NCBI GenBank assembly: GCA_910574475.1
Contig: CAJTAT010000010.1
Span: forward strand, 1-64,000
Direction: 5' to 3'
Source: Clostridia bacterium
GTDB taxonomy: Bacteria; Bacillota; Clostridia; Lachnospirales; Lachnospiraceae
DNA: 64,000 nucleotides
A program made the position numbers and the translations under genes. The notes under the pieces were generated by a model that was given only the letters and a program-made list of their open reading frames with translations, had not been told where the DNA came from and made no database searches. Of the stretch, positions 1 through 64,000 are shown in pieces (positions within the stretch are counted from its first letter, which is position 1; the number at the start of each line of letters is the position of its first letter).

Positions 1-685
1 TGCCTCCTGAGTCCAGTCCGTAGACTGCCCGTTTGTCGTTTCGCACAATGGTACGCATGACATTTTCCAGGGGATCCTTTCCTTCTGTCTTCCTACAGAT
101 CTCTTTTACAGAGGGATATAGGGATGTCTCCACAAATGCTTTGCTGAACTTGTGTATATTGATGGTCTTATATTTATCTTCCAGGGTATAGCCTGGCTCC
201 CGCATACTTTTATGGGTCCAGTCAACTACGTAACCGGACTCATCCATCTCTGCAAAGGTGCCGTCCAGGGCAGGGTTATATTTTTCAAGCAGGGTTGTAT
301 TGTCATGGCTGTCATCTGCGATTCTTTCCAGCAAAGCCAATGAAAAAAATACATCCCCCTCCAATATGAAGAGCTTGTCATAATTCCCTGTTTTCTCAAG
401 CCCCAACTTTAAGGAGTAAGATGTATTGGTTTCTGAATAAATATCATTTACTACATAGTTTAGCTTTATGGTGTCATAGCTGTCTCCTAAGGTATGTTTG
501 ATTTCCTCTGCCAGGTAGCCCACAACCATCTCAACCTCTTTTACCCCAATGCTTTTTAAGCAGTTCAAGGCATTATAGATAATGGGTGTCCCGTTTACCT
601 TCGTCATGCATTTATGGCTGGTCAGGGTCAGTGGTTTCAGGCGCGTGCCCATTCCGGCTGCTAATATAATTGCTTTCGTTTCCAT
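1..685 (-). CDS. Nucleotidyltransferase (sugar/phosphocholine-type), 3' end off window
   Basis: Partial gene; about 228 codons are visible and the C-terminus lies beyond position 1. The start is the ATG at 683-685. The N-terminus carries the nucleotidyltransferase signature LAAGMGTRLKPLT (residues 8-20), and the family's metal-binding acidic pair is probably in EGDVFFS near residue 110. The family includes LicC-type CTP:phosphocholine cytidylyltransferases and the cytidylyltransferases of phosphonate pathways, which activate a small phospho- or phosphono-compound as a CMP derivative. It starts 17 bp downstream of the PEP mutase gene and is presumably cotranscribed. I infer that it makes CMP-activated phosphonate (for example CMP-2-aminoethylphosphonate) or CMP-phosphocholine for the LicD protein encoded upstream. 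The family is clear; the substrate is not. Confidence 0.8.
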   Translation of the reverse strand, partial: METKAIILAAGMGTRLKPLTLTSHKCMTKVNGTPIIYNALNCLKSIGVKEVEMVVGYLAEEIKHTLGDSYDTIKLNYVVNDIYSETNTSYSLKLGLEKTGNYDKLFILEGDVFFSLALLERIADDSHDNTTLLEKYNPALDGTFAEMDESGYVVDWTHKSMREPGYTLEDKYKTINIHKFSKAFVETSLYPSVKEICRKTEGKDPLENVMRTIVRNDKRAVYGLDSGG

Positions 686-702
686 AGCTTCCTCTTTTCT
701 AT

Positions 703-2010
703 TCAGTTCTCAACTTCAATCAGGTTAATGACTTCTTTGATGCTGATACAGTTATGATCCGCCTCATATCCACGGCCACATTTTAAGATCTCCATCGCTG
801 TATCCTGCATGGCTTTATACCCTGCCCGCAAAAGTTGGTTGGCATAGATAATTACATTTACTCCTGCATCAAAGAGAGCTGTCTCATACACTACATCATA
901 AGCTGTGGGTACAATCACCAGGGGAACACGGTTTGGGAGGCCCTGATATCTTTTTGCAAACTCAAAGATCTCCTGGCCTGTCTTGTCGATACTGTGGATC
1001 ATAATCCCGTCTGCCCCTGCTTCAATATAGTGTCTGGCACGATTAAGAGCGTCTTCCATTCCCTGGGATAAGATCAGACTTTCTATCCTTGCAATAATCA
1101 TAAAATCATTGGAAACCTGTGCCTTTTTCCCGGCTGCGATTTTCTCACAGAAATGTTCAATCTCATCTTGCTGCTGCATGGCCTCCGTCCCAAAGAGAGA
1201 GTTCTTTTTCAACCCTATTTTATCTTCAATTATAATAGCAGAAACGCCTATACGCTCTAAGCTTCGAACCGTGTATACGAAATGTTCTGTGATTCCTCCT
1301 GTGTCTCCATCTACAATAATGGGTTTCGTCGTCACTTCAAGCATTTCATTGAGGGTATTCATGCGGGAGGTATTGTCTACCACCTCAATATCCGGCTTTC
1401 CCTTTGTGGTGGAATCGCAGAGACTGCTCAGCCACATGGCATCGAACTGGCGGTAGTAACCAGTCTCTTCATCAAACTGCTTTGTCTTTTCCACTATGAT
1501 ACCTGTGAGACCATTATGGGCCTCCATCACCCGGATTTTACCTTTGATTTGGAGCAGCTTTCTAAGGGATGCTCTTCTTACATCAGTTGTCACTTTAAGG
1601 TTGTCTGAAAGTTCTGTTAAGCGGTCCAGGGAAACTCCTTTTGTCCGGTCAATCTCAACTAGCTGGCCACCCCATTCCTTTAAGGCTTCCACCACCTTTT
1701 CTCTAAGGTTCTTAAAGGGACCGGATACCCAGTCATTGCTGTGAACTACGTAATCCGGGCGAAGCTTTCTTAGATTCGGCACCTGATCTAACTCCTCCTG
1801 AGGGATGACTTCTAATACTCCTTTGATATTTGATACAATTTCAAAGCGCTCTTGGTATGACAGGATAGGAACCCTCCAATAAGATGCAATGACTGCATCT
1901 GTGTGAAGCCCGATGGTGACTTCTCCTAATTGGGCAGCTTTTTTAATTACATTGATCTGACCATGATGAATGACATCTCCACTCATGGCTACGTATACTT
2001 TTTTGGACAT
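703..2010 (-). CDS. aepX: Phosphoenolpyruvate mutase with N-terminal cytidylyltransferase-like domain
   Basis: 435 residues. The start is the ATG at 2008-2010, preceded by GTAGGAG; upstream in-frame codons lack a ribosome site and precede the conserved fold. Residues 1 to about 135 form a cytidylyltransferase-like Rossmann domain. Residues about 155-435 form a PEP mutase domain of the isocitrate-lyase superfamily, with VDGDTGG at 233-239 and the diagnostic EDKxxxxxNS motif (EDKIGLKKNS) at 262-271, which separates true mutases from relatives. The reaction converts phosphoenolpyruvate to phosphonopyruvate and creates the C-P bond of natural phosphonates. The usual HxGH motif of the N-terminal domain reads HHGQ (residues 15-18). 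The neighbours are a nucleotidyltransferase downstream and LicD upstream. Phosphonopyruvate decarboxylase and the AEP transaminase are not in the window and may lie beyond its left edge. Confidence 0.92.
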   Translation of the reverse strand: MSKKVYVAMSGDVIHHGQINVIKKAAQLGEVTIGLHTDAVIASYWRVPILSYQERFEIVSNIKGVLEVIPQEELDQVPNLRKLRPDYVVHSNDWVSGPFKNLREKVVEALKEWGGQLVEIDRTKGVSLDRLTELSDNLKVTTDVRRASLRKLLQIKGKIRVMEAHNGLTGIIVEKTKQFDEETGYYRQFDAMWLSSLCDSTTKGKPDIEVVDNTSRMNTLNEMLEVTTKPIIVDGDTGGITEHFVYTVRSLERIGVSAIIIEDKIGLKKNSLFGTEAMQQQDEIEHFCEKIAAGKKAQVSNDFMIIARIESLILSQGMEDALNRARHYIEAGADGIMIHSIDKTGQEIFEFAKRYQGLPNRVPLVIVPTAYDVVYETALFDAGVNVIIYANQLLRAGYKAMQDTAMEILKCGRGYEADHNCISIKEVINLIEVEN

Positions 2011-2107
2011 CTTTATTCTCCTACTCTTTTTGTAACTTTCTATGTTAAAATTCTCTTGCCCCCTAAAATTGAGCGAAATAAAAAAACAGCTGTCACGCAA
2101 CGCCCTT

Positions 2108-2185
2108 ACCAGTATATAGGGATCTAGAACGAACTTTCAGCTGTCAAAACTTTTATTTGCATATTGTTCTGTGCATAGTCTGTAT
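2108..2185 (-). repeat. Dispersed hairpin element, copy 1 (degenerate)
   Basis: Shares the core GGGATCTAGAACGAA (plus strand, 2119-2133) and ATTGTTCTGTGC (2163-2174) with the elements near 42.2 and 56.2 kb. The outer and inner stems seen in those copies are poorly preserved here. It lies in the gap between the LicD gene and aepX, in the same orientation relative to transcription as the other two copies. The octamer GACAGCTG also occurs twice on the minus strand nearby. The rest of the 190-bp gap shows no gene. Confidence 0.7.
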
Positions 2186-2201
2186 TTCTGCAAATATTAA
2201 T

Positions 2202-2984
2202 TTATGATTGAATCAAGTGTTTTGGAGCACGTTTCTCGGGAGGCAAAGGTGTCATATAATCCCCATAAACGCTTGTAAGATATTCATCCGCTTTAAGAAT
2301 TCCCCTATATACCCTATCTTCAAATGGCATATCTACATATTCGTGATGTAGAGCAGATGGAAACCTTCTATAAATAAAACTTGTATTAGCAGTATAAACA
2401 GAACGATATCCTGTATCATGATTGTTATCCTTTTTACATAAATAGTCAAACCATTCGTCTACGCGCTTTCGTCCAAAAATTCCTCCACAAAAAGATGCAA
2501 TGTCCCACATTCTTCTCGATCTTTCAGAAAAGTTTGAGTATTGCGGCGGTTTTCCCATCATTCCTGAAAGAAAGCGGAGTACAGTTGCTTTTATTTTTGC
2601 TTTAAATGGATTTTGTGGCGCATGATCTAAAACAAAAATAGATACCCAGGGATTGACGATCGTATTTTCTTTTTGGCTCATTCCAGGAATATTGTATCTA
2701 GGGTTTACCACACAATAAGTAGCTAGATTACATACGGAATCAAGCTTTAACTCCCTCCTCATTTCTTTGGGATACACGGTTCTGAATTTTTCAAATTCTT
2801 CTCGCAACATAACAATGTCAGCATCATCGTCCCATGGTATAAATCCTTTATGGCGAACAGCCCCAAGCAGTGTACCATCGGACAGAGTATACTCGATCCC
2901 ATATTTGCGACACACTCTATCTATATCGTCAAGAATAACCATCAATTGTTCATGCAGCGTTTGAAATCCATAGCTGTTATCCAT
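2202..2984 (-). CDS. LicD family phosphotransferase
   Basis: 260 residues. The start is the ATG at 2982-2984, with GAGAGGTG a few bases upstream; it overlaps the end of the flippase gene by 8 bp. The LicD nucleotidyltransferase-fold signature DGTLLGAVRHKGFIPWDDD is at residues 37-55 and contains the likely metal-binding aspartates. LicD proteins transfer a phospho-compound from a CDP- or CMP-activated donor, classically phosphocholine from CDP-choline, onto a cell-surface glycan. In this operon the donor genes immediately downstream are aepX and a nucleotidyltransferase, so I infer transfer of a phosphonate or similar head group rather than plain phosphocholine. No choline kinase (LicA) is in the window. 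Membership of the family is clear; the substrate is inferred from context. Confidence 0.88.
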   Translation of the reverse strand: MDNSYGFQTLHEQLMVILDDIDRVCRKYGIEYTLSDGTLLGAVRHKGFIPWDDDADIVMLREEFEKFRTVYPKEMRRELKLDSVCNLATYCVVNPRYNIPGMSQKENTIVNPWVSIFVLDHAPQNPFKAKIKATVLRFLSGMMGKPPQYSNFSERSRRMWDIASFCGGIFGRKRVDEWFDYLCKKDNNHDTGYRSVYTANTSFIYRRFPSALHHEYVDMPFEDRVYRGILKADEYLTSVYGDYMTPLPPEKRAPKHLIQS

Positions 2985-4434
2985 TTTTTTTCACCTCTCT
3001 ATAAATATTAATTAATTTATTCCTAAAAATGAAACCTCCAAGAATGAGTACACTCAGCAGAATTATTCGTAATACCGTGTATTCGTACAAAGTATTACAA
3101 GCTATACTGAATAAGATCAACGTTAAAGAAGTGAGCATTACAATCTTCAAATTATAAATTTTATTAGCATCCACATTCTCATCCTTTAAACACTTTTTCA
3201 TAAAAAAGTAATGTCCCAGGCACATCACTGTGTAACTAGCAAGGGTGGTATAGCCTGCAGCTGTAAACCCATACAGTGGTATAAAAATAGCATTTAAAAG
3301 GATATTAATTATGGAACCCACCGCAGATGCAAGCGTAACATATCCATTTCTTTCATAGAACAACTCTATGTCAGAAAATAACGTATAGATAAAAATCATA
3401 TATACGCTGCACGCAAGTGAGGGTATACAATATACGCCTTCATAATAGCTGGTATCCGCCAAAATCTTCATAACCTCAGGCGCTATGATAGAAATAACAA
3501 AAACGCCGCACGAAGCTAAGAGAATCATCACATTTACCACTGGTACAATCCCTTTATAATCCTTCTTCTTAAATTTTTTATATAGCCACGGCACGAAAGC
3601 CCCGTTCAAACCGTCCATAACTACCTGTACTACAAATGCTGCCGAATGTGCCACAGAATAGATTCCTGTATCAGCTTTCCCTGAAAAATAATTGATCATA
3701 ATTCTATCAGATTGGTTCAGCACAATCTTGGATAAATTATAGGGTATAAGAACACTTCCAGTTTTCAAAGAATATTTCCAATATCCTCCATGAAAAAAGG
3801 TTTTTCCTCGGCGCATCATCTCTATATATAACGAAAGCCCAATTAAAAATTGAACCAATACAGCTACAGCGATTCTGGTATAACCTGGATTCATGGGTAT
3901 ATCTAGGAAACAGATCGCCAGAATACCAAGAGCTGGCTGTAAAAAAACATACAAGGATGACACAATAACAACATTCCTATAGCGATAGCTAAATCGTTCT
4001 CTTCGGATCCAGCAATGATATGGCACATATGACAGCACCTGAATATACAGCAAAAGAATCATACATTCAGGCAAATCCAATAGCTGCTCCCAAAAATAAT
4101 GCTGAATGAGATATAGTATAAGAAAAGCCCCTGTAACAGTAGTGATAAATCCCAGTGTTGCAGAAATAAATCTATCTTGTTCTTCTTCAAATTTAACCAA
4201 CCCTACATTGAATACATCACTGAACAGATATAAGGTAAAAACGATCTTAAATATCTGAAACCACGAATTATATACATTATATATACCATACTGTTCTGCT
4301 GTAAGAATTCGGGTAAATACCGGCGTAGCTAATATATCAATAATATCTTTTAAGAATCCACATAGAACAAACCATACAGAAGCTTTTACAGATAATGGTA
4401 TCAAGTTATATTTGTCTTTTATCTTCTTTAACAA
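2977..4434 (-). CDS. Wzx-type polysaccharide flippase (copy 2 of the operon)
   Basis: 485 residues with about 12-14 hydrophobic segments spread along the whole length. The N-terminal pattern (LATPVFTRILTAEQYGIYN, residues 36-54) is typical of the polysaccharide-biosynthesis branch of the MOP flippase superfamily. Such proteins move undecaprenyl-linked repeat units across the cytoplasmic membrane. The gene starts inside the end of the epimerase gene (7-bp overlap) and its end overlaps the LicD gene, so translation is probably coupled. A second flippase of the same family lies at 24550-25962. Two flippases in one operon suggest either two exported lipid-linked intermediates or a mosaic of two ancestral clusters. 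Confidence 0.88.
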   Translation of the reverse strand: MLKKIKDKYNLIPLSVKASVWFVLCGFLKDIIDILATPVFTRILTAEQYGIYNVYNSWFQIFKIVFTLYLFSDVFNVGLVKFEEEQDRFISATLGFITTVTGAFLILYLIQHYFWEQLLDLPECMILLLYIQVLSYVPYHCWIRRERFSYRYRNVVIVSSLYVFLQPALGILAICFLDIPMNPGYTRIAVAVLVQFLIGLSLYIEMMRRGKTFFHGGYWKYSLKTGSVLIPYNLSKIVLNQSDRIMINYFSGKADTGIYSVAHSAAFVVQVVMDGLNGAFVPWLYKKFKKKDYKGIVPVVNVMILLASCGVFVISIIAPEVMKILADTSYYEGVYCIPSLACSVYMIFIYTLFSDIELFYERNGYVTLASAVGSIINILLNAIFIPLYGFTAAGYTTLASYTVMCLGHYFFMKKCLKDENVDANKIYNLKIVMLTSLTLILFSIACNTLYEYTVLRIILLSVLILGGFIFRNKLINIYREVKKNG

Positions 4435-5276
4435 TTTTCTTTTATATCCACAAATGCTTTGCGTAAATCATATTCTGGTTTCCAGCATAACTTGCGTTCT
4501 GCCTTAGTTACATTCATAAGGTATTGCCTTGTATCCTCAGGCATATCAGGTACTAGTTCCACTCCAGCGCTGTTTTCAAATACTTCATTAATAATTGCAG
4601 CCAATTCCACAATTGATACATTATAATTTAACCCTATATTAAAAACGCCTGCATTTTCGGCCTGTGCCACAATACAATGTAATATTACATTACAAACATC
4701 TTTCACATATATGTACTGTCTTCTTCCAACTCCAGATCCATATATGGTCTGCTTCTTTCCCACTAAGGCGTTGTCAATTAATGTATTTAGTAGGAAGCCC
4801 TTACGTTCGCCGCGTCCTATGACTTGTGCCAGGCGTAGGCTTTTGATACACATTCTATAAGTGTTATTGAAGTGCAGAGCCAGTCCGTCAATGGCTTGTT
4901 TAGAGGCCCCATATAATGATAAAGGGCAATCCCACATTTTCTCCCTCCAAGGGATATCATTAGAGGAATATACACTTCTTGATGAAGTGATCACTATATT
5001 TGTAATGCCACAATCTCTCGCATATTCAAAATATGCGCCTGCCAATCGTATATTATAATCATAATCTTCTAAAAAAAAACTTGGAGAGGGACGCCTTGCT
5101 GCCAGCAATACCATTGCATCACTACCAGACAACAATTCTTTAATTTTTCTTTGTCCACAATCAGAAAATGCGTCCAACGCGCTTCCCAAAATGATCGTCT
5201 GGTGTCCACGCTGTGACGCATAACTTACAAATTCGCTTCCAATAAAGCCATTGCCCCCTACTATCGCAATCCTCAT
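4428..5276 (-). CDS. NAD-dependent sugar epimerase/dehydratase
   Basis: 282 residues. I chose the ATG at 5274-5276 because it begins directly before the Rossmann motif GGNGFIGSEF (residues 6-15) and has AGAGGT upstream. The extended short-chain dehydrogenase fold is supported by the catalytic YGASK (YxxxK) motif at about residue 135. Members interconvert or reduce nucleotide-activated sugars such as UDP- or dTDP-hexoses. The gene begins 1 bp after the ATP-grasp gene and overlaps the flippase gene, so it lies in the same operon. The exact sugar cannot be read from sequence; production of a nucleotide sugar for the polysaccharide is inferred. Confidence 0.82.
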   Translation of the reverse strand: MRIAIVGGNGFIGSEFVSYASQRGHQTIILGSALDAFSDCGQRKIKELLSGSDAMVLLAARRPSPSFFLEDYDYNIRLAGAYFEYARDCGITNIVITSSRSVYSSNDIPWREKMWDCPLSLYGASKQAIDGLALHFNNTYRMCIKSLRLAQVIGRGERKGFLLNTLIDNALVGKKQTIYGSGVGRRQYIYVKDVCNVILHCIVAQAENAGVFNIGLNYNVSIVELAAIINEVFENSAGVELVPDMPEDTRQYLMNVTKAERKLCWKPEYDLRKAFVDIKENC

Positions 5277-5277
5277 A

Positions 5278-6387
5278 TTACTTACCTCTTTTAATAATAT
5301 AGCCGCATTTTTCATAATATCCGTTCATAGTTCGAACCGTTTGTCCATCTTCGTAATACCATTGAAGATAGACATTTTCGGGAATTCTATAATGGGATTT
5401 ATAAAATACAGAACCTGGTTTTTCACACAAGAATTCCAGAGAGCAAGGCCGTATATGGAACTCTTCATTTTGATTATAGGATTTTCCCTGCAGCAGTTCT
5501 ATGGACGCCTCCAGAAGATTTATCCCTGTGGCATACTGAATCAATCGCCACATATGGCAGCCGTCCAGTCGGGGTGTAACCTCAATAAGGTAGGGTTTTC
5601 CGAGACTGTTAATCTTTATCTGGAAATATGCAGGCCCATTTTTAAGCTGAATTGCTTTTAATGTATGGGCAACTAAACGTTTAATTTTTTCAACAATTTT
5701 CGGTTGTTCTTCATATTTACTGGGAATGACATGTTCATGAATAATCCCACCTGGATAATCTTCCCATATTATTCGATCAGAAATAAGATAAAATTTTATT
5801 AGACCATTTTCCAGGAAAACATTAACCGAAATTTCATCCCCTTCAATGAATTGCTCTAAAATCACTTTTTTTTCTCTTGAAAATCTTACAACTTCTTGAA
5901 AGTACTTTTTGATATCCGACATGTGATCAATTTTATGAACGCCTCTTTGTCCTTGTGAATCAGATGGTTTCATCATCAATGGAAACTTGATCCCTATCTC
6001 TTCCTCTGGAGATTCAATAATCTGATATGGTATATTTTCCTCTATATTATTTCCCAGTGTCTTCCTTAACAGCTGCTTATGGTTGCATATAATAGCCGTC
6101 CATTCTTCCATAAAACACGGCAAGTCTAATTCCTTACTCACCTTTGCAATAGTCGGCATAGCCATGTCTGAACCCACGGAATATACAAGATCTATCTCTT
6201 TTTCTCTTGAAAATCTTACCAATTGTTCAGCATCCACAATATCAATTTGATAAGACTCCTCGGCAAACCTTTCTGCAGGATAACCTAACACATTACTGAC
6301 AGCATATACATAAAATCCCTGTTTCCTACAATATTTTATGATATCTTCCTGAGCACTTCCCAGTCCTAAAATCAATATTTTATTCAT
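5278..6387 (-). CDS. ATP-grasp family ligase
   Basis: 369 residues. The N-terminal ~95 residues form a Rossmann-like pre-ATP-grasp domain (ILGLGSAQED near residue 5). The central and C-terminal parts carry ATP-grasp features: a nucleotide-binding lysine region (FPLMMKPSDSQGQRGV), the EQFIEGDEISV strand and an IEVTPRLDG metal-binding segment. ATP-grasp enzymes activate a carboxylate as acyl-phosphate and join it to an amine or similar nucleophile. The gene overlaps the upstream glycosyltransferase by 8 bp and precedes the epimerase. In polysaccharide clusters such ligases often attach amino acids or related acids to sugar precursors; that role is inferred here. It is distinct in sequence from the second ATP-grasp gene at 15797-16921. 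Confidence 0.82.
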   Translation of the reverse strand: MNKILILGLGSAQEDIIKYCRKQGFYVYAVSNVLGYPAERFAEESYQIDIVDAEQLVRFSREKEIDLVYSVGSDMAMPTIAKVSKELDLPCFMEEWTAIICNHKQLLRKTLGNNIEENIPYQIIESPEEEIGIKFPLMMKPSDSQGQRGVHKIDHMSDIKKYFQEVVRFSREKKVILEQFIEGDEISVNVFLENGLIKFYLISDRIIWEDYPGGIIHEHVIPSKYEEQPKIVEKIKRLVAHTLKAIQLKNGPAYFQIKINSLGKPYLIEVTPRLDGCHMWRLIQYATGINLLEASIELLQGKSYNQNEEFHIRPCSLEFLCEKPGSVFYKSHYRIPENVYLQWYYEDGQTVRTMNGYYEKCGYIIKRGK

Positions 6388-7345
6388 TTTTCCCTCTGAC
6401 CTTTTCCAAGTTCTTTTCTTTTATAGAATATTTAGGCAAACGCTTAGCTTCTTGTATATTCAGCATTAAATACCGCCCTATAATACCTACTGAAAGTAGT
6501 GACAATCCATTCATCAAAAGTACTAGTATAACAAGCGTCATCCACCCAGAAACCCTTACATCACCGCTAATATATTTCGCCAAATAAAAAATAGTTAATA
6601 AAATACTCGCAATAAAGCTAATTGTTCCTATGTTCCCTACGATACGAAGAGGCAAATCCGTATTTGCATAAAAAATTCCCATAAAATTTTTTACTAATTT
6701 TTTAGGACTGTAACCACTCTTGCCCATCTTTCTAGCTTCGTGGTGTGTTGCCACATTGATAATGCTTTCATCCACAGTTAAAAGGCAATGCCCTACGGTT
6801 GGAGAATACAAATTAATATCCGCAAGATTATCTGCCACAAAGGACTTCATCAGGCGGAAGCTAGTAAGTTTTAAATTCTTATTCTTTCCTAAAGTATACT
6901 GCGACAATATATCCAGCAGTTTTGTTCCCAACCTCCTCACAGCATTATGCTTTTTAGAATCATACCTTCCTATAACAACGTCTACTTCTGGATTCGCTGA
7001 CATTCCTTCAATAAGTTTGGGGATTTCTTCGGGAGGATGCTGAAAATCGTCATCCAGCGTGATAATATAATCCCCTTTTGTATGTTCGATACCACAAAGC
7101 ACAGCTTTCTGCTGCCCATGGTTTTTTGCAAGACGTATGTATTTTACCCGTTCATCCATGCTACTCAGACGTTTTATGACTGCAAAGGAAGAATCCCGTG
7201 AAAAATCATCCACAAGGATAAGTTCAAAGTCCTCCTGGATTACTGTCTCAAATTCTATTTTTATCCGATTGTATAATTCATCTAGAGTTGCTGCCGAATT
7301 GTAAACAGGAACCACTATCGAATATAGCATTTTGTGTTTTTCCAT
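6380..7345 (-). CDS. Family 2 glycosyltransferase, DPM1/GtrB-like, membrane-anchored
   Basis: 321 residues from the ATG at 7343-7345, which has GGAG at good spacing; an earlier in-frame codon lacks one. The N-terminal GT-A domain shows SIVVPVYNSAATLDELYN (residues 9-26), the donor-binding LVDDFSRD and the DXD-type TLDDDFQHPPEEIPK. Two C-terminal transmembrane segments (about residues 225-300) place it in the polyprenyl-phosphate glycosyltransferase group. Such enzymes transfer a sugar from a nucleotide donor to undecaprenyl phosphate; the product then feeds membrane GT-C enzymes. It lies 13 bp after the large membrane protein at 7359-9101, a plausible GT-C partner. Confidence 0.85.
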   Translation of the reverse strand: MEKHKMLYSIVVPVYNSAATLDELYNRIKIEFETVIQEDFELILVDDFSRDSSFAVIKRLSSMDERVKYIRLAKNHGQQKAVLCGIEHTKGDYIITLDDDFQHPPEEIPKLIEGMSANPEVDVVIGRYDSKKHNAVRRLGTKLLDILSQYTLGKNKNLKLTSFRLMKSFVADNLADINLYSPTVGHCLLTVDESIINVATHHEARKMGKSGYSPKKLVKNFMGIFYANTDLPLRIVGNIGTISFIASILLTIFYLAKYISGDVRVSGWMTLVILVLLMNGLSLLSVGIIGRYLMLNIQEAKRLPKYSIKEKNLEKVRGKNE

Positions 7346-7358
7346 ACTTCTCCATTTC

Positions 7359-9101
7359 CTACAACCACTTGACAACATATATGTCGTACTGACTTTCTTT
7401 CAAACGAACCACATCAACAATCTCATATCCAGCTTTCGTTTTCTTTTCAGACTGGTAGTATCTATCCAGCAAGTTGGCATTTGATAAATCAGCTGTTACA
7501 AAATACACTCCGTCCGTTAGCAGAATGTCACTGTCTGGATCTAACCCAAGCTGTTCCATTCGTTCTTCTATAAAGGGAGATTTACAGGTCCATCCTGCTG
7601 TTCCCAATGTACTAATCTCTCGGTCTTGGTGCAGCGTAAACTTCTTTTTTGAGGATACTACCCCTGTACAGGCAACATAAATATTGTTCGGTTCTTCGCA
7701 CAGGTAATCTAGATATTCCTCATAAGTTTCGAGACTAACATTATAGCTTTTAACAGTATTCAAGGTATCTTTAAATACAAAAAGTATTAATGGTAGGAGT
7801 GCAAGCATACAACCTCCTACCATCTTTTTTATTTTGACACTATCTATAGGGATCCGTCCTTCTTTTAACTGTACCAACGCAAAACCCAATGCTCCCAATA
7901 TACATTGGAAATCATAAATGATAATGATTCTATCCGGCAGCCTTCCCCGATACAACAAAAAAATCAATGCTGACATTTGCACCAGTAAAAATCCCAATAT
8001 CGTAAATTTCTCTAGTCCCTCCGCCTTTGTCTTCCTAAATACCAACCATAGGATACCTGCCAGCAATAAAATATGCTGTTCTCGACATCCCACTGACTGA
8101 ATTGCAGCAACAAGCAAGGTCCAGATTCTATATAATTGTATCCTTGTTTCTGTTTTACTATATATATTTGCACTTAACGCTGCAATTTGTCCAAGCTTCT
8201 CTGCATCTATATCAGGAAGGATCCCGAACATACCCATGCATGCTTGTTCTTCCTTTGAAATACCAAGTTCCGACCAAAATTCTTCGTTACCTTCATAAGG
8301 CGGCCATCCATAATAGTCATATATCAAAGAGCGATAGTGCTTGAATTCATTGTAAGTTTTCCAATCATCGTCGGAATACGCATAATTCTCGATAACACTA
8401 ATCCCATAAAAAAGGCATAAACTAATAGCAGTAATTAGAAAAAATGGGAGGACAGCTTTGAAAGTTTTTTTCTTATCCTTCTGGTTTAACATGTCCTCTT
8501 TTAACCGTTTTAGCAACTGGTTCAATGCAGCCAGACTGAAAATGGGCAGAGTCATCAAAAAAACTCTCGTTCTTATAAGTGCTGCAATAAGATATAATAT
8601 CCAAATTAAAATATATTCTCCAGGTCCTTGCTTATTATCATATGTAATCAACAAGAACAGAGCGGTTGTAGCCACCGTTCCTGCTACAACTGTAAATTGG
8701 AAAAGTATGATGGAGTCAAAGAAGGTGATAAAAATAATTAAAAGGTAAGCAATCCGTATTTGCAGTTTATATAAACAATCCTCCGTCAGATCGAAAACAC
8801 GGCAGATCAGCAAACCATAACACAAAAATGACAATCCTAAAAAAAAGATTCCATACCAGTCAAATGCAGGAAATGTTTTAAACATAAAGGCCACAAGAAT
8901 TCCATAAAGATAACGAATAAAAATCAGATGCCCATCAGGAATGCCATTATAGAAACCTGTTGCAATTTTCCGCATGGCAGTATCATCATTGATCCGATAA
9001 TAAAATCCAATAGATTTATATAGCAAGCAAAGCAATAAAAAAAGCAACAAGAAAATTATCAGGCGAACCATCCTTTTCGGTAAACGTCTTTGATTTAACA
9101 T
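7359..9101 (-). CDS. Large polytopic membrane protein, possible GT-C glycosyltransferase
   Basis: 580 residues with roughly 10-12 hydrophobic helices, then a soluble C-terminal part (about residues 450-580). An Asp-Asp pair follows the first helix (YRINDDTAMRKI, near residues 34-45), the place where GT-C enzymes keep catalytic acidic residues in the first extracytoplasmic loop. The gene directly precedes a GtrB/DPM1-like polyprenyl-phosphate transferase, whose product a GT-C enzyme would use. I do not recognise a named family. A role in modifying the polysaccharide with a lipid-phosphate-linked sugar outside the membrane is inferred from topology and context. No strong ribosome site directly precedes the ATG at 9099-9101; GGGAG lies about 14 bp upstream. 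Confidence 0.6.
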   Translation of the reverse strand: MLNQRRLPKRMVRLIIFLLLFLLLCLLYKSIGFYYRINDDTAMRKIATGFYNGIPDGHLIFIRYLYGILVAFMFKTFPAFDWYGIFFLGLSFLCYGLLICRVFDLTEDCLYKLQIRIAYLLIIFITFFDSIILFQFTVVAGTVATTALFLLITYDNKQGPGEYILIWILYLIAALIRTRVFLMTLPIFSLAALNQLLKRLKEDMLNQKDKKKTFKAVLPFFLITAISLCLFYGISVIENYAYSDDDWKTYNEFKHYRSLIYDYYGWPPYEGNEEFWSELGISKEEQACMGMFGILPDIDAEKLGQIAALSANIYSKTETRIQLYRIWTLLVAAIQSVGCREQHILLLAGILWLVFRKTKAEGLEKFTILGFLLVQMSALIFLLYRGRLPDRIIIIYDFQCILGALGFALVQLKEGRIPIDSVKIKKMVGGCMLALLPLILFVFKDTLNTVKSYNVSLETYEEYLDYLCEEPNNIYVACTGVVSSKKKFTLHQDREISTLGTAGWTCKSPFIEERMEQLGLDPDSDILLTDGVYFVTADLSNANLLDRYYQSEKKTKAGYEIVDVVRLKESQYDIYVVKWL

Positions 9102-9138
9102 ATTTACATTTATTTCTCCCTCGTTATTTGTCTCTCTT

Positions 9139-10281
9139 TTAATTCAGGGTATAACCATTATAAAAATCCCTGACGCAGTCTGTAATATAGTCAACTTCTG
9201 TTTCCTTTAAACCATAAAACATGGGTAGACGTAGTAATCGTTCACTTTCTTTTGTTGTATAAATATCTCTTCCATGAAAATATCCAAATCGCTTGCCTGC
9301 TGGGGAACTATGTAGGGGTATATAATGAAAGGCTGAAAGAATATCATGAGCTTTTAAATATTGTATTAACCCATCCCTCTCATTCAAATCTCTGACTTTA
9401 ATATAAAACATATGTGCATTATTCTCACACCCTTCGGGAATAACCGGAAGCTCTATTCTGCCCTGTGCCTTTAGTTCCGAAAGTCTTTCATAGTAATGGT
9501 TCCATCTATGAACACGTTCTCTTTGGATCTTATCTGCATTTTCACACTGTGCCCACAGATACGCAGCATTTAATTCACTGGGTAAATAGGAAGAGCCTGC
9601 ATCCACCCACGTATACTTATCAATCTGCCCTCTAAAAAACTTACTTCTGTTTGTGCCTTTCTCCCTTATAATTTCTGCTCGTTCTGCATCCGCAGCGTTT
9701 TGAATCAGCAGCGCCCCTCCTTCTCCCATACTCAGATTTTTTGTCTCATGAAAACTAAGACAACCATAGTCTCCAAATGTTCCAAGGGTTTTCCCTTTAT
9801 ATGTACTTAAAATACCCTGGGCTGCATCTTCTATCACAGTTAGCTGATACTGCTTGGCAATATCCATAATCGTATCCATCTCACAGGAAACACCTACATA
9901 ATGTACTGGAACGATTGCTTTTGTCCGTTCTGTAATAGCTGCCTCAATTAAATTTTCATTTATGTTCATTGTATCTGGACGGATATCTACAAATACGACT
10001 CGTGCCCCCCGCAAAACAAAAGCATCTGCCGTCGATACGAAGGTATAGGAAGGCATAATAACCTCATCACCATAATTAATATCTGCAAGAAGCGCAGCCA
10101 TTTCTATCGCATGGGTACAGGAAGTCGTAAGCAGCACTTTTGCAGTTTTTGTTGTCTTTTCAAGCCAGGCGCTACATCTTTTTGTAAATTCTCCATCGCC
10201 ACATATTTTGCTTTTTTTTATCGCCTCTTCAATATACTTCTGCTCATTTCCAACGCAAGGCGGCCTGTTAAATGGTATCAT
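9139..10281 (-). CDS. rffA: dTDP-4-amino-4,6-dideoxygalactose transaminase
   Basis: 380 residues. It resembles enterobacterial RffA/WecE over its whole length, for example MIPFNRPP at the start, DEVIMPSYTFVSTADAFVL, YTTKESERLLRLP near the end, and the PLP-lysine motif SFHETKN near residue 185. It is a PLP-dependent DegT/DnrJ/EryC1-family enzyme that transfers an amino group from glutamate to C4 of dTDP-4-keto-6-deoxyglucose, giving dTDP-4-amino-4,6-dideoxygalactose. The ATG at 10279-10281 follows GAGGG at correct spacing. The rfbA/rfbB-type genes that would make its substrate are not in the window, so the keto sugar must come from elsewhere. A 4-amino-deoxygalactose would be a natural target for the nearby ATP-grasp or acyltransferase enzymes. 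Confidence 0.9.
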   Translation of the reverse strand: MIPFNRPPCVGNEQKYIEEAIKKSKICGDGEFTKRCSAWLEKTTKTAKVLLTTSCTHAIEMAALLADINYGDEVIMPSYTFVSTADAFVLRGARVVFVDIRPDTMNINENLIEAAITERTKAIVPVHYVGVSCEMDTIMDIAKQYQLTVIEDAAQGILSTYKGKTLGTFGDYGCLSFHETKNLSMGEGGALLIQNAADAERAEIIREKGTNRSKFFRGQIDKYTWVDAGSSYLPSELNAAYLWAQCENADKIQRERVHRWNHYYERLSELKAQGRIELPVIPEGCENNAHMFYIKVRDLNERDGLIQYLKAHDILSAFHYIPLHSSPAGKRFGYFHGRDIYTTKESERLLRLPMFYGLKETEVDYITDCVRDFYNGYTLN

Positions 10282-10350
10282 ATAATTCCCTCTTTATTTA
10301 CTGTACTTTATAAACGTTAATTGTTTCAGAACTTTCAAAAGTTGCCAATC

Positions 10351-12177
10351 CTAAGCCCCCAAATCAATAATTTCATATCCATCCTTTTCCATATGAATCA
10401 ATTTCGTTTTTCCCAATTTCCGCGCATATTGAAGAGATTCTTCAAAGGATAGTTTTGGATGATTAACATATCCCAATCCATATCTTCTCAAAGCAGTATC
10501 ATGAACAGTGTAGATTACTCCATCTTGACAATAACTTGCATTTATAACACCTACTCCCGCCAAAGCCGGATATATATATATTCCTGCTACTGAGTTTGAA
10601 TAAAGTTGAAAAACTTGTGCATCATCATCCAGATAAATTGTAAAAGCTTCAGGTGTATCTGCCGCAAGTTCTCTTATTTCCATAGCACTTTCATAGATAT
10701 TTATATCTGTAGCAGCACTTACGTTTTCTTTCTGTACAAAATAAAAGCCATGGCTACTTGACCATACAACATAAAGCATCCATACACAAAGCAAAATATA
10801 AATCCCTATCTTCCAAATCATTTTCTTTTTTTCTAATAGAGTTTCCAAATACCCATGCCCACACAAAAGCAGCATTGCAGGAATTTCTGAAAAAAAGGAA
10901 AAGTAAGCTGCACTTCCACCATTAATATCTAGCAATATTCCTGGAAGAAATGAACATATCGTTATAATACCTATCAACTCTATCCAAAGAGTTTTTCCAG
11001 ATACAACATCTTCCTTATTATATTTCTTCTTTTTTATATCAAATATAATAAAAATAATTGCAATTAAAGAGAGTATAAAATAATGCCCGCATAACCCATC
11101 TATACTATTGTCACAATATTTTATAAATGCAAATAGTTGAAATCCGGTCCGATTGCCCCCAGCGTTCCCTCCATCAATAGGTCGGAAAAGTATCAAAGAG
11201 ATCAAAAAAGCCGCTAAATAATATAAATTCAGCAGCCAATATTTCAGCCTTTTAGGCTTTGTCCTAAAAAAATAATATAAGATAGCAGTCGTTACCAAGA
11301 ATCCCACAGATATTTTCGACCAGCACAAAATAAAGATTGTAATAGGTATACCTATATATAAAAAAGTGTTTCTATGTTTTTCTGTTCTCATCATATGAAA
11401 GCAAAAAACAAAAAATATTACAGCAAATATATTTGCTGTAACAAATGAACTACTTCCTACATAGCTGCTTTTCCAAATACCAAAATGTGAAAGTTGTAAA
11501 GGAGGTAAAAGACCAATATTATATATTGTAACTACAACTATATCTGACAGTTTCAGTGCATCCATCCCTGTAAAATACTTCCTGACTCCTAAAATGCCCA
11601 CGTATTGAAGGAATCCATATAACGGAAGAAAAATGATTGGCTGTAAATAGGTGTATACAAAAAAGCAGGGCATTATAAATAGCCTTGATATAATATTAGT
11701 TATCAGGCAATCCAGCGTATGATACCGAAATATAGCTTCCTGATTAACTAATGTTGAAGGAAATAAAGATCTATTATAGCTTTCCGCAATTGCACTCAAG
11801 AAAAAAGCGTCCTGGTGCTGCAAACCACTATTTACCCTTTTTATAGGATCAAGTGATAAATATCCTTGCCCCCAAATTGAATAAGCAAAACTAAAACCAA
11901 TTAGCAGTGCACAAAGTGTAATGAACAGAAAGCCATTCACACTTTTATCTGATAGGCCTATCATTATTTTATGCTGATCATAAATAAAAAAAGTAAGCCA
12001 AAAAACCAAAACAATTATTACACCAATTAATACATTTACAGTATAAGGCGTATTTGTTTTAATTACTGCTATTACAATTAAGGTACACATTATGAGTGAA
12101 ATAATGAGTGGGAATATACATATGCTGACCTTTTTATTCAAAAATATATCTGCGTTCTGACAGCCAACTCTTTTCAT
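10351..12177 (-). CDS. Large polytopic membrane protein, polysaccharide locus
   Basis: 608 residues from the ATG at 12175-12177, which has GGAG 6 bp upstream; the ATG four codons earlier has no ribosome site. About 12-13 hydrophobic helices cover residues 18 to about 490, followed by a soluble C-terminal domain of roughly 110 residues. No catalytic motif is recognised with confidence. Topology and position between rffA and pseG suggest a GT-C-type glycosyltransferase or polymerase. Its N-terminal first ~60 codons have a decayed homologue at about 13338-13537, so this gene or a close relative was once duplicated here. The coding sequence is visibly A+T-rich compared with the pse genes upstream. 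Confidence 0.6.
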   Translation of the reverse strand: MKRVGCQNADIFLNKKVSICIFPLIISLIMCTLIVIAVIKTNTPYTVNVLIGVIIVLVFWLTFFIYDQHKIMIGLSDKSVNGFLFITLCALLIGFSFAYSIWGQGYLSLDPIKRVNSGLQHQDAFFLSAIAESYNRSLFPSTLVNQEAIFRYHTLDCLITNIISRLFIMPCFFVYTYLQPIIFLPLYGFLQYVGILGVRKYFTGMDALKLSDIVVVTIYNIGLLPPLQLSHFGIWKSSYVGSSSFVTANIFAVIFFVFCFHMMRTEKHRNTFLYIGIPITIFILCWSKISVGFLVTTAILYYFFRTKPKRLKYWLLNLYYLAAFLISLILFRPIDGGNAGGNRTGFQLFAFIKYCDNSIDGLCGHYFILSLIAIIFIIFDIKKKKYNKEDVVSGKTLWIELIGIITICSFLPGILLDINGGSAAYFSFFSEIPAMLLLCGHGYLETLLEKKKMIWKIGIYILLCVWMLYVVWSSSHGFYFVQKENVSAATDINIYESAMEIRELAADTPEAFTIYLDDDAQVFQLYSNSVAGIYIYPALAGVGVINASYCQDGVIYTVHDTALRRYGLGYVNHPKLSFEESLQYARKLGKTKLIHMEKDGYEIIDLGA

Positions 12178-12234
12178 ACAAATCTCCATTCTAATGTCAA
12201 AGTGAGCAATTTAATCCATATTCTTCCATACTTG

Positions 12235-13311
12235 TTAATTAATTGCTGCCTTGACTTCATTCACAATCCTTTTTGCCCCATACCCATCTACGATTTCTCC
12301 CATTCTAATTGCAGTTTGTTTTCTTTCTCTATAATCTTTAGCAAGCTTTATCGTTTCTTCCAACAATTTTTCTGACAGTTCTTTAGGAGAGCTGTCTCTT
12401 ACATCTCCACAATTTTTTATCAACCCATGGCGTTCAAAGTTCTCCGCCCCTAGTATTTGGTTATCTGCTAGTATATAGGTATTACTTGGTGTCTGTGTTG
12501 CACATAATTCATAAAGTGTTGAACCAGCTGCACTAATTGCTATGTCGCAGAACCGCATTAGTTCGCTCATATTTGAAATATTATAATGTAATTCTATCCT
12601 TGACACACCTTCCGATGCTTCTTCTATTTTCTCTTTATCCTCATTCATTGCTCCGATTACAAATTGAAAACAAGCATCTAATATTTGTTCCTTCTTCTCA
12701 TACTCTTTTATGGTCTCTACGATTTTTAGGCTCATATGCTCTGGATCAGCTCCGCCTGTAGAAACCAATATATTTTGAACATTCTCTCTCAATTTTCTCT
12801 TTGGAATATTTCGGAATTCAGACCGCAATGGTGCATACTTAGGGCCAAGAAGAAGCATTGGTAAATTTAACTTTCCTGCGCTATATAGACGATTATAATC
12901 TGTCTCTTTTTCCGGCCCATAAATATTGTAATTAACCAATATGTCACAAGGATAAGCAAATGCCAATACATCATCCATATAGACGAGTTTACTTCCCATT
13001 TCATGGCAAAATTGTTGCAGAAAAGCTAAATAATCATATGTCACATAATAGGAGTCCACAATTAAAGCATCAGGATTATAAGTTTCAATCAATCGCCTTA
13101 TCTGCCCCAATTCAGGTAACAAGTCTGTATAATTTGTGTCGAGTATCTGGCTCTCATGTCCATGCTGAGTGATAACATTTTCAAAATCTGTACTTGCAGT
13201 AATAAAAATGCTCTTCTTGCCTTCTTCTAATGCTGTGTCTGCAATTGACATACAACGCATAACATGGCCTGCTCCAATATCAGGATTTCCGTCTACACGA
13301 AATAAAAGCAT
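12235..13311 (-). CDS. pseG: UDP-2,4-diacetamido-2,4,6-trideoxy-L-altrose hydrolase (PseG-type)
   Basis: 358 residues. The N-terminal glycine-rich motif FRVDGNPDIGAGHVMRC (residues 4-20) is diagnostic of PseG, a GT-B-fold hydrolase. The C-terminal half has the nucleotide-binding STGGADPEHMSLK and the ISAAGSTLYELCA segments. PseG removes UDP from the 2,4-diacetamido-trideoxyaltrose intermediate so that PseI can condense the free sugar with phosphoenolpyruvate. AAGGAG precedes the ATG. It is separated from the other pse genes by the PIG-L, BCCT, ATP-grasp and acyltransferase genes and by a 247-bp gap that holds a gene remnant. Confidence 0.88.
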   Translation of the reverse strand: MLLFRVDGNPDIGAGHVMRCMSIADTALEEGKKSIFITASTDFENVITQHGHESQILDTNYTDLLPELGQIRRLIETYNPDALIVDSYYVTYDYLAFLQQFCHEMGSKLVYMDDVLAFAYPCDILVNYNIYGPEKETDYNRLYSAGKLNLPMLLLGPKYAPLRSEFRNIPKRKLRENVQNILVSTGGADPEHMSLKIVETIKEYEKKEQILDACFQFVIGAMNEDKEKIEEASEGVSRIELHYNISNMSELMRFCDIAISAAGSTLYELCATQTPSNTYILADNQILGAENFERHGLIKNCGDVRDSSPKELSEKLLEETIKLAKDYRERKQTAIRMGEIVDGYGAKRIVNEVKAAIN

Positions 13312-13337
13312 ACTTTAATCTCCTTCTTTGTAAACTC

Positions 13338-13537
13338 TTAAAACAAATTAGTATATCCTTTCAACTTTCCTACACAAAATATAGAAAGAAAAAGCCCAAT
13401 TGCCAACACAAAAGCTACTACCCCAAATTGTTTACAGCCTTTTTCGTATTCACAATATAGGGCGAATCTGTTCTAAAAACAGTCCTCCCAACCACTATGC
13501 ACATCAATAATGAAATAACAAGTGGAAAAAATATATA
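13338..13537 (-). pseudogene. Decayed fragment related to the N-terminus of the 10351-12177 membrane protein
   Basis: This gap between the PIG-L gene and pseG is not empty. Read on the minus strand, one frame gives a hydrophobic stretch FFPLVISLLMCIVVG followed by RTDSPYIVN. This aligns with FPLIISLIMCTLIVI and KTNTPYTVN at the N-terminus of the intact membrane protein 1 kb downstream, and short DNA blocks also match (CCACT..TTATTTCA). After the PYIVN block the match continues only in another frame (VVAFVLAIGLFLSIF), ending at a stop at 13338. There is no start codon with a ribosome site. I read it as a frameshifted leftover of a duplicated or replaced gene. Confidence 0.55.
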
Positions 13538-13557
13538 CTAACTGTTTTATTTTTCGT

Positions 13558-14238
13558 CTAAATAACCTCCCTCACCAGCACAAACCCTTCCGCCATCTTC
13601 ACTCCAACATTCGTTCCTCTATACTGCCCCAAAGCCCTTAGCGCTTCTGGACTCCTTGGATGGGGATACACCGCGCTCTCCGTTCGGTAGCACGCCATTC
13701 CTCTTATCTTTGCCTCCAGGGTATCTGTCACATCAAAAAATACATTGGGGCAAAATGGTTCCTGATATCTATAATTCCACTCTGTAGAGGACGGCGTCTC
13801 AAAGGCATAAATACGCTTCACACAATAATCCCCTACCGGCCTGCAGGCCGTCAAAACCGCCTCGCATGTCCTCTGGTGATCAATATTCAGATCCCCATGA
13901 TGATGAGTAAATATAGTATCCGGGTGATACTTCTCCACAAAACTACTCACAACTTTTATAATGTCTAATAAATCCACCTCATCCATCCGGTTATCTGGAA
14001 ATCCACAAAAATCAATGCTCGTATAGCCCACCTCTTTGGCGGCTGCACGAGCATCTTTCTGTAATTCTTCCAATTCTGCTTGGTCTGTGTCTGCTCTTTT
14101 ATCTCCTCTGGAAGTCAATCCCTCTGCCAGGATGACTGCGCGGACACATACTCCCTCATTTACAAGGCGGCAGACCGTACCTCCCACTCCTAAAAGTTCA
14201 TCATCTGGATGAGCAGCTACAATCAATACATTTTTCAT
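13558..14238 (-). CDS. PIG-L family deacetylase
   Basis: 226 residues. The zinc-site motif AHPDDELLGVGGT (residues 9-21) and a HHHGDLNIDHQ segment near residue 113 mark the PIG-L/LmbE family. These enzymes hydrolyse N-acetyl groups from amino sugars or related molecules. The ATG at 14236-14238 follows AAGGA. Its place within a nonulosonate operon, next to an ATP-grasp ligase and an acyltransferase, suggests that it frees an amine on a sugar so that another group can be attached. The true substrate cannot be read from the sequence. Confidence 0.87.
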   Translation of the reverse strand: MKNVLIVAAHPDDELLGVGGTVCRLVNEGVCVRAVILAEGLTSRGDKRADTDQAELEELQKDARAAAKEVGYTSIDFCGFPDNRMDEVDLLDIIKVVSSFVEKYHPDTIFTHHHGDLNIDHQRTCEAVLTACRPVGDYCVKRIYAFETPSSTEWNYRYQEPFCPNVFFDVTDTLEAKIRGMACYRTESAVYPHPRSPEALRALGQYRGTNVGVKMAEGFVLVREVI

Positions 14239-14253
14239 CTAAATGTCCTTCTT

Positions 14254-15756
14254 CTATTTTAGTTTTTCTTTTTTTAATTCCTTTATTAAAGATACACAGG
14301 CTCCAATCATAATAAACATAAACGGAAATGCCGCTGCTATAGATATGGTCTGCAATGGCTTTAATCCCCCTGCTATCAGTAGTCCTATAGCTAATCCCGA
14401 TTGAACCAACCCCCAAATCACCTTTTTCACAGAAGGCGGATTCATTTCCCCCTCCGAGGAAAGCATAGCCAGCACAAATGTACCCGAGTCTGCAGATGTG
14501 ATAAAAAAGGTGCATAATAAAACAATCACCAATAACGACAAGACAGTTCCCATGGAATAATGGCTCAAAACTGTAAAAAGCCCTGATTCTGGAACTGCAG
14601 CCACCTGCTGCAGTTCCCCTACAGACAGCACTCCCTTAGTACCAAGATGCAGTCCCATAGATCCAAAGATAGCAAACCATACTACAGATGCCAGGGTGGG
14701 AGCCCCCACAACGCCAAGTACAAATTCCCGTATCGTTCTTCCTTTTGAGATCCTGGCAATAAAAATTCCTACAAAAGGTGCCCATGCAATCCACCAGGCC
14801 CAATAAAATACCCGCCAAGCCTTTACCCAGGATGCATCCCCGTAAGCGGGAATAGCCAAACTCTCCTGGAAAAATGTCCCCACATATCCCCCTATCCCAT
14901 TGATCAGGTTATTTAAAATCTCAATTTTAGGACCCACAACTACTGCAGCGACCATAAGAAGGAGCGCAAGGTATACATTAAAGTCAGAAAGACGTTTTAC
15001 GCCTTTATCAATACCGGAGATGGCAGACCACATAAAAATCGCCGTTACGATTGCAATGATTATAATCTGGACAATCAATGTGTTAGGCAGGCCAAACATG
15101 GTATTGAGGCCGCTGTTGATTTGAAGGACTCCTAACCCCAGAGATGTAACAATCCCTGCCACACTGGCAAAGGACGCCAGAATATCGGCTGTTTTACCAA
15201 TCCAGCCCTTTGTTCTCTTTTCTCCAATCCAGCCTTCCAGTGTGGAGCTCATCAGTCCAGGCCTTCCTTTTCTGAATTGAAAATATGCCAAGGACAATCC
15301 TACTACTGCGTAATTTGCCCATGGGTGGATTCCCCAATGCATAAAGGATGCCTTTACCGCAAATTCTGCCGCTTCTGTAGAGCCTGCCTCTATCCCCGCT
15401 ATAGGGTTCATATAATGCGAAATTGGCTCTGATATTCCCCAGAATACAAGTCCAACTCCCATCCCTGCACAAAACAGCATGGCAAACCAGGAGAAAGTGC
15501 TATATTCTGGTTTTGAATCATCAGCCCCCAGCCTTAGCTTTCCATATTTCGTACAGGCGATTCCCAAAACAAAGAGAACAAACAGGAGCATCACAAGCAA
15601 ATACATCCATGCAAAATTTTCTGTAATTCCCGAAAACAAAGTATTAGAAAATTCGCCAAATTCTTGGTTAAAACAGATTGCAAAAAATGTAAGCCCTAAG
15701 GATATGATTAGGGATATTATAAATACTGGATTGTATGTTTTCTTATTCCTTGACAT
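14254..15756 (-). CDS. BCCT family transporter (betaine/carnitine/choline type)
   Basis: 500 residues from the ATG at 15754-15756, preceded by GGGAGAG; the longer upstream reading lacks a ribosome site and reads into the ATP-grasp gene. About 12 transmembrane helices are visible. The signature GMGVGLVFWGISEPISHY near residue 95 and the tryptophan-rich WAWWIAWAPFVGIF in the middle are characteristic of BCCT transporters, which import quaternary-ammonium compounds by ion symport. BCCT genes normally sit alone or with osmotic or carnitine genes; finding one inside a pseudaminic-type polysaccharide operon is unusual. It could feed choline or betaine to a decorating enzyme (LicD or ATP-grasp). Family assignment is firm; the role here is inferred. 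Confidence 0.9.
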   Translation of the reverse strand: MSRNKKTYNPVFIISLIISLGLTFFAICFNQEFGEFSNTLFSGITENFAWMYLLVMLLFVLFVLGIACTKYGKLRLGADDSKPEYSTFSWFAMLFCAGMGVGLVFWGISEPISHYMNPIAGIEAGSTEAAEFAVKASFMHWGIHPWANYAVVGLSLAYFQFRKGRPGLMSSTLEGWIGEKRTKGWIGKTADILASFASVAGIVTSLGLGVLQINSGLNTMFGLPNTLIVQIIIIAIVTAIFMWSAISGIDKGVKRLSDFNVYLALLLMVAAVVVGPKIEILNNLINGIGGYVGTFFQESLAIPAYGDASWVKAWRVFYWAWWIAWAPFVGIFIARISKGRTIREFVLGVVGAPTLASVVWFAIFGSMGLHLGTKGVLSVGELQQVAAVPESGLFTVLSHYSMGTVLSLLVIVLLCTFFITSADSGTFVLAMLSSEGEMNPPSVKKVIWGLVQSGLAIGLLIAGGLKPLQTISIAAAFPFMFIMIGACVSLIKELKKEKLK

Positions 15757-15796
15757 TGATCTTTTCTCTCCCTGTGGTCTGTGTAGGTGGTCCAAA

Positions 15797-16921
15797 CTAG
15801 CTAAAGTCTCTCCAATTTTCTGCCATAGCTCGGAAAGGTTCCGGATCCTCCTGGTCCAAATAAAACGGAACATTTGTCGTCTTGAAATCAATCAGCCACT
15901 GGGCCAAATCAACCCTTCCTCCCTCAACACGTATCTTATAATCAATAGGCTCCGTCATAGCGGTAAAGTTCTCCGGGAATGGCTTAACCCAATTCTTGTC
16001 AATCTTCCCTGTGAGCATTGCCTCACACCACAATACCGGAATTGGCATATCAACAAAAGTCGCGATATAATTCCATGTGGAATTTCTGAAATTAACTTCA
16101 CTGAAGTAACAGGTGTCATCCTGATCAATAAGAAATTCAATAGAAAAAATCCCTTCAAATCCTATCTCCGCCAGCATAGAATTCAAAGAGGCCAGCATTT
16201 CTTTATCTTCAAAGTTAAATGCCGTCATATAGGGGCTGTAATAGCCTCGTATTAAGTAATTATAGTTTGTCCCCATAGGGATAAAGCTTTTTCGTCCATT
16301 GTCTATAGTAAACCCATCCAGACAAAGCTCATTTTTCTTTTCTACGAACTTTTGGATGAGCACTTTCTGGCATGCAATCTGTTCAAGGGCATCCCTCAAT
16401 TCTTTCTCTGACTCGCAGATAAAAACATTCTTTTTCCAGTTTGCCTCTGTAGGAGACATGGCTTTTGTAATCACCGGATATTCCAGATTTTCAGGAACAA
16501 TGCCTCTATCCACAACCACAGTGGGAAGTACTTTCAATCCATGTTTTTCTGCAATTTCCAAAATACGCTTCTTATCCATATACTCAGTCACACGTCCGTC
16601 AATTCCTGCATTATATAAGATAAATTTATCTTTCAACTCTGAATAATGCACATCAAGTACACTCTGAATATCATCATCTGTGGTAAGTATGAAAGGCCTG
16701 GGAGCTATACCGCTATACTCTTTCAGAAGAACCTGGTATCCTTCTTCTATGGTATCCACATAGTGAACCTTTTTAATGTATTTACTTTTTGAAGACGCTA
16801 CTCCTCTCCCTTTCATGGCGATATAGATTGGGCTGATCCCACATCTTCCTAAAGTCCTTATCAATCCCAGCGGATTGTAATGTTCCATTGCAAAAACAAT
16901 TACCAAATGCTCCTTTAACAT
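15797..16921 (-). CDS. ATP-grasp carboxylate-amine ligase-like protein
   Basis: 374 residues. Two adjacent ATGs (16922-16924 and 16919-16921) follow GAGGAGG; the second has the better spacing and begins MLKEHLVIVF. An N-terminal Rossmann-like domain is followed by the ATP-grasp core: the lysine-containing YPVITKAMSPTEANWKK, the QKFVEKKNELCLDGF strand, and FSEVNFRNSTWNY, whose glutamate and asparagine would bind magnesium. The family joins a carboxylate to an amine using ATP. The neighbours are a BCCT transporter, a PIG-L deacetylase and a hexapeptide acyltransferase, so ligation of a small acid onto an amino sugar of the polysaccharide is a reasonable inference. It is unlike the other ATP-grasp protein at 5278-6387. 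Confidence 0.82.
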   Translation of the reverse strand: MLKEHLVIVFAMEHYNPLGLIRTLGRCGISPIYIAMKGRGVASSKSKYIKKVHYVDTIEEGYQVLLKEYSGIAPRPFILTTDDDIQSVLDVHYSELKDKFILYNAGIDGRVTEYMDKKRILEIAEKHGLKVLPTVVVDRGIVPENLEYPVITKAMSPTEANWKKNVFICESEKELRDALEQIACQKVLIQKFVEKKNELCLDGFTIDNGRKSFIPMGTNYNYLIRGYYSPYMTAFNFEDKEMLASLNSMLAEIGFEGIFSIEFLIDQDDTCYFSEVNFRNSTWNYIATFVDMPIPVLWCEAMLTGKIDKNWVKPFPENFTAMTEPIDYKIRVEGGRVDLAQWLIDFKTTNVPFYLDQEDPEPFRAMAENWRDFS

Positions 16922-16977
16922 CATTTTCCTCCTCTTCCAATTTAGCCAGTCTTTCATCCTTACTCTTTGAACTTGGG

Positions 16978-17421
16978 TTATGGCTTTTTATCCTTATAAT
17001 ATCCCTGCTTTACCACAGCCGGATTCCCTACAATCAAGGAATAGGGTGGATAGTTCCCACACCTCACCATAGTTCCTGCCCCTACCACACTGTGATGTCC
17101 GATATGCACTCCCCCTCCTATATAGCTCTGCGTTCCAATATACACATTATTTTCGATGATAATGTCCTGTTTCTCGATTTCCTCTGTAAGGCCGATACAT
17201 CTTTTATGGGAATCAGAACAATTGATAGATACAAAGGAAGCTATATCGCAGTTATCCCCAATCACCACTCTCGCTCCCTTTGCATAGATCTCTGACATCC
17301 CTCCTATATAGACATTCTCTCCTATCTCCGGCTCTCCCCCTATCCACACAAGAGGGTGAAATCTATTTTCCGGTATATTCGTAAGCTCTGTAAAGCTCCT
17401 TTGAAACTCCTGTCTAGTCAT
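16978..17421 (-). CDS. Hexapeptide-repeat acyltransferase
   Basis: 147 residues from the ATG at 17419-17421, with GGGAGG six bases upstream; the end of the pseI gene is overlapped by 8 bp. Imperfect hexapeptide repeats (for example IGENVYIGG, VVIGDNCDIASFVSI, IIENNVYIGTQSYIGGG) from about residue 34 to 130 form a left-handed beta helix, and the C-terminal PYSLIVGNPAVV is typical of acetyl-CoA-dependent sugar acetyltransferases. No GNAT-type PseH is seen in this pathway, so this enzyme may supply the N4-acetylation step, as hexapeptide enzymes do in legionaminate and bacillosamine pathways. It could instead O-acetylate a later intermediate. Confidence 0.82.
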   Translation of the reverse strand: MTRQEFQRSFTELTNIPENRFHPLVWIGGEPEIGENVYIGGMSEIYAKGARVVIGDNCDIASFVSINCSDSHKRCIGLTEEIEKQDIIIENNVYIGTQSYIGGGVHIGHHSVVGAGTMVRCGNYPPYSLIVGNPAVVKQGYYKDKKP

Positions 17422-18466
17422 CAAAATCCTCCCATGTTAGTTTTACGCCGCTGGAAATATCCCGTTTCGCTTTCTTTCCCATCACAGCTTCCCAGTGTAT
17501 GGCCCCTATGCCATCCCCAGGTCTTAAAAGTGTCAAATTCTCGCTGGTTAACACATCCCCAGCCTTGATTTCCACAGCCGCTGTAATACTTCTGTGCATG
17601 ACATTTCGCTGTTCTTCCTCTGCCTTGGTAGGTTTTAATACCGCATTTCCTAGCATAACATGCGCTGTTCGGATTGCCTCTACCCATTCTTTTAATTCAA
17701 CCGGATCTGCAGAAAACCAATGATCTGGTCCGGGCAGATTGTGATCCAGGGTAAAATGTTTTTCAAATACTTTTGCTCCATAAGCGATTGCCAGGACTGC
17801 TGCTGTACTTCCCTGGGTATGATCTGATAAGCCAGGGAGCACTTCTGGAAACTTTTCAGAGATCGTCAATAGTTTCTTTGCATTTACATCCTCTGGCGGT
17901 GTAGGATATTCAGAGGTGCACAACAACAGTGAGACTGGATGCCCTTCTTTTGCCCGAAGCGTTCTTAAGGTAACTCTGATTTCTTCCTCTGTCGCCATAC
18001 CACAGGAAACAATCATGGGAAGACTATATTTCTCATATTTATCAAGCAAAGGTATATTTACAAAGTCATCCGATCCGACTTTGATTGCATCAATCCCAAT
18101 CCGAAGAAGCATCTCAAGCCCCTCAATGCCTGATACAGTAGAAAGAAAGATGATATCCTGCTCCTCACAGAAGCCTTTTATCTCTTTCCATTCCTCTTCA
18201 GAGAATTCGGTACGTTTGAACATTTCGTACTGAGACTCTGTCACCTTCCTCCCCTGGGATTGATAGGTGTACATTTCCTCTTTGTCCTGAATAAACTCTT
18301 CTGTTCGGAAGGTCTGAAACTTTACTGCGTCTACACCAGCCTCTTTTGCTGCAAGGATCATGTCCTTTGCGATACTAAGATCTCCATTGTGATTGATTCC
18401 TGCTTCAGCGATGATAAAGGGATCTGAATCTTTCCCGATTATTTTACTTCCAATTTTAATTCTCAT
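17414..18466 (-). CDS. pseI: Nonulosonic acid synthase (PseI/NeuB/SpsE family)
   Basis: 350 residues. The TIM-barrel NeuB domain starts FIIAEAGINHNGDLSIAKD (residues 17-35) and contains VDAVKFQTF, LCTSEYPTP and the FEKHFTLD segment. A C-terminal SAF (antifreeze-like) domain occupies about residues 290-350 (SITAAVEIKAGDVLT). These enzymes condense phosphoenolpyruvate with an amino sugar to make a nine-carbon nonulosonic acid. Because pseB, pseC and pseG homologues lie in the same operon, pseudaminic acid or a close relative is the expected product. AGAGGG precedes the ATG. Confidence 0.9.
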   Translation of the reverse strand: MRIKIGSKIIGKDSDPFIIAEAGINHNGDLSIAKDMILAAKEAGVDAVKFQTFRTEEFIQDKEEMYTYQSQGRKVTESQYEMFKRTEFSEEEWKEIKGFCEEQDIIFLSTVSGIEGLEMLLRIGIDAIKVGSDDFVNIPLLDKYEKYSLPMIVSCGMATEEEIRVTLRTLRAKEGHPVSLLLCTSEYPTPPEDVNAKKLLTISEKFPEVLPGLSDHTQGSTAAVLAIAYGAKVFEKHFTLDHNLPGPDHWFSADPVELKEWVEAIRTAHVMLGNAVLKPTKAEEEQRNVMHRSITAAVEIKAGDVLTSENLTLLRPGDGIGAIHWEAVMGKKAKRDISSGVKLTWEDFDD

Positions 18467-18497
18467 TTATTACCCTCTAAGTATTTTTTTAGCATCT

Positions 18498-19205
18498 CTA
18501 AGATTTCTGTTTTACATGCTTATTAATTTCATAAAATTCTGGATTTTTTTCCATTACAGTTATGATATCCTCCAACGTACATTCTTTTGGATTTAGCTTT
18601 GAAGCAATTGCATTTATAAGCTTCCAGTCTTCTTCTGTGTCCAATGTAAACCTATATTTCCCCATATCCTTATCCATTTCACAATAATTCACTTTTCCAT
18701 GTTCGTAAATATATGGGGCTACATGTTCATGTTCATATGGTGTTGTCGATTTAAAATAAGCTTCCTCTAAACTATCAAAGGAAAAAACCTCTGTTCCTAA
18801 CCCCAATGGTATCGTTGTTCCGCTGGTTACTAAATCATAATCATTTTGCATAAAAATATTGATTTCATGTTCCACAATCTCTGGATCGATAAACATATTA
18901 TCGGAACAGATCCTTGCAATATCCGTAATCTCATACTTTTTTGCTGCTTTATAATATCTTGACAATACATCATCATTATCTCCCCGATAAACAAGGGCTC
19001 CATATTTTTCACTTTCCGTAACAATCGCATCATCCATATCAAGTGTACTGGTTGCGACTATAATTGCATCCGCGTTTCTGACTTTTTTCAGACGCGAAAT
19101 CACATACCCCAGTACAGAAATGCCATTTACAGTCTTAAGCACTTTCCCTGGAAGCCGTGTAGAACCCATATGTGCCTGAATAATCAATCCAATCTTTTTT
19201 ACCAT
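18498..19205 (-). CDS. spsF: SpsF/NeuA-like cytidylyltransferase
   Basis: 235 residues from the ATG at 19203-19205, which is 9 bp after GGAGG; the ATG at 19212-19214 directly abuts that site. The start overlaps the SDR gene by 7 bp. The nucleotidyltransferase motif QAHMGSTRLPGKVL (residues 9-22) and RICSDNMFIDPE (near residue 100) place it in the SpsF family, which is related to acylneuraminate cytidylyltransferases. It probably activates the nonulosonic acid made by PseI as a CMP-sugar, filling the PseF step. No other CMP-sugar synthetase is seen in the window. Confidence 0.84.
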   Translation of the reverse strand: MVKKIGLIIQAHMGSTRLPGKVLKTVNGISVLGYVISRLKKVRNADAIIVATSTLDMDDAIVTESEKYGALVYRGDNDDVLSRYYKAAKKYEITDIARICSDNMFIDPEIVEHEINIFMQNDYDLVTSGTTIPLGLGTEVFSFDSLEEAYFKSTTPYEHEHVAPYIYEHGKVNYCEMDKDMGKYRFTLDTEEDWKLINAIASKLNPKECTLEDIITVMEKNPEFYEINKHVKQKS

Positions 19206-19996
19206 GCTGTCCATCCTCCATCTACAGCTATATTCTGTCCGTTCACATATTTACTTGCATCAGAAGCAAGAAATACTATGATTCCTTTTAAATCTTCCGG
19301 TTCACCAATACGCTTCAACGGAACTTTCTTTTCCAGATTATGGATAAACCCTTCCATTTTCTGAGTTTCTTTATTGGGAAAAGGCCCTGGGGAAATAGAA
19401 TTCGATCGTATCCCTTTTTCTCCATACACACAGGCAATATATTTGGTAAGCTGTATGACTGCGGCCTTTCCTACACCATAATTTGCAGGATTATTTTCTC
19501 CACTGTTTCCATAAATGCTCATATCCGGCGAAACGAGACCATACATGGATGCAATATTAATTATGTTTCCCGATTTCTGCTGCACCATATATGGAATGGC
19601 TGCCTGTGTTACTCTAAATGCACTATTGATTGTTCCATCTATTCCTTGGTTCCAGGCATCCGTTGTGTAATCCTCCAGACTTTGTACATTTCCTATAAAA
19701 TATGCATTATTGATCAGTACATCTATTCTACCTGTTTTCTCTTGAATAGTTCTAAATACCTTTTGAATGAGTTTAGTATCTGTTATATCAAATGGATAAC
19801 TTTCACAAACAGATCGTGCATATTTATCCTTTAGTTCCTCTGCCTTGGCTTTATTCTTCTGTGTATTCTGTCCAAGAATAAACAGCTCTGCTCCATAAGA
19901 TGCCAAGGCATCGCTCATAGCACTTCCCAGGTATCCAGCACCTCCGGTAATAATTATCGTTTTTCCTCGTAAATCAAATAAACTATGTGAATTCAA
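19199..19996 (-). CDS. SDR oxidoreductase of nonulosonate cluster (TTG start)
   Basis: 265 residues. The start appears to be TTG at 19994-19996, six bases after GGGAGG; the first downstream ATG would delete the cofactor-binding motif. Classical short-chain dehydrogenase features: TGGAGYLG (near residue 17), the structural NNA segment, a catalytic serine in NIASMYG, the YGVGK active site and a C-terminal NIAVDGGW. SDR proteins of this kind (PtmA-like) recur beside legionaminate and pseudaminate genes. Together with the aldo/keto reductase that ends 1 bp before it, it could oxidise and re-reduce a sugar carbon, producing an epimer. The pairing is seen; the reaction is inferred. Confidence 0.85.
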   Translation of the reverse strand: MNSHSLFDLRGKTIIITGGAGYLGSAMSDALASYGAELFILGQNTQKNKAKAEELKDKYARSVCESYPFDITDTKLIQKVFRTIQEKTGRIDVLINNAYFIGNVQSLEDYTTDAWNQGIDGTINSAFRVTQAAIPYMVQQKSGNIINIASMYGLVSPDMSIYGNSGENNPANYGVGKAAVIQLTKYIACVYGEKGIRSNSISPGPFPNKETQKMEGFIHNLEKKVPLKRIGEPEDLKGIIVFLASDASKYVNGQNIAVDGGWTAW

Positions 19997-19997
19997 T

Positions 19998-20864
19998 CTA
20001 TACCTCCCATAGACTTGGATTTAATATCTGCTCGCTGATTCCGTCTGCTATTCCAATCAATGCTTTTCGGCACGCTTCAAATTGATCTGCTTTTTTTACT
20101 ATTTCAAGATTATCCTTTAGCTGTTCTACTGTATCCACACCAAATACAACTTTATAGATCCCTTCATGTGTATAGCTAAATAGCATCGCAGCTTCTTCTA
20201 TAGAAAATCCATAATCATACACTATCGTTCTATACTTTTTTACATACATCTTAGCCGCATCTAATTTACTGGGTATATTATCTGGCTCCATTAAAATAAG
20301 GCCCTGCAAAAAAGAGCTTCTTGCAAAGACCTTTATATTATTTTTTTTAGCCACCTGAAAGAAATCTATATGATCAAGTCGCTGATCAAAAACGTTATAT
20401 GGAATTTGTATATAATCAACTATTCCATCCGAGACTATCTTAAGTGCATCCTGAGGTTCATAAACAGAAACTCCTATATGTTGTGCTAATCTCTGTTCTT
20501 TTATTTTCAATAATTCTGTCAACTGCAGCTTGTCATAATAATTCGAAGCATCATGTAGCAATAGTCCATCAACAGGTTCCTGCCCAAGTCTTGCTAATGA
20601 TTTTTTCATTTCCTCTATAAGTCCTGAATGTATCCTGGCATCTAACTTTGTAATTACATGCATCGTGCCATTATTTAAAACACCAGATTCTCCAATTAGT
20701 TTTTCAGCGCTTCCATATGCGCTTGCAGTATCCAAATATTTAATTCCACTTTTTAGAGCTGCCCGCAGTATCTGATATCCTTCCTTGCTAGTAGGCTGTC
20801 TTTTTATTTGATTATTGATTCCATAATTTAATCCCAGTTGCACCGTACCAAGGCAAAGGTTCAT
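19998..20864 (-). CDS. Aldo/keto reductase family protein
   Basis: 288 residues forming a TIM-barrel aldo/keto reductase. The catalytic tetrad is visible: Asp in YLDTASAYG with the Tyr five residues later, Lys in VITKLD and His in LLLHDA. The NADPH-binding C-terminal part (FARSSFLQGLILM; VVFGVDTVEQLKDNL) is present. The gene lies 19 bp after pseC and 1 bp before the SDR, in the order of the nonulosonate pathway. Aldo/keto reductases are found in several bacterial legionaminate-type clusters, where they are thought to set a stereocentre. The substrate here is probably a nucleotide sugar or a nonulosonate, by context only. Confidence 0.85.
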   Translation of the reverse strand: MNLCLGTVQLGLNYGINNQIKRQPTSKEGYQILRAALKSGIKYLDTASAYGSAEKLIGESGVLNNGTMHVITKLDARIHSGLIEEMKKSLARLGQEPVDGLLLHDASNYYDKLQLTELLKIKEQRLAQHIGVSVYEPQDALKIVSDGIVDYIQIPYNVFDQRLDHIDFFQVAKKNNIKVFARSSFLQGLILMEPDNIPSKLDAAKMYVKKYRTIVYDYGFSIEEAAMLFSYTHEGIYKVVFGVDTVEQLKDNLEIVKKADQFEACRKALIGIADGISEQILNPSLWEV

Positions 20865-20883
20865 TTTCTTCTATACCTTTCTA

Positions 20884-22080
20884 TTATCCACGATAATTTT
20901 CAATAATCTTCTTAACCGCATAAATAACACCCTCTACATCCTCGTCTGTCATCCTGGGATATAGAGGAATACTCATAATTCCCTGATATACTTCCTCTGC
21001 ATTGGGACACAGACCTTTTTTGTAACCTAAATGTTGATAATAAGGGAACCAGTAAACCGGTACATAATGAATCTGGCACTGAATATTCTCTGCTGCCATT
21101 GCATCAAAGAATTCTCTTCGTGTACAACTTAGCTTTGCTAAATCCAACTGGATGATATACAGGTGCCTGCAGGTATCCGATTCTGCTATCTCCTTCTGTA
21201 CAAGAATCTCTGGCAATGATTCAAATGCCTCATTGTATCTTTTTACGATTTCCTTCCTTCTTCCTGCAAATTTATCCAGCTTCTTTAACTGGCTTAAGAG
21301 CAACGCTGCCTGGAAATCTGTCATCCGGTAATTATACCCTAAAGAAACCTGCTCATAATACCAGGGGCCTTCATGAGGCGCTTCCTCCATCTCCTCTTCC
21401 TCATGGGTAATCCCATGGGTATGGGCAAGCACCAGCTTTTTGTAAAACGCTTCACTATTCATTGTGACAGCCCCACCCTCTCCTGATGTAATAGTTTTCA
21501 CCGGATGGAAGGAAAAACAGGTCATATCAGAAAGGCTTCCCACGGGTTGCCCCTCGTACTTCGTTCCTATGGCATGGGCTGCATCTTCAATCAGTATGAG
21601 ATGGTACTTGTCACACAATGCTCGGATTTCTCTAAACTTTACTGCCTGTCCTGTAAAATCCACAGCTATCACGGCCTTTGTCTTTTCTGTTATATGCTCC
21701 TCGATACTTTTGGGAGCGATATTATACGTCTCTGGATCAATGTCTGCAAACACTGGCCTTGCCCCACAATACAATATACAGTTAGCGCTTGCTGCAAAGG
21801 TGAGAGGTGTGGTAATTACCTCATCCCCTGGGCCAATACCTGCTGCTATACAGGCACAGTGTAAGGCTGCTGTCCCGTTGGAAACTGCCACTGCATATTT
21901 GGCTCCGGTATAGTCTGCCAGTGCCTTCTCTAATTCTGTAATTTTCGGCCCGCAGGTGACAAAGTCTCCTGTCAGGACTTTGCTGACAGCCTTTACATCC
22001 TCCTCATCAATCCATTGCCTTCCATAGTATAGTTTCTCTTTTCGAACAGGTGCTCCACCATTGATTGCTAATTTCTCCAT
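20884..22080 (-). CDS. pseC: UDP-4-amino-4,6-dideoxy-N-acetyl-L-altrosamine transaminase
   Basis: 398 residues from the ATG at 22078-22080, which has GAGGAG 13 bp upstream; the ATG seven codons earlier has no ribosome site. It is a PLP-dependent DegT-family enzyme with the PLP lysine in SFHPVKTITSGEGG (near residue 185), VAVSNGTAALHCA near residue 60 and the substrate-loop YNYRMTDFQAAL. It aminates the 4-keto product of PseB in the pseudaminate route. It follows pseB after a 44-bp gap that contains a small hairpin with a T-run. Confidence 0.88.
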   Translation of the reverse strand: MEKLAINGGAPVRKEKLYYGRQWIDEEDVKAVSKVLTGDFVTCGPKITELEKALADYTGAKYAVAVSNGTAALHCACIAAGIGPGDEVITTPLTFAASANCILYCGARPVFADIDPETYNIAPKSIEEHITEKTKAVIAVDFTGQAVKFREIRALCDKYHLILIEDAAHAIGTKYEGQPVGSLSDMTCFSFHPVKTITSGEGGAVTMNSEAFYKKLVLAHTHGITHEEEEMEEAPHEGPWYYEQVSLGYNYRMTDFQAALLLSQLKKLDKFAGRRKEIVKRYNEAFESLPEILVQKEIAESDTCRHLYIIQLDLAKLSCTRREFFDAMAAENIQCQIHYVPVYWFPYYQHLGYKKGLCPNAEEVYQGIMSIPLYPRMTDEDVEGVIYAVKKIIENYRG

Positions 22081-22111
22081 GATACACGTTTTACTCCTCA
22101 TTTTTTCGCAT

Positions 22112-22133
22112 AAAAAAAGAGCCTTTAATGCTC
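22112..22133 (-). terminator. Weak hairpin plus T-run between pseB and pseC
   Basis: Read on the minus strand, GAGC-ATTAAAG-GCTC is followed directly by seven T residues. The stem is only 4 bp and overlaps the pseB stop codon, so it would be a weak intrinsic terminator or attenuator. The operon clearly continues beyond it. Confidence 0.35.
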
Positions 22134-23120
22134 ATCTAAATCTGTTTTAAGCTTTTCTTGTAAATCTTCCACACTCAGCCACTCTGTATTGGTACCAGAA
22201 CTGTATTCAAACTCAGGTTCCACCAATTTTCCTCCTGGAATCACGTCTTTTTCTCCCCACCAATTGTAATGTGGATAAACAATAAAATGCTTTTCATACT
22301 CATAAGTATAAAGAGAATCTTCCCTTGTCACCATAATTTCATGGAGCTTCTCTCCTTCACGGATCCCCACTTCCGGCATCTTGCATCCTGGGAGCATAGC
22401 ATCAGCTAGATCAGTAATTTTAAAAGATGGTATCTTTGAGATAAAAGTTTCGCCGCCTCTGGCCTCTTCTAATGCCTTAATGACCAACTCCACTCCCTGT
22501 TCCAGGCTAATCCAGAAACGTGTCATTCTATAGTCTGTAATGGGCAGTTCCTTTCCACCATTATCGATAATATTCTGAAAGAAAGGAATGACTGAACCAC
22601 GGCTTCCTGCCACGTTTCCATAACGGACTACAGCAAAACGTGTCCCCTCAGCTCCACCATATGCATTTGCCGCGCAGAAGAGCTTATCGGATACCAGCTT
22701 GGTTCCTCCATAGAGGTTCACTGGGTTTACTGCTTTGTCCGTGCTTAATGCCACTACTTTTTTTACTCCTGCCGCAAGGGAAGCATTAATAACATTCATG
22801 GCCCCATTTACATTTGTTTTTATAGCCTCATTGGGGTTATATTCACAAGCCGGAACTTGTTTTAATGCCGCTGCATGAATCACATAATCCACACCCTTCA
22901 TTGCCATTTTCAGTCGTTCTTCATCACGAACATCTCCAATAAAAAAACGCAGCTTATTGTGGTGATCTTTATATTCATTATCCATAATAAACTGCTTGTA
23001 TTCATCTCTAGAATAAATAATTATTTTTTGTGGATTATAATGCTGCAAAACATAATTTACAAAATGATGGCCAAAAGAGCCTGTTCCGCCTGTTACTAAT
23101 ACTGTTTTGTTGTTAAGCAT
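22125..23120 (-). CDS. pseB: UDP-N-acetylglucosamine 4,6-dehydratase (inverting)
   Basis: 331 residues. The NAD(P)-binding motif VTGGTGSFGHHFV is at residues 8-20; STDKAVNPVNLYGGTK holds the active-site region and the tyrosine-lysine pair; RYGNVAGSRGSVIPFF matches PseB/FlaA1-type dehydratases. It converts UDP-GlcNAc to the 4-keto-6-deoxy-L-arabino sugar with inversion at C5, the first pseudaminate step. AGGAG precedes the ATG at 23118-23120. This gene begins the better-conserved, less A+T-rich pse block; the next gene upstream is much more A+T-rich. Confidence 0.93.
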   Translation of the reverse strand: MLNNKTVLVTGGTGSFGHHFVNYVLQHYNPQKIIIYSRDEYKQFIMDNEYKDHHNKLRFFIGDVRDEERLKMAMKGVDYVIHAAALKQVPACEYNPNEAIKTNVNGAMNVINASLAAGVKKVVALSTDKAVNPVNLYGGTKLVSDKLFCAANAYGGAEGTRFAVVRYGNVAGSRGSVIPFFQNIIDNGGKELPITDYRMTRFWISLEQGVELVIKALEEARGGETFISKIPSFKITDLADAMLPGCKMPEVGIREGEKLHEIMVTREDSLYTYEYEKHFIVYPHYNWWGEKDVIPGGKLVEPEFEYSSGTNTEWLSVEDLQEKLKTDLDEH

Positions 23121-23156
23121 AAATTTTTCTCCTATTTTATAGTTATAATTTTTATT

Positions 23157-24557
23157 TTAAGATTTTAAAATCTCTTCCACAATATTTTTTAGTGCGTTAC
23201 TTTTCCATATATACTCTGAATTCACCTTAATGGGGATGTCCTCCATGTCTACAATATATCTATAAATCTCTTCCACATCATTCGTCAACAATGTATGATA
23301 TTGCTTTGAAAATCTTCGCATATCGTCGCCTAATTGAGGACAATCAATAATAACTGTCTTTGTGTTAAATGCAACTCCCTCAAAAAGAGCTGTGGAATCA
23401 ACACCAATTTGCACTGTTGCTTTACTTAATAATTCATATATATTTAAATCGTTTCCCACTATTGAAATTCTAGAATCATGATAGTCCGAATGGATTCTAT
23501 CCCAGCTCAATACCTCATTTGGATGCAGCTTATATATAATTTTATAAGGATTAGAGAGTTTATTTTTTTCCAAAATATCACAAAGCTTCACTGCTGTAGG
23601 ATAAATAATATTTGCATAGGGCCCCTGTGAAATAAAAACAATAAGTCGCTCTTTTCTATTACTCTTATATTGATTTAGACTAGCTTCTAACATAATATTA
23701 CCACATGAGACAAATCGCTCTTTATTTGGATATTTTACACAATTTTTCCAATAGTCTCCAAACATCAACACCTTATCTGGAAAATATTCCAAATGTTCTT
23801 TCTTATAACTATATATAATATCATTTTCATTGGTGTATCCATGTTGTAGCTCAATCACTGATATATTTAAACTATGACATGCTTTTACCATCGCTGCATT
23901 AAATATTTCGTAACACGGGTAAAGTACTACCTTAGCCGGGCGATATTTCTTAAATTTATTTTGGTAATATGATTCTATTATTTTTTCAGAAATAACAGCA
24001 TGAATGATTTTATTTTTTATTAATAAATAAGATACCTCTACTCCCATAAATTTATTGAATTTGTTGTACCAAGTATCTAATTCACATTCGATCGCTCTTC
24101 CTAGCTTTGTAGGGACTGATTGTATCATTTTTATTAAAATACTTCTATGCAAATCCAATGAATCTGAAAACACTATACCACATTTACCTGAAAATGGATA
24201 ATGCATAAACTTGTTTGGCCTGTCAATCATAAAGCAGGCAGTTCCAAATTCCTGAGCTAATTGTTCTGCCTGAGAAATTCTTCTGCGTGCAGCACATATT
24301 ATAGTTTTTCCTTTTGCTAGCTTATAGGATTTTTTAAAAAAAGAATGATAAAGAAGAGAAAATCCCCCCTTTATCATTTTTATCCCTGAATAACTATCTA
24401 TAAAATCTGGATGTCTGTTTTCTATCTTTACCCTTAAATTTAGTACCTCTGTAAATAACGCCATACGAATCAGCTGCCAATAATGAACGCCTGCAATTGA
24501 CTTATCAAACATTTTATGCTGTTCTTCAAAATACAACATTAAATCTGAATCATTCAT
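23157..24557 (-). CDS. GT-B-like transferase, possible nonulosonate transferase
   Basis: 466 residues, no signal peptide and no clear membrane helix. I do not recognise a named family. The C-terminal half has the layout of GT-B transferases acting on surface polymers: IELQHGYTNENDI (about residue 230), YKLHPNEV (about residue 345) and DSTALFEGVAFNT (about residue 400). HP and Ser/Thr-rich motifs in this arrangement recall bacterial sialyltransferases, polysialyltransferases and CDP-glycerol glycerophosphotransferase-like proteins. Its position just upstream of pseB makes transfer of the CMP-nonulosonate a plausible function. It overlaps the upstream flippase gene by 8 bp and is strongly A+T-rich. 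Confidence 0.55.
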   Translation of the reverse strand: MNDSDLMLYFEEQHKMFDKSIAGVHYWQLIRMALFTEVLNLRVKIENRHPDFIDSYSGIKMIKGGFSLLYHSFFKKSYKLAKGKTIICAARRRISQAEQLAQEFGTACFMIDRPNKFMHYPFSGKCGIVFSDSLDLHRSILIKMIQSVPTKLGRAIECELDTWYNKFNKFMGVEVSYLLIKNKIIHAVISEKIIESYYQNKFKKYRPAKVVLYPCYEIFNAAMVKACHSLNISVIELQHGYTNENDIIYSYKKEHLEYFPDKVLMFGDYWKNCVKYPNKERFVSCGNIMLEASLNQYKSNRKERLIVFISQGPYANIIYPTAVKLCDILEKNKLSNPYKIIYKLHPNEVLSWDRIHSDYHDSRISIVGNDLNIYELLSKATVQIGVDSTALFEGVAFNTKTVIIDCPQLGDDMRRFSKQYHTLLTNDVEEIYRYIVDMEDIPIKVNSEYIWKSNALKNIVEEILKS

Positions 24558-25962
24558 TTTCTCTTATCCTTTTATATTGTCTAAAACAACTGTGTGCCAA
24601 AAATAACCCTAATACAACAATTAATATATATCTTAGTTCTATATAGCTGTAAATATAGGTACAAAGGATCACAATTATGATAGCTTCTGACATTCTACAA
24701 AAAATATGTTTATTATCTACTATTTTATAATTATTATATTTTTTTGTACTTAAATAATGAAAAATAACAATAAGTGCATTGCAGATAGCAGTTGTATATG
24801 CTGCTGCAATATATCCCAAAAGTAATATTCCAAAATAATTCATTATAATATTCAAAACGGTTACTACTACTGTAATAACAGAGATCATAAACGTCTTTTT
24901 CTCATAAAATTCTATGTTAACAAAAAAAAGATTTAAAAAATTATAATAGCACCCAAGCATTATGATAGGTATCAAAATTTGAGCATTTTGATATGCAGCT
25001 CCGCCAAGAATCAGGATAATTTCTGGTCCTAACAGACACAGTAGGATAAAGCATAAGGAAAATAGATCTACAAATATTTTAGATACTTCCTTTACTTCGT
25101 CAAATTTATTTTCCGATAATTTTCGATAAAACCATGGAACCCACGCATTATTTAGTGAATTTCTTAAAAGGGAAATAGCCAATGCACATGTGTATACAAC
25201 GCCATAAACAGCTGCATATTCTGAACCGCACATTGTATTTATCATTACTTTATCACTATTTCCTAGGATCATGCTAGCTAATGCATGTGGGACTACAGGT
25301 ATTCCTATTCTTAATGCATATTCTATATATAGTCTATTGATTTTTGCATGCGGCTGTTTAAATATCAATATAGCGATTGCACAACCCCAAATTACACTGT
25401 TAATAAGATTAGCGTAAATAATCATATCAAGCTTATTTTTATCAGAAAAAAAATAAATAAGCATAATTGGAGCAAGAACAGTTGATATTCCATAACCCAA
25501 AGTCAATATTGAGGAAGCTTTATATTTGAATTCGGCTCTTTCTTTAGCTTGATAAATGGGGATTAAAGAATAAACAGCCAAAATAATATATAATGCCCAA
25601 ATATATTTTTCATTAATATTAAACCAATTTGATGTTTTACTATAAAAAAAAATCAGCCATACTCCCGCTGTCATTAGTGGAAACAATACGCTTATGATTG
25701 TAACATTATATACATACGTATTAAATTCTTTATCTGACTTATAATCTGTTCTCGCCCTTAATATACTAGAATCCAAACATAGTGAAAAAAATAATACTAA
25801 TATATTCTGCCATGAAAAAAAATTAGTATATTGCCCAAACTCGCCTTTCGTTAATACTCTTGTATATATTGGAGTTAACAAAACTGTAATACCTTTTGCA
25901 ATTACACTGCTTAAGGTATACCAAATAGCAGAATGAATAGTCTTATAATTTAATTTATTCAT
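24550..25962 (-). CDS. Wzx-type polysaccharide flippase (copy 1 of the operon)
   Basis: 470 residues with 12-14 hydrophobic helices. The N-terminal KGITVLLTPIYTRVLTKGEF (from about residue 19) is the usual start of MOP-superfamily oligosaccharide flippases. It should translocate the undecaprenyl-linked repeat unit for the adjacent Wzy-like polymerase (25966-27267), 3 bp upstream. Like its neighbours it is very A+T-rich. It shares only family-level similarity with the second flippase at 2977-4434, so the two are not a recent duplication. Confidence 0.88.
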   Translation of the reverse strand: MNKLNYKTIHSAIWYTLSSVIAKGITVLLTPIYTRVLTKGEFGQYTNFFSWQNILVLFFSLCLDSSILRARTDYKSDKEFNTYVYNVTIISVLFPLMTAGVWLIFFYSKTSNWFNINEKYIWALYIILAVYSLIPIYQAKERAEFKYKASSILTLGYGISTVLAPIMLIYFFSDKNKLDMIIYANLINSVIWGCAIAILIFKQPHAKINRLYIEYALRIGIPVVPHALASMILGNSDKVMINTMCGSEYAAVYGVVYTCALAISLLRNSLNNAWVPWFYRKLSENKFDEVKEVSKIFVDLFSLCFILLCLLGPEIILILGGAAYQNAQILIPIIMLGCYYNFLNLFFVNIEFYEKKTFMISVITVVVTVLNIIMNYFGILLLGYIAAAYTTAICNALIVIFHYLSTKKYNNYKIVDNKHIFCRMSEAIIIVILCTYIYSYIELRYILIVVLGLFLAHSCFRQYKRIRENE

Positions 25963-25965
25963 TTT

Positions 25966-27267
25966 TTATCTACCTCTATCAGACACAAAGTCTTTTAAAA
26001 AGGCTACATATATCACCACTGCCCATGTAAAATAGTTGGACAAAATTGCTCCTGATGATTGTGAGGAAATTAATATAAATGAAATTCCAAATACAATTTT
26101 CAGCCAAATAATGCGATTTGAATTGATATGTTTTATTGCTCTGAAACCAAACATAATTAATTTTGCATAGCAAAAGATAGCGAAATATCCCATTTCACAT
26201 AAAAATTGTATAGTTATATTATGCATGGACTTAGCTGTTCCCAGAAAAAACTGCGGTTTTTCCAGCATGTATATAGAATTTTGCCATCCAATACCCAAAA
26301 AAAATGAATGAGAAAGCTCTTTTAATCCGAAAATAATTGCATTTGCTCTGACAATCTCAGATCCAAATCCTTTTAGTGGATGAAGCGTAAAAATTGCTTT
26401 CAGTCCCCCTCCCACAAGCTCATTTAATGAAATTGTATAATCTCTAAAATGAAACTCTATTTTTAACATAAATATTGCCACTATTACGCCAAAGACAAAA
26501 AATAATCCTAAAGCAACAAAAAGCCAACTTGATAATCTCACTTTGTTTTGACGATTACATAATGCCTTATAAAAGATGAAAAGTAAAAAAGCCAATACCA
26601 GCCCTAATAAGCTTAGCTTTGCATCATTTACATAAATGATAATAAAAATAATTGCAGCTTTTATCCCATCTTTCCTCTTTTTTAAGAAAAAAAATCTATA
26701 TAAATATATGACTGCCATACATGCTATTGCTTGCGACAGCTCATTTTCATTCCAAAAATAAAATGTAATTGTATGGCCGCGATCCGGCAAATGCGGCATT
26801 GAATATGGAATACTATACTGTATTAATCCAAATATAATAACGACAAGAGTGTTTATATCCAGAAAGGAAAAAAAGCATTTAGAAAAATTTTTTTCTGTAA
26901 TTGTTAAATATTTGATAATAACAAATTCAACCAATAAGTATAACAGAAACATATATCCTGATAAATCAATATGATTATAAAGTATAGAAGCTAATAAACT
27001 ATAACATACAAAGACAGCAAAAAAAACAATTGCATTTTTCATTTGCTTCATATACTTCAAACAGATATACAAAAATATAAAAGGTGAAATGAGCCTATAA
27101 ATTGTCGATGCCCCGCTTTCTGTTAACCTTAATGTCGCGTTCATAAATGATGTTATCAGAGTTATATAACAAAATAATTTTATATAATCTGTTATATTTT
27201 TTATACAATATACTTTAATTTTATTATAGTCTCTTATTTTAACTGTATTATTTAAAATAACTTTCAC
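25966..27267 (-). CDS. Wzy/O-antigen-polymerase-like membrane protein
   Basis: 433 residues with about 10-12 hydrophobic helices and a larger extracytoplasmic loop in the second half, the topology of Wzy polymerases and O-antigen ligases. It lies directly before the Wzx gene, as is usual for a Wzx/Wzy-dependent pathway, and would polymerise repeat units outside the membrane. Sequence conservation in this family is low, so the call rests on topology and position. The start is uncertain: the longest reading begins with GTG at 27265-27267, directly against AGAGG rather than at normal spacing. Confidence 0.72.
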   Translation of the reverse strand: MKVILNNTVKIRDYNKIKVYCIKNITDYIKLFCYITLITSFMNATLRLTESGASTIYRLISPFIFLYICLKYMKQMKNAIVFFAVFVCYSLLASILYNHIDLSGYMFLLYLLVEFVIIKYLTITEKNFSKCFFSFLDINTLVVIIFGLIQYSIPYSMPHLPDRGHTITFYFWNENELSQAIACMAVIYLYRFFFLKKRKDGIKAAIIFIIIYVNDAKLSLLGLVLAFLLFIFYKALCNRQNKVRLSSWLFVALGLFFVFGVIVAIFMLKIEFHFRDYTISLNELVGGGLKAIFTLHPLKGFGSEIVRANAIIFGLKELSHSFFLGIGWQNSIYMLEKPQFFLGTAKSMHNITIQFLCEMGYFAIFCYAKLIMFGFRAIKHINSNRIIWLKIVFGISFILISSQSSGAILSNYFTWAVVIYVAFLKDFVSDRGR

Positions 27268-27283
27268 CCTCTCGTATAAAAAT

Positions 27284-27778
27284 CTAGAAAAAGCATTCCG
27301 CTTCCTTTAAGCTTTTATAATGCTCTTTATCACGATATTTAAAAGGAATAGCCGGATGTCCTCCTGCAATTGCCAATGCTGGAATATCTTTGCATACAAC
27401 ACTTCCCGCCTGTATCACTACTCCCTCTCCAATTGTTACTCCTCCCAGGATAATTACCGCCTCCCCGATCCAGACATTATCACCAATCCTTACTTCCCTT
27501 GAGTAAGAAGTATTATCGTATGGCAGAGCTTCTCCTCCATCATAATTATGAAATGTTGTAAGAATCCTGATGTTTTTTCCTGAATGAAAGTTATTTCCAA
27601 TTACAACATTGCCTTCTCCCGAAATTCTTATTCCATTAAAATGGCAATTGCTTCCTATTTGGGTAGCAGATGTAAATTGACTATAAAAATTGACTCTACA
27701 CCTATTTCCATGTGCAATTCCTCTCAATGAATATAATGTAAAAAACTTTGAAATCAATAATTTAATAAATTCTCTCAT
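27284..27778 (-). CDS. Hexapeptide-repeat O-acetyltransferase
   Basis: 164 residues. Left-handed beta-helix repeats (FNGIRISGEGNVVIGNNFHS, IGDNVWIGEAVIILGG, IGEGVVIQAGSVV) span about residues 45-145, and the C-terminal AGGHPAIPFKYRD is typical of the CysE/LacA/NodL acetyltransferase group. It probably O-acetylates a sugar of the repeat unit, using acetyl-CoA in the cytoplasm. GGGAG precedes the ATG at 27776-27778. It is in the A+T-rich block between a family 2 glycosyltransferase and the polymerase. Confidence 0.83.
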   Translation of the reverse strand: MREFIKLLISKFFTLYSLRGIAHGNRCRVNFYSQFTSATQIGSNCHFNGIRISGEGNVVIGNNFHSGKNIRILTTFHNYDGGEALPYDNTSYSREVRIGDNVWIGEAVIILGGVTIGEGVVIQAGSVVCKDIPALAIAGGHPAIPFKYRDKEHYKSLKEAECFF

Positions 27779-27869
27779 TTATGTATCTCCCAAGCAATAT
27801 TCAATATCTTTTCTTTATATTTAAAACTTCTCGAAAAGTATCTTACAAACCACTGATATTTTCCCCTGC

Positions 27870-28622
27870 TCATTTAATATTAAAAATTTTGATAGCACAC
27901 CAATATCCTATATGAAACATACTTCTAAAAACACTTAAGTGTTCAATATCACGATACAAAATCCAATGATACTTAATTAGTTTCAATTTATTGCTTGAAA
28001 TAGAATTTTCACGAATACGATATTGCATCAGCACGCCTTTCATTCCATATATATATTTCTCTTTCTTAAGCATTTGAAGCCAAAGTGCATCATCATTCCT
28101 TTTTCGAATATTGGGAACCTCAAACTTTCCCATTTTTCTTACATTATACATAACTGTAGAATTACCCACTGGGCAATCTAAAAGAACTCTATTATAATTA
28201 ACTTTTGGCACACTTTCAATGATTCGATTTAACCTTTTTCCTTCCTCATCCATCTGTTCGTATGACGTACAGGTAAATGCTACATCATGATGTTTCATAA
28301 AGATAAGTTGTTTCTCCAATTTATCTTTTATCCATAAATCATCTGAATCCAAAAATGCCATGTATTCGCCATTTGCCAATTTCATTGCTATAGTTCTTGC
28401 GACTGCTGCGCCAGATTGAGTCGTTAAACAATGGTATTTGATTCTTGTATCATCTTTAGAATAATTTTCTACAATTTCTTTTGTATTATCTGTAGAACAA
28501 TCATCTACAATAATCATTTCCCAATTTTGATATGTCTGTGCTTGAACAGAGTCTATCGTTTCCCCTATAAATTTCGCACAGTTATATGTTGGTGTAATAA
28601 TAGAGACCAAACCAGCTTCCAT
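27870..28622 (-). CDS. Family 2 glycosyltransferase
   Basis: 250 residues. The GT-A fold is shown by VSIITPTYNCAKFIGETIDS (residues 6-25), the nucleotide-binding MIIVDDCSTDNT and the metal-binding DXD-type FLDSDDLW near residue 94. There is a hydrophobic patch at the C-terminus but no clear transmembrane anchor. It would add one sugar of the repeat unit on the cytoplasmic face, using a nucleotide sugar. AGGAG precedes the ATG at 28620-28622. Gaps of about 90-100 bp on both sides hold nothing I can recognise. Confidence 0.88.
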   Translation of the reverse strand: MEAGLVSIITPTYNCAKFIGETIDSVQAQTYQNWEMIIVDDCSTDNTKEIVENYSKDDTRIKYHCLTTQSGAAVARTIAMKLANGEYMAFLDSDDLWIKDKLEKQLIFMKHHDVAFTCTSYEQMDEEGKRLNRIIESVPKVNYNRVLLDCPVGNSTVMYNVRKMGKFEVPNIRKRNDDALWLQMLKKEKYIYGMKGVLMQYRIRENSISSNKLKLIKYHWILYRDIEHLSVFRSMFHIGYWCAIKIFNIK

Positions 28623-28720
28623 TTCTTTTTCTCCTACTTTATCAAATCACTTTTATGCAAAATATAAACCTGCATAATGATTTATCAGTAATATATTCAT
28701 CCTGTCATCCTTCAACTGTA

Positions 28721-29410
28721 TTATTTTTTAAACACAGAAAACACCGTCAAAACCATAACCCACATATCCTTCCAGAACCCAACCTCTTCCATCCCTCTTA
28801 AGTTCCACTTCATCTTCTTTGGCAGGATTTCTTCTATATATATTTTGTCTGGATCCTCTGCTCTGTCCAAAAGCTTCGCCTCATCCTTATAATAAATTGA
28901 TGTCAGATTCGTAATCCCTGCTGGTAATAGTAACGTTGCTCTCATCTTAGGCGTATACTCTTTCACATACTTAGGCACCTCCGGCCTCACTCCCACAAAG
29001 GACATATTCCCTTCAAGCACATCGATAAGCTGCGGGATTTCATCCAGCCTCTTATCACGCATTAGTTTCCCTACTCTTGTAATCCTATTGTCACCTTCTA
29101 CTGTCACCAAAGTCCCCTTCTGGTCCGCCTTATTTACCATGGAGCGGAACTTGTGAATCCGAAATCTCTTCCCATACTGAGTCACCCGCACCTGACGGTA
29201 GAATACTGATCCTTTGGAATCTAATTTAATCGCTATGGCTAGTATCACAAATACAGGCGAAAGCAAAAAAAGCAGTATCATGGATACCGCAATATCAAAC
29301 ATTCGCTTTAAAATAAGGCTATTCTTTTTCCTTTGCAAGATTTCATAATACTTCCTGACTTCGTCCACACGCATAAACTGTGGCAGGTCTTCCCATTTTT
29401 TTAACCTCAT
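28721..29410 (-). CDS. Initiating polyprenyl-phosphate sugar phosphotransferase (PglC-like)
   Basis: 229 residues. One membrane-embedded helix follows KRMFDIAVSM (about residues 35-60). The conserved cytoplasmic part contains FRIHKFRSMV, DEIPQLIDVLEGNMSFVGVR and PAGITNLTSIY. The family transfers a sugar-1-phosphate from a UDP-sugar to undecaprenyl phosphate and starts repeat-unit assembly. The short form with one N-terminal helix matches PglC/EpsL-type enzymes rather than WcaJ. The normal VGPRPE reads VGVRPE, a small departure. With the aminotransferase just upstream (29492-30769), a 4-amino-deoxy sugar such as a bacillosamine derivative is a candidate first sugar; this is inferred. Confidence 0.88.
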   Translation of the reverse strand: MRLKKWEDLPQFMRVDEVRKYYEILQRKKNSLILKRMFDIAVSMILLFLLSPVFVILAIAIKLDSKGSVFYRQVRVTQYGKRFRIHKFRSMVNKADQKGTLVTVEGDNRITRVGKLMRDKRLDEIPQLIDVLEGNMSFVGVRPEVPKYVKEYTPKMRATLLLPAGITNLTSIYYKDEAKLLDRAEDPDKIYIEEILPKKMKWNLRGMEEVGFWKDMWVMVLTVFSVFKK

Positions 29411-29491
29411 GCTTCTATCGTTACGCCTCTCTTAGACAACTCTCCACACGTTTGAAAGATTCTCTGTCAACAACCTCATTGCTTGCGGGAA

Positions 29492-30769
29492 TCAACTGAT
29501 ATATTCCTTCACAATCTCACCATACTTCTCCATAATATATTCCACTTCTTCATCCCTAAGCTTCGTATGCAGCGGCAGTGTTACCTCATTTTCGAACATC
29601 CGAAAGCTTTCCGGGTAGTCCCCGATCTGAAAGCCCAGTCTCTTATAAGCCGTATGCATGGGTAACGGCTTATAATGTACATTTGCCGATACTCCTTCTT
29701 TTGCCAGCTTTTCTATGATCTCCTGCCGTTCCTCTAGCCCTATCCCCGGTATCCGGGTCATATAGAGATGGCCCGAAGAAACATGCTCTTTCGTGAAGTG
29801 TGGCAATACCTCCACTCCCACAGGCTTTAGTCTCCGGTCATATCTCTCAATAATCTCCCTGCGCCGTTTCAGCATCTTGGGGTATCGGTCAAACTGAGCC
29901 AGGCCAATGGCTCCCATGATATCGGTCATATTACACTTATACCAGGGCCCTACAATGTCATATTCCCAAGCTCCCAGCTTTGTCTTGGCAAGGGCATCCT
30001 TGCTCTGTCCATGGAGGGAAAAGAGCTGCAATTGATGATAGATTTCCTCATCATTCACTCCCTCTATCTTCCAGGTCAGGGCTCCTCCCTCTGCTGTGGT
30101 AAAATTCTTCACCGCATGGAAGCTGAAGTTCGTAAAGTCTGCAATGGAGCCAATCCTTCTTCCCTTATAAGAAGCTCCCAGAGCGTGAGCTGCATCCTCT
30201 ACAATGGCGATCCGTCCTATAGCCTTCTGAAGCCGGTTAGAAGGATGAAATAATCCCTTCTTTCGGTTTACTATCTCTAAGATCCTGTCATAGTCGCAGG
30301 GAATCCCTCCCACATCAATGGGAATAATCGCTTTTGTGTGCTCATTAATAGCCTGTTCCAAAGCATCATAATCCATTTCCAGACTGTCTTTCTGGCAGTC
30401 CACCAGGATAGGTTTGGCTCCTACATGGCAGATAACAGAAGCTGAGGCCGTATACGTATATGCACAGGTAATCACCTCATCTTCTTCACTTCCAAAGCTT
30501 CCATCCATCCCATAAGAATCTCTGCCGATTCCCAGGAGTCTTAAACTCATCTCCCCTGCCGCTGTCTGGCTGTTGAGGCAGACACACCGATTGACTCCTA
30601 CATAATCTGCCAGCAGATTTTCCAGCTTCTTTACCTTTGGCCCAGTCGTAATCCACCCGGAGTGCAGGGTATCTATTACCTCATCAATCTCCTCCTCCGA
30701 AATGTCAGGAGGAGAAAACGAAATATTCATTTTCCTGTCCGTCAAAGCGTTGTTACCATTAAGCTCCAT
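29492..30769 (-). CDS. DegT/DnrJ/EryC1 family sugar aminotransferase
   Basis: 425 residues from the ATG at 30767-30769, six bases after GGAG. PLP-dependent fold with the lysine in SFHAVKNFTTAEGG (near residue 225), VEDAAHALGASYKGR before it and a CNMTDIMGAIGLAQF segment. It is longer than usual owing to an insert of about 25 residues around NRKKGLFHPSN. It makes a 4-amino-4,6-dideoxy nucleotide sugar from a keto precursor. It sits between the second NusG paralogue and the initiating transferase, an arrangement that suggests it makes the first sugar. No matching 4,6-dehydratase other than pseB is in the window. Confidence 0.86.
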   Translation of the reverse strand: MELNGNNALTDRKMNISFSPPDISEEEIDEVIDTLHSGWITTGPKVKKLENLLADYVGVNRCVCLNSQTAAGEMSLRLLGIGRDSYGMDGSFGSEEDEVITCAYTYTASASVICHVGAKPILVDCQKDSLEMDYDALEQAINEHTKAIIPIDVGGIPCDYDRILEIVNRKKGLFHPSNRLQKAIGRIAIVEDAAHALGASYKGRRIGSIADFTNFSFHAVKNFTTAEGGALTWKIEGVNDEEIYHQLQLFSLHGQSKDALAKTKLGAWEYDIVGPWYKCNMTDIMGAIGLAQFDRYPKMLKRRREIIERYDRRLKPVGVEVLPHFTKEHVSSGHLYMTRIPGIGLEERQEIIEKLAKEGVSANVHYKPLPMHTAYKRLGFQIGDYPESFRMFENEVTLPLHTKLRDEEVEYIMEKYGEIVKEYIS

Positions 30770-30792
30770 CCTTATCTCCTCAATTCCAAATC

Positions 30793-31308
30793 TCAATCCC
30801 CTTCAAGCCGGATCCCCATCAAAATCTCCCGATCCCGGCCAAATAAATGTACCCGAATAATCACATACCTTAACCGGATCCGCTTCTTTACTACTCTATC
30901 TAAATACCTTTCTAAGGGCTTCCCACATTCCACAATCTTTCCCTCTTCATCTACTTCCACAGGGGAAAGCCTTACTGTATACTCCTTATCTCCATTCAAC
31001 AGCTCCTTTAAAAACTCCTCCTCTTCCATCGATACCGGGTAAAACTCCTCTTCCTCTTTTCCCAATATCTTTGTATAGGAAGATACCCGCTTCAACTGCT
31101 GATACAATTCCCCGGGATTCCTTGTGGATACAAACACATATCCCGGAAACAGCCGTTCCACATGTACCTTACACGCCCCCTCAATCCTCCAGACTGCCTC
31201 CCGCTTCAAGAGAAAGCACTCCTCATAAACACTTTTGTCCACCATCCTTCGAATACTCTCGATTGCCTCTTCCTCATTCCCTGTGATGGTCTGTATGGCA
31301 TACCACAT
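30793..31308 (-). CDS. NusG-family antiterminator, LoaP-like (second of two)
   Basis: 171 residues from the ATG at 31306-31308, giving the usual N-terminus MWYAIQTITGNEE. An upstream in-frame GTG is also possible. The NGN domain includes FPGYVFVSTRNPGELYQQL (residues 56-74); a diverged KOW-like C-terminal part (about residues 120-171) ends REILMGIRLEGD. NusG paralogues of the LoaP/UpxY/RfaH kind head long biosynthetic operons and let RNA polymerase read through internal terminators. This one begins a 31-kb run of same-strand genes and follows an intrinsic-terminator-like hairpin at 31403-31435. The gene 3' end lies 23 bp before the aminotransferase start. Confidence 0.85.
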   Translation of the reverse strand: MWYAIQTITGNEEEAIESIRRMVDKSVYEECFLLKREAVWRIEGACKVHVERLFPGYVFVSTRNPGELYQQLKRVSSYTKILGKEEEEFYPVSMEEEEFLKELLNGDKEYTVRLSPVEVDEEGKIVECGKPLERYLDRVVKKRIRLRYVIIRVHLFGRDREILMGIRLEGD

Positions 31309-31402
31309 GTTCTGCTTCCCTTTCCTCACTCAGCTATCCTTGCTTGTCCGTTTCCTTTAGACGCTTTCCTTGATACAGATCCTTTCGGACATTTCTATCC
31401 AT

Positions 31403-31435
31403 AAAAATGGGCATGCTTCGCCACTTTGCGGCCCA
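31403..31435 (-). terminator. Terminator-like hairpin between the two NusG paralogues
   Basis: On the minus strand, TGGGC pairs with GCCCA (31431-31435 with 31408-31412) and a nested CGC/GCG pair lies inside; five T residues follow directly at 31403-31407. This is a plausible intrinsic terminator in the 238-bp gap between the tandem NusG-like genes, and so a candidate target for antitermination by the upstream NusG paralogue. The rest of the gap shows no gene. Confidence 0.55.
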
Positions 31436-31546
31436 CACCCCAAATAATTCCTCTTCTCTATCCCGTATTTCTATCTATCCCGCAGTCTAATACTGTAGAA
31501 CAGACATCATACTTTTTCTCACAGATGAGCAACCAGGTCTACTCCC

Positions 31547-32074
31547 CTAACTCTTCGACACAATCTCCAATCCCACCTGCATCTCCCGAAACCGTCCCAT
31601 GGACGCCATCCCTACTCTCGCGATCCGCTTGTGACGGTCAATCTTTCGAATCAAGCCTTCTTTTCCCCGCAAAGGCCCTTCTGTCACCACGGTCTGTCCA
31701 TCCCGGATATATCCTCGGGACATCTGAGAATGATGGCCAGCCCCGCAGAGCATACGAAGGAAGGCCTCTTCCTCCTGTTCCACCCGAACCAGTTTCCCAT
31801 CACTTTCCAACACAGAGAGCACCTTTGAATATCTCTTTAGCTCTTCTGTCAACTTATCCTCATCTCTGCTTTCCAGAAACAGATAATGAGGAAACAGTGG
31901 ATTACGCTCCAGATGCCATGCCCCCTTATAGCGGCGCATGCGGTCACAAGTAAAGACAAAGGCATCTTCCAAAGCCTCTTTGGTCAAATGTTGCTTACAG
32001 GCGTAGAGCAACTCCTCTTCCTTTTGATTGGGACTATAGAGTACGTACCAGATATGAAGGACCCCTTTCTGCAA
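31547..32074 (-). CDS. NusG-family antiterminator, LoaP-like (first gene of the operon)
   Basis: Up to 175 residues. The NGN domain (WYVLYSPNQKEEELLYACK; NPLFPHYLFLESRDEDKL) is followed by a well-formed KOW domain (VVTEGPLRGKEGLIRKID). This is a specialised NusG paralogue of the LoaP/UpxY type, expected to act on the polysaccharide operon that follows. The start is unusual. The only standard in-frame initiator is TTG at 32072-32074, with no ribosome site; the family's normal start (Met-Trp-Tyr-Val) corresponds to an ATC codon at 32051-32053, which lies eight bases after AAAGGGG. The invertible promoter segment ends only about 47 bp upstream. Confidence 0.83.
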   Translation of the reverse strand: MQKGVLHIWYVLYSPNQKEEELLYACKQHLTKEALEDAFVFTCDRMRRYKGAWHLERNPLFPHYLFLESRDEDKLTEELKRYSKVLSVLESDGKLVRVEQEEEAFLRMLCGAGHHSQMSRGYIRDGQTVVTEGPLRGKEGLIRKIDRHKRIARVGMASMGRFREMQVGLEIVSKS

Positions 32075-32120
32075 TGGTTGGCATGCCTGCTGTAAAGCTA
32101 AATTGAAACATGCAACTTTT

Positions 32121-32143
32121 TCGTAGAGTAACCTATTCTACGA
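32121..32143 (+). repeat. Left inverted repeat of the putative invertible promoter
   Basis: The 20-mer TAGAGTAACCTATTCTACGA (32124-32143) is, apart from one base, the reverse complement of 32362-32381; over 23 bp the two sides agree at 21 positions. The repeat is itself a dyad, with TCGTAGA and TCTACGA arms around a 9-bp centre, as expected for a site-specific recombinase site. It lies 47 bp from the first codon of the NusG paralogue. Confidence 0.85.
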
Positions 32144-32361
32144 ACAGAAAAGGAAATATTTAAATGAATCTGTTAAAACTTGGGATTTTTCAAGAAATTT
32201 AGAAGCTATTAGTAACCATTATTTGTATTTGTCTTGTAAATTTTAGGAATAAAAACAAGATATAACATAGAATACCGTGAAAAAAATTAGAATTCTTATT
32301 GAAAATCTCGATAGATCTGGTTATAATAGTAAACGTTGAAATAGAATTCAGCATTTTACAA
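32144..32361. other. Putative invertible DNA segment (promoter switch)
   Basis: A 218-bp A+T-rich segment bounded by the 23-bp inverted repeats. It contains no gene but holds one near-consensus sigma-A promoter pointing right (32299-32327). No comparable promoter is seen on the minus strand inside it or between it and the polysaccharide operon. In the present orientation the polysaccharide operon would therefore lack its promoter; after inversion the promoter would sit at about 32178-32206 pointing left, with an RNA leader of roughly 100 nt. No recombinase gene is in the window, so the enzyme would act in trans. Nothing else is recognised in this part of the 590-bp gap. Confidence 0.72.
32299..32327 (+). 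promoter_or_regulatory. Sigma-A-type promoter inside the invertible segment
   Basis: TTGAAA (32299-32304), a 17-bp spacer, then a perfect TATAAT (32322-32327). Transcription should start near 32334 and run right, through the right inverted repeat, toward the Spo0A-C-like gene and feoAB. This is among the best promoter matches seen in the window. Confidence 0.82.
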
Positions 32362-32384
32362 TCGAAGAATAGGTTACTCTAAGA
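32362..32384 (+). repeat. Right inverted repeat of the putative invertible promoter
   Basis: Contains AGAATAGGTTACTCTA (32366-32381), the exact reverse complement of 32124-32139. Mismatches with the left copy lie only in the outer arms, so the likely strand-exchange centre is identical in both. The flanks show no target-site duplication of the kind a small transposon would leave. Confidence 0.85.
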
Positions 32385-32553
32385 AAATACAAACCTTTCT
32401 TACACATTCTAATCATCCTTTTTCTTCATTAATACTACTACATTATTTTCTATATGAAATCTTTTAACTCTATAAAATAGTATCTCCTAAAATTTTTTAC
32501 ATTTTCCTGTGATTTTACAATTCTATTTCGTATTAGTTTTGTATCTATTTTTG

Positions 32554-32570
32554 TGTCGAATTCTGTCGAT
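32554..32570 (+). promoter_or_regulatory. Two tandem Spo0A-box-like sites
   Basis: TGTCGAA (32554-32560) and TGTCGAT (32564-32570) lie in direct repeat with a 3-bp gap. Spo0A recognises TGTCGAA-type boxes, and the same 7-3-7 layout is known from the abrB control region of Bacillus. The pair is about 95 bp upstream of a gene for a Spo0A-C-like protein and about 170 bp right of the invertible segment, so it may control that gene, the switch region or both. The remaining gap DNA (32385-32663) is A+T-rich with no further clear promoter. Confidence 0.62.
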
Positions 32571-32663
32571 TCATCTTTCTTTTCAACCTAATCTACGTTT
32601 CCCATGAATGAAAGGAAAATCTAACGGAAGATCCCAACAAAACCTAACGGAGGAACTAATTTT

Positions 32664-32996
32664 ATGAAAAAGGAATTTCAGGCTACCATGTATTCCATGG
32701 GAGTACTACATCATTACTGTGGTTACAGCTACTTTGAAGAAGCTGTGTTTCTGGTCATAGAGAATCCAGAACGACTACAAAGTATCCAAAAAGAAATCTA
32801 TCTTCCAATTGCTATAAAATATCATACAAATGTGGCAAATGTAGAAAAGAATATTCGTACAGTTCGAGACGTAATGATGAAAAATGGTGGTAGAGAAATT
32901 CTGGTAGAAATCAGTGGTTGTGGATTTTGGAAAGACAAAAAACCTTATCCAAAAGAATTAATTGAAATCTTTGCAGAGCATTTTGCCAAGAAATAA
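32664..32996 (+). CDS. Stand-alone Spo0A C-terminal-domain-like DNA-binding protein
   Basis: 110 residues; GGAGG precedes the ATG. The protein matches the C-terminal DNA-binding domain of Spo0A: a YSYFEEAVFLVIENPERLQ segment (residues 20-38), IYLPIAIKYHTNVANVEKNI in the position of the recognition helix (residues 45-64), and a conserved end with PKELIEIFAEHF. The phosphoacceptor receiver domain of Spo0A is absent, so it should bind DNA without phosphorelay control or act by dimerising or competing. It is the first plus-strand gene after the invertible promoter, which in this orientation points at it. Tandem 0A-box-like sites lie upstream. Autoregulation or control of the polysaccharide switch is inferred. 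Confidence 0.78.
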   Translation: MKKEFQATMYSMGVLHHYCGYSYFEEAVFLVIENPERLQSIQKEIYLPIAIKYHTNVANVEKNIRTVRDVMMKNGGREILVEISGCGFWKDKKPYPKELIEIFAEHFAKK

Positions 32997-33083
32997 AAGA
33001 CGTTTCCTAATTTCCTGTAACATTTTCTCCAAGCTGCAATACAATAATAACACTAGAAGATATATTTGCGAGGTGATTTTTTC

Positions 33084-33317
33084 ATGTCTAAACATCCTTG
33101 CCTAAATGACATGAATCCTGGCCAAAGCGCCCACGTCATAAAGTTAAATTCTTCTGGAAGTATCCGCAGAAGGCTTTTAGATCTGGGATTGACAGAGCAT
33201 ACACAAATTCAATGTGTCGGGAAAAGTCCTTCCGGCGACCCAGCTGCATTTCTTATCCGGGGAGCCGTTATCGCCATACGCGCTATAGACGGAAAAGATA
33301 TTCTCGTGGACCTCTAA
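33084..33317 (+). CDS. feoA: Ferrous iron transport protein A
   Basis: 77 residues from the ATG at 33084, with GAGGTG upstream; an earlier TTG lacks a ribosome site. It has the SH3-like FeoA fold: LNDMNPGQSAHVIKLN, then IRRRLLDLGLTEHTQIQC (about residues 26-43) and a C-terminal GAVIAIRAIDGKDILVDL. FeoA is a small cytoplasmic partner of the FeoB ferrous-iron permease. It lies 87 bp before feoB and 87 bp after the Spo0A-like gene; all three may be one transcript. Confidence 0.88.
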   Translation: MSKHPCLNDMNPGQSAHVIKLNSSGSIRRRLLDLGLTEHTQIQCVGKSPSGDPAAFLIRGAVIAIRAIDGKDILVDL

Positions 33318-33402
33318 AGATCCTTAGTGAAGAAGCAAAACTTACCCTTCCTTTGCAAAGGCATATACACCCTTGTCAAAAGCAGGTAAAATAGGAGAAT
33401 GT

Positions 33403-35496
33403 ATGGAATATAAAAAAGCCGCCAACGACAAGCTTATTGCCATCGCTGGCAATCCTAATGTGGGCAAAAGTACTCTGTTCAATAATCTTACAGGAAAAAA
33501 TCAACATACAGGAAACTGGCCCGGGAAAACAGTCACAAGCGCCACTGGATATTTTCAGACAGCCCTCCATTCTTACATACTTGTGGATATTCCCGGTACC
33601 TATTCCCTCATGGCCCACTCTCCAGAGGAAGAAGCTGCGCGAAACTTTCTCTGCTTTGGCAAAGCAGATGCTGCTATCGTTGTCTGTGATGCCACTTGTC
33701 TGGAGAGAAATCTGAATCTGGTTCTTCAGACTATGGAGCTGGTTCCCCGTGTGCTGGTCTGTGTCAATCTCATGGATGAAGCTAAGCGCCGCCACATTCA
33801 GATTGATCTGGCAAATCTGTCAGAAAATCTTGATGTCCCTGTAATAGGCACCACAGCCCGGGATAAAAAAAGCCTTTACGAGTTCACGGAAACTTTGGAT
33901 CAATTTATTGACAGCCGCAAGCAATCCCCTCTCTGCCCTGTCACTTATGCTCCGCCACTGGAATCAGCTCTGGCCATTTTGGAACCGCTCCTTCACAAGA
34001 AGGCACATGGCGCCCTTCCTGCCCGCTGGCTGGCTCTTCGCCTTTTAGATACAGATTCTGAATTGGAAAAAGAAATCACTACTTACCTTGGACAGAATCT
34101 TTCCTCTGATCCCGCTGTATGCCAGGCCTTGTCAGAAGCCTGGAGCCTCCTGGCTGCCGCCCACATTCAGAGAGAAGAAATGCAGGATCTGATTACTACT
34201 GGGTTAATCCGACGGGCAGAGCAAATCTACCGCTGCAGTGTACAGGAGGACAGAGAATATGCGCGAAAAAATGACCAGAAACTGGATCGCTTTCTCACAG
34301 ACAGGCGTTCTGGCTACCCAGTTATGCTTTTACTTCTGGCTTTTGTTTTCTGGCTTACCATCACTGGGGCCAATTATCCCTCACGCCTGCTGTCTCACAT
34401 CCTTTTTAGCATCCAGGATCTGTTGACCCGATTATTTTACCTGATGAATGCTCCTGCGTGGCTGCATGATGTCCTTGTACTGGGGGCCTACCGGGTGCTT
34501 GCCTGGGTAGTCTCTGTTATGCTGCCTCCCATGGCAATCTTCTTCCCCCTGTTTACGCTTCTGGAGGATTCAGGTTATCTGCCAAGAATTGCCTACAATC
34601 TTGACCATGTCTTTTGCCGCTGCCATTCCTGTGGCAAGCAGGCTTTAACCATGTGCATGGGTTTCGGATGCAATGCCGCCGGTGTGACAGGTTGTCGAAT
34701 CATTGATTCCCCCCGGGAACGCCTCATCGCTATCCTGACTAACAGCTTTGTCCCCTGTAATGGCCGTTTTCCTACCTTGACAGCTCTGATTACCATGTTT
34801 TTTGCAGGAAGCGCCCTGGGGCTTCTCTCTTCCATAGGCTCAGCTCTGCTACTAACAGGAGTTGTCCTCCTTGGAGTGCTTATGACCTTTCTCACCTCCT
34901 GGTTACTGTCCCGGACTGTCCTGAAAGGTATTCCTTCATCCTTTACCTTGGAGCTTCCTCCTTACCGCAAGCCCCAGGTGGGAAAAGTACTCCTTCGCTC
35001 TATTTTTGATCGGACACTCTTTGTCCTGGGTAGAGCAGCCTGTGCCGCTGCCCCCGCAGGTATTTTAATCTGGTCTATGGCTAATATTCACTTGGGTTCT
35101 TCCAGCCTCTTAAGCCTCTGCGCCGGATTCTTAGATCCAGTAGCCGCCTGGTTTGGCCTGGATGGTGTAATTTTGATGGCATTTATTCTGGGATTTCCGG
35201 CAAATGAAATTGTCATCCCTATCATGCTCATGGCCTATCTGGAGGAAAGCGTTCTGACTGAGCCTGGCAGCCTTCTTGCACTGAGAGAGCTTCTCGTCTC
35301 CCATGGCTGGACCCGGCTAACTGCGGCTTGCACCATGATTTTTTCTCTTCTGCACTGGCCCTGTTCCACCACACTCCTGACCATTCATCGGGAAACAGGA
35401 AGTCTGAAATGGACTTTTCTCTCATTCCTGCTGCCCACAGCGGCTGGATTGATCTTGTGCTTTCTGGTGGCCAATATTGCAAGAATTTTTCTATAA
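33403..35496 (+). CDS. feoB: Ferrous iron transport protein B
   Basis: 697 residues from the ATG at 33403, six bases after AGGAG; the upstream in-frame TTG has no ribosome site. The N-terminal G domain has the P-loop GNPNVGKS (residues 16-23), the G3 DIPGTYSL and the G4 NLMDEA; a helical spacer follows. From about residue 305 the permease part holds two Gate regions and 8-10 helices, including FGCNAAGVTGCRIIDSPRER and the NSFVPCNGRFP motif. It imports Fe2+ across the cytoplasmic membrane under anaerobic conditions. It is followed by a strong bidirectional hairpin shared with the convergent purD gene. Confidence 0.93.
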   Translation: MEYKKAANDKLIAIAGNPNVGKSTLFNNLTGKNQHTGNWPGKTVTSATGYFQTALHSYILVDIPGTYSLMAHSPEEEAARNFLCFGKADAAIVVCDATCLERNLNLVLQTMELVPRVLVCVNLMDEAKRRHIQIDLANLSENLDVPVIGTTARDKKSLYEFTETLDQFIDSRKQSPLCPVTYAPPLESALAILEPLLHKKAHGALPARWLALRLLDTDSELEKEITTYLGQNLSSDPAVCQALSEAWSLLAAAHIQREEMQDLITTGLIRRAEQIYRCSVQEDREYARKNDQKLDRFLTDRRSGYPVMLLLLAFVFWLTITGANYPSRLLSHILFSIQDLLTRLFYLMNAPAWLHDVLVLGAYRVLAWVVSVMLPPMAIFFPLFTLLEDSGYLPRIAYNLDHVFCRCHSCGKQALTMCMGFGCNAAGVTGCRIIDSPRERLIAILTNSFVPCNGRFPTLTALITMFFAGSALGLLSSIGSALLLTGVVLLGVLMTFLTSWLLSRTVLKGIPSSFTLELPPYRKPQVGKVLLRSIFDRTLFVLGRAACAAAPAGILIWSMANIHLGSSSLLSLCAGFLDPVAAWFGLDGVILMAFILGFPANEIVIPIMLMAYLEESVLTEPGSLLALRELLVSHGWTRLTAACTMIFSLLHWPCSTTLLTIHRETGSLKWTFLSFLLPTAAGLILCFLVANIARIFL

Positions 35497-35545
35497 ATAT
35501 AATGATATCCTCCGTGGCCAAAGGGACACTAAGGGTAGAGTCGAA

Positions 35546-35586
35546 GAAAGCACCAACAGATGCTTCAACTATCTGTCGGTGCTTTC
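35546..35586. terminator. Bidirectional terminator hairpin between feoB and purD
   Basis: GAAAGCACC-a-ACAGAT (35546-35561) pairs with ATCTGT-c-GGTGCTTTC (35571-35586) around a 9-nt loop, giving 15 bp with one mismatch. It lies between the converging ends of feoB and purD. T-runs are short on both sides, so termination may rely on stem strength. Confidence 0.75.
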
Positions 35587-35607
35587 TCATAATCAATCAA
35601 ACACTGT

Positions 35608-36879
35608 TTACGCCTCATCAATGGCTTTCCCAATATCACTCCTACAATAAGCCTTTTCAAAGTCAACTAATTTGACTGCTTCATACGCATTAGCCCTGGC
35701 TGCCTTTAAGTCCTTTCCTGTGGCAGTCACACCAAGGACGCGTCCGCCATTCGTCACGATTCCATCTTCCGTCCTCTTTGTGCCTGCATGGAATACATAG
35801 CATCCCTCTTTGCCCTTGAAATTCTCCAGGCCGTGAATGGAATAGCCCTTTCCGTAAGACACAGGATAACCTCCAGAGGCCAATACTACACAGACTGCTG
35901 CATTATCTTCAAACTCAAGATCGATCTGATCAAGCGTTCCATCAATACAAGCTTCGAACACATCCACAATGTCGTTCTTCATTCTGGGTAGTACGACCTG
36001 AGCCTCTGGGTCTCCAAATCTTGCATTGTACTCCAAAACCCTAGGCCCCTGCTCTGTCAGCATAAGACCAAAGAAAATCACACCTTTAAACTCTCTGCCT
36101 TCCTTTGCCATAGCGTCCACGGTAGCCTGGTAAATGTATTTCTTACAAAATTCATCCACCTCCGGGGTATAGAATGGGCTGGGAGAAAAGGTTCCCATAC
36201 CTCCTGTATTCAAACCCTCATCTCCATCCAGAGCTCTCTTGTGATCCTGGGCTGAAGTCATACAACGGATGGTTTTTCCATCCACGAAACTTAAGACAGA
36301 GACCTCCCGTCCTGTCATAAACTCCTCAATCACCATATGATTTCCAGAGGATCCAAATTGCTTGTCCACCATAATAGTCTTGACGCCTTCTTTTGCTTCC
36401 TCCAGGGTATTACAGATGAGGACTCCTTTGCCAAGGGCCAGTCCGTCAGCTTTGAGCACAATCGGAAAGTGAGCCGTTTCCAAATAGGCAAGGGCCTCCT
36501 TAGGGTCGTCGAAATTCTCATAAGCGGCTGTGGGTATTCCATATTTTTTCATCAAATCTTTAGCAAATGTTTTGGATCCTTCCAAAATAGCCGCATTTCT
36601 CTGGGGTCCAAAGATACGCAGGCCTTCACGCTCAAAGACGTCCACGATACCGCCCACCAGCGGGTCGTCCATTCCCACCACCGTCAGGGCAATAGAATTT
36701 TCCATGGCAAACTCTGCCAATTTTTCAAACTCCATGGCATCAATGGGTACACACTCTGCATATTCTTCAATCCCGGCATTGCCAGGTGCACAGTAAATCT
36801 TATCCACTTTTGGACTTTGAGCAATCTTCCATGCAATGGCATGCTCCCGTCCCCCTGAACCTACAATCAAAACTCTCAT
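35608..36879 (-). CDS. purD: Phosphoribosylamine-glycine ligase
   Basis: 423 residues, the usual length. The N-terminal VLIVGSGGREHAIAWKIAQS, the ATP-grasp core (FPIVLKADGLALGKGV; EFMTGREVSVLSFVDG) and the LEYNARFGDPEAQVVLPR segment identify GAR synthetase, which joins glycine to phosphoribosylamine in purine biosynthesis. Its ATG overlaps the purN stop region by 4 bp. It is the last gene of the purE-M-N-D unit. Confidence 0.95.
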   Translation of the reverse strand: MRVLIVGSGGREHAIAWKIAQSPKVDKIYCAPGNAGIEEYAECVPIDAMEFEKLAEFAMENSIALTVVGMDDPLVGGIVDVFEREGLRIFGPQRNAAILEGSKTFAKDLMKKYGIPTAAYENFDDPKEALAYLETAHFPIVLKADGLALGKGVLICNTLEEAKEGVKTIMVDKQFGSSGNHMVIEEFMTGREVSVLSFVDGKTIRCMTSAQDHKRALDGDEGLNTGGMGTFSPSPFYTPEVDEFCKKYIYQATVDAMAKEGREFKGVIFFGLMLTEQGPRVLEYNARFGDPEAQVVLPRMKNDIVDVFEACIDGTLDQIDLEFEDNAAVCVVLASGGYPVSYGKGYSIHGLENFKGKEGCYVFHAGTKRTEDGIVTNGGRVLGVTATGKDLKAARANAYEAVKLVDFEKAYCRSDIGKAIDEA

Positions 36880-37484
36880 CTATTTTCTCCTTTATAAGTA
36901 CCGCTGGCAATCATATCAATGGCCTTGGGCAAAAGAATCCACTCTGCTTCTTCCATTACCCGCTGCTGAAGGATCTCAGGTGTATCTCCCTCCCTGACTT
37001 CCACAGCCTTCTGTAAAAGAATCGGGCCAGTGTCAGTTCCTTCATCTACAAAATGTACCGTGGCTCCCGTCACCTTTACTCCGCGCTTTAAAGCTTCCTC
37101 ATGAACTTTCAGTCCATAATATCCAGTCCCGCAAAAGGCTGGGATCAGAGACGGATGAATATTGATCATACGCCCTTTATACTCTCTGATAATCGTTTCT
37201 GGAATCACTACCAGGCAGCCTGCCAGTACAACCAGATCTGCTTTGCTGTCTTTTAAGGCCTGTAACAATGCTTCATGAAATTCCTCTCTCGTCCCATACT
37301 GTCTTGGAGACACACAGACCGAGGGAACTCCATGCTTTTTCGCCCGTTCCAGTGCAAATGCATGAGGATTATTGCTGATCACAGTCACAATCTTTGTATT
37401 TCTGATTGTCCCCTTGTCTATTGCATCCAGAATTGCCTGAAGGTTTGTTCCGCCTCCTGACACCATCACTGCCACTTTCAGCAT
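36876..37484 (-). CDS. purN: Phosphoribosylglycinamide formyltransferase
   Basis: 202 residues. [17 protein letters not shown] at residues 7-23, the catalytic region [11 protein letters not shown] (about 107-117) and [18 protein letters not shown] are those of folate-dependent GAR transformylase. It formylates GAR with 10-formyl-tetrahydrofolate. It overlaps purM by 7 bp and purD by 4 bp, so the three genes are translationally coupled. Confidence 0.95.
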
Positions 37485-38503
37485 AATGTCACTCCTTTAT
37501 CACCAGCCTTTATCTCACCCAGGATATAAGGAACCTCACCTGCTTCGCGGGCAGCCTCCATACATTTGTCTACCTCTTTTTCATCTACTGCCATCACCAT
37601 ACCGATACCCATATTAAAGGTATTGTACATCATCTGCGCTTCGATTCTTCCGTCCTCTGCCAGCATGCGGAAGATAGGCGGTACCTGATAGCTGTCTTTT
37701 TTCACCATAGCGTGAGCGTTGTCAGGAAGCATCCTGGGAATATTTTCGTAGAAGCCTCCCCCTGTGATATGACTGCATCCCTTGACTGTGACACCTGCCC
37801 CTTTCACAGCACTCAGAGCCTTCACATAAATCTTTGTGGGCTCAATCAAGGTCTCCCCTAAAGTTCTCCCAAGGCTCTCAAAATATGTATTCAAATATGC
37901 TTCCTTCATAGGAAATACTTTGCGAACCAAAGAAAAGCCATTGCTGTGCACCCCAGAGGAAGCAAGTCCAACCAGCACGTCACCCGGCCTGATGTCTGAC
38001 CCTGAAATCAGATTCTTTTCATCCACAACACCTACGGCAAATCCCGCCAGATCATACTCATCAACTGGATAGAAGCCTGGCATTTCAGCAGTCTCACCGC
38101 CAATGAGTGCAGCTCCTGACTGCTTGCAGCCCTCTGCCACCCCACTTACAATGGTTGCTATCTTTTCTGGAATATTCTTTCCACAGGCAATGTAATCCAG
38201 GAAAAATAATGGCTCTCCGCCTGCACAGGCGATATCATTCACGCACATGGCCACACAGTCAATACCCACTGTGTCATGCTTGTCCATCAAAAAAGCTAAT
38301 TTCAGCTTTGTCCCTACACCATCTGTTCCAGATACCAATGTAGGCTTTTCCATGTTCTTAAAGGCTTCCATAGAGAATGCTCCTGAAAATCCGCCAATCC
38401 CAGTCAAGACCTCTGGACGCATAGTCTGTCTTACATGTTCCTTCATCAGTTCTACTGATTTGTATCCTGCTTCAATGTCTACACCTGCATGTTTGTAATC
38501 CAT
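37478..38503 (-). CDS. purM: Phosphoribosylformylglycinamidine cyclo-ligase
   Basis: 341 residues. Features of AIR synthetase: [20 protein letters not shown] at the N-terminus, [14 protein letters not shown] (residues 58-71), the [14 protein letters not shown] segment and [15 protein letters not shown]. It closes the imidazole ring in purine synthesis using ATP. It lies 22 bp after purE. The purF, purL, purC and purH genes are not in this window. Confidence 0.95.
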
Positions 38504-38525
38504 TCTTCCATTCCCTCCTGAAGGA

Positions 38526-39026
38526 TTAATAATTTTTATATCCTACTTCTGCCAAACGCTCTGCCTTTTTCTCTACTTGCTCCTTCAGACCCTTAGAGTA
38601 AGCCTTCAGCCGCTCCAAGAGCTCTGAATCAGAAGTTGCCAGAATCTTAGCTGCCAAAAGTCCTGCATTGGCGCCCCCGTTGATAGCTACTGTGGCCACA
38701 GGAATCCCGGAAGGCATCTGTACGATGGAATAGAGTGAATCCCTGCCTCCCAGTGAGGTCGTATGCATGGGAATTCCAATGACAGGCATGGGGAAGATCG
38801 CCGCACACATACCCGGAAGATGGGCAGCCATACCGGCCCCTGCAATAATGACCTTAAATCCCTTTGATTCTGCTGTCTTCGCATACTCAAAAAACACATC
38901 CGGCTCCCTGTGAGCAGAAATAATTGTCATCTCATAATCCACACCCAACTGCTCTAAAATATCAGCCGCTTTGCTCATTACTGGCAGATCTGAATCACTG
39001 CCCATTACAATACCTACTTTTGCCAT
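38526..39026 (-). CDS. purE: N5-carboxyaminoimidazole ribonucleotide mutase
   Basis: 166 residues. [14 protein letters not shown] at residues 3-16, the [13 protein letters not shown] active-site region (about 38-50) and [20 protein letters not shown] are class I PurE motifs. It moves the carboxyl group of N5-CAIR to form CAIR. AGGAGG precedes the ATG. A strong promoter lies just upstream (39054-39082), so it leads the purE-M-N-D unit. The leader is only about 20-25 nt, which leaves no space for a purine riboswitch. Confidence 0.95.
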
Positions 39027-39053
39027 TTCATAATCCTCCTGTTTATAAAATAA

Positions 39054-39082
39054 AGTGTACTAGTTCTCCGATCCCTTGTCAA
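39054..39082 (-). promoter_or_regulatory. Sigma-A promoter of purE-M-N-D
   Basis: On the minus strand TTGACA (39077-39082), a 17-bp spacer and TACACT (39054-39059). It sits between the end of the aminopeptidase gene and purE and makes the purine genes a separate transcription unit. Confidence 0.75.
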
Positions 39083-39095
39083 CATCCAATCGTTC

Positions 39096-41171
39096 TCATA
39101 GTCCGTTAAAAGGCACATTCAATTCTTCTGTCCCAGGAAGAACAAAGCGTCCTTTTTCAATGATGGAACACTCACTTCCATCTGGCCTTATGACACGAAT
39201 ACTGTCCAGCTCATCATAGGGAATGGTGATGTCTGTGTGACAGTTAAAATAAGCCTTGGAAGCATCTTCTCTGCGGAGAATTGAACACTCATTATCTTTT
39301 GCTATCATCCTTTTCCCATCAGGATTATAGGTGGGAGTGTCCTCTGACCAAGAAAAACAAGTGTCTCCCACAGCGAAATGAGGGCCCATTTTCTCTGCAA
39401 TTAAAATGGGCAATTTTGCACTGATATCATATTTTTTCGCCATCACATAAGCTGTTGTATTGGTTCCAATTGCAAATTCTCCCATAGGAAGAGTCTCATG
39501 GTTAAACAACACATGCTTTCTGATATACGTTTGATTTTCCTCTTCCTTCTCAAAATTCTTACAAGTGTAGGAAACTATCTTTCCATCTAAAAATTCCAGC
39601 TTCAGATCCAGATATTTCAATTCATTCAGATAGACCTGGGTCACATGGAGGATCCCCTTTGTCCCTGCCAGTCGGGGAGAAGTAAAGACCTCGCCCACGG
39701 GAATATTGACATCCGCCACACAGTTTTCAAAGACAGTCTCCTTCTCAGGGTGTTTTCTCTGTGTAAGCTGCACAATCAAATCTGTCTCATTGGCGCCAGC
39801 CCCTTTAATAGATACAGCTTCGCCTTCATCCAGAACGTCAATGATCTTTTGCTGTATTTTCTGATATAGTTTGTAATCCAATGTATTGATTTTTACCGTT
39901 TCCTCGAAAATCTCAGGGAATTTTTCTCCTATTTCAGGAATGGGGTAGGCAATGATAGTAAAGCTCCTCTCATCACCAGGAATATATTCATTGACTATCT
40001 GGCTGGCCTCACTGTTATAAAATACACTCAGATCTCTCTGCTTCTCACTGAAAGCACATGCCTTTGAGCAATTCTTTGGAAGAAATGGAAGCTCTCCAAA
40101 AATCTCCATCACTGCTGGCCCCGCATGGGCAGCTGCCAGTTCCTTATAAGACTCATAAGCAGAGCGCAGCACAGAAAGTCTTCGTTCCACTAGCCGCCTG
40201 TCCAAATAGAGTGCAGAATCCTCCTTGTGGTCATAGATCTCCTGCTTGTTTGGAGATGTGCTGGCAAATCCGGGATTTCCCTGGGGCCTGCGGTTAATAC
40301 TGTGTCTGGCCTCCCGGTAGAGAATACTTTCCAGACCCATTTTCTCAAACTGAGCAATGGCTGCTTTTACAATGCGTTCAAAGCCAAGAAAATATCGGAT
40401 ATTCACCGTCCTCTTTTTACTCAGATCGATCCCTGCATTGACAAAACCCATTCGGTATCCTTCTGTAAAGGTAGACGCCATGGCGTCAATTTTATCCTGG
40501 GGCATCCCTGCCAAAAACCTGCTGATCTCCTGCTCATTTTCTGTTATATATTCTCCAAACTGATACAGGTACCGGACGTCCCCCAAATCTGCATTACAAA
40601 TGATATCTCTTGCAAAAGAAAGGCTAGGATCAAGCTGTTCCCGAATCCGATCTGGAATAAACACATCACAGTAGTCGCTGACATACCAGTAGATCACCTC
40701 ACGCAATTTCTGGTAATCTGGTGTCTCCTCCTCAAAGGCATTGTAAATCTCTATAAAAAGTTCCGTTACTATAGTAATATCTGTCAGCCTCTGCTCGTAA
40801 GCCCAGGCAATCATCCCTCGAATCTCTGTATACAGAAAGCTTAAGATCTGACCGTATCCTTCTCCCAGGCGCCTTACAGCCACTGCAGGATTTGCGTAGC
40901 TCGCCTCATAGGCATCTCCAACAATATCACTATATAGATTATGGTTTAACTTCTTAAGTTCCTCCAGGGAGGCATTTTCCCACTGTCCTTCCTTAAGCTC
41001 CCCGGCCAATTTTTCTATTCCCATGATAAAATCTGCAATATGTTGAAAATAATCATAAAAGGGAGCAGCTACAGACGTCTCTTCTTTCATCGCCCGTACC
41101 CGCTCCATGCATAGCTCATACCTCTCGCGAACCTCTTCATTTTCTGTCGCCCAGAATTCCTTTTGCTCCAT
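39096..41171 (-). CDS. M29-type aminopeptidase with long N-terminal extension
   Basis: 691 residues from the ATG at 41169-41171, preceded by AGGAGG; further upstream in-frame sequence overlaps the neighbouring gene. The C-terminal ~370 residues resemble the M29 family of metallo-aminopeptidases: a GAGANETDLIVQL segment, the VPIG-type stretch NIPVGEVFTSPR with a metal-binding glutamate, HETLPMGEFAIGTN, EKMGPHFAVGDTC and a late NCHTDITIPY. The first ~320 residues are helical, lack a signal peptide and match nothing I can name. M29 members are usually near 400 residues, so this is an enlarged form. It probably removes N-terminal residues from peptides in the cytoplasm. Confidence 0.78.
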   Translation of the reverse strand: MEQKEFWATENEEVRERYELCMERVRAMKEETSVAAPFYDYFQHIADFIMGIEKLAGELKEGQWENASLEELKKLNHNLYSDIVGDAYEASYANPAVAVRRLGEGYGQILSFLYTEIRGMIAWAYEQRLTDITIVTELFIEIYNAFEEETPDYQKLREVIYWYVSDYCDVFIPDRIREQLDPSLSFARDIICNADLGDVRYLYQFGEYITENEQEISRFLAGMPQDKIDAMASTFTEGYRMGFVNAGIDLSKKRTVNIRYFLGFERIVKAAIAQFEKMGLESILYREARHSINRRPQGNPGFASTSPNKQEIYDHKEDSALYLDRRLVERRLSVLRSAYESYKELAAAHAGPAVMEIFGELPFLPKNCSKACAFSEKQRDLSVFYNSEASQIVNEYIPGDERSFTIIAYPIPEIGEKFPEIFEETVKINTLDYKLYQKIQQKIIDVLDEGEAVSIKGAGANETDLIVQLTQRKHPEKETVFENCVADVNIPVGEVFTSPRLAGTKGILHVTQVYLNELKYLDLKLEFLDGKIVSYTCKNFEKEEENQTYIRKHVLFNHETLPMGEFAIGTNTTAYVMAKKYDISAKLPILIAEKMGPHFAVGDTCFSWSEDTPTYNPDGKRMIAKDNECSILRREDASKAYFNCHTDITIPYDELDSIRVIRPDGSECSIIEKGRFVLPGTEELNVPFNGL

Positions 41172-41209
41172 TCTTCCCTCCTGTGTCATCCCTCGATCAA
41201 AGATTATTT

Positions 41210-41521
41210 TTACATTCCCACCACAAAAATCAGAACCCAAAGAATAAAAAGTAAGCCATTCAGCAACAGACCAACCTGAGAAAATAAATAATAGGCATCC
41301 TCCTGGTGAAAGCCCTGTAAAGCCAGAAAAAATCCCACTGCTGCTGTCAGCATGGAGAGAAGCCCTAAAAGTCCTGTCACGCTGCCAGCGTTGCCTGACA
41401 TCTGATATGCCATCCAAATGCCAACGCTCAAAAGAATCAAGGATACAATCCCCATGACAGTAGAAAAAATTCCCAGCTTTGTGTGCTTTTTATCCGTGAA
41501 TTTATAAGCTCTTCTTGCCAT
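41210..41521 (-). CDS. Small membrane protein, DUF6142-like
   Basis: 103 residues with three to four hydrophobic helices after a basic, soluble N-terminus (MARRAYKFTDKKHTKLG). It resembles small uncharacterised DUF6142-type membrane proteins of Clostridia. It lies 3 bp after the VanZ-like gene and 38 bp before the aminopeptidase. No catalytic residues are seen and no function can be assigned. Confidence 0.6.
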   Translation of the reverse strand: MARRAYKFTDKKHTKLGIFSTVMGIVSLILLSVGIWMAYQMSGNAGSVTGLLGLLSMLTAAVGFFLALQGFHQEDAYYLFSQVGLLLNGLLFILWVLIFVVGM

Positions 41522-41524
41522 CCT

Positions 41525-41983
41525 CTACCACTTTTTCCTCCAATGCAGGCGGAGACAGGCAAATATCAAATATCCAATGCATCCACCTACTGTATTTAAC
41601 AGCAAATCGTCCACATCAAAGCACCCTACCCTTAAAATAAGCTGCAGGGTCTCAACCAGCAGACTAAATCCAAAAGACAGGATTGTAACCTGCAAAAAGC
41701 TATGGACCTTCCGAAAGAGAAGAGGAAGTGCGAATCCATAGGGAATAAAGACTGCCACATTACCTGCCAGGTTGACAAACACAGCCGCTGGCCCAAGAAC
41801 GTCACGATACTTGATAAATCGCCAGATCTCCCGAAATAGCACCAGATTGTACTGATAGTCCCGATGCATGGCCGTCCGCCCATAACTCTCTGAAAAAAAC
41901 ATAAAATAGATAAGGCATGCGAGATAAATTGCAAGTAGTACCCGCCCACCCCATCTCAACTTTTTAATTGTATCTTTTTTCAT
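41525..41983 (-). CDS. VanZ family membrane protein
   Basis: 152 residues with four to five helices. The VanZ-like signature runs through NLVLFREIWRFIKYRD (about residues 46-61), NLAGNVAVFIPYGFALPLLF (about 70-89) and the C-terminal GCFDVDDLLLNTVGGCIGY. VanZ domains occur in teicoplanin-resistance VanZ but mostly in uncharacterised membrane proteins of Gram-positive bacteria. It lies 11 bp after a 50-residue membrane peptide gene and 3 bp before a small membrane protein gene, so the three form a compact unit. Confidence 0.83.
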   Translation of the reverse strand: MKKDTIKKLRWGGRVLLAIYLACLIYFMFFSESYGRTAMHRDYQYNLVLFREIWRFIKYRDVLGPAAVFVNLAGNVAVFIPYGFALPLLFRKVHSFLQVTILSFGFSLLVETLQLILRVGCFDVDDLLLNTVGGCIGYLIFACLRLHWRKKW

Positions 41984-41994
41984 TCTAATCTATC

Positions 41995-42147
41995 CTAAAA
42001 CATGAGATCTGACTTGTTCTTCAACAGCCGTCCACCGTTTACAATCGTCAGAATTCCTGTCACAAGCCCTACTGTCAACAAAATAATGCCGATCACAAGA
42101 TTGCCAGCTCCCACCTGCGTCATTGTCTTATATGCTTTCTCGTTCAT
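41995..42147 (-). CDS. Small 50-residue membrane protein
   Basis: A short gene with AGGAGG a few bases before the ATG at 42145-42147 and a stop at 41995-41997. The peptide begins MNEKAYKTMTQVGAGNLVIG, has a hydrophobic helix (about residues 15-37, IILLTVGLVTGILTIV) and ends in a basic, polar tail. It lies directly downstream of the repeat element at 42165-42270 and 11 bp before the VanZ-like gene. No family is recognised. The good ribosome site and tight spacing support translation. Confidence 0.68.
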   Translation of the reverse strand: MNEKAYKTMTQVGAGNLVIGIILLTVGLVTGILTIVNGGRLLKNKSDLMF

Positions 42148-42164
42148 CCGCTCTCCTCCTATTA

Positions 42165-42270
42165 TAAGTTCCACTTCGGCCCTGACAGTACACGGGGATC
42201 TAGAACGAATTTACAGCCGCACTTACTTGCGTCTGTAAATTGTTCTGTGCACTGTCTGGGCCTTCGTTGA
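42165..42270 (-). repeat. Dispersed hairpin element, copy 2
   Basis: Outer arms GGCCCTGACAGT (42178-42189) and ACTGTCTGGGCC (42251-42262) pair with one mismatch. Inside, AATTTACAG and CTGTAAATT pair perfectly and close on a CGCA/TGCG tip. The left side carries the unpaired, conserved GGGGATCTA block. It lies between pyrE and the 50-residue protein, about 10 bp before the latter's ribosome site. Similarity with copy 3 extends into the ribosome site region (ACTTATAATA then GGAGGA). Confidence 0.82.
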
Positions 42271-42282
42271 TTTTAAGTCCTG

Positions 42283-42957
42283 CTACACAACACCATACGT
42301 TTCATAGTATGCATCAATCGCTGCTTTTAATGTATCATCAATAATAATCTTTCCTTTGTAAGGCCGATTATACAAGTGCTTCACCACTTCCGCCATGGTG
42401 ACAATGGCTGTGGTCTCCAGACCATAGGTCTCATGGATCTCCTGAAGAGCACTCTTCTCTCCCTGTCCCCGCTCCATGCGGTCCACGGAGACTACCAAGC
42501 CTATGGGATTCACATTGCCCTGAGCCCGAATAATCGGTAAGGTCTCCTGGATAGAAGTTCCAGCTGTGGTGACGTCCTCAATGATCACAATCCTGTCCCC
42601 GTCTGTCATGGGACTTCCCAGCAAAATCCCCTTATCTCCGTGATCCTTTACTTCTTTACGGTTAGAACAGTAACGGATATCCTTTCCATACAGTTCACTG
42701 ATAGCCATGGTAGCCGCTACTGTCAGAGGAATTCCCTTGTAAGCCGGCCCGAAAAGTACATCAAAATCCAGTCCAAATTTCTCCTCTATGGCTTTTGCAT
42801 AGTACTGTCCCAGTCTCCGAAGCTGACCCCCTGTCCGATAAAAACCCGTGTTCACAAAAAATGGAGTCTTTCTTCCACTCTTTGTCACAAAGTCTCCAAA
42901 TTTCAACACCTGACAATCTATCATAAATTCAATGAATTCCTGCTTGTAGCTTTCCAT
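42283..42957 (-). CDS. pyrE: Orotate phosphoribosyltransferase
   Basis: 224 residues. The PRPP-binding motif VIIEDVTTAGTSIQET (about residues 122-137) and the SGRKTPFFVNTGFYRTG region (27-43) identify PyrE. It attaches ribose-5-phosphate from PRPP to orotate to form OMP. It has its own promoter (42998-43026), so it is probably not simply cotranscribed with pyrD, pyrK and pyrF, from which it is separated by the gene at 43065-44774. Confidence 0.95.
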   Translation of the reverse strand: MESYKQEFIEFMIDCQVLKFGDFVTKSGRKTPFFVNTGFYRTGGQLRRLGQYYAKAIEEKFGLDFDVLFGPAYKGIPLTVAATMAISELYGKDIRYCSNRKEVKDHGDKGILLGSPMTDGDRIVIIEDVTTAGTSIQETLPIIRAQGNVNPIGLVVSVDRMERGQGEKSALQEIHETYGLETTAIVTMAEVVKHLYNRPYKGKIIIDDTLKAAIDAYYETYGVV

Positions 42958-42997
42958 TTTACCTTAGAACCTCCTAGACCACTTCAATATTTTTCCT

Positions 42998-43026
42998 AGT
43001 TTACCATATATATGAGGACTTTTCAA
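42998..43026 (-). promoter_or_regulatory. Sigma-A promoter of pyrE
   Basis: On the minus strand TTGAAA (43021-43026), a 17-bp spacer and TAAACT (42998-43003), about 40 bp before the pyrE start. The leader is too short for a PyrR-type attenuator. Confidence 0.65.
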
Positions 43027-43064
43027 TAAATTTGAGAAATGTTCGATCATGAAAAACTTACCTT

Positions 43065-44774
43065 TTAGCTCCCTAGCTGCACCATACATCTCTTTTTCTC
43101 GCAGGCAATTCCATACTTAAAGATAGTAGTCATCCCATCCTGACGAAGCCTGGTCTCATACCCCATCTTTTCTATCTGTCTCAGGGCCTCCTCGCATCCT
43201 GTCTCAAGACTGTTCTTATCCGGGTATTTCACCTCAATTACAATTCCTATCTGCTCTTCCTCTAACTCTATCAAAATGTCGCTAAACCCATCTCCTGACT
43301 CTGCATTAGAAACAATATACCACTCCTCGCGATGGCTTAGCAGACCCAAAAGGATACCGTGATAAAAATTCTCTTTCTTCCCTTTGCGCACACCTGTATC
43401 ACGGATACTGATAGTTTTTTGCAGATAGGCCGTAAACTGCTCTTCTATCATATTCGCCTCTCCCCTGGGAAAAGCGTCGCAGAATACATCCAACCTTGGG
43501 GCATCCTTTCTAGCCTCTTTCTGGATCCATTCCATTACCTGTTCCACAAAAATTTTTCGTATGGCCAAATTCGGAATTGCCAGTCCGTATACTCCCTCAT
43601 CATTCCTTCCGCTACGCATGGTCAGATATCCTGTCATAAAAAGCACGCTCCAGAGATGGTCCACGCTATTATATAAATCACGATAGGTTAATTCCTCATA
43701 AATCTTCTTAACTACCGTTCCTCCACCCACCAGTTCTTCAATCTCTCGTTTCACTCCGCCCTTTGCCATCTGAAGAAAGGTTCGAACAATATCATTTCCG
43801 CTTGTGTTGAGCCAAAAGGCCTTGGGGGGTGCGTCTGTGTTAAAATGTAACAAATCTACATAATTAATCACATCCCAGGGACAGTAGACATCTGCGTTTC
43901 CAAAGCGATAGCCGTCATACCATTCTTTTATCAGCTCATACTTATCCTCAAATCCATAAAACTCCAACATCTCTTGAACTTCTCTGTCGGAAAATCCAAA
44001 ATATTCATCAAACTGGGCATCCGTAATCGTCATGACTTTGAAGTTATTTAATCCTGTAAAGATACTTTCCCTGGCAACCCTCAGACAGCCTGTCAAAACA
44101 GCAAACTGCAGACTGTCATTACTTTTAAGGGCCTGTCCGAGCATCCCCCGGAGCATATCCAGCATCTCATCATAGTAGCCAAAACGCTCTGCTTTATCCA
44201 GGGGAACATCATACTCATCAATCAGAAGAATCACTTTCCTGCCATAATGCCTGCAAAGCAGTTGGCACAGAATCAGCAAGCTGTCCTTCAGCACTCCATC
44301 TGACATAATCATACTCTGCCGGCCACTCGTATCCACATTCACCAGCTGGCCATATTGAGTCCTCTCCTGAAGAGAAAGCTTTGGACTATCCTCCAAAAAA
44401 GAAAAACGCATGGCTTCACGGCCTATGGTGGAGCAAAACATTTCCCTTGCCGTTTCGTATTCTAAAGCTTCTACGCCTTTCAACGTAATAGAAATTACAG
44501 GAAACTGGCCCATATACGTTTTACACAGTTCCCGTTCCCCTGCTATTTCCAGTCCTGTAAAAAGGCGGCTGTCGCATCCGTATTCAAAAAAATATTTGAG
44601 CATGTTCATATTCAGGGATTTTCCAAACCTTCTGGGGCGGGTAAACAGGTTTACTTCCCCCCAGTTTTCCAATAGGTTTTTAATAAGTCCTGTCTTATCT
44701 ACGTAGTAAAAATCTTCCCTGCGAATCTTTTCAAAACTCTCGATGCCAATCGGCAGTTTCTTTGTTTTTCCCAC
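43065..44774 (-). CDS. AAA-ATPase-like protein with PD-(D/E)XK nuclease-like C-terminus
   Basis: 569 residues with a GTG start at 44772-44774 after AGGAG. The N-terminus has the motif order of the AAA-ATPase-like family: ESFEKIRREDFYYVDKT (residues 12-28), then FTRPRRFGKSLNMNML with the lysine-serine of a P-loop-like motif, and VILLIDEYDVPLDKA as Walker B. The last ~100 residues resemble the associated PD-(D/E)XK domain (DGFSDILIELEEEQIGIVIE followed by VKYPDK). Such proteins are abundant and often multicopy in gut Clostridia and Bacteroidetes, and their role is unknown. It splits pyrE from pyrD, which suggests insertion into an ancestral pyr cluster. Confidence 0.82.
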   Translation of the reverse strand: MGKTKKLPIGIESFEKIRREDFYYVDKTGLIKNLLENWGEVNLFTRPRRFGKSLNMNMLKYFFEYGCDSRLFTGLEIAGERELCKTYMGQFPVISITLKGVEALEYETAREMFCSTIGREAMRFSFLEDSPKLSLQERTQYGQLVNVDTSGRQSMIMSDGVLKDSLLILCQLLCRHYGRKVILLIDEYDVPLDKAERFGYYDEMLDMLRGMLGQALKSNDSLQFAVLTGCLRVARESIFTGLNNFKVMTITDAQFDEYFGFSDREVQEMLEFYGFEDKYELIKEWYDGYRFGNADVYCPWDVINYVDLLHFNTDAPPKAFWLNTSGNDIVRTFLQMAKGGVKREIEELVGGGTVVKKIYEELTYRDLYNSVDHLWSVLFMTGYLTMRSGRNDEGVYGLAIPNLAIRKIFVEQVMEWIQKEARKDAPRLDVFCDAFPRGEANMIEEQFTAYLQKTISIRDTGVRKGKKENFYHGILLGLLSHREEWYIVSNAESGDGFSDILIELEEEQIGIVIEVKYPDKNSLETGCEEALRQIEKMGYETRLRQDGMTTIFKYGIACEKKRCMVQLGS

Positions 44775-44798
44775 GCTTTACACACTCCTTTTGGAACA

Positions 44799-45710
44799 TC
44801 AGTCCCGAACAGCCCCAATCAATTCCCTGACATCCGATACCTGGTATCTCTCCATATACTCTAAAATTCCTTCCACCACTTCTTTCGCCGCAAAAGGATT
44901 GGCAAAGTTGGCAGTGCCCACAGATACTGCTGTAGCCCCTGCCAGGAGAAATTCGATAGCATCCTCTCCGTTGCAGATCCCACCCATTCCAATAATGGGC
45001 AAGGACACAGCCTGGGCCACCTGGTAGACCATACGCACTGCCACTGGCTTGATAGCAGGGCCGGACAGGCCACCCGTCTTGTTGGCAATAGCAAAGGCTC
45101 TTCGGTGAATATCGATCTTCATACCCGTAAGCGTGTTGATCAGGGACAGCACATCCGCGCCACCTGCCTCGGCAGCTTTTGCCATCTCTGTAATGTCTGT
45201 CACATTGGGACTGAGCTTCATAATCACCGGCTGCCTGGCGTATTTTTTTACCTCCCGGGTAATCGCTTCCAAAGCTTCCGGCTTCTGCCCGAAAGCAATC
45301 CCTCCTTCTTTCACGTTGGGACAGGAAACATTGATCTCCAAAAGATCCACCGGCTGATCTGCCAGCCGTTCCACCACCTCACAGTAGTCTTCCGTCGTCT
45401 TCCCACAGACATTCACAATTATTTTAGTACCAAACCTTTGAAGAAAAGGAATATCCCTTTGGATAAATACATCCATACCGGGATTCTGGAGGCCAATGGC
45501 ATTGAGCATGCCGCTCTTAGTCTCTGCAATCCTGGGAGTAGGATTGCCCGGCCAGGGCACATTTGCAACTCCCTTAGTAACCACAGCGCCCAAGACACCC
45601 AAATCATAAAATTCGCTGTACTCTGCACCGGAACCAAAGGTTCCCGAAGCTGTCATCACCGGATTTTTCAGCTCCACCCCTGCCAGGGTAACATTTGTTT
45701 TATAATCCAT
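44799..45710 (-). CDS. pyrD: Dihydroorotate dehydrogenase, class 1B catalytic subunit
   Basis: 303 residues. The flavin-binding barrel has MTASGTFGSGAEYSEF (residues 19-34), KSGMLNAIGLQNPGMD (65-80) and the NVSCPN segment whose Cys130 matches the catalytic cysteine of class 1B enzymes. It oxidises dihydroorotate to orotate and passes electrons to the PyrK subunit, ultimately to NAD+. pyrK and pyrF follow in the usual Firmicutes association; a 112-bp gap separates pyrD from pyrK and shows nothing recognisable beyond a small stem. Confidence 0.95.
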   Translation of the reverse strand: MDYKTNVTLAGVELKNPVMTASGTFGSGAEYSEFYDLGVLGAVVTKGVANVPWPGNPTPRIAETKSGMLNAIGLQNPGMDVFIQRDIPFLQRFGTKIIVNVCGKTTEDYCEVVERLADQPVDLLEINVSCPNVKEGGIAFGQKPEALEAITREVKKYARQPVIMKLSPNVTDITEMAKAAEAGGADVLSLINTLTGMKIDIHRRAFAIANKTGGLSGPAIKPVAVRMVYQVAQAVSLPIIGMGGICNGEDAIEFLLAGATAVSVGTANFANPFAAKEVVEGILEYMERYQVSDVRELIGAVRD

Positions 45711-45822
45711 CTGCTCTATTTCCTTTCTTCATGCCCTGAGTAGATAAAGGGACACACAGTTTCCTTTGTCCATTCAGAATGGTAGATTCGCAAATTTTCT
45801 CGCGTCGGCTAACAACAGCATC

Positions 45823-46593
45823 CTAAATCTCCACCTCATCTGCTGCAAAGACAGGACCGTCTTTACAGATACGTTTATTTTTTACATGAGTATGAGCGTC
45901 CACATCCATAGATTTACACACACAGGCCAGACAAGCTCCCACACCACAGGCCATCCGCTCCTCTAAAGACAGATAACAATCCATTCCCTTCTCCTGTGCA
46001 TACGTCTTCAGAGCCCGAAGCATAGGAATGGGACCACAGGCAAAAATTGCATCCCCTGCCAGGTTATTTTCCCGGATAGCATCCAGCACATTTCCTCTTG
46101 TACCCATACTGCCATCCTCAGTAGCTATGTACAGGGAACCATTCTGCTCAAGCTCCTCTCTCAGGAATGTCTCCTGATTCCTGTAGCCCATAACAAGTAT
46201 CTTTTCTCCGGGAAGATGCCGGGACAATTCCACCATGGGTGGTATCCCGATGCCACCGCCAATCAGAAAGACCCGTTTATAGTTGCCATCCAGAGGAAAA
46301 CCATTTCCCAGAGGCCCCAGTACAGAAAGGCTTTCTCCCACCTTGTAGTTAGAAAACTCTCTCGTTCCCTGTCCGGCAATGCGATAGACGAGACGCACAC
46401 GGCCCTGTTCCTTATCCAATTCACAAATACTGATAGGACGAGGCAAAATTCTGCTCTCGTCCTTCGTATACACAGAAAGAAATTGACCAGGTACAGCTTC
46501 ATGGGCAATGCTCTCTGTCTGAATCCACATGCTGTAGATATCAGTAGCTATCTCTTTTTGCTCTGTTATAATAACAGTTTCTTTGTATTTCAT
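45823..46593 (-). CDS. pyrK: Dihydroorotate dehydrogenase electron-transfer subunit
   Basis: 256 residues. FAD-binding RILPRPISICEL (residues 48-59), the NAD-binding FLIGGGIGIPPMVELSRHL (109-127) and a [2Fe-2S] cysteine set (Cys216, 221, 224 and 243, in CGVGACLAC and later CKDGPVF) define PyrK. With PyrD it forms the heterotetrameric NAD-dependent enzyme. It overlaps the end of pyrF by 4 bp. Confidence 0.95.
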   Translation of the reverse strand: MKYKETVIITEQKEIATDIYSMWIQTESIAHEAVPGQFLSVYTKDESRILPRPISICELDKEQGRVRLVYRIAGQGTREFSNYKVGESLSVLGPLGNGFPLDGNYKRVFLIGGGIGIPPMVELSRHLPGEKILVMGYRNQETFLREELEQNGSLYIATEDGSMGTRGNVLDAIRENNLAGDAIFACGPIPMLRALKTYAQEKGMDCYLSLEERMACGVGACLACVCKSMDVDAHTHVKNKRICKDGPVFAADEVEI

Positions 46594-47510
46594 AAAAGAG
46601 CCCCCTGAATATCGGCGGCCATATCCTCCACCGCAGCCCTGGATGCATCGCCAAAATTCTCTGCTCCAAAGGAAGCATATTTCTCCTGCTTATAAGCTGC
46701 AATGATTCCCCGGGAAGAGTTTACAATGGCGCCCAGTCCATCTTCATTGAAAAAGTGAGCCAAATCCTTTCCTTTTCCTCCCTGTGCTCCATAGCCCGGT
46801 ACAAGGATAAAGGTTTTCGGCATAATTTTCCGCAGCACCTTCCCCATCTCAGGATAGGTTGCGCCCACCACAGCGCCAATATAGCTGTAAGTATCACCCA
46901 TGTGCTCCTGCCCCCATTCAGCCACCTTCTCGCCTACCAGCTCATACAGAGGGCGTCCGTCTATGAGTCGATCCTGAAATTCTCCGCTGGAAGGGTTGGA
47001 AGTCTTCACCAGAATAAACAATCCCTTTCCTTCCTCCTGACACACCTCGATAAAAGGCTTCACACCATCAGAGCCCAGATAAGGATTGACTGTAGCAAAG
47101 TCTTCATTAAAAGCTGTGTAGCATTTACTTCCCACCTGAATTTTGCCCAGATGGCCCGTAGCATAGGCCGCTGAGGTGGAACCAATATCACCCCGCTTAA
47201 TATCGCCAATTACCACCAAGTCCTTTGCATGACAGTAATCAATGGTCTTCTGGTAAGCCTTCAGGCCTTCGATGCCAAACTGCTCATACATAGCAATCTG
47301 AGGCTTCACTGCCGGAATCAGATCGTATGTCTTATCTACAATCTCTTTGTTAAACTGCCAGATGGCTTCGGCTGCCCCTTCCAGGGTCTCACCACATTCT
47401 GCATAAGCTTTTTTCAAGATGTGCTCTGGAATGTAACTCAACATAGGGTCTAAACCCACCACAATAGGAGCCCCTGTCTTTTGGATCTTAGCAATCAATT
47501 TGTTAATCAT
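46590..47510 (-). CDS. pyrF: Orotidine 5'-phosphate decarboxylase (type 2)
   Basis: 306 residues, the size of the long type 2 subfamily. IVVGLDPMLSYIPEH (residues 16-30), the catalytic lysine-aspartate motif VIGDIKRGDIGSTSAAYA, and FILVPGYGAQGGKGKD near the C-terminus identify OMP decarboxylase, which makes UMP. It lies 20 bp after glmS, so pyrimidine genes and amino-sugar synthesis may share transcription. Confidence 0.94.
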   Translation of the reverse strand: MINKLIAKIQKTGAPIVVGLDPMLSYIPEHILKKAYAECGETLEGAAEAIWQFNKEIVDKTYDLIPAVKPQIAMYEQFGIEGLKAYQKTIDYCHAKDLVVIGDIKRGDIGSTSAAYATGHLGKIQVGSKCYTAFNEDFATVNPYLGSDGVKPFIEVCQEEGKGLFILVKTSNPSSGEFQDRLIDGRPLYELVGEKVAEWGQEHMGDTYSYIGAVVGATYPEMGKVLRKIMPKTFILVPGYGAQGGKGKDLAHFFNEDGLGAIVNSSRGIIAAYKQEKYASFGAENFGDASRAAVEDMAADIQGALL

Positions 47511-47529
47511 GGAATCCTTCTCCTTTTTC

Positions 47530-49356
47530 TTACTCGACAGTAACAGATTTTGCCAAATTTCTTGGCTTATCTACATCGCAGCCCCGTCCGATAGAAATAT
47601 AATAAGCAAAGAGCTGGAGAGGAATAATCGCTAAGGAATTGGTAAAATATGGATTCGTCTTAGGAATATAGATTACATAATCCACATTCTTTTCAATCTC
47701 CACATTTCCTACATTGGTGACTGCCATAACGAAAGCGCCTCTTGTACGTACTTCCACAATATTGCTGATCATCTTGGGGAACAAGTGATCTTGAGTCAGA
47801 ACTGCGGACACCAGGGTTCCTTCCTCAATCAGAGAAATGGTTCCGTGCTTCAATTCTCCTGCTGCACAGGCTTCTGAATGAATATAAGAAGTCTCTTTCA
47901 GCTTCAGTGAAGCTTCCATGGAGATGGCATAGTCAATGCCTCGGCCGATAAAGAATACATCCCTGGCTCCCAAATAGCGGTTGGCAAACTTTTGAATCTT
48001 CTCCTTATTTCCCAGCAACATTTCAATCTGCTCTGGAAGCCGCTCAATATCTGTGAGCATCTCCCCAAACTCTTTCTCACCAATGGTCTCTCTCACCTGG
48101 GCAAACTTCAGGGCAAGAAGATACTGTGCGATCAGCTGAGTACTATAAGCCTTTGTTGTGGCAACTGCAATCTCAGGACCTGCCCAGGTATACATTACAT
48201 TGTCAGCTTCCCTGGCAATAGAACTTCCAATCACATTCACGATAGCAAGCACACGGCTCCCCTTGGATTTGGCTTCACGCAGAGCAGCCAGAGAATCAGC
48301 CGTCTCACCAGATTGACTGATAATGACTACCAGCGTATCTTTCTCCAGAATGGGATCCCGATAACGAAACTCCGAAGCTAGGTCTACTTCCACTGGAATT
48401 CTTGCCAGGCCTTCAAATACGTATTTACAGGTCATGCCCGTGTGATAAGCAGAGCCACAGGCTACAATATGGATTTTCTTCACTGACAAGATCTCTTCGT
48501 CTGTCATTCCCAGCTCTTCGATGACAATTTTTCCATCTTTGAGACGGGGGCTAAAAGTATCCCGTACAGCTCCTGGCTGCTCATAGATTTCTTTCAGCAT
48601 AAAATGCTCGTATCCGCCCTTTTCTGCTGCATTGATATCCCACTCAATTTTCGTAGGAGTCTTGGTAATCTCCTCCTCATCCATATTATAGAAGGTCATA
48701 GAATCCGCTGTCAGCTTTACAAACTCCTGATTTTGAATATAGTAAACGCTCCGGGTGTAACGAAGAATGGCAGGAACGTCAGAAGCAATGAGATTGCCAT
48801 CGCCTGCAGATCCAACAATCAGCGGACTATCTTTGCGGGCTGCATAAATCTCACCTGGAAAATCTGCAAACATAATGCCAAAGGCATAGGAGCCCTCTAC
48901 CCGGTGCATCACTTTCGCAATGGCTTCCAAAGGATTTCCGTGATAATAATAATCCAGCAAATGTACCACTACCTCTGTATCTGTATCCGAGCAGAATTCA
49001 TAGCCCCGCTCTATCAATTTTTTCTTCAACTTCAGATAGTTTTCGATAATTCCATTGTGTACAACTACGATGGACTCATCTTTATTAAAATGGGGATGTG
49101 CATTTGTATCAGAGGGAGCCCCGTGCGTCGCCCAGCGGGTATGTCCAATTCCCACCGTGCCGGGCATAGATGCCCCATCGTGGGTCAATTCATTTAATAC
49201 TTTCAGTCGTCCCTTTGACTTCACTACCTTGATCTCAGAACCATCATACACAGCAATTCCTGCTGAATCATAGCCACGGTATTCCAACTTAGACAATCCA
49301 TCCAGAAGAATCGGTGCTGCCTGCTCCTTTCCAATATATCCAACAATTCCACACAT
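47530..49356 (-). CDS. glmS: Glutamine-fructose-6-phosphate aminotransferase (isomerizing)
   Basis: 608 residues. The N-terminal MCGIVGYIGKEQAAPILLDG exposes the catalytic Cys2 of the class II amidotransferase. Two SIS domains follow (CGSAYHTGMTCKYVFE; SQSGETADSLAALREAKSKG), and the C-terminus ends NLAKSVTVE as usual. It makes glucosamine-6-phosphate, the source of UDP-GlcNAc for wall and polysaccharide. AGGAGG precedes the ATG. Only 37 bp separate it from the preceding glycosyltransferase gene, so no glmS ribozyme of the usual size can lie directly upstream. Confidence 0.96.
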   Translation of the reverse strand: MCGIVGYIGKEQAAPILLDGLSKLEYRGYDSAGIAVYDGSEIKVVKSKGRLKVLNELTHDGASMPGTVGIGHTRWATHGAPSDTNAHPHFNKDESIVVVHNGIIENYLKLKKKLIERGYEFCSDTDTEVVVHLLDYYYHGNPLEAIAKVMHRVEGSYAFGIMFADFPGEIYAARKDSPLIVGSAGDGNLIASDVPAILRYTRSVYYIQNQEFVKLTADSMTFYNMDEEEITKTPTKIEWDINAAEKGGYEHFMLKEIYEQPGAVRDTFSPRLKDGKIVIEELGMTDEEILSVKKIHIVACGSAYHTGMTCKYVFEGLARIPVEVDLASEFRYRDPILEKDTLVVIISQSGETADSLAALREAKSKGSRVLAIVNVIGSSIAREADNVMYTWAGPEIAVATTKAYSTQLIAQYLLALKFAQVRETIGEKEFGEMLTDIERLPEQIEMLLGNKEKIQKFANRYLGARDVFFIGRGIDYAISMEASLKLKETSYIHSEACAAGELKHGTISLIEEGTLVSAVLTQDHLFPKMISNIVEVRTRGAFVMAVTNVGNVEIEKNVDYVIYIPKTNPYFTNSLAIIPLQLFAYYISIGRGCDVDKPRNLAKSVTVE

Positions 49357-49393
49357 TACTATTTATACCTCCTATTGTTCATGTTTTTTAGTT

Positions 49394-50314
49394 TCATTTT
49401 GTCTGCTCCCAGTAGGAGCGATCTCCTGTGCAAGCCAGAATTACCCGCCGGGGAAGCTTTTTATAATTTTTTCCCAGCCTATAACCAATATACTTGCATC
49501 CGCTGGAAAATACAAGACTAAAAATCAGCCAAGGCTTTTTTATTTTCATACAGTGGGCTGCTGTCCGCTTCACCAGGCGGATTCCCTCGCTTTCCGAAGC
49601 CGTTTGAGAGAACACTTCCGGGTGGTCTGCCTGGGAGACAGCCAAATCAAAATTACGCCTAAACTGCTGGATCCCATTGTAATGGTGGGAGTGATACACT
49701 CTGGCCTCTGCCACATAAGCCACGGCGTATCCCTTTTGAATGAGGCCTCCCGCATAAATCATATCTTCATTAAAAATCGTATGCCGAATAAAGCCTCCCA
49801 GCTCTTCATAAGTCTCACGCTCATACATGGCACAGACATTGGAGCAAAAAAAGGTCTTGATCCCCAAAAGCCCCAAATCCTCTTTTGTCTTAATCCGGCT
49901 CTCTTCTGGATAGTTAAACTTTCGCGTATAACATTCCAGTTCCCCACAACCCTTTCTGGGAAGCTGTCTTGCATAGGCGGCCTTTACTCTCCTATCCTGA
50001 AAGCTATCTGCCAGACGTTTTACAAGAGAAGCGTCTGCAGGCAGCGCGTCCTGGGTCATAAACATCATATAATCTGCATGAGATTTCTCCGCTCCCAGGT
50101 TTCTTGTCCCTCCATGGTCGAAATCTTCTTTTTTGATATGAAAGATCTCCAGATTCGGATACTTCTGCTCCAAATCTTTAGGAAAGCCCTCTGCCTCTGT
50201 ATTCATAATAATTATTTTATGAATAGGGAAAGTCTGAAATTCCAAGCGTTCTAACAAAAGCTCCAATGCCTTCTTCTTTGGGCTGTAGGTAGGAATAATC
50301 ACATCAATTTTCAT
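49394..50314 (-). CDS. Family 2 glycosyltransferase, rhamnosyltransferase-like
   Basis: 306 residues from the ATG at 50312-50314, six bases after GAGGTC. The GT-A domain shows VIIPTYSPKKKALELLLER (residues 5-23), KKEDFDHGGTRNLGAE (near residue 62) and MFMTQDALPAD, typical of RfbN-like rhamnosyltransferases. No clear membrane helix is present. It lies between the LCP gene and glmS, downstream of a terminator-like hairpin, and belongs to the second surface-glycan block. The transferred sugar is inferred, not read. Confidence 0.8.
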   Translation of the reverse strand: MKIDVIIPTYSPKKKALELLLERLEFQTFPIHKIIIMNTEAEGFPKDLEQKYPNLEIFHIKKEDFDHGGTRNLGAEKSHADYMMFMTQDALPADASLVKRLADSFQDRRVKAAYARQLPRKGCGELECYTRKFNYPEESRIKTKEDLGLLGIKTFFCSNVCAMYERETYEELGGFIRHTIFNEDMIYAGGLIQKGYAVAYVAEARVYHSHHYNGIQQFRRNFDLAVSQADHPEVFSQTASESEGIRLVKRTAAHCMKIKKPWLIFSLVFSSGCKYIGYRLGKNYKKLPRRVILACTGDRSYWEQTK

Positions 50315-50343
50315 AAAAGACCTCATAAGTTGATACCTATAAA

Positions 50344-50373
50344 ATGGACGAGGCTTTTTATTTCCCCGTCCAT
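50344..50373 (-). terminator. Intrinsic terminator after the LCP gene
   Basis: ATGGACGGGG pairs with CCTCGTCCAT on the minus strand (10 bp including one G-U pair) around a 10-nt A-rich loop, followed by TTT. The glycosyltransferase at 49394 begins only 30 bp later with no room for a separate promoter, so read-through is likely partial. Confidence 0.65.
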
Positions 50374-50393
50374 TTTTGGCTTATTACATACTC

Positions 50394-51527
50394 CTATTCT
50401 GTACTTTCCGGTTCCTCTGTACTGTCTGGGCCATAAACTCCCGTATCTGTTGAAATTTTTTCACTGAACTTAATGACCGTTGGAGATGGATAATAATCAT
50501 CCTCGTCAAACAGGAATTTGTGGAGATCCTTTACATTGGCTTCCAAGTCTGCAGGCGCCACAATATCTGCCTTATTAATCTTGACATTTTCCCTCAGTTC
50601 CGGGAATCCGGTGGTCTCTCCTATCTCATAAGACATCATGCTGGCTGCCATACTTATCATCTCAGCCTTGGGAATATTTGTCGCAATGAGAGGAAATACC
50701 TCATTAATAATATCATTAATCGTAGACAAGCTGGCTTTCTTTGCCTTTTCTGCAATCAGCGTAAGAACCATTCGCTGACGCTCTGTACGGCGATAGTCAT
50801 CTCCGGCCGTAGCACGGATACGGCAAAAAGCTGTGGCCTGAAGACCAGAGAGAGTCTGAAGACCAGGTCCCTCCAAAAATTCGCCAAATTCGCCAGTGAC
50901 ATATGTGGTCTCATACATATAATTGTTGACCCACTCCCACTCGCTATCCTGGACATCTACATCAATACCACCCAAAAGATTGATAGTCCTAATCAAGGCC
51001 AGGAAATCCACACTGACAAAATATTGGATATTCAAATCCAGATTTGTATTCAGCATTGCCATAGCTTGATTGGGGCCCCCGGAGCGATATGCGGCATTAC
51101 ATTTTCCATAAGTATCATCTGCACGATTCAGATACGTATCACGATACACAGACACAAGCTTGACCTGTTTTGTCTCATTATTGATACTAGCTATCAAAAT
51201 TGTATCACTTCGATTCCCTGCTCCCAGATCGCCCATCTCACGGGTGTCAATTCCAAAAAGTGCAATGTTCGTATACCCTTTCAGCACTTCCTCTGTAGCA
51301 TTATCCATATCTGTATTCATTTGCACATCTTTTGCATTAACCCCTAAGTCCTGAATCTTGTCAAGCTTATTTAAGCCCCACACTCCGACTCCCAGAACCA
51401 GAATCAGCATTAGTTCAGCAGCCAATATTCCGATCAGTTTTATACGGCGTTGTTTTTTGCGCTGCTTTTTACTGAGTTTTTTCCCTTGTCTCCCTCTCAC
51501 ATTCTTTGCTCTTGTATCGGTTGCCAT
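50394..51527 (-). CDS. LytR-CpsA-Psr (LCP) family glycopolymer transferase
   Basis: 377 residues. A basic cytoplasmic tail (KKLSKKQRKKQRRIK, residues 16-30) is followed by one transmembrane helix (about 31-52). The extracellular LCP domain contains NIALFGIDTRE, RSDTILIASIN, VSVYRDTYL and the arginine-rich CRIRATAGDDYRRTERQRM. LCP enzymes transfer undecaprenyl-linked glycopolymers such as teichoic acids or capsule to peptidoglycan. It lies next to an initiating sugar transferase and glycosyltransferases, so it probably anchors the glycan made by this block. AAAGGG precedes the ATG. Confidence 0.92.
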   Translation of the reverse strand: MATDTRAKNVRGRQGKKLSKKQRKKQRRIKLIGILAAELMLILVLGVGVWGLNKLDKIQDLGVNAKDVQMNTDMDNATEEVLKGYTNIALFGIDTREMGDLGAGNRSDTILIASINNETKQVKLVSVYRDTYLNRADDTYGKCNAAYRSGGPNQAMAMLNTNLDLNIQYFVSVDFLALIRTINLLGGIDVDVQDSEWEWVNNYMYETTYVTGEFGEFLEGPGLQTLSGLQATAFCRIRATAGDDYRRTERQRMVLTLIAEKAKKASLSTINDIINEVFPLIATNIPKAEMISMAASMMSYEIGETTGFPELRENVKINKADIVAPADLEANVKDLHKFLFDEDDYYPSPTVIKFSEKISTDTGVYGPDSTEEPESTE

Positions 51528-51553
51528 ATTTTAACCCTTTCTGCTCTCTGGCG

Positions 51554-52963
51554 TTAGTAGGCATTTTTATTGATAAAGCCCTTAAAAATCGTCAGAAACA
51601 AAATTTTTATATCAAACCCAGGGGTCCAGTTCTCGATATAATATAAATCATATTCGATACGTTTCCGAATAGAAGTATTTCCTCGGTATCCGTTGATCTG
51701 GGCCCACCCGGTCATTCCCGGGCGTACCTGGTGTTTAATCATATATCTGGGGATTTCCTCCCGAAACTTTTCTACAAAAAATGGGCGTTCCGGCCGAGGG
51801 CCTACCAGGCTCATATCCCCTTTTAAAATATTAAAAAGCTGTGGCAATTCATCAATGCTTGTCTTACGGATAACTTTTCCCACTTTCGTAACACGCGGGT
51901 CGTCCGGCACTGTCCAGGCTCCCCGTTCTTTTTTGGGTGACTGAACATCCATGGAACGAAACTTGTACATCCGAAAATTCTTATTGTGAAGTCCCACCCT
52001 CTCCTGACTATATATCAGAGGGCCCGGGGATGTCAATTTAATGGCAATGGCAGTCACCAGCATGATTGGTGAGAATAAAACAATAGCACACACACCGCCT
52101 GCCAGATCCATTCCCCGCTTCACAAAAGCATTAAACGTATTCGTCAAAGGCACATGACGGATATTGATGACTGGAAGTCCCATCAGATCCTCTGTGTAAG
52201 GACGAGTGGGAATAATATTATTGTAATCAGGAATAAATTTTGTATGCACGCCGGATTTCTCACAGGCTGCCACAATATGTTCCAGCTTGGAATACTCGCT
52301 TAATCCTAAAGTAATAGCGATCTCATCCGGGGCTGTCTGGGGAAGAATTTCAGAGATCTCCTCAGTCTTTCCAAAGACCTCAATTCCCCGGTACTTCATA
52401 CCACACTCTACATTGTCATCCAGAATTCCCATGATCTCATAGCCCCATTCTGGATTGGCCTTGATTCTGTCAATGTATTCTTCTGTAGCCCGGCTGTAGC
52501 CCACCAGAATCATATGCTTGATGTTAAAGCCACTTCGACGGATTCGCATCAGCCCTAAACGGATGGCATTGCGAACCATACTTTCCAGAAAAATATTAAT
52601 TGTGTAGAAGTAAAACAGCAACATTCGGGAATAGTTGTTGGTAAGTACAGGAACGCTTCGAAAGAAAAACATACCTGCCATAACCAGCAAAAGGCCGATA
52701 GAGTTTGCTGCGACAATTTTCCCTATCTCCACCCGTTTCCTGCGAACACTCATTGTGGTATACATGCCAAATGCAGTATACAACATCAAATATATCGGAA
52801 CCAGCAATATGAGTATGGACATATAGAGCTGGAAAGAAATTCCCGTCATTCTATCCAAAATCTGAAATTGTATCAACCATGCTATCAAATAAGAAATAAC
52901 AATTACAAAGGCATCTACTAATACATGCAATCTGTTAAAATGCTGTTGATTGTCTTTTATCAA
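51554..52963 (-). CDS. WcaJ-type polyprenyl glycosylphosphotransferase
   Basis: 469 residues, apparently with a TTG start (52961-52963) seven bases after AGGTGA. Four to five N-terminal membrane helices and a CoA-binding-like domain ([16 protein letters not shown]) precede the catalytic part: [53 protein letters not shown] and [14 protein letters not shown]. It starts lipid-linked glycan assembly by transferring a hexose-1-phosphate to undecaprenyl phosphate. This is the second initiating transferase in the window, so two separate glycans are built. Confidence 0.93.
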
Positions 52964-52969
52964 TCTCTT

Positions 52970-53929
52970 TCACCTGAATCTCTTCCCGATATTTATCCAA
53001 AGTGCTAACTGAATTCTACCATAGGACGGCAGATTTTTCCAACAAAACTTTACTTTCCTCTCCCGCCGGCACATACGTACCCCTCCAAGAAGTCCCTTGA
53101 AGTACACACATCCCAGGCCTTTCTTCAAGAAAAATAAATATTTCAGTCCAAAACCTACAATCAAAAACGGCAGGTTCAATGCCATCTGGAGAGTAGGCAT
53201 ATTCTTATATACTAGGTAAACGCTGTTTCTGGAGCTTAAGTTTACTTTAAACTCATTGTATCTGGAACCACTCGTACCGCTCCCCACATGGTATACTTTT
53301 GCAGTGGGTACAAATACGTTCCGATAACCTGCTATTTTTGCCCGATATCCCAGATCAATATCCTCCAGGTATGCAAAGTGAGCCTCGTCCAGATATCCTA
53401 TCTCATCCAGGATCCTTTTCCGGTAAATAGCTGCACCGGCACAAGCCGCAAAAATCTCATCTGCCTTTTCATAGTATTCCACAGATTTTCCTTTTCCTCT
53501 CGCAAAAGCCCAGCCAAGTGCACAGTAAAAATTACCTGCATCGTCAATTTTTTCCTTATCATGAAGCTGTATCATCTTTGCAGCAGCAGAAAACACCTGC
53601 TCGTCTGCCTCCAAAGCTTCTACAAGAGCCTGTGTAAAGCCTGGAAGAACTTCTGTATCATTGTTTAATAAAATTACATAGGGATAAGATGCGGCCTTGA
53701 TTCCCACATTGACTGCTTTGCAAAAGCCATAATTTTTCCTCAGGGCGATGACCTTCACCTTGGGAAATTCCTTTTGCACCAGTTCTCTGCTTCCGTCTTT
53801 TGAGCCATTGTCCACAAGAAGAATCTCTGCCTCAGGCGCATCAGCCTCAAGAGCTCTCAGACAGGCTTCCACATACCCTATTCCATTATAATTTGGTATC
53901 ACAATGGATACTCTCGTCTCAGCCCTCAT
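52970..53929 (-). CDS. Family 2 glycosyltransferase
   Basis: 319 residues. VSIVIPNYNGIGYVEACLRA (residues 8-27), LLVDNGSKDGS and VILLNNDTEVLPGF mark a WcaA/RfbF-like GT2 enzyme; YLEDIDLGYRAKIAGY holds the acceptor-side ED motif. C-terminal hydrophobic patches may associate with the membrane. It overlaps the upstream glycosyltransferase by 11 bp and ends 6 bp before the WcaJ-type gene. It likely elongates the lipid-linked chain. Confidence 0.88.
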   Translation of the reverse strand: MRAETRVSIVIPNYNGIGYVEACLRALEADAPEAEILLVDNGSKDGSRELVQKEFPKVKVIALRKNYGFCKAVNVGIKAASYPYVILLNNDTEVLPGFTQALVEALEADEQVFSAAAKMIQLHDKEKIDDAGNFYCALGWAFARGKGKSVEYYEKADEIFAACAGAAIYRKRILDEIGYLDEAHFAYLEDIDLGYRAKIAGYRNVFVPTAKVYHVGSGTSGSRYNEFKVNLSSRNSVYLVYKNMPTLQMALNLPFLIVGFGLKYLFFLKKGLGCVYFKGLLGGVRMCRRERKVKFCWKNLPSYGRIQLALWINIGKRFR

Positions 53930-55391
53930 ATACTATCGCCCACGGATTATAAATAATCTTATAACCCTGTTTTTTTATTTTTTCACACAATTCTTGAGTT
54001 GTAAAATCATCGAGTCCTTCTATCAATTCCCTCTTTACGAGAAAGCAGTCTGTAGGCTCCACAAGCTCCTGCTGCAATAATGCCCGGTGAAAGTAACCCA
54101 TGCAGCCTTTTTTCAGTCCCTTCATACTCTTCCCAAAAGGATCCTGTACGCCCGCCATGGAAATATCCGAACTCAATTGTCTCTTTTTGTCATAAACCCT
54201 GGCGCATACCATGCCTACTTCCGGCCTTGCACAGCAGGAAAGTAGCTCGTCCCAGAAATCTCTGTTCACTTTTTCCTTCTGAACACACGTAAAAAGCATA
54301 TAACATTCTTTGTTTTTCCTTAATTCAGTCCCGGAAAATATTACGGAATTATTACACACCTTACCATAATATACAACTTTTATGTTACTTTGTCCATTTA
54401 AATTTTCAAAAGAATTTATTAAGATTTCCATATCTACTTTTTGAAAGCGAATCCGATAAAAGCCATAGTTGGAAGTATGAAGGACTTCTCCCTTGACTCC
54501 CGCCCGCTCCAAATGGGCCGAAACCGCCCGTTTTCCGGCTTCATAGGCATACAACTTACTCTCTGGGTTATTGGCTGTGGAGGCCTCATGGCACCGCCAG
54601 GAATAGAGCACTTTGGGAATATGAAGAACCTCTTCTGCCTCTTCCACACACCGAAAAATAAAGTCGTGATCCTGAGCGCCGTCATACTCACTTCGAAATC
54701 CACCTACACGGCAGGCAAGTTCCCGCCTCACCACAAAGAAATGACAGATATAATTGTTGCTGCAAAGATATTCCATATTAAAATCTGGCTTAAAATGAGG
54801 CTGAAAATGGTGGCTCAGATCCATGGAAACCTTATCCTCATCTGTATAGATGGCATCCGCCTCTCCATTTTCATTCAATGCTTTTACAATTTCAAACAAA
54901 GCCCCAGGCAGTAAAATGTCATCGTGATCTAATAGCCCCACATAATCTCCCTGAGCCATCTTTAGAGCAGCGTTGGTATTTTCAGAAATCCCTTTATTTT
55001 CCCGAAGCTTCTCATAGCGCAGGCGATGATCCTGCCTTGCATACTCCTCCGCCACCTGGCGTACCTTCTCTGAGGAACTTCCGTCTGCGATACACAGCTC
55101 CACATTCTCATAGCTCTGGCCAAGGACAGACTCTATCATCTGCCTTAAAAACTTCTCTGGCGTCTCATAGGCTGGAACCAAAATACTGATGCAGGGTGTC
55201 TTTGAAAAAATCGTTTCCCGCTGCTCCTTTTCTTCCTGTTCTCCTGGAAGTTTTTCACTCAGCCAGGTATCATATCCCCTTTCAGCTCTGTCCCTGTCTC
55301 TTCGCTCTTTTATTTTATAATATAATTGTGCGGGCCCGTACTGCCTTAGATAGCGCAGTCCACGTCCGCACAACCTGATTGGATTTGCCAT
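53919..55391 (-). CDS. Family 2 glycosyltransferase with C-terminal extension
   Basis: 490 residues. After a ~65-residue basic leader, the GT-A domain begins CISILVPAYETPEKFLRQMI and carries GDYVGLLDHDDILLPGALFE with its DXD-type metal site; AIYTDEDKVS and GGFRSEYDGAQDHDF follow. Residues about 330-490 form a second region without a recognised motif. Proteins of this size in Firmicutes glycan loci act as polysaccharide glycosyltransferases. GGAG precedes the ATG at 55389-55391. Confidence 0.82.
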   Translation of the reverse strand: MANPIRLCGRGLRYLRQYGPAQLYYKIKERRDRDRAERGYDTWLSEKLPGEQEEKEQRETIFSKTPCISILVPAYETPEKFLRQMIESVLGQSYENVELCIADGSSSEKVRQVAEEYARQDHRLRYEKLRENKGISENTNAALKMAQGDYVGLLDHDDILLPGALFEIVKALNENGEADAIYTDEDKVSMDLSHHFQPHFKPDFNMEYLCSNNYICHFFVVRRELACRVGGFRSEYDGAQDHDFIFRCVEEAEEVLHIPKVLYSWRCHEASTANNPESKLYAYEAGKRAVSAHLERAGVKGEVLHTSNYGFYRIRFQKVDMEILINSFENLNGQSNIKVVYYGKVCNNSVIFSGTELRKNKECYMLFTCVQKEKVNRDFWDELLSCCARPEVGMVCARVYDKKRQLSSDISMAGVQDPFGKSMKGLKKGCMGYFHRALLQQELVEPTDCFLVKRELIEGLDDFTTQELCEKIKKQGYKIIYNPWAIVYEG

Positions 55392-55434
55392 ATTGCTCTA
55401 CTCCATTGATAGAAAGCTGCCACCCTTCAGATAT

Positions 55435-56109
55435 TTAAAATGTAACTTCTCCATCATGAGAGATTAAAGATGCCGTCTGTACTTCATCAAGCTTAGACAC
55501 TTTTTTTACAAAAGCGCCCTCATCTTTTACACGCACCTCCACAACCATGTCCATACTGGCACTTGAGATGTTTCTGGATTTTACTTTGTGGAAACGGCTG
55601 AATTCCTTTACTATCTCAAGAACCTTCTCCTCTGCGTCCACATCAGACAGATTCACCACCAGCATCATAGGAGCCCGGGACACAGGCAAATTCTCCAGAA
55701 CCAGGATCAGAACAGTCACTACCAGACATGTCAAAAGCGCTACCTCAAAAAGTCCCGCTCCACAGATAATACCCACACTGATAGACCAGAATAAGAATAC
55801 CAGATCCATAGGATCCTTGATAGCCGTACGGAAACGGACGATTGACAAGGCTCCTACCATACCCAGTGAAATCACCAGATTGGACTGCATAGCCAGAATG
55901 ATTGCCGCTGTAATCACAGACAGGGCTGCTAGGGATACATTAAACCCTTTGGAATAAAAAGACTTCCGTGTCATGAGCCGGTAAACCATGAAGATATAGC
56001 AGGCCAGCATACAAGTCACTAAAAATGCTGCCATAATCCGTCCTGCGGAAATATCCATACTGGTAAAGCCCTCTAAAAATGATTTTTTAAAAACATCTTG
56101 AAATCCCAT
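55435..56109 (-). CDS. DUF4956 domain membrane protein
   Basis: 224 residues. Four transmembrane helices in residues 20-145, with the family-typical GMVGALSIVRFRTAIKDPMD (residues 83-102) between them, then a soluble C-terminal domain. DUF4956 proteins are commonly encoded beside VTC-domain polymerase-like proteins and CotH-family proteins, as here. The biochemical role is unknown; a partner in transport or sensing for a phosphate-polymer or surface-modification system is possible. GGAGG precedes the ATG, and the repeat element copy 3 ends just upstream. Confidence 0.85.
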   Translation of the reverse strand: MGFQDVFKKSFLEGFTSMDISAGRIMAAFLVTCMLACYIFMVYRLMTRKSFYSKGFNVSLAALSVITAAIILAMQSNLVISLGMVGALSIVRFRTAIKDPMDLVFLFWSISVGIICGAGLFEVALLTCLVVTVLILVLENLPVSRAPMMLVVNLSDVDAEEKVLEIVKEFSRFHKVKSRNISSASMDMVVEVRVKDEGAFVKKVSKLDEVQTASLISHDGEVTF

Positions 56110-56130
56110 TTCAACTTATCCTCCTTATTA

Positions 56131-56232
56131 TAAGTACCGCTTCGCCCTGGCAGGACACGGGGATCTAGAACGAATTTCCAGCCACATTGACATGTGTCTG
56201 TAAATTGTTCTGTGCCCTGCCTGGGCTGCGCT
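56131..56232 (-). repeat. Dispersed hairpin element, copy 3
   Basis: Outer arms GCCCTGGCAGG (56144-56154) and CCTGCCTGGGC (56216-56226), inner arms AATTTCCAG and CTGTAAATT with a CACA/TGTG tip, and the conserved GGGGATCTAGAACGAATTT and AAATTGTTCTGTGC blocks. Compared with copy 2 the arms differ by paired changes (GACAGT/ACTGTC versus GGCAGG/CCTGCC; CGCA/TGCG versus CACA/TGTG). It lies between the VTC-domain gene and the DUF4956 gene, about 10 bp before the latter's ribosome site. Confidence 0.82.
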
Positions 56233-56235
56233 GTT

Positions 56236-56274
56236 TATTAGTTCCGTTACGGCCCTTCATGGGCTTTGCTGTTT
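56236..56274 (-). repeat. Core-deleted derivative of the hairpin element
   Basis: TTAGTTCCGTTACGGCCCT and CATGGGCTTTGCTGTTT resemble the two outer ends of copy 3 (TAAGTACCGCTTCGCCCT and CCTGGGCTGCGCTGTTT) but are joined directly, without the core. It forms a short GCCC/GGGC hairpin beside the full copy. Confidence 0.5.
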
Positions 56275-56282
56275 GTGCTATA

Positions 56283-56963
56283 TTACAAATGAAATTTTCT
56301 GCAAAGATAATATTTGGAAAAGGCTGTCTGCCTCAGGCTGGGAATCTGAAGGTTCTGATAAATATAGTCTGGAAGAAATTCATCGTACTTTACTTCCAAA
56401 ATATGATTCCCGGCAGTCATCACAGGGCGCCTTGGTATTCCTTCCTGCAAAAAGCAGGAGATGTCACTGGAAGACATTATATGGCGGTCTATGGTGACTC
56501 TTGTATTGCCAAGCTTATCCACATAAGGAAACCGATCATACTCCACAATGATTTTGGGGCGCATCTGTCTGGTCCGCATCAGTATATTTAGCTTCTGTAA
56601 GACAGGAGGATAACCAGAATCCACCGAAAGGGGATGTCCCAACATCAATTCCTCGCATTGTGCCCTGGTCAGGGAGCAAGAAAGCTTGCGGGTCATTCCA
56701 TGCTCTTTTTGCTTAAGCTCCAAGGTAATCCGACTGGGGTCTGCATTGTAGATTCGAATTCGGAACTTCTCTCTGGGGTCGGTTCCAATCTCATTTTCCA
56801 CAAAGCAGCGATTGTAGCAGTCATCAAAATACAGGCTGCGGATGCGGTACATACCGCCCTCTCCCACATGGCTGTCCCAAGCCATAAGATTTCGGATCCT
56901 ATTTTCCAAAGCTGTCAGCTGTGCATCTGTGACCACATATTTCAGCTCATGTCTGTAGTCCAT
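56283..56963 (-). CDS. VTC-domain (polyphosphate-polymerase-like) protein
   Basis: 226 residues from the ATG at 56961-56963, five bases after AGGAGG; the frame is open further upstream but overlaps the CotH gene. It has the tunnel-fold basic and acidic motifs of the VTC domain: MDYRHELKYVV, YRIRSLYFDD (about residues 43-52), REKFRIRIYNAD, ITLELKQKEHGMTRK, KIIVEYDRFPY and ILEVKYDEFLPDYI. In yeast this domain makes polyphosphate from ATP; bacterial members are mostly uncharacterised. It is encoded between two CotH-family proteins and a DUF4956 protein, a recurrent association. Confidence 0.87.
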   Translation of the reverse strand: MDYRHELKYVVTDAQLTALENRIRNLMAWDSHVGEGGMYRIRSLYFDDCYNRCFVENEIGTDPREKFRIRIYNADPSRITLELKQKEHGMTRKLSCSLTRAQCEELMLGHPLSVDSGYPPVLQKLNILMRTRQMRPKIIVEYDRFPYVDKLGNTRVTIDRHIMSSSDISCFLQEGIPRRPVMTAGNHILEVKYDEFLPDYIYQNLQIPSLRQTAFSKYYLCRKFHL

Positions 56964-56973
56964 CCTTGCCTCC

Positions 56974-58617
56974 TCACTCATACCCAAGGCCCATATAGGC
57001 CTCCAGGTTTCCATTAAAATAATAATCCAAAATTTCCATCCGATAGAGGGCCATTCTCTTAAAAAGCTCATAATCTGCATCAGAATTGCTGTCAGGCCAG
57101 CGCTCTTCATTGCGGGCCAGAGCGCCAGACTCCTGTATCTGATGAACCAGATTATCTACAGATTGTACCAAAGCTTCATTGGAGAGAACCCCCTCCCGCA
57201 AATCCTTCCAGGTATCTGCCACCCGCTTCCGGGAGCCTTCCACATCCAATTCCACCAGGCGATCACCCATAGTCCAGTTAATCCGTTCTGAGTACAGATT
57301 AGGAAATAATCCTACGTCCCAGATATTCCCTCCTGTGCCTTCTTTCAGACAGTCACCCCAGGTAAGATCCATATCCCAGGGGACGAAATAGATTTTGTAT
57401 CTCTGATTAACTTGTTTTGCCACATAATACATGTTTTTTGCCCGATTGTCAATTCCTAGCACTGCTTGAAAATAAATCCATACATTTAAAGCCCCGTCTA
57501 TATCCGTTAAATATGGCGCTTCTCTGGCAAAAGTCTCATCATCCATTAGATCTCTCAACTCCAGATAAGAAAACAATGGCTCCCAGGAGTCCTTATTTAT
57601 ACTTGAATAGGCTCCTTTCAGTTCAAAGCCTGCCACACTCTCTCCAAACTCTGGAATCTGCTCCAGACTATCCGTAGGTGCCTCTTGAGGGAAAATGGCT
57701 TTGTAGGAGTATTCCGGCGCCTTATTCTCACTCTCTTTCGCCAAATCCAGTTGCTTGGAATCCACCGGCTCCATCAGCCCATACAGTCCCCAGTATTCCT
57801 GGTTAAAGAAGACCTCAACATAAGTAAAATCGGTCCCAAACTTTCCATTGGGGAACTCCTCTACAGAGGAGCCAAAAGAATTCCATACATCAATAGAAAG
57901 CTTATCCCGAATCTTAGAATTATCGCTGTACATGGCATTGAGAATCCACTCATCGTCTGTCCGAAGGCCAAAGAGCGATTTTTTCTCAGGCACTACATTT
58001 CCATCTTTATCCTGAGTTTTCAGAGAAAGCTTATAGCCCTTCTTCGGATAGGTACGGCTGGTGTTCCCCCGGATATGAGCTTCCAGTATATTAGAGGACG
58101 CCCAATTTTGCTTGCTGGCGCTGTCCCAGAAATAGGCTGTTCCACCAAATGCTCCTGTATCTGCCGTCTCCCCGGTCTCAATACTGATGATAGGAAGGCC
58201 TGTGGCCATCAGATAACATTCCTGGTACTCTCCTCCCCGCACAGCATAAAAGCGAAATCTTTTTCCCTCCCGAATCGCCGTCTTTTTATCTGTATCTGTA
58301 AAACGCTCTTCAAAAACCAGGCTCACATCTTCTGCAAGGCTTGTCAACTCACCTGTCTCCCATTTCTCCTCTTCCATATTCAGAGGCAGATAAAAGGTAG
58401 AGGACGTCTTATCATAAGGAAGGGCTTCCCCGGAAAAGGCCAGCTTTGTGAAAAATGGCTCCAAAGCCTCTGTACACTCCTCCTTGAGATTTCCAATCTC
58501 CTGTTCATCTCCAAAATTGTAACGAATAGGCCCTGCAAACACGGGGATTAGGAAGAAATAGCACAGACAACCTACCAGCAATATAAAATTCAGCACAAGA
58601 GCTGTTCGTCTCTTCAC
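56974..58617 (-). CDS. CotH family protein (second of two)
   Basis: 547 residues with a GTG start at 58615-58617 that overlaps the previous CotH stop (GTGA) and follows GGAGGG. One N-terminal membrane helix (about residues 6-28) should leave the rest outside the cell. CotH motifs: EAHIRGNTSRTYPKKGYKLS (about residues 180-199), DDEWILNAMYSDNSKIRDKL and the FVPWDMDLTWGD acidic motif further on. CotH of Bacillus is a spore-coat protein kinase related to eukaryotic-like kinases. The extracellular form may phosphorylate secreted or wall-bound targets. It is paralogous to the next CotH gene upstream. Confidence 0.87.
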   Translation of the reverse strand: MKRRTALVLNFILLVGCLCYFFLIPVFAGPIRYNFGDEQEIGNLKEECTEALEPFFTKLAFSGEALPYDKTSSTFYLPLNMEEEKWETGELTSLAEDVSLVFEERFTDTDKKTAIREGKRFRFYAVRGGEYQECYLMATGLPIISIETGETADTGAFGGTAYFWDSASKQNWASSNILEAHIRGNTSRTYPKKGYKLSLKTQDKDGNVVPEKKSLFGLRTDDEWILNAMYSDNSKIRDKLSIDVWNSFGSSVEEFPNGKFGTDFTYVEVFFNQEYWGLYGLMEPVDSKQLDLAKESENKAPEYSYKAIFPQEAPTDSLEQIPEFGESVAGFELKGAYSSINKDSWEPLFSYLELRDLMDDETFAREAPYLTDIDGALNVWIYFQAVLGIDNRAKNMYYVAKQVNQRYKIYFVPWDMDLTWGDCLKEGTGGNIWDVGLFPNLYSERINWTMGDRLVELDVEGSRKRVADTWKDLREGVLSNEALVQSVDNLVHQIQESGALARNEERWPDSNSDADYELFKRMALYRMEILDYYFNGNLEAYMGLGYE

Positions 58618-60200
58618 TCTACATATCCCTCCAAATCAAGATAGGCAGCAGGGTCCTTAAACTGTTCATCCAAAAAGGCCATCCGCTTAAGGGCCAGCTT
58701 TTTTAAACTTTCATAGTCACTATTGTGCTGACTGTCATACCAGAGGGCCTCATCCCTTGCAAATGCTCCTGAATCCATCACCTTGTGGGCTGCTTGTTCT
58801 ATATGCTCCTCCAGGTACGCATCAGAATATACGGTCTTCCGAAGATCTTGCCACCGATTTTTTACCTTTTCTCTGGCGCCGTTTACATCCAGGTTCACCA
58901 GGCGGTCTCCAAGCTTCCAGGCAATCCGCATCTCCCAGATCTCTTCCGAAAACCGGCTTCTGTTCAATGCATCAAAATCATGAACATTCCCCCAACTGTA
59001 ATCCATATCCCAGGGTACAAAATACATACGGTACTGCCCCTCTTCATAGCGGGCAGGATAAAAAATATTTCTCTCAATATTGTCCATCCCCAACACAGCC
59101 TGCAGATAAATCCAGACATCCAGGGCATTATCCACATCAATCAGCTCTGGAATCTTTTCTGCAAACACCTCATCCTCGGCGTCCAGATATTCCAAATACG
59201 TATTCAATACCTGAAAATCATTTTCCTCCTGAACCGTATGGTTTCCCTTCAGTTCAAATACATCAGGGTCTTTCTGCTTATACAAGTAGTCCATGGGCCG
59301 GCTTTCTCCCCTTTTCGTCAGGTCAAGCTGCTTATAATCCACAGGCTCCATCAACCCATACAGTCCATAATATTTTCCGTTCTGGAACAGTTCGATATAT
59401 TCCATGTGATAGCCATAATGTCCCTGGGACTCAATGGCCAGGGCGCCAGAGTCATTCCAGATATCCAGAGAAAGCTTGTCACGTACTTTCGTATCTTCAC
59501 TATAGATAGCATAGAGAATCCACTCATCATCCTTGCGCATACCTAAAAGGGAAACTTGATTCTCACGCAAGTCACCGCTCCCAACCTGGTTCTTTTTATA
59601 GAGAGTCATCTTATAAGCTTTTTTCGGATTTAAACGGCTGCTTCCACCCCGAATATGGCCGCTCATCAAGCTTTCAAAGCTCCAGTCAGTCTTCCTGTCT
59701 GCCAACAGGAAGCGCATGCTCCCATAGACCTCCTCATAACGAATCTCCTGATCCGTCTCAATGCTCAACACTGGAAGCCCTGTAAATACAATAGCGTATT
59801 CCTGGTAAACCTGATCTTTGACCGCCAGCAGGCGATAGGATTTCCCTTCCTTGACAGAGGTCTTTTTCACATCCTCGAGAGGATTGTCCAGCAAATACAC
59901 AGAAATGCCTCTCTGTCCCGAAGAAAAGCTTCCTTCCTCCCACTGCTCCACTTCCATATTTACAGGAAGATAAAAGGTTTTGCTCTCTCTGTCACAGGGA
60001 AGCTCTTCCCCATTAAAATAAAATTTTGTCAACAACTCCTCGTTGGCCTCAGTTCTGGAGTCAAGCACTTTCTGTCTGGCCTTCGGATCAAGATAGCAGT
60101 CTTCCATGGTAGGACCTTTGATTGGGGAAAACACAAAATAGATGCCTGCACAGATGAGCAGCAACACGTTAAGCGCAAGTGCCACCCTTTTTTCTCCCAT
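58614..60200 (-). CDS. CotH family protein (first of two)
   Basis: 528 residues from the ATG at 60198-60200, with AAAGGAG upstream; the longer reading has no ribosome site. One N-terminal helix, then a CotH domain with SGHIRGGSSRLNPKKAYKMT, DDEWILYAIYSEDTKVRDKL and FVPWDMDYSWGN, matching its neighbour motif by motif. The two are clearly a tandem duplication that has diverged. Together with the VTC and DUF4956 genes they form a four-gene unit within the glycan block. Confidence 0.87.
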   Translation of the reverse strand: MGEKRVALALNVLLLICAGIYFVFSPIKGPTMEDCYLDPKARQKVLDSRTEANEELLTKFYFNGEELPCDRESKTFYLPVNMEVEQWEEGSFSSGQRGISVYLLDNPLEDVKKTSVKEGKSYRLLAVKDQVYQEYAIVFTGLPVLSIETDQEIRYEEVYGSMRFLLADRKTDWSFESLMSGHIRGGSSRLNPKKAYKMTLYKKNQVGSGDLRENQVSLLGMRKDDEWILYAIYSEDTKVRDKLSLDIWNDSGALAIESQGHYGYHMEYIELFQNGKYYGLYGLMEPVDYKQLDLTKRGESRPMDYLYKQKDPDVFELKGNHTVQEENDFQVLNTYLEYLDAEDEVFAEKIPELIDVDNALDVWIYLQAVLGMDNIERNIFYPARYEEGQYRMYFVPWDMDYSWGNVHDFDALNRSRFSEEIWEMRIAWKLGDRLVNLDVNGAREKVKNRWQDLRKTVYSDAYLEEHIEQAAHKVMDSGAFARDEALWYDSQHNSDYESLKKLALKRMAFLDEQFKDPAAYLDLEGYVE

Positions 60201-60219
60201 ATCCACTCCTTTGAACACT

Positions 60220-60627
60220 TTACTTCTGTGGTTTCTTTTCAATAAAGATTTTTCGGGTAATAAAATTGTAGACCATCACCACTCCTGTGGCAAAAATCTT
60301 TACTACCATATAAGCACGGTTCATATACTGCTCCAGCCAGGAAATTCCCATCTTCATAATCAACTGATTAATTCCCAGACCGATAAGGCTTAGAATCACA
60401 AACACCAGGAATTGCGCTGCCTTATTCGCATCCTTATCCGCATCAAAGACAATGGTGACGCTTAAAATATAATTCACAACCACAGAAACTGTAAAAGAAC
60501 AGCCGCTGGCAATCAGTTCCTGAAAACCTGCCAGCTCCACAAGGGCCACCATGATTCCATAGTCGATAAAAAAGCAGAGGAACCCCACAGCTCCAAATTT
60601 AATGATTTGTGTCATTAGTTTTTTCAT
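60220..60627 (-). CDS. GtrA family membrane protein
   Basis: 135 residues from the ATG at 60625-60627, with GGAGAAG nine bases upstream; earlier ATGs lack a ribosome site. Four transmembrane helices with the GtrA-type start QIIKFGAVGFLCFFIDYGIM and a basic C-terminal RKIFIEKK. GtrA proteins are thought to help flip undecaprenyl-phosphate-linked sugars across the membrane. It lies 20 bp before the CotH pair and follows two SMR-size proteins and a DPM1-like transferase, a complete lipid-linked-sugar set. Confidence 0.85.
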   Translation of the reverse strand: MKKLMTQIIKFGAVGFLCFFIDYGIMVALVELAGFQELIASGCSFTVSVVVNYILSVTIVFDADKDANKAAQFLVFVILSLIGLGINQLIMKMGISWLEQYMNRAYMVVKIFATGVVMVYNFITRKIFIEKKPQK

Positions 60628-60678
60628 ATTGATATTCTTCTCCATTTTCATTTTGTATTATTTAAAATCAAGTAACTT

Positions 60679-61017
60679 TTAACTGTAAAATACAAAAATC
60701 CCCAAAAGAATCAAGATGTTTCCCCACAACTTTTTCTTTGTAATTTTTTCTTCAAAGAAAATACGGCTTAAAAACATCACTAATACAAATCCCAGGGATT
60801 CTATCACTGCTCCGTTTTTATATTCCAGACCTGCATACCCTCCTACAGTTAAAAGAGTGGACAGGACCATCATTCCATACCCAATAATAACAAAAGGATT
60901 CAGATATTCCCGAATCACAGATTCATACGTCTTTTTTGCACTTTTTTTCAAAAGTATCTGAGAAAAGGATGCCACCACTACAGACAGCACCAACAATAAC
61001 ATATATTTATTCACCAT
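60679..61017 (-). CDS. SMR-size DMT-superfamily membrane protein (second of pair)
   Basis: 112 residues, four helices, starting MVNKYMLLLVLSVVVASFSQ; the ATG at 61015-61017 overlaps the end of the previous gene by 11 bp. The GLEYKNGAVIESLGFVLVMF region and the acidic FFEEKITKKKLWGN segment match EmrE/ArnE-type half-size transporters. Coupled with the next protein, it resembles ArnE/ArnF-like pairs that flip undecaprenyl-phosphate sugars. The start could also be the ATG five codons further on. Confidence 0.75.
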   Translation of the reverse strand: MVNKYMLLLVLSVVVASFSQILLKKSAKKTYESVIREYLNPFVIIGYGMMVLSTLLTVGGYAGLEYKNGAVIESLGFVLVMFLSRIFFEEKITKKKLWGNILILLGIFVFYS

Positions 61018-61354
61018 CACTGTTCACAATCATTGTTCCTGCAAAAACAATGAGCACTCCTATCACATTTTTTACAGTCAGAGCTTCATGAAAAAAGATC
61101 ACAGTCCAAATCAGAGACCACAGAATTGCTATAGAGCGGTTGGCGTAGGCAACCGACAAATCACACCGTTTGATAATCTGCTGCCATGCAATGGCATAAA
61201 TCCCTAGGAGCAGTATTTCCACTCCATAAAACAATAGGAAAGGAATACTGAATACTTCCTGGGCAGAGGCCATTTTCGCCGCCACACTGGACAGTGTATA
61301 AATCATCACTACAAGCTGTAAGGCCAGAATTATTTTTAATGATATTTTTTTCAT
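61007..61354 (-). CDS. SMR-size DMT-superfamily membrane protein (first of pair)
   Basis: 115 residues with four helices. LSVAYANRSIAILWSLIWTV (about residues 66-85) followed by FFHEALTVKNVIGVLIVFAG is typical of EmrE/EamA-like half-transporters. It overlaps the next gene, so the two subunits are probably made in equal amounts and form an antiparallel heterodimer. It lies 14 bp after the DPM1-like glycosyltransferase, which would make the lipid-linked sugar that the pair moves. AAAGGA precedes the ATG. Confidence 0.78.
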   Translation of the reverse strand: MKKISLKIILALQLVVMIYTLSSVAAKMASAQEVFSIPFLLFYGVEILLLGIYAIAWQQIIKRCDLSVAYANRSIAILWSLIWTVIFFHEALTVKNVIGVLIVFAGTMIVNSDGE

Positions 61355-61368
61355 TTTCTTTGTCCTTT

Positions 61369-62310
61369 TTACTGCTTTCGCAGGCTCTCATACACGTTCC
61401 TGGCCTGTAAAAGCTGCATCTCAAAATCCTGCTTATTTTTCTGCTCCATGCTCTGCAAAACAAGGCCTGCAAAGAAGGATTGAAGGCCTGCGATCAGCAC
61501 AAAACAGCAAACAATCAGCGTAGGGAATTTGGGAACCAGTCCCGTCTCAAAATATTCCACAAGTACTGGAATCAAAAACCCGCAACCTAGAACCAGCAAT
61601 ATCAGAGCCAGCAGAGAAAAGAAACTCAAAGGCTTATAATTTTTATACAGATTTAAAATGCGGGTTAACACTTTAAAGCCGTCGGAAAATGTATTCAGCT
61701 TCGACACACTGCCCTCCGGCCGATCCCGGTAATCAATGACCACATTGTCCACCTGCATATGCTTGTCCGCCGCATGGATACTCATCTCTGTCTCAATCTC
61801 AAAGCCCTTGGAGAGCACGGGGAAGGTCTTCACAAACTGATAATTAAAAGCCCGATACCCCGTCATAATGTCCTGAATGTTTGTGTCAAAAAAGCGGTTG
61901 ATACAATTTTTAACGAGAGTATTTCCAAAGTTATGGAAGGGACGCTTATTTTCTGTGTAATAAGTAGAGGAAAGGCGATCCCCTACCACCATATCTGAGC
62001 GTTCTTCCCTGATTTTACGCACCATCTCTGGAGCTGCTTCTGCCGGATAGGTGTCGTCTCCATCCACCACAAGATAAACCTCCGCGTCAATCTCCCGAAA
62101 CATTCTGCGGATTACGCTTCCCTTACCCTGCTGATGCTCATAGCGCACCACAGCTCCGGCCTCCCTGGCAATCTTGTCTGTTCCATCTGAGGAATTATTA
62201 TCATACACATAGACAATAGCCTCTGGAAGAACCCGCTTAAAATCTTCTACCACCTTCTGTACTGTCTTGCTTTCATTGTAACACGGAACAAGCACTGCTA
62301 TTTTATCCAT
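61369..62310 (-). CDS. Family 2 glycosyltransferase, DPM1/GtrB-like
   Basis: 313 residues. AVLVPCYNESKTVQKVVEDF (residues 5-24), YVYDNNSSDGTDK, the metal-binding LVVDGDDTYPAEAAPEMV and DIMTGYRAFNYQFV belong to the polyprenyl-phosphate sugar synthase group. Two C-terminal helices (about residues 225-285) anchor it. It should move a sugar from a nucleotide donor to undecaprenyl phosphate for use by a GT-C enzyme such as the one at 62329. GGAGG precedes the ATG at 62308-62310, 18 bp after that gene. Confidence 0.87.
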   Translation of the reverse strand: MDKIAVLVPCYNESKTVQKVVEDFKRVLPEAIVYVYDNNSSDGTDKIAREAGAVVRYEHQQGKGSVIRRMFREIDAEVYLVVDGDDTYPAEAAPEMVRKIREERSDMVVGDRLSSTYYTENKRPFHNFGNTLVKNCINRFFDTNIQDIMTGYRAFNYQFVKTFPVLSKGFEIETEMSIHAADKHMQVDNVVIDYRDRPEGSVSKLNTFSDGFKVLTRILNLYKNYKPLSFFSLLALILLVLGCGFLIPVLVEYFETGLVPKFPTLIVCCFVLIAGLQSFFAGLVLQSMEQKNKQDFEMQLLQARNVYESLRKQ

Positions 62311-62328
62311 GGAAGCCTCCGTTTCCCT

Positions 62329-63999
62329 CTATTCGCCCGTTTTTCCAGAGCGAAAAGGATCTTTCAAAATAATATAAAAAATCAACGGCGCACAGACAAT
62401 CAAAGGATAATGATACCTCATCTTGACTACAGGCCCTAAAAGTGTCGTGGCAAAATACATCGCCAGGGGGATGACCAGAATCAATCCTCCGTACTGTCTT
62501 CTGTAAAGCAGCAAAAGAAATGTAAACAATAACAGCCATGTATAGCTTCCCAGATTAAAGGTAGCTGCCACCACTGGTACCTTCTGAAAAGAAGCTTCAT
62601 TTCCTATCCTACGATAAAATTCTGACAGAGCAGAAAGCTTGGGAGTCATGACCACATCCACATCTTCCCGAAACTCTTTACAATAATACTCAAAATAATC
62701 TCTCCCCCGCTCTGTATCCTCGATAGAATTGCCGGGATACCAATATCCAAAGGTATTGGCCAGAAAAGAGTCTATATAAATCTTTTTATGTTTCATTCCC
62801 ACAGAAAACCAGGCTTTTAAAAAAGGTCCTGGATTGTCTGCAAATTTCTTCCCGTTAAAGGAAGCTTTCACCGGATCTGCAAACCGGGACAGATAAGACT
62901 GCATCCCTTCCTCCTCAATAATGGAGAGAAAGGCCATTTTTTCCTCCTGGGTAAGTCCCTGATAGTCCAGATTATAAACTCTTGCAGCAGACTGCATCAA
63001 TACGCTGCACATCTCACGAGGGTCGCTCTTTTCGATGCCCAAAAGCTGGTACACAGGTCCTGTATACAAAAGCCATAAGCTCACACAGATGGCGATTAAT
63101 ATTCCCATTCGCTTCCAGTATTTCCGAAAAATCCACAGGAAAAACGGAATACAGAGCAAAAACGTATGAAAGCCGTTATTTCGAAAGGCAAACAGAAAAA
63201 ATACACTCAAGCAAAAATATACTTGACGTCTCAGAGACAGGAAAAAACCTTCCTTATCCTCTGCCATCTGAAATATCTGTATCAGAAATACCGCAAACAA
63301 AGCGGAAAAAAGAGAATCCTTCGTGGCACACAGGGCCATCAGACTGTTCACCGGATGGAAAGCCAAAAACAAAAATGTTCCCACTTGCAGAAGCCAGGGC
63401 GCCTGACGTTTTTTCAGAAACAGGCATACATAAGCATACATTCCTGACATCAGGGCCATCTGCACAAGAGAATACAGAAGGGCTCCAGCGTTATTGGAAC
63501 CGAAGATTCCCTGTCCTGCCCGCATACAAATACCCAGCAAAAAAGTATGGAGAATGGGATGATGCCCTGTCACTGTCCCATCCACAAAGCTGACAAGCTG
63601 CCAACCACAGTCATAGGAGAAAATACCCGGCCAGGAAGCCAAAAGAACCGGCACCCAGGATAAAAATAGTAGCAGCCAGCAAAAAAGGTACCAGACATCT
63701 GATTCGCCTCGTTTGACCTTCTGTTCTGTCACTGCCCCATGCTTTGCCCACAATAAAAGGAATCCTGTACAGGCGCCAAAGAAAGGTGTGAGACAAAGGG
63801 CCGCCGGCAATGTATTTTTATTCCACACCGTATCTGTGTAGTTCAGAGAAAATCCCATGGAGGTCATTTCCGCAAAGAGAAATCCTCCAGCCAGACCAAA
63901 CAGACAGGTGCGCATATCTGGAGTTTTCTTCCAAAAATGCATGCACAGAAAGAAAAAAGAGCCAAATACAACCATATGGAAAACACTGTTGGAAAACAT
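62329..63999 (-). CDS. Large polytopic membrane protein (DUF6020/GT-C-like), possibly 5'-partial
   Basis: At least 556 residues; an ATG lies at 63997-63999, one base from the window edge, so it may be the start or an internal methionine. About 12 helices, with the segment WPGIFSYDCGWQLVSFVDG (about residues 125-143) and HHPILHTFLLG, resembling DUF6020-type and other GT-C-like membrane glycosyltransferases. It lies directly upstream of the GtrB-like enzyme that would provide a lipid-phosphate sugar donor. Function is inferred from topology and neighbours. Confidence 0.65.
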   Translation of the reverse strand: MFSNSVFHMVVFGSFFFLCMHFWKKTPDMRTCLFGLAGGFLFAEMTSMGFSLNYTDTVWNKNTLPAALCLTPFFGACTGFLLLWAKHGAVTEQKVKRGESDVWYLFCWLLLFLSWVPVLLASWPGIFSYDCGWQLVSFVDGTVTGHHPILHTFLLGICMRAGQGIFGSNNAGALLYSLVQMALMSGMYAYVCLFLKKRQAPWLLQVGTFLFLAFHPVNSLMALCATKDSLFSALFAVFLIQIFQMAEDKEGFFLSLRRQVYFCLSVFFLFAFRNNGFHTFLLCIPFFLWIFRKYWKRMGILIAICVSLWLLYTGPVYQLLGIEKSDPREMCSVLMQSAARVYNLDYQGLTQEEKMAFLSIIEEEGMQSYLSRFADPVKASFNGKKFADNPGPFLKAWFSVGMKHKKIYIDSFLANTFGYWYPGNSIEDTERGRDYFEYYCKEFREDVDVVMTPKLSALSEFYRRIGNEASFQKVPVVAATFNLGSYTWLLLFTFLLLLYRRQYGGLILVIPLAMYFATTLLGPVVKMRYHYPLIVCAPLIFYIILKDPFRSGKTGE

Positions 64000-64000
64000 G

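Follow-up and report, generated by a model that had tools for sequence, protein, structure and literature searches.

In Bacteroides, capsule operons are preceded by a short invertible promoter and begin with the gene of a NusG paralogue (UpxY). The promoters are inverted in trans by the Mpi recombinase at several loci per genome, most of which are OFF at once. The locus described here, from a Lachnospiraceae genome, resembles the Bacteroides arrangement in its short, putatively invertible promoter, in having a NusG paralogue as the first gene, and in the presence of several such loci per genome. It differs in phylum and in antiterminator, the first gene encoding LoaP instead of UpxY (41.6 bits to the UpxY model NF033644, under the cut-off of 100).

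In passages of a 2025 inverton survey, UpxY genes are described as "regulatable" beside invertons, and inverton group 139 of hCom2 (33 invertons, 32 from Clostridia) is tied to invertase group 35 of tyrosine recombinases (PMC11892184). An example from Clostridium sp. D5 has 26-bp repeats that are, from the coordinates, 205 bp apart, and it changes orientation over passages (PMC11892184). These dimensions agree with those of our cassette, and group 139 and the loaP-linked cassettes may well be the same family. The reference sequence for comparing our sites with the group 139 motif is TTCGTAGAGTNNNNNACTCTACGAA. LoaP appears nowhere in the main text of that survey.

Other systems share single elements with the present one. 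In the relevant passages of PMC5903667, inversions in Clostridioides difficile depend on a recombinase (RecV) that does not adjoin the sites, as proposed here, whereas the repeat is common to only two sites; in Providencia stuartii the invertible segment encloses the recombinase, as do the 1.2-1.7-kb pairs described below. NusG is mentioned nowhere in that paper, and its passages on these systems contain no loaP-type polysaccharide operon. In Eggerthella lenta, according to parts of a preprint (PMC13174815), inversion shifts capsule loci relative to loaP and involves a conserved 16-bp repeat, but the inversions are of megabase size, with no promoter flip and no recombinase adjoining the breakpoints. 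LoaP antitermination is known from Bacillus, and the gene is often situated next to operons for secondary metabolites or polysaccharides, as stated in sections of PMC12691694. Among titles and starts of abstracts, with subscription papers outside the search, we found no description of loaP-linked promoter inversion, and no paper in the same range of literature that contains both LoaP and "invertible" as whole words.

Results

A promoter cassette at the head of a loaP-polysaccharide operon

The window is the whole stretch of 64,000 nucleotides that was analysed. The features of interest are as follows.

703..30796, minus strand: surface-polysaccharide genes (profile matches)
30793..31329, minus strand: second LoaP-like NusG paralogue (NF033641 106.4 bits, cut-off of 125 not reached; PF02357 above cut-off)
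31547..32074, minus strand: operon-leading gene for the antiterminator LoaP, a NusG paralogue (NF033641 141.1 bits, cut-off 125)
32120..32144, no strand: putative recombination site on the left (25 bp; centre AACCT, with one of the 20 arm positions deviating from the family consensus)
32145..32360, no strand: putatively invertible interior of type A, 216 bp, without an ORF of 80 aa or more
32299..32327, plus strand: predicted promoter TTGAAA-17-TATAAT, directed away from loaP (OFF; 11 of 12 consensus positions)
32361..32385, no strand: putative recombination site on the right, in inverted orientation (centre AGGTT, with four of the 20 arm positions deviating from the consensus)
32664..32996, plus strand: 110-aa protein with the Spo0A C-terminal DNA-binding domain only (PF08769 76.2 bits)

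A sequence-only reading of this DNA had described an inverted repeat with 21 of 23 positions alike and a perfect 16-bp core. This repeat is present at 32121-32143 and 32362-32384, and a repeat finder reports it with a greater length of 26 nt (92%, 218 nt apart). Scored with match +1, mismatch -2, and a gap of 100-600 bp, it reaches 20, as against 12 for the runner-up in the 64-kb window and 15 for the best of 60 copies of the window generated by a first-order Markov model, all of which it exceeds. The dyad around a 9-bp centre that the same reading assigned to each repeat is perfect in the left repeat (TCGTAGA-9-TCTACGA) and carries two mismatches in the right repeat. It is the two palindromic arms of the repeat, rather than the core, that are informative. 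Across the family, the 25-bp sites have the formula TTCGTAGAGT-N5-ACTCTACGAA, in which the arms are palindromic. In the window, the centre of one site is the exact reverse complement of the other; the right site counts as one of the more diverged.

The earlier description of a single near-consensus promoter, pointing right and OFF, agrees with our analysis, the best leftward matches within 31900-33400 reaching 9 of 12 positions. Consensus-count matches in this interval are at chance level (7 versus 5.0 ± 2.1 in shuffles); the call is supported by the type A cassettes, since TTGAAA-17-TATAAT is found unaltered in each of the 14. Inversion would place the promoter at 32178-32206 on the minus strand by arithmetic (64505 - x), the position given earlier. 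A search of 30500-33500 against Rfam matched nothing at E up to 1, and blastn with 31547-33000 matched nothing in the plasmid collection.

The interiors of 28 cassettes were examined, and the other 14 are of type B, with TTTACG or TTTACC, a spacing of 17, and TATGAT (TAAGAT once). Each of the 14 type B leaders (e.g., L114, L264, and L112) folds into a stem-loop located after the -10 box and before the site. Folding of their alignment gives -4.85, versus -0.04 ± 0.24 with shuffled columns. In one type B leader, UUCG is seen by eye in the loop. The LoaP-recruiting RNA hairpin of B. velezensis is of the UNCG type, according to a passage in PMC12691694. The type B stem-loop could be a LoaP recruitment hairpin. 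Among type A leaders, the window's kind, we identified no common stem-loop and no LoaP RNA hairpin.

The NusG paralogue claimed at the operon head is present and is LoaP, not UpxY. The surface-polysaccharide operon is borne out by glycan-gene profile matches within 703..30796, comprising three DegT-type aminotransferases, an initiating sugar transferase, glycosyltransferases, two flippase-like proteins, NeuB, a cytidylyltransferase, a BCCT transporter, LicD, and PEP mutase, together with a Wzy_C match slightly below cut-off. Among the operon proteins scanned, those at 7359-9101, 10351-12189, 15797-16957, and 23157-24557 have no Pfam match. NeuB, the cytidylyltransferase, LicD, the BCCT (choline-type) transporter, and PEP mutase occur together in 703-20864, which suggests that the operon product contains nonulosonic acid and a phosphocholine or phosphonate decoration.

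To the right of the cassette, two TGTCGA-like motifs, which we take to be 0A-box-like, precede the Spo0A_C-like gene (32664-32996). In the OFF orientation, this gene lies downstream of the predicted promoter and is followed by feoA and feoB. The cassette might therefore be a two-way switch, whose promoter when OFF drives the Spo0A_C-like gene and perhaps feoAB. The gene is on the plus strand and begins 337 bp past the -10 box, no terminator match lies within 31900-33400, and a paralogue of the gene occupies the same place beside a second cassette of the genome (C3). Such an arrangement is not family-wide, as the far-side gene faces the cassette at C1, C17, G008_C29, and G028, and we consider a two-way switch rather unlikely.

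The cassette belongs to a family with palindromic-arm sites

The genome contains at least six cassettes: that of the window (C10), C3, C1, C6a, C6b, and C17. C3 and C1 were found by DNA search, and C6a, C6b, and C17 by arm searches. All six adjoin surface-glycan genes, and loaP is present at four. The targets are loaP and a DegT aminotransferase at C17 and C6b; CpsB, Wzz, and a tyrosine kinase at C1; GtrA and DUF6044 at C6a; and, at C3, loaP1 and loaP2, which were found by search, with the genes behind them named by eye only.

Every inverted pair listed has 5-bp centres that are exact reverse complements of one another, where the pairing rule itself required agreement at 4 of 5 positions or better. 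Five centre forms occur at the six loci, AACCT being common to C10 and C3. The flanks of C10 and C3 are 95% (left) and 84% (right) identical, and the likeness ends at the arms; the DNA search that aligned the flanks gave no match between the interiors. The pattern is as if recombination had swapped the interiors there.

A search for further copies of the core had been proposed. At 0-1 mismatches, the 14-mer core GAGTAACCTATTCT matches five places, every one of them a cassette site; when up to two mismatches are allowed, the matches are no commoner than in the reversed control (14 per strand versus 23 and 15), and core-based searching was dropped. The palindromic-arm search gave 17 matches per strand versus 9 in the control, with some noise at three mismatches. 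Cassettes are also found in sister species of the same genus, in another genus of the family, and in other Lachnospiraceae. Arms with at most one mismatch occur in 17 of 397 family genomes. A 98-nt query of promoter plus site matched 30 of the 397 at E 0.01; in addition to its own genome, the query retrieved promoter cassettes in G352 and G028 and a recombinase pair in G237, and the remaining rows are short matches.

In 28 of the 31 tabulated cassettes, loaP lies within 1.9 kb and reads away from the cassette, part of the set having been retrieved with a query that contains the start of loaP. The constant position of the cassettes near loaP led us to set aside the idea of a mobile element with terminal repeats.

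Two variants were noted in passing. At C6b (L153:7760-9136), a diverged TnpB-like protein (22 bits to the IS200 TnpB model, cut-off 425) is encoded between the putative invertible promoter and loaP; it has orthologues in L260, L264, and L266 and is 63-83% conserved in four species, which hints at a domesticated role. A class of 421-432-bp cassettes has the same arms and TTGACA promoter matches (L160, L164, L165, L170, L173, and L223), of which L165 adjoins loaP and is ON.

Cassettes occur in both orientations

An absence of variation in orientation among close relatives had been named as evidence against an invertible promoter; for the family, such variation is found. At a locus orthologous between sister species, the interior in G007 is 92% identical to that in G005 but reverse-complemented, and the neighbour protein is 82.5% identical. 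The window genome's own C6b has G005's orientation and is 83% identical, and at the C6b-type locus of a fourth orthologue, G009, the interior gave no match. At C17, upstream of loaP, the assembly contains two copies of the cassette that face opposite ways on either side of one N. The resulting palindrome is perfect over 235 bp per arm, and the loaP-side copy is ON. A mixed population is the simplest source of this double assembly.

The orientation table has 31 rows, three of them without loaP in reach (C1, C6a, and G005_C11a). Among the 28 loaP-linked cassettes, 21 are OFF and 7 are ON, with C17 counted by its ON copy. The view, formed by eye on 13 of 13 cassettes, that all are OFF is wrong for this wider set. 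Promoter calls are narrow for G008_C10 (12 versus 11) and G015_C139 (10 versus 9). The table leaves out L225, the 176-180-bp pairs (L197, L203, L214, and L262), the recombinase-enclosing pairs, and the 394-432-bp pairs except L165. In L225, a short piece, the promoter faces away from the side that resembles loaP flanks, so that its orientation is probably OFF. The promoters of C1 and C6a are likewise directed away from their glycan genes.

Genomes with at least three tabulated loaP cassettes have at most one ON each: C17, in both orientations, in the window's genome, none of four in G005, one of four in G007, none of three in G008, and none of four in G352. In single-cassette genomes, the cassette is ON in G004, G009, G028, G310, and G027, and OFF in G015 and IMSAGC_019. 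Three of these ON cassettes (in G004, G009, and G028) have a stand-alone-clade recombinase (see below) at most 1.5 kb away.

Sites are also found within 130 bp of a contig end more often than expected (11 versus 0.89, over 57 public stretches with an exact site). The place of the contig end is determinable for 25 of the 57, and the comparison over all 57 is the fair one because the 25 favour short contigs and last pieces. The excess may reflect assemblers meeting both orientations, and repeats could add to it.

Together, the orthologues, C17, and the ON/OFF split establish, at the level of assembled sequences, that the cassette family inverts, and we infer the same for the window's own copy, which is seen in the OFF orientation only, in one assembly. 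Alternatively, the window copy could have decayed and now be locked OFF, with flipping continuing at the genome's other copies. Four arm mismatches in its right site, compared with one in the left, and the sighting of OFF alone would fit this; against it, the window's two centres have remained exact reverse complements, and other cassettes also show the outer-arm variant TTCTTAGAGT. A locked copy is accordingly improbable, although the divergence of the right site (4 of 20 arm positions) means that the window copy may flip slowly or be decaying. A static element that does not invert (an RNA or DNA hairpin, a binding site, or a small transposable element) would explain the dyad within each site, but is very hard to reconcile with opposite orientations between orthologues and within one assembly at C17, nor does a scattered element fit the constant position of loaP.

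Tyrosine recombinases are linked to the sites

A search of the genome for a recombinase, as proposed earlier, led to two members of one tyrosine recombinase family.

G000:C9:140691-141752: candidate tyrosine recombinase of the stand-alone clade (PF00589 70.8 bits, cut-off 27.1)
C2:185251-186492: second recombinase of the same family, inside its own inverted pair with variant arms

At all 22 loci with inverted pairs of 1.2-1.7 kb, the pair encloses a tyrosine recombinase gene of this family (split at one, L202). An outward promoter match is usually present on the 5' side of the gene. Tyrosine recombinases share the conserved residues R...HxxR...H...Y. In accordance, R184, H294, R297, H320, and Y330 are invariant in 10 aligned sequences. 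Phage-integrase genes beyond these two are present as well, the genome having 20 PF00589 matches in all.

The stand-alone clade has seven rows and a support of 100/100, and all seven genomes (the window's own and G004-G009) contain sites. The orthologues of the C9 recombinase in G004-G008 are 66-71% identical to it, and that in G009 is in two pieces. In a pattern search of nine other genomes of the genus, with G002 and G010-G014 left out, sites occur in seven (G004-G009 and G015) and not in G001 or G003. Six of the seven site-bearing genomes have a C9 orthologue, and G015, G001, and G003 have none; G015, whose genome is 83% complete, thus has a cassette and no close orthologue.

The distance between the stand-alone recombinase gene and a cassette is 14 bp in G004 and about 0.3 kb in G009; in G028 it is 1.4 kb, with one gene between. 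In the stretches fetched, no site adjoins the C9 recombinase or its orthologues in G005-G008. The neighbours of the C9 recombinase resemble polysaccharide genes by eye, and the nearest has no NCBIfam match. The window's switch is probably served by a recombinase encoded elsewhere in the genome.

The C2 recombinase (L151:5742-9116) is flanked by two divergent genes with a common N-terminus, for proteins of 455 aa (TnpB-like) and 180 aa, and a third site lies 0.75 kb further. Self-enclosed recombinase-promoter elements occur in L180, L194, L204, L205, and L209, in MAGs named Thermoflexaceae, Oscillospiraceae, Erysipelotrichaceae, Paludibacteraceae, and Oscillibacter, by horizontal transfer or misbinning.

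Discussion

We consider it highly probable that the window contains a phase-variation switch, in which a recombinase acting in trans flips the promoter of the loaP-polysaccharide operon. In the proposed mechanism, a tyrosine recombinase, most likely that at C9:140691-141752, would recombine the two inverted 25-bp sites and so flip the intervening 216 bp. When facing loaP, the promoter would drive loaP1, loaP2, and the polysaccharide operon of about 31 kb, with LoaP helping the polymerase through the long operon. In the other orientation, as here, the promoter would face away and the operon would be silent. This recombinase would also act at a minimum of five further glycan loci in the genome, and where the centres differ, recombination would be confined within a pair.

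A more extended reading is put forward tentatively, and we think it less likely to hold than to fail: one stand-alone recombinase serves many loaP-linked promoters, the 5-bp centres act as "barcodes", loci are ON one at a time, and the system descends from a self-flipping element. The barcodes would keep flips within a locus, and loci with the same barcode, such as C10 and C3 with AACCT, could swap promoter interiors. The common source of the stand-alone enzyme and of the promoter-only cassettes would be an element that once held both a recombinase and an outward promoter. However, centres are also shared between two loci in G005 and between two in G007.

The sequence-only reading had seen the Bacteroides architecture in a Firmicute. 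The invertible promoter, its OFF orientation, and the polysaccharide operon stand, with LoaP in the place of UpxY. The logic of the Bacteroides systems, in which a promoter flip is followed by NusG-paralogue-aided transcription of a long capsule operon, thus appears to be present in Lachnospiraceae with a different antiterminator, which may indicate that the switch was assembled independently. With a site that can be searched for, and with the candidate enzyme and the target loci now named, phage escape, immune recognition, and strain differences become directly testable in these gut bacteria. The function of LoaP at polysaccharide operons likewise becomes testable locus by locus.
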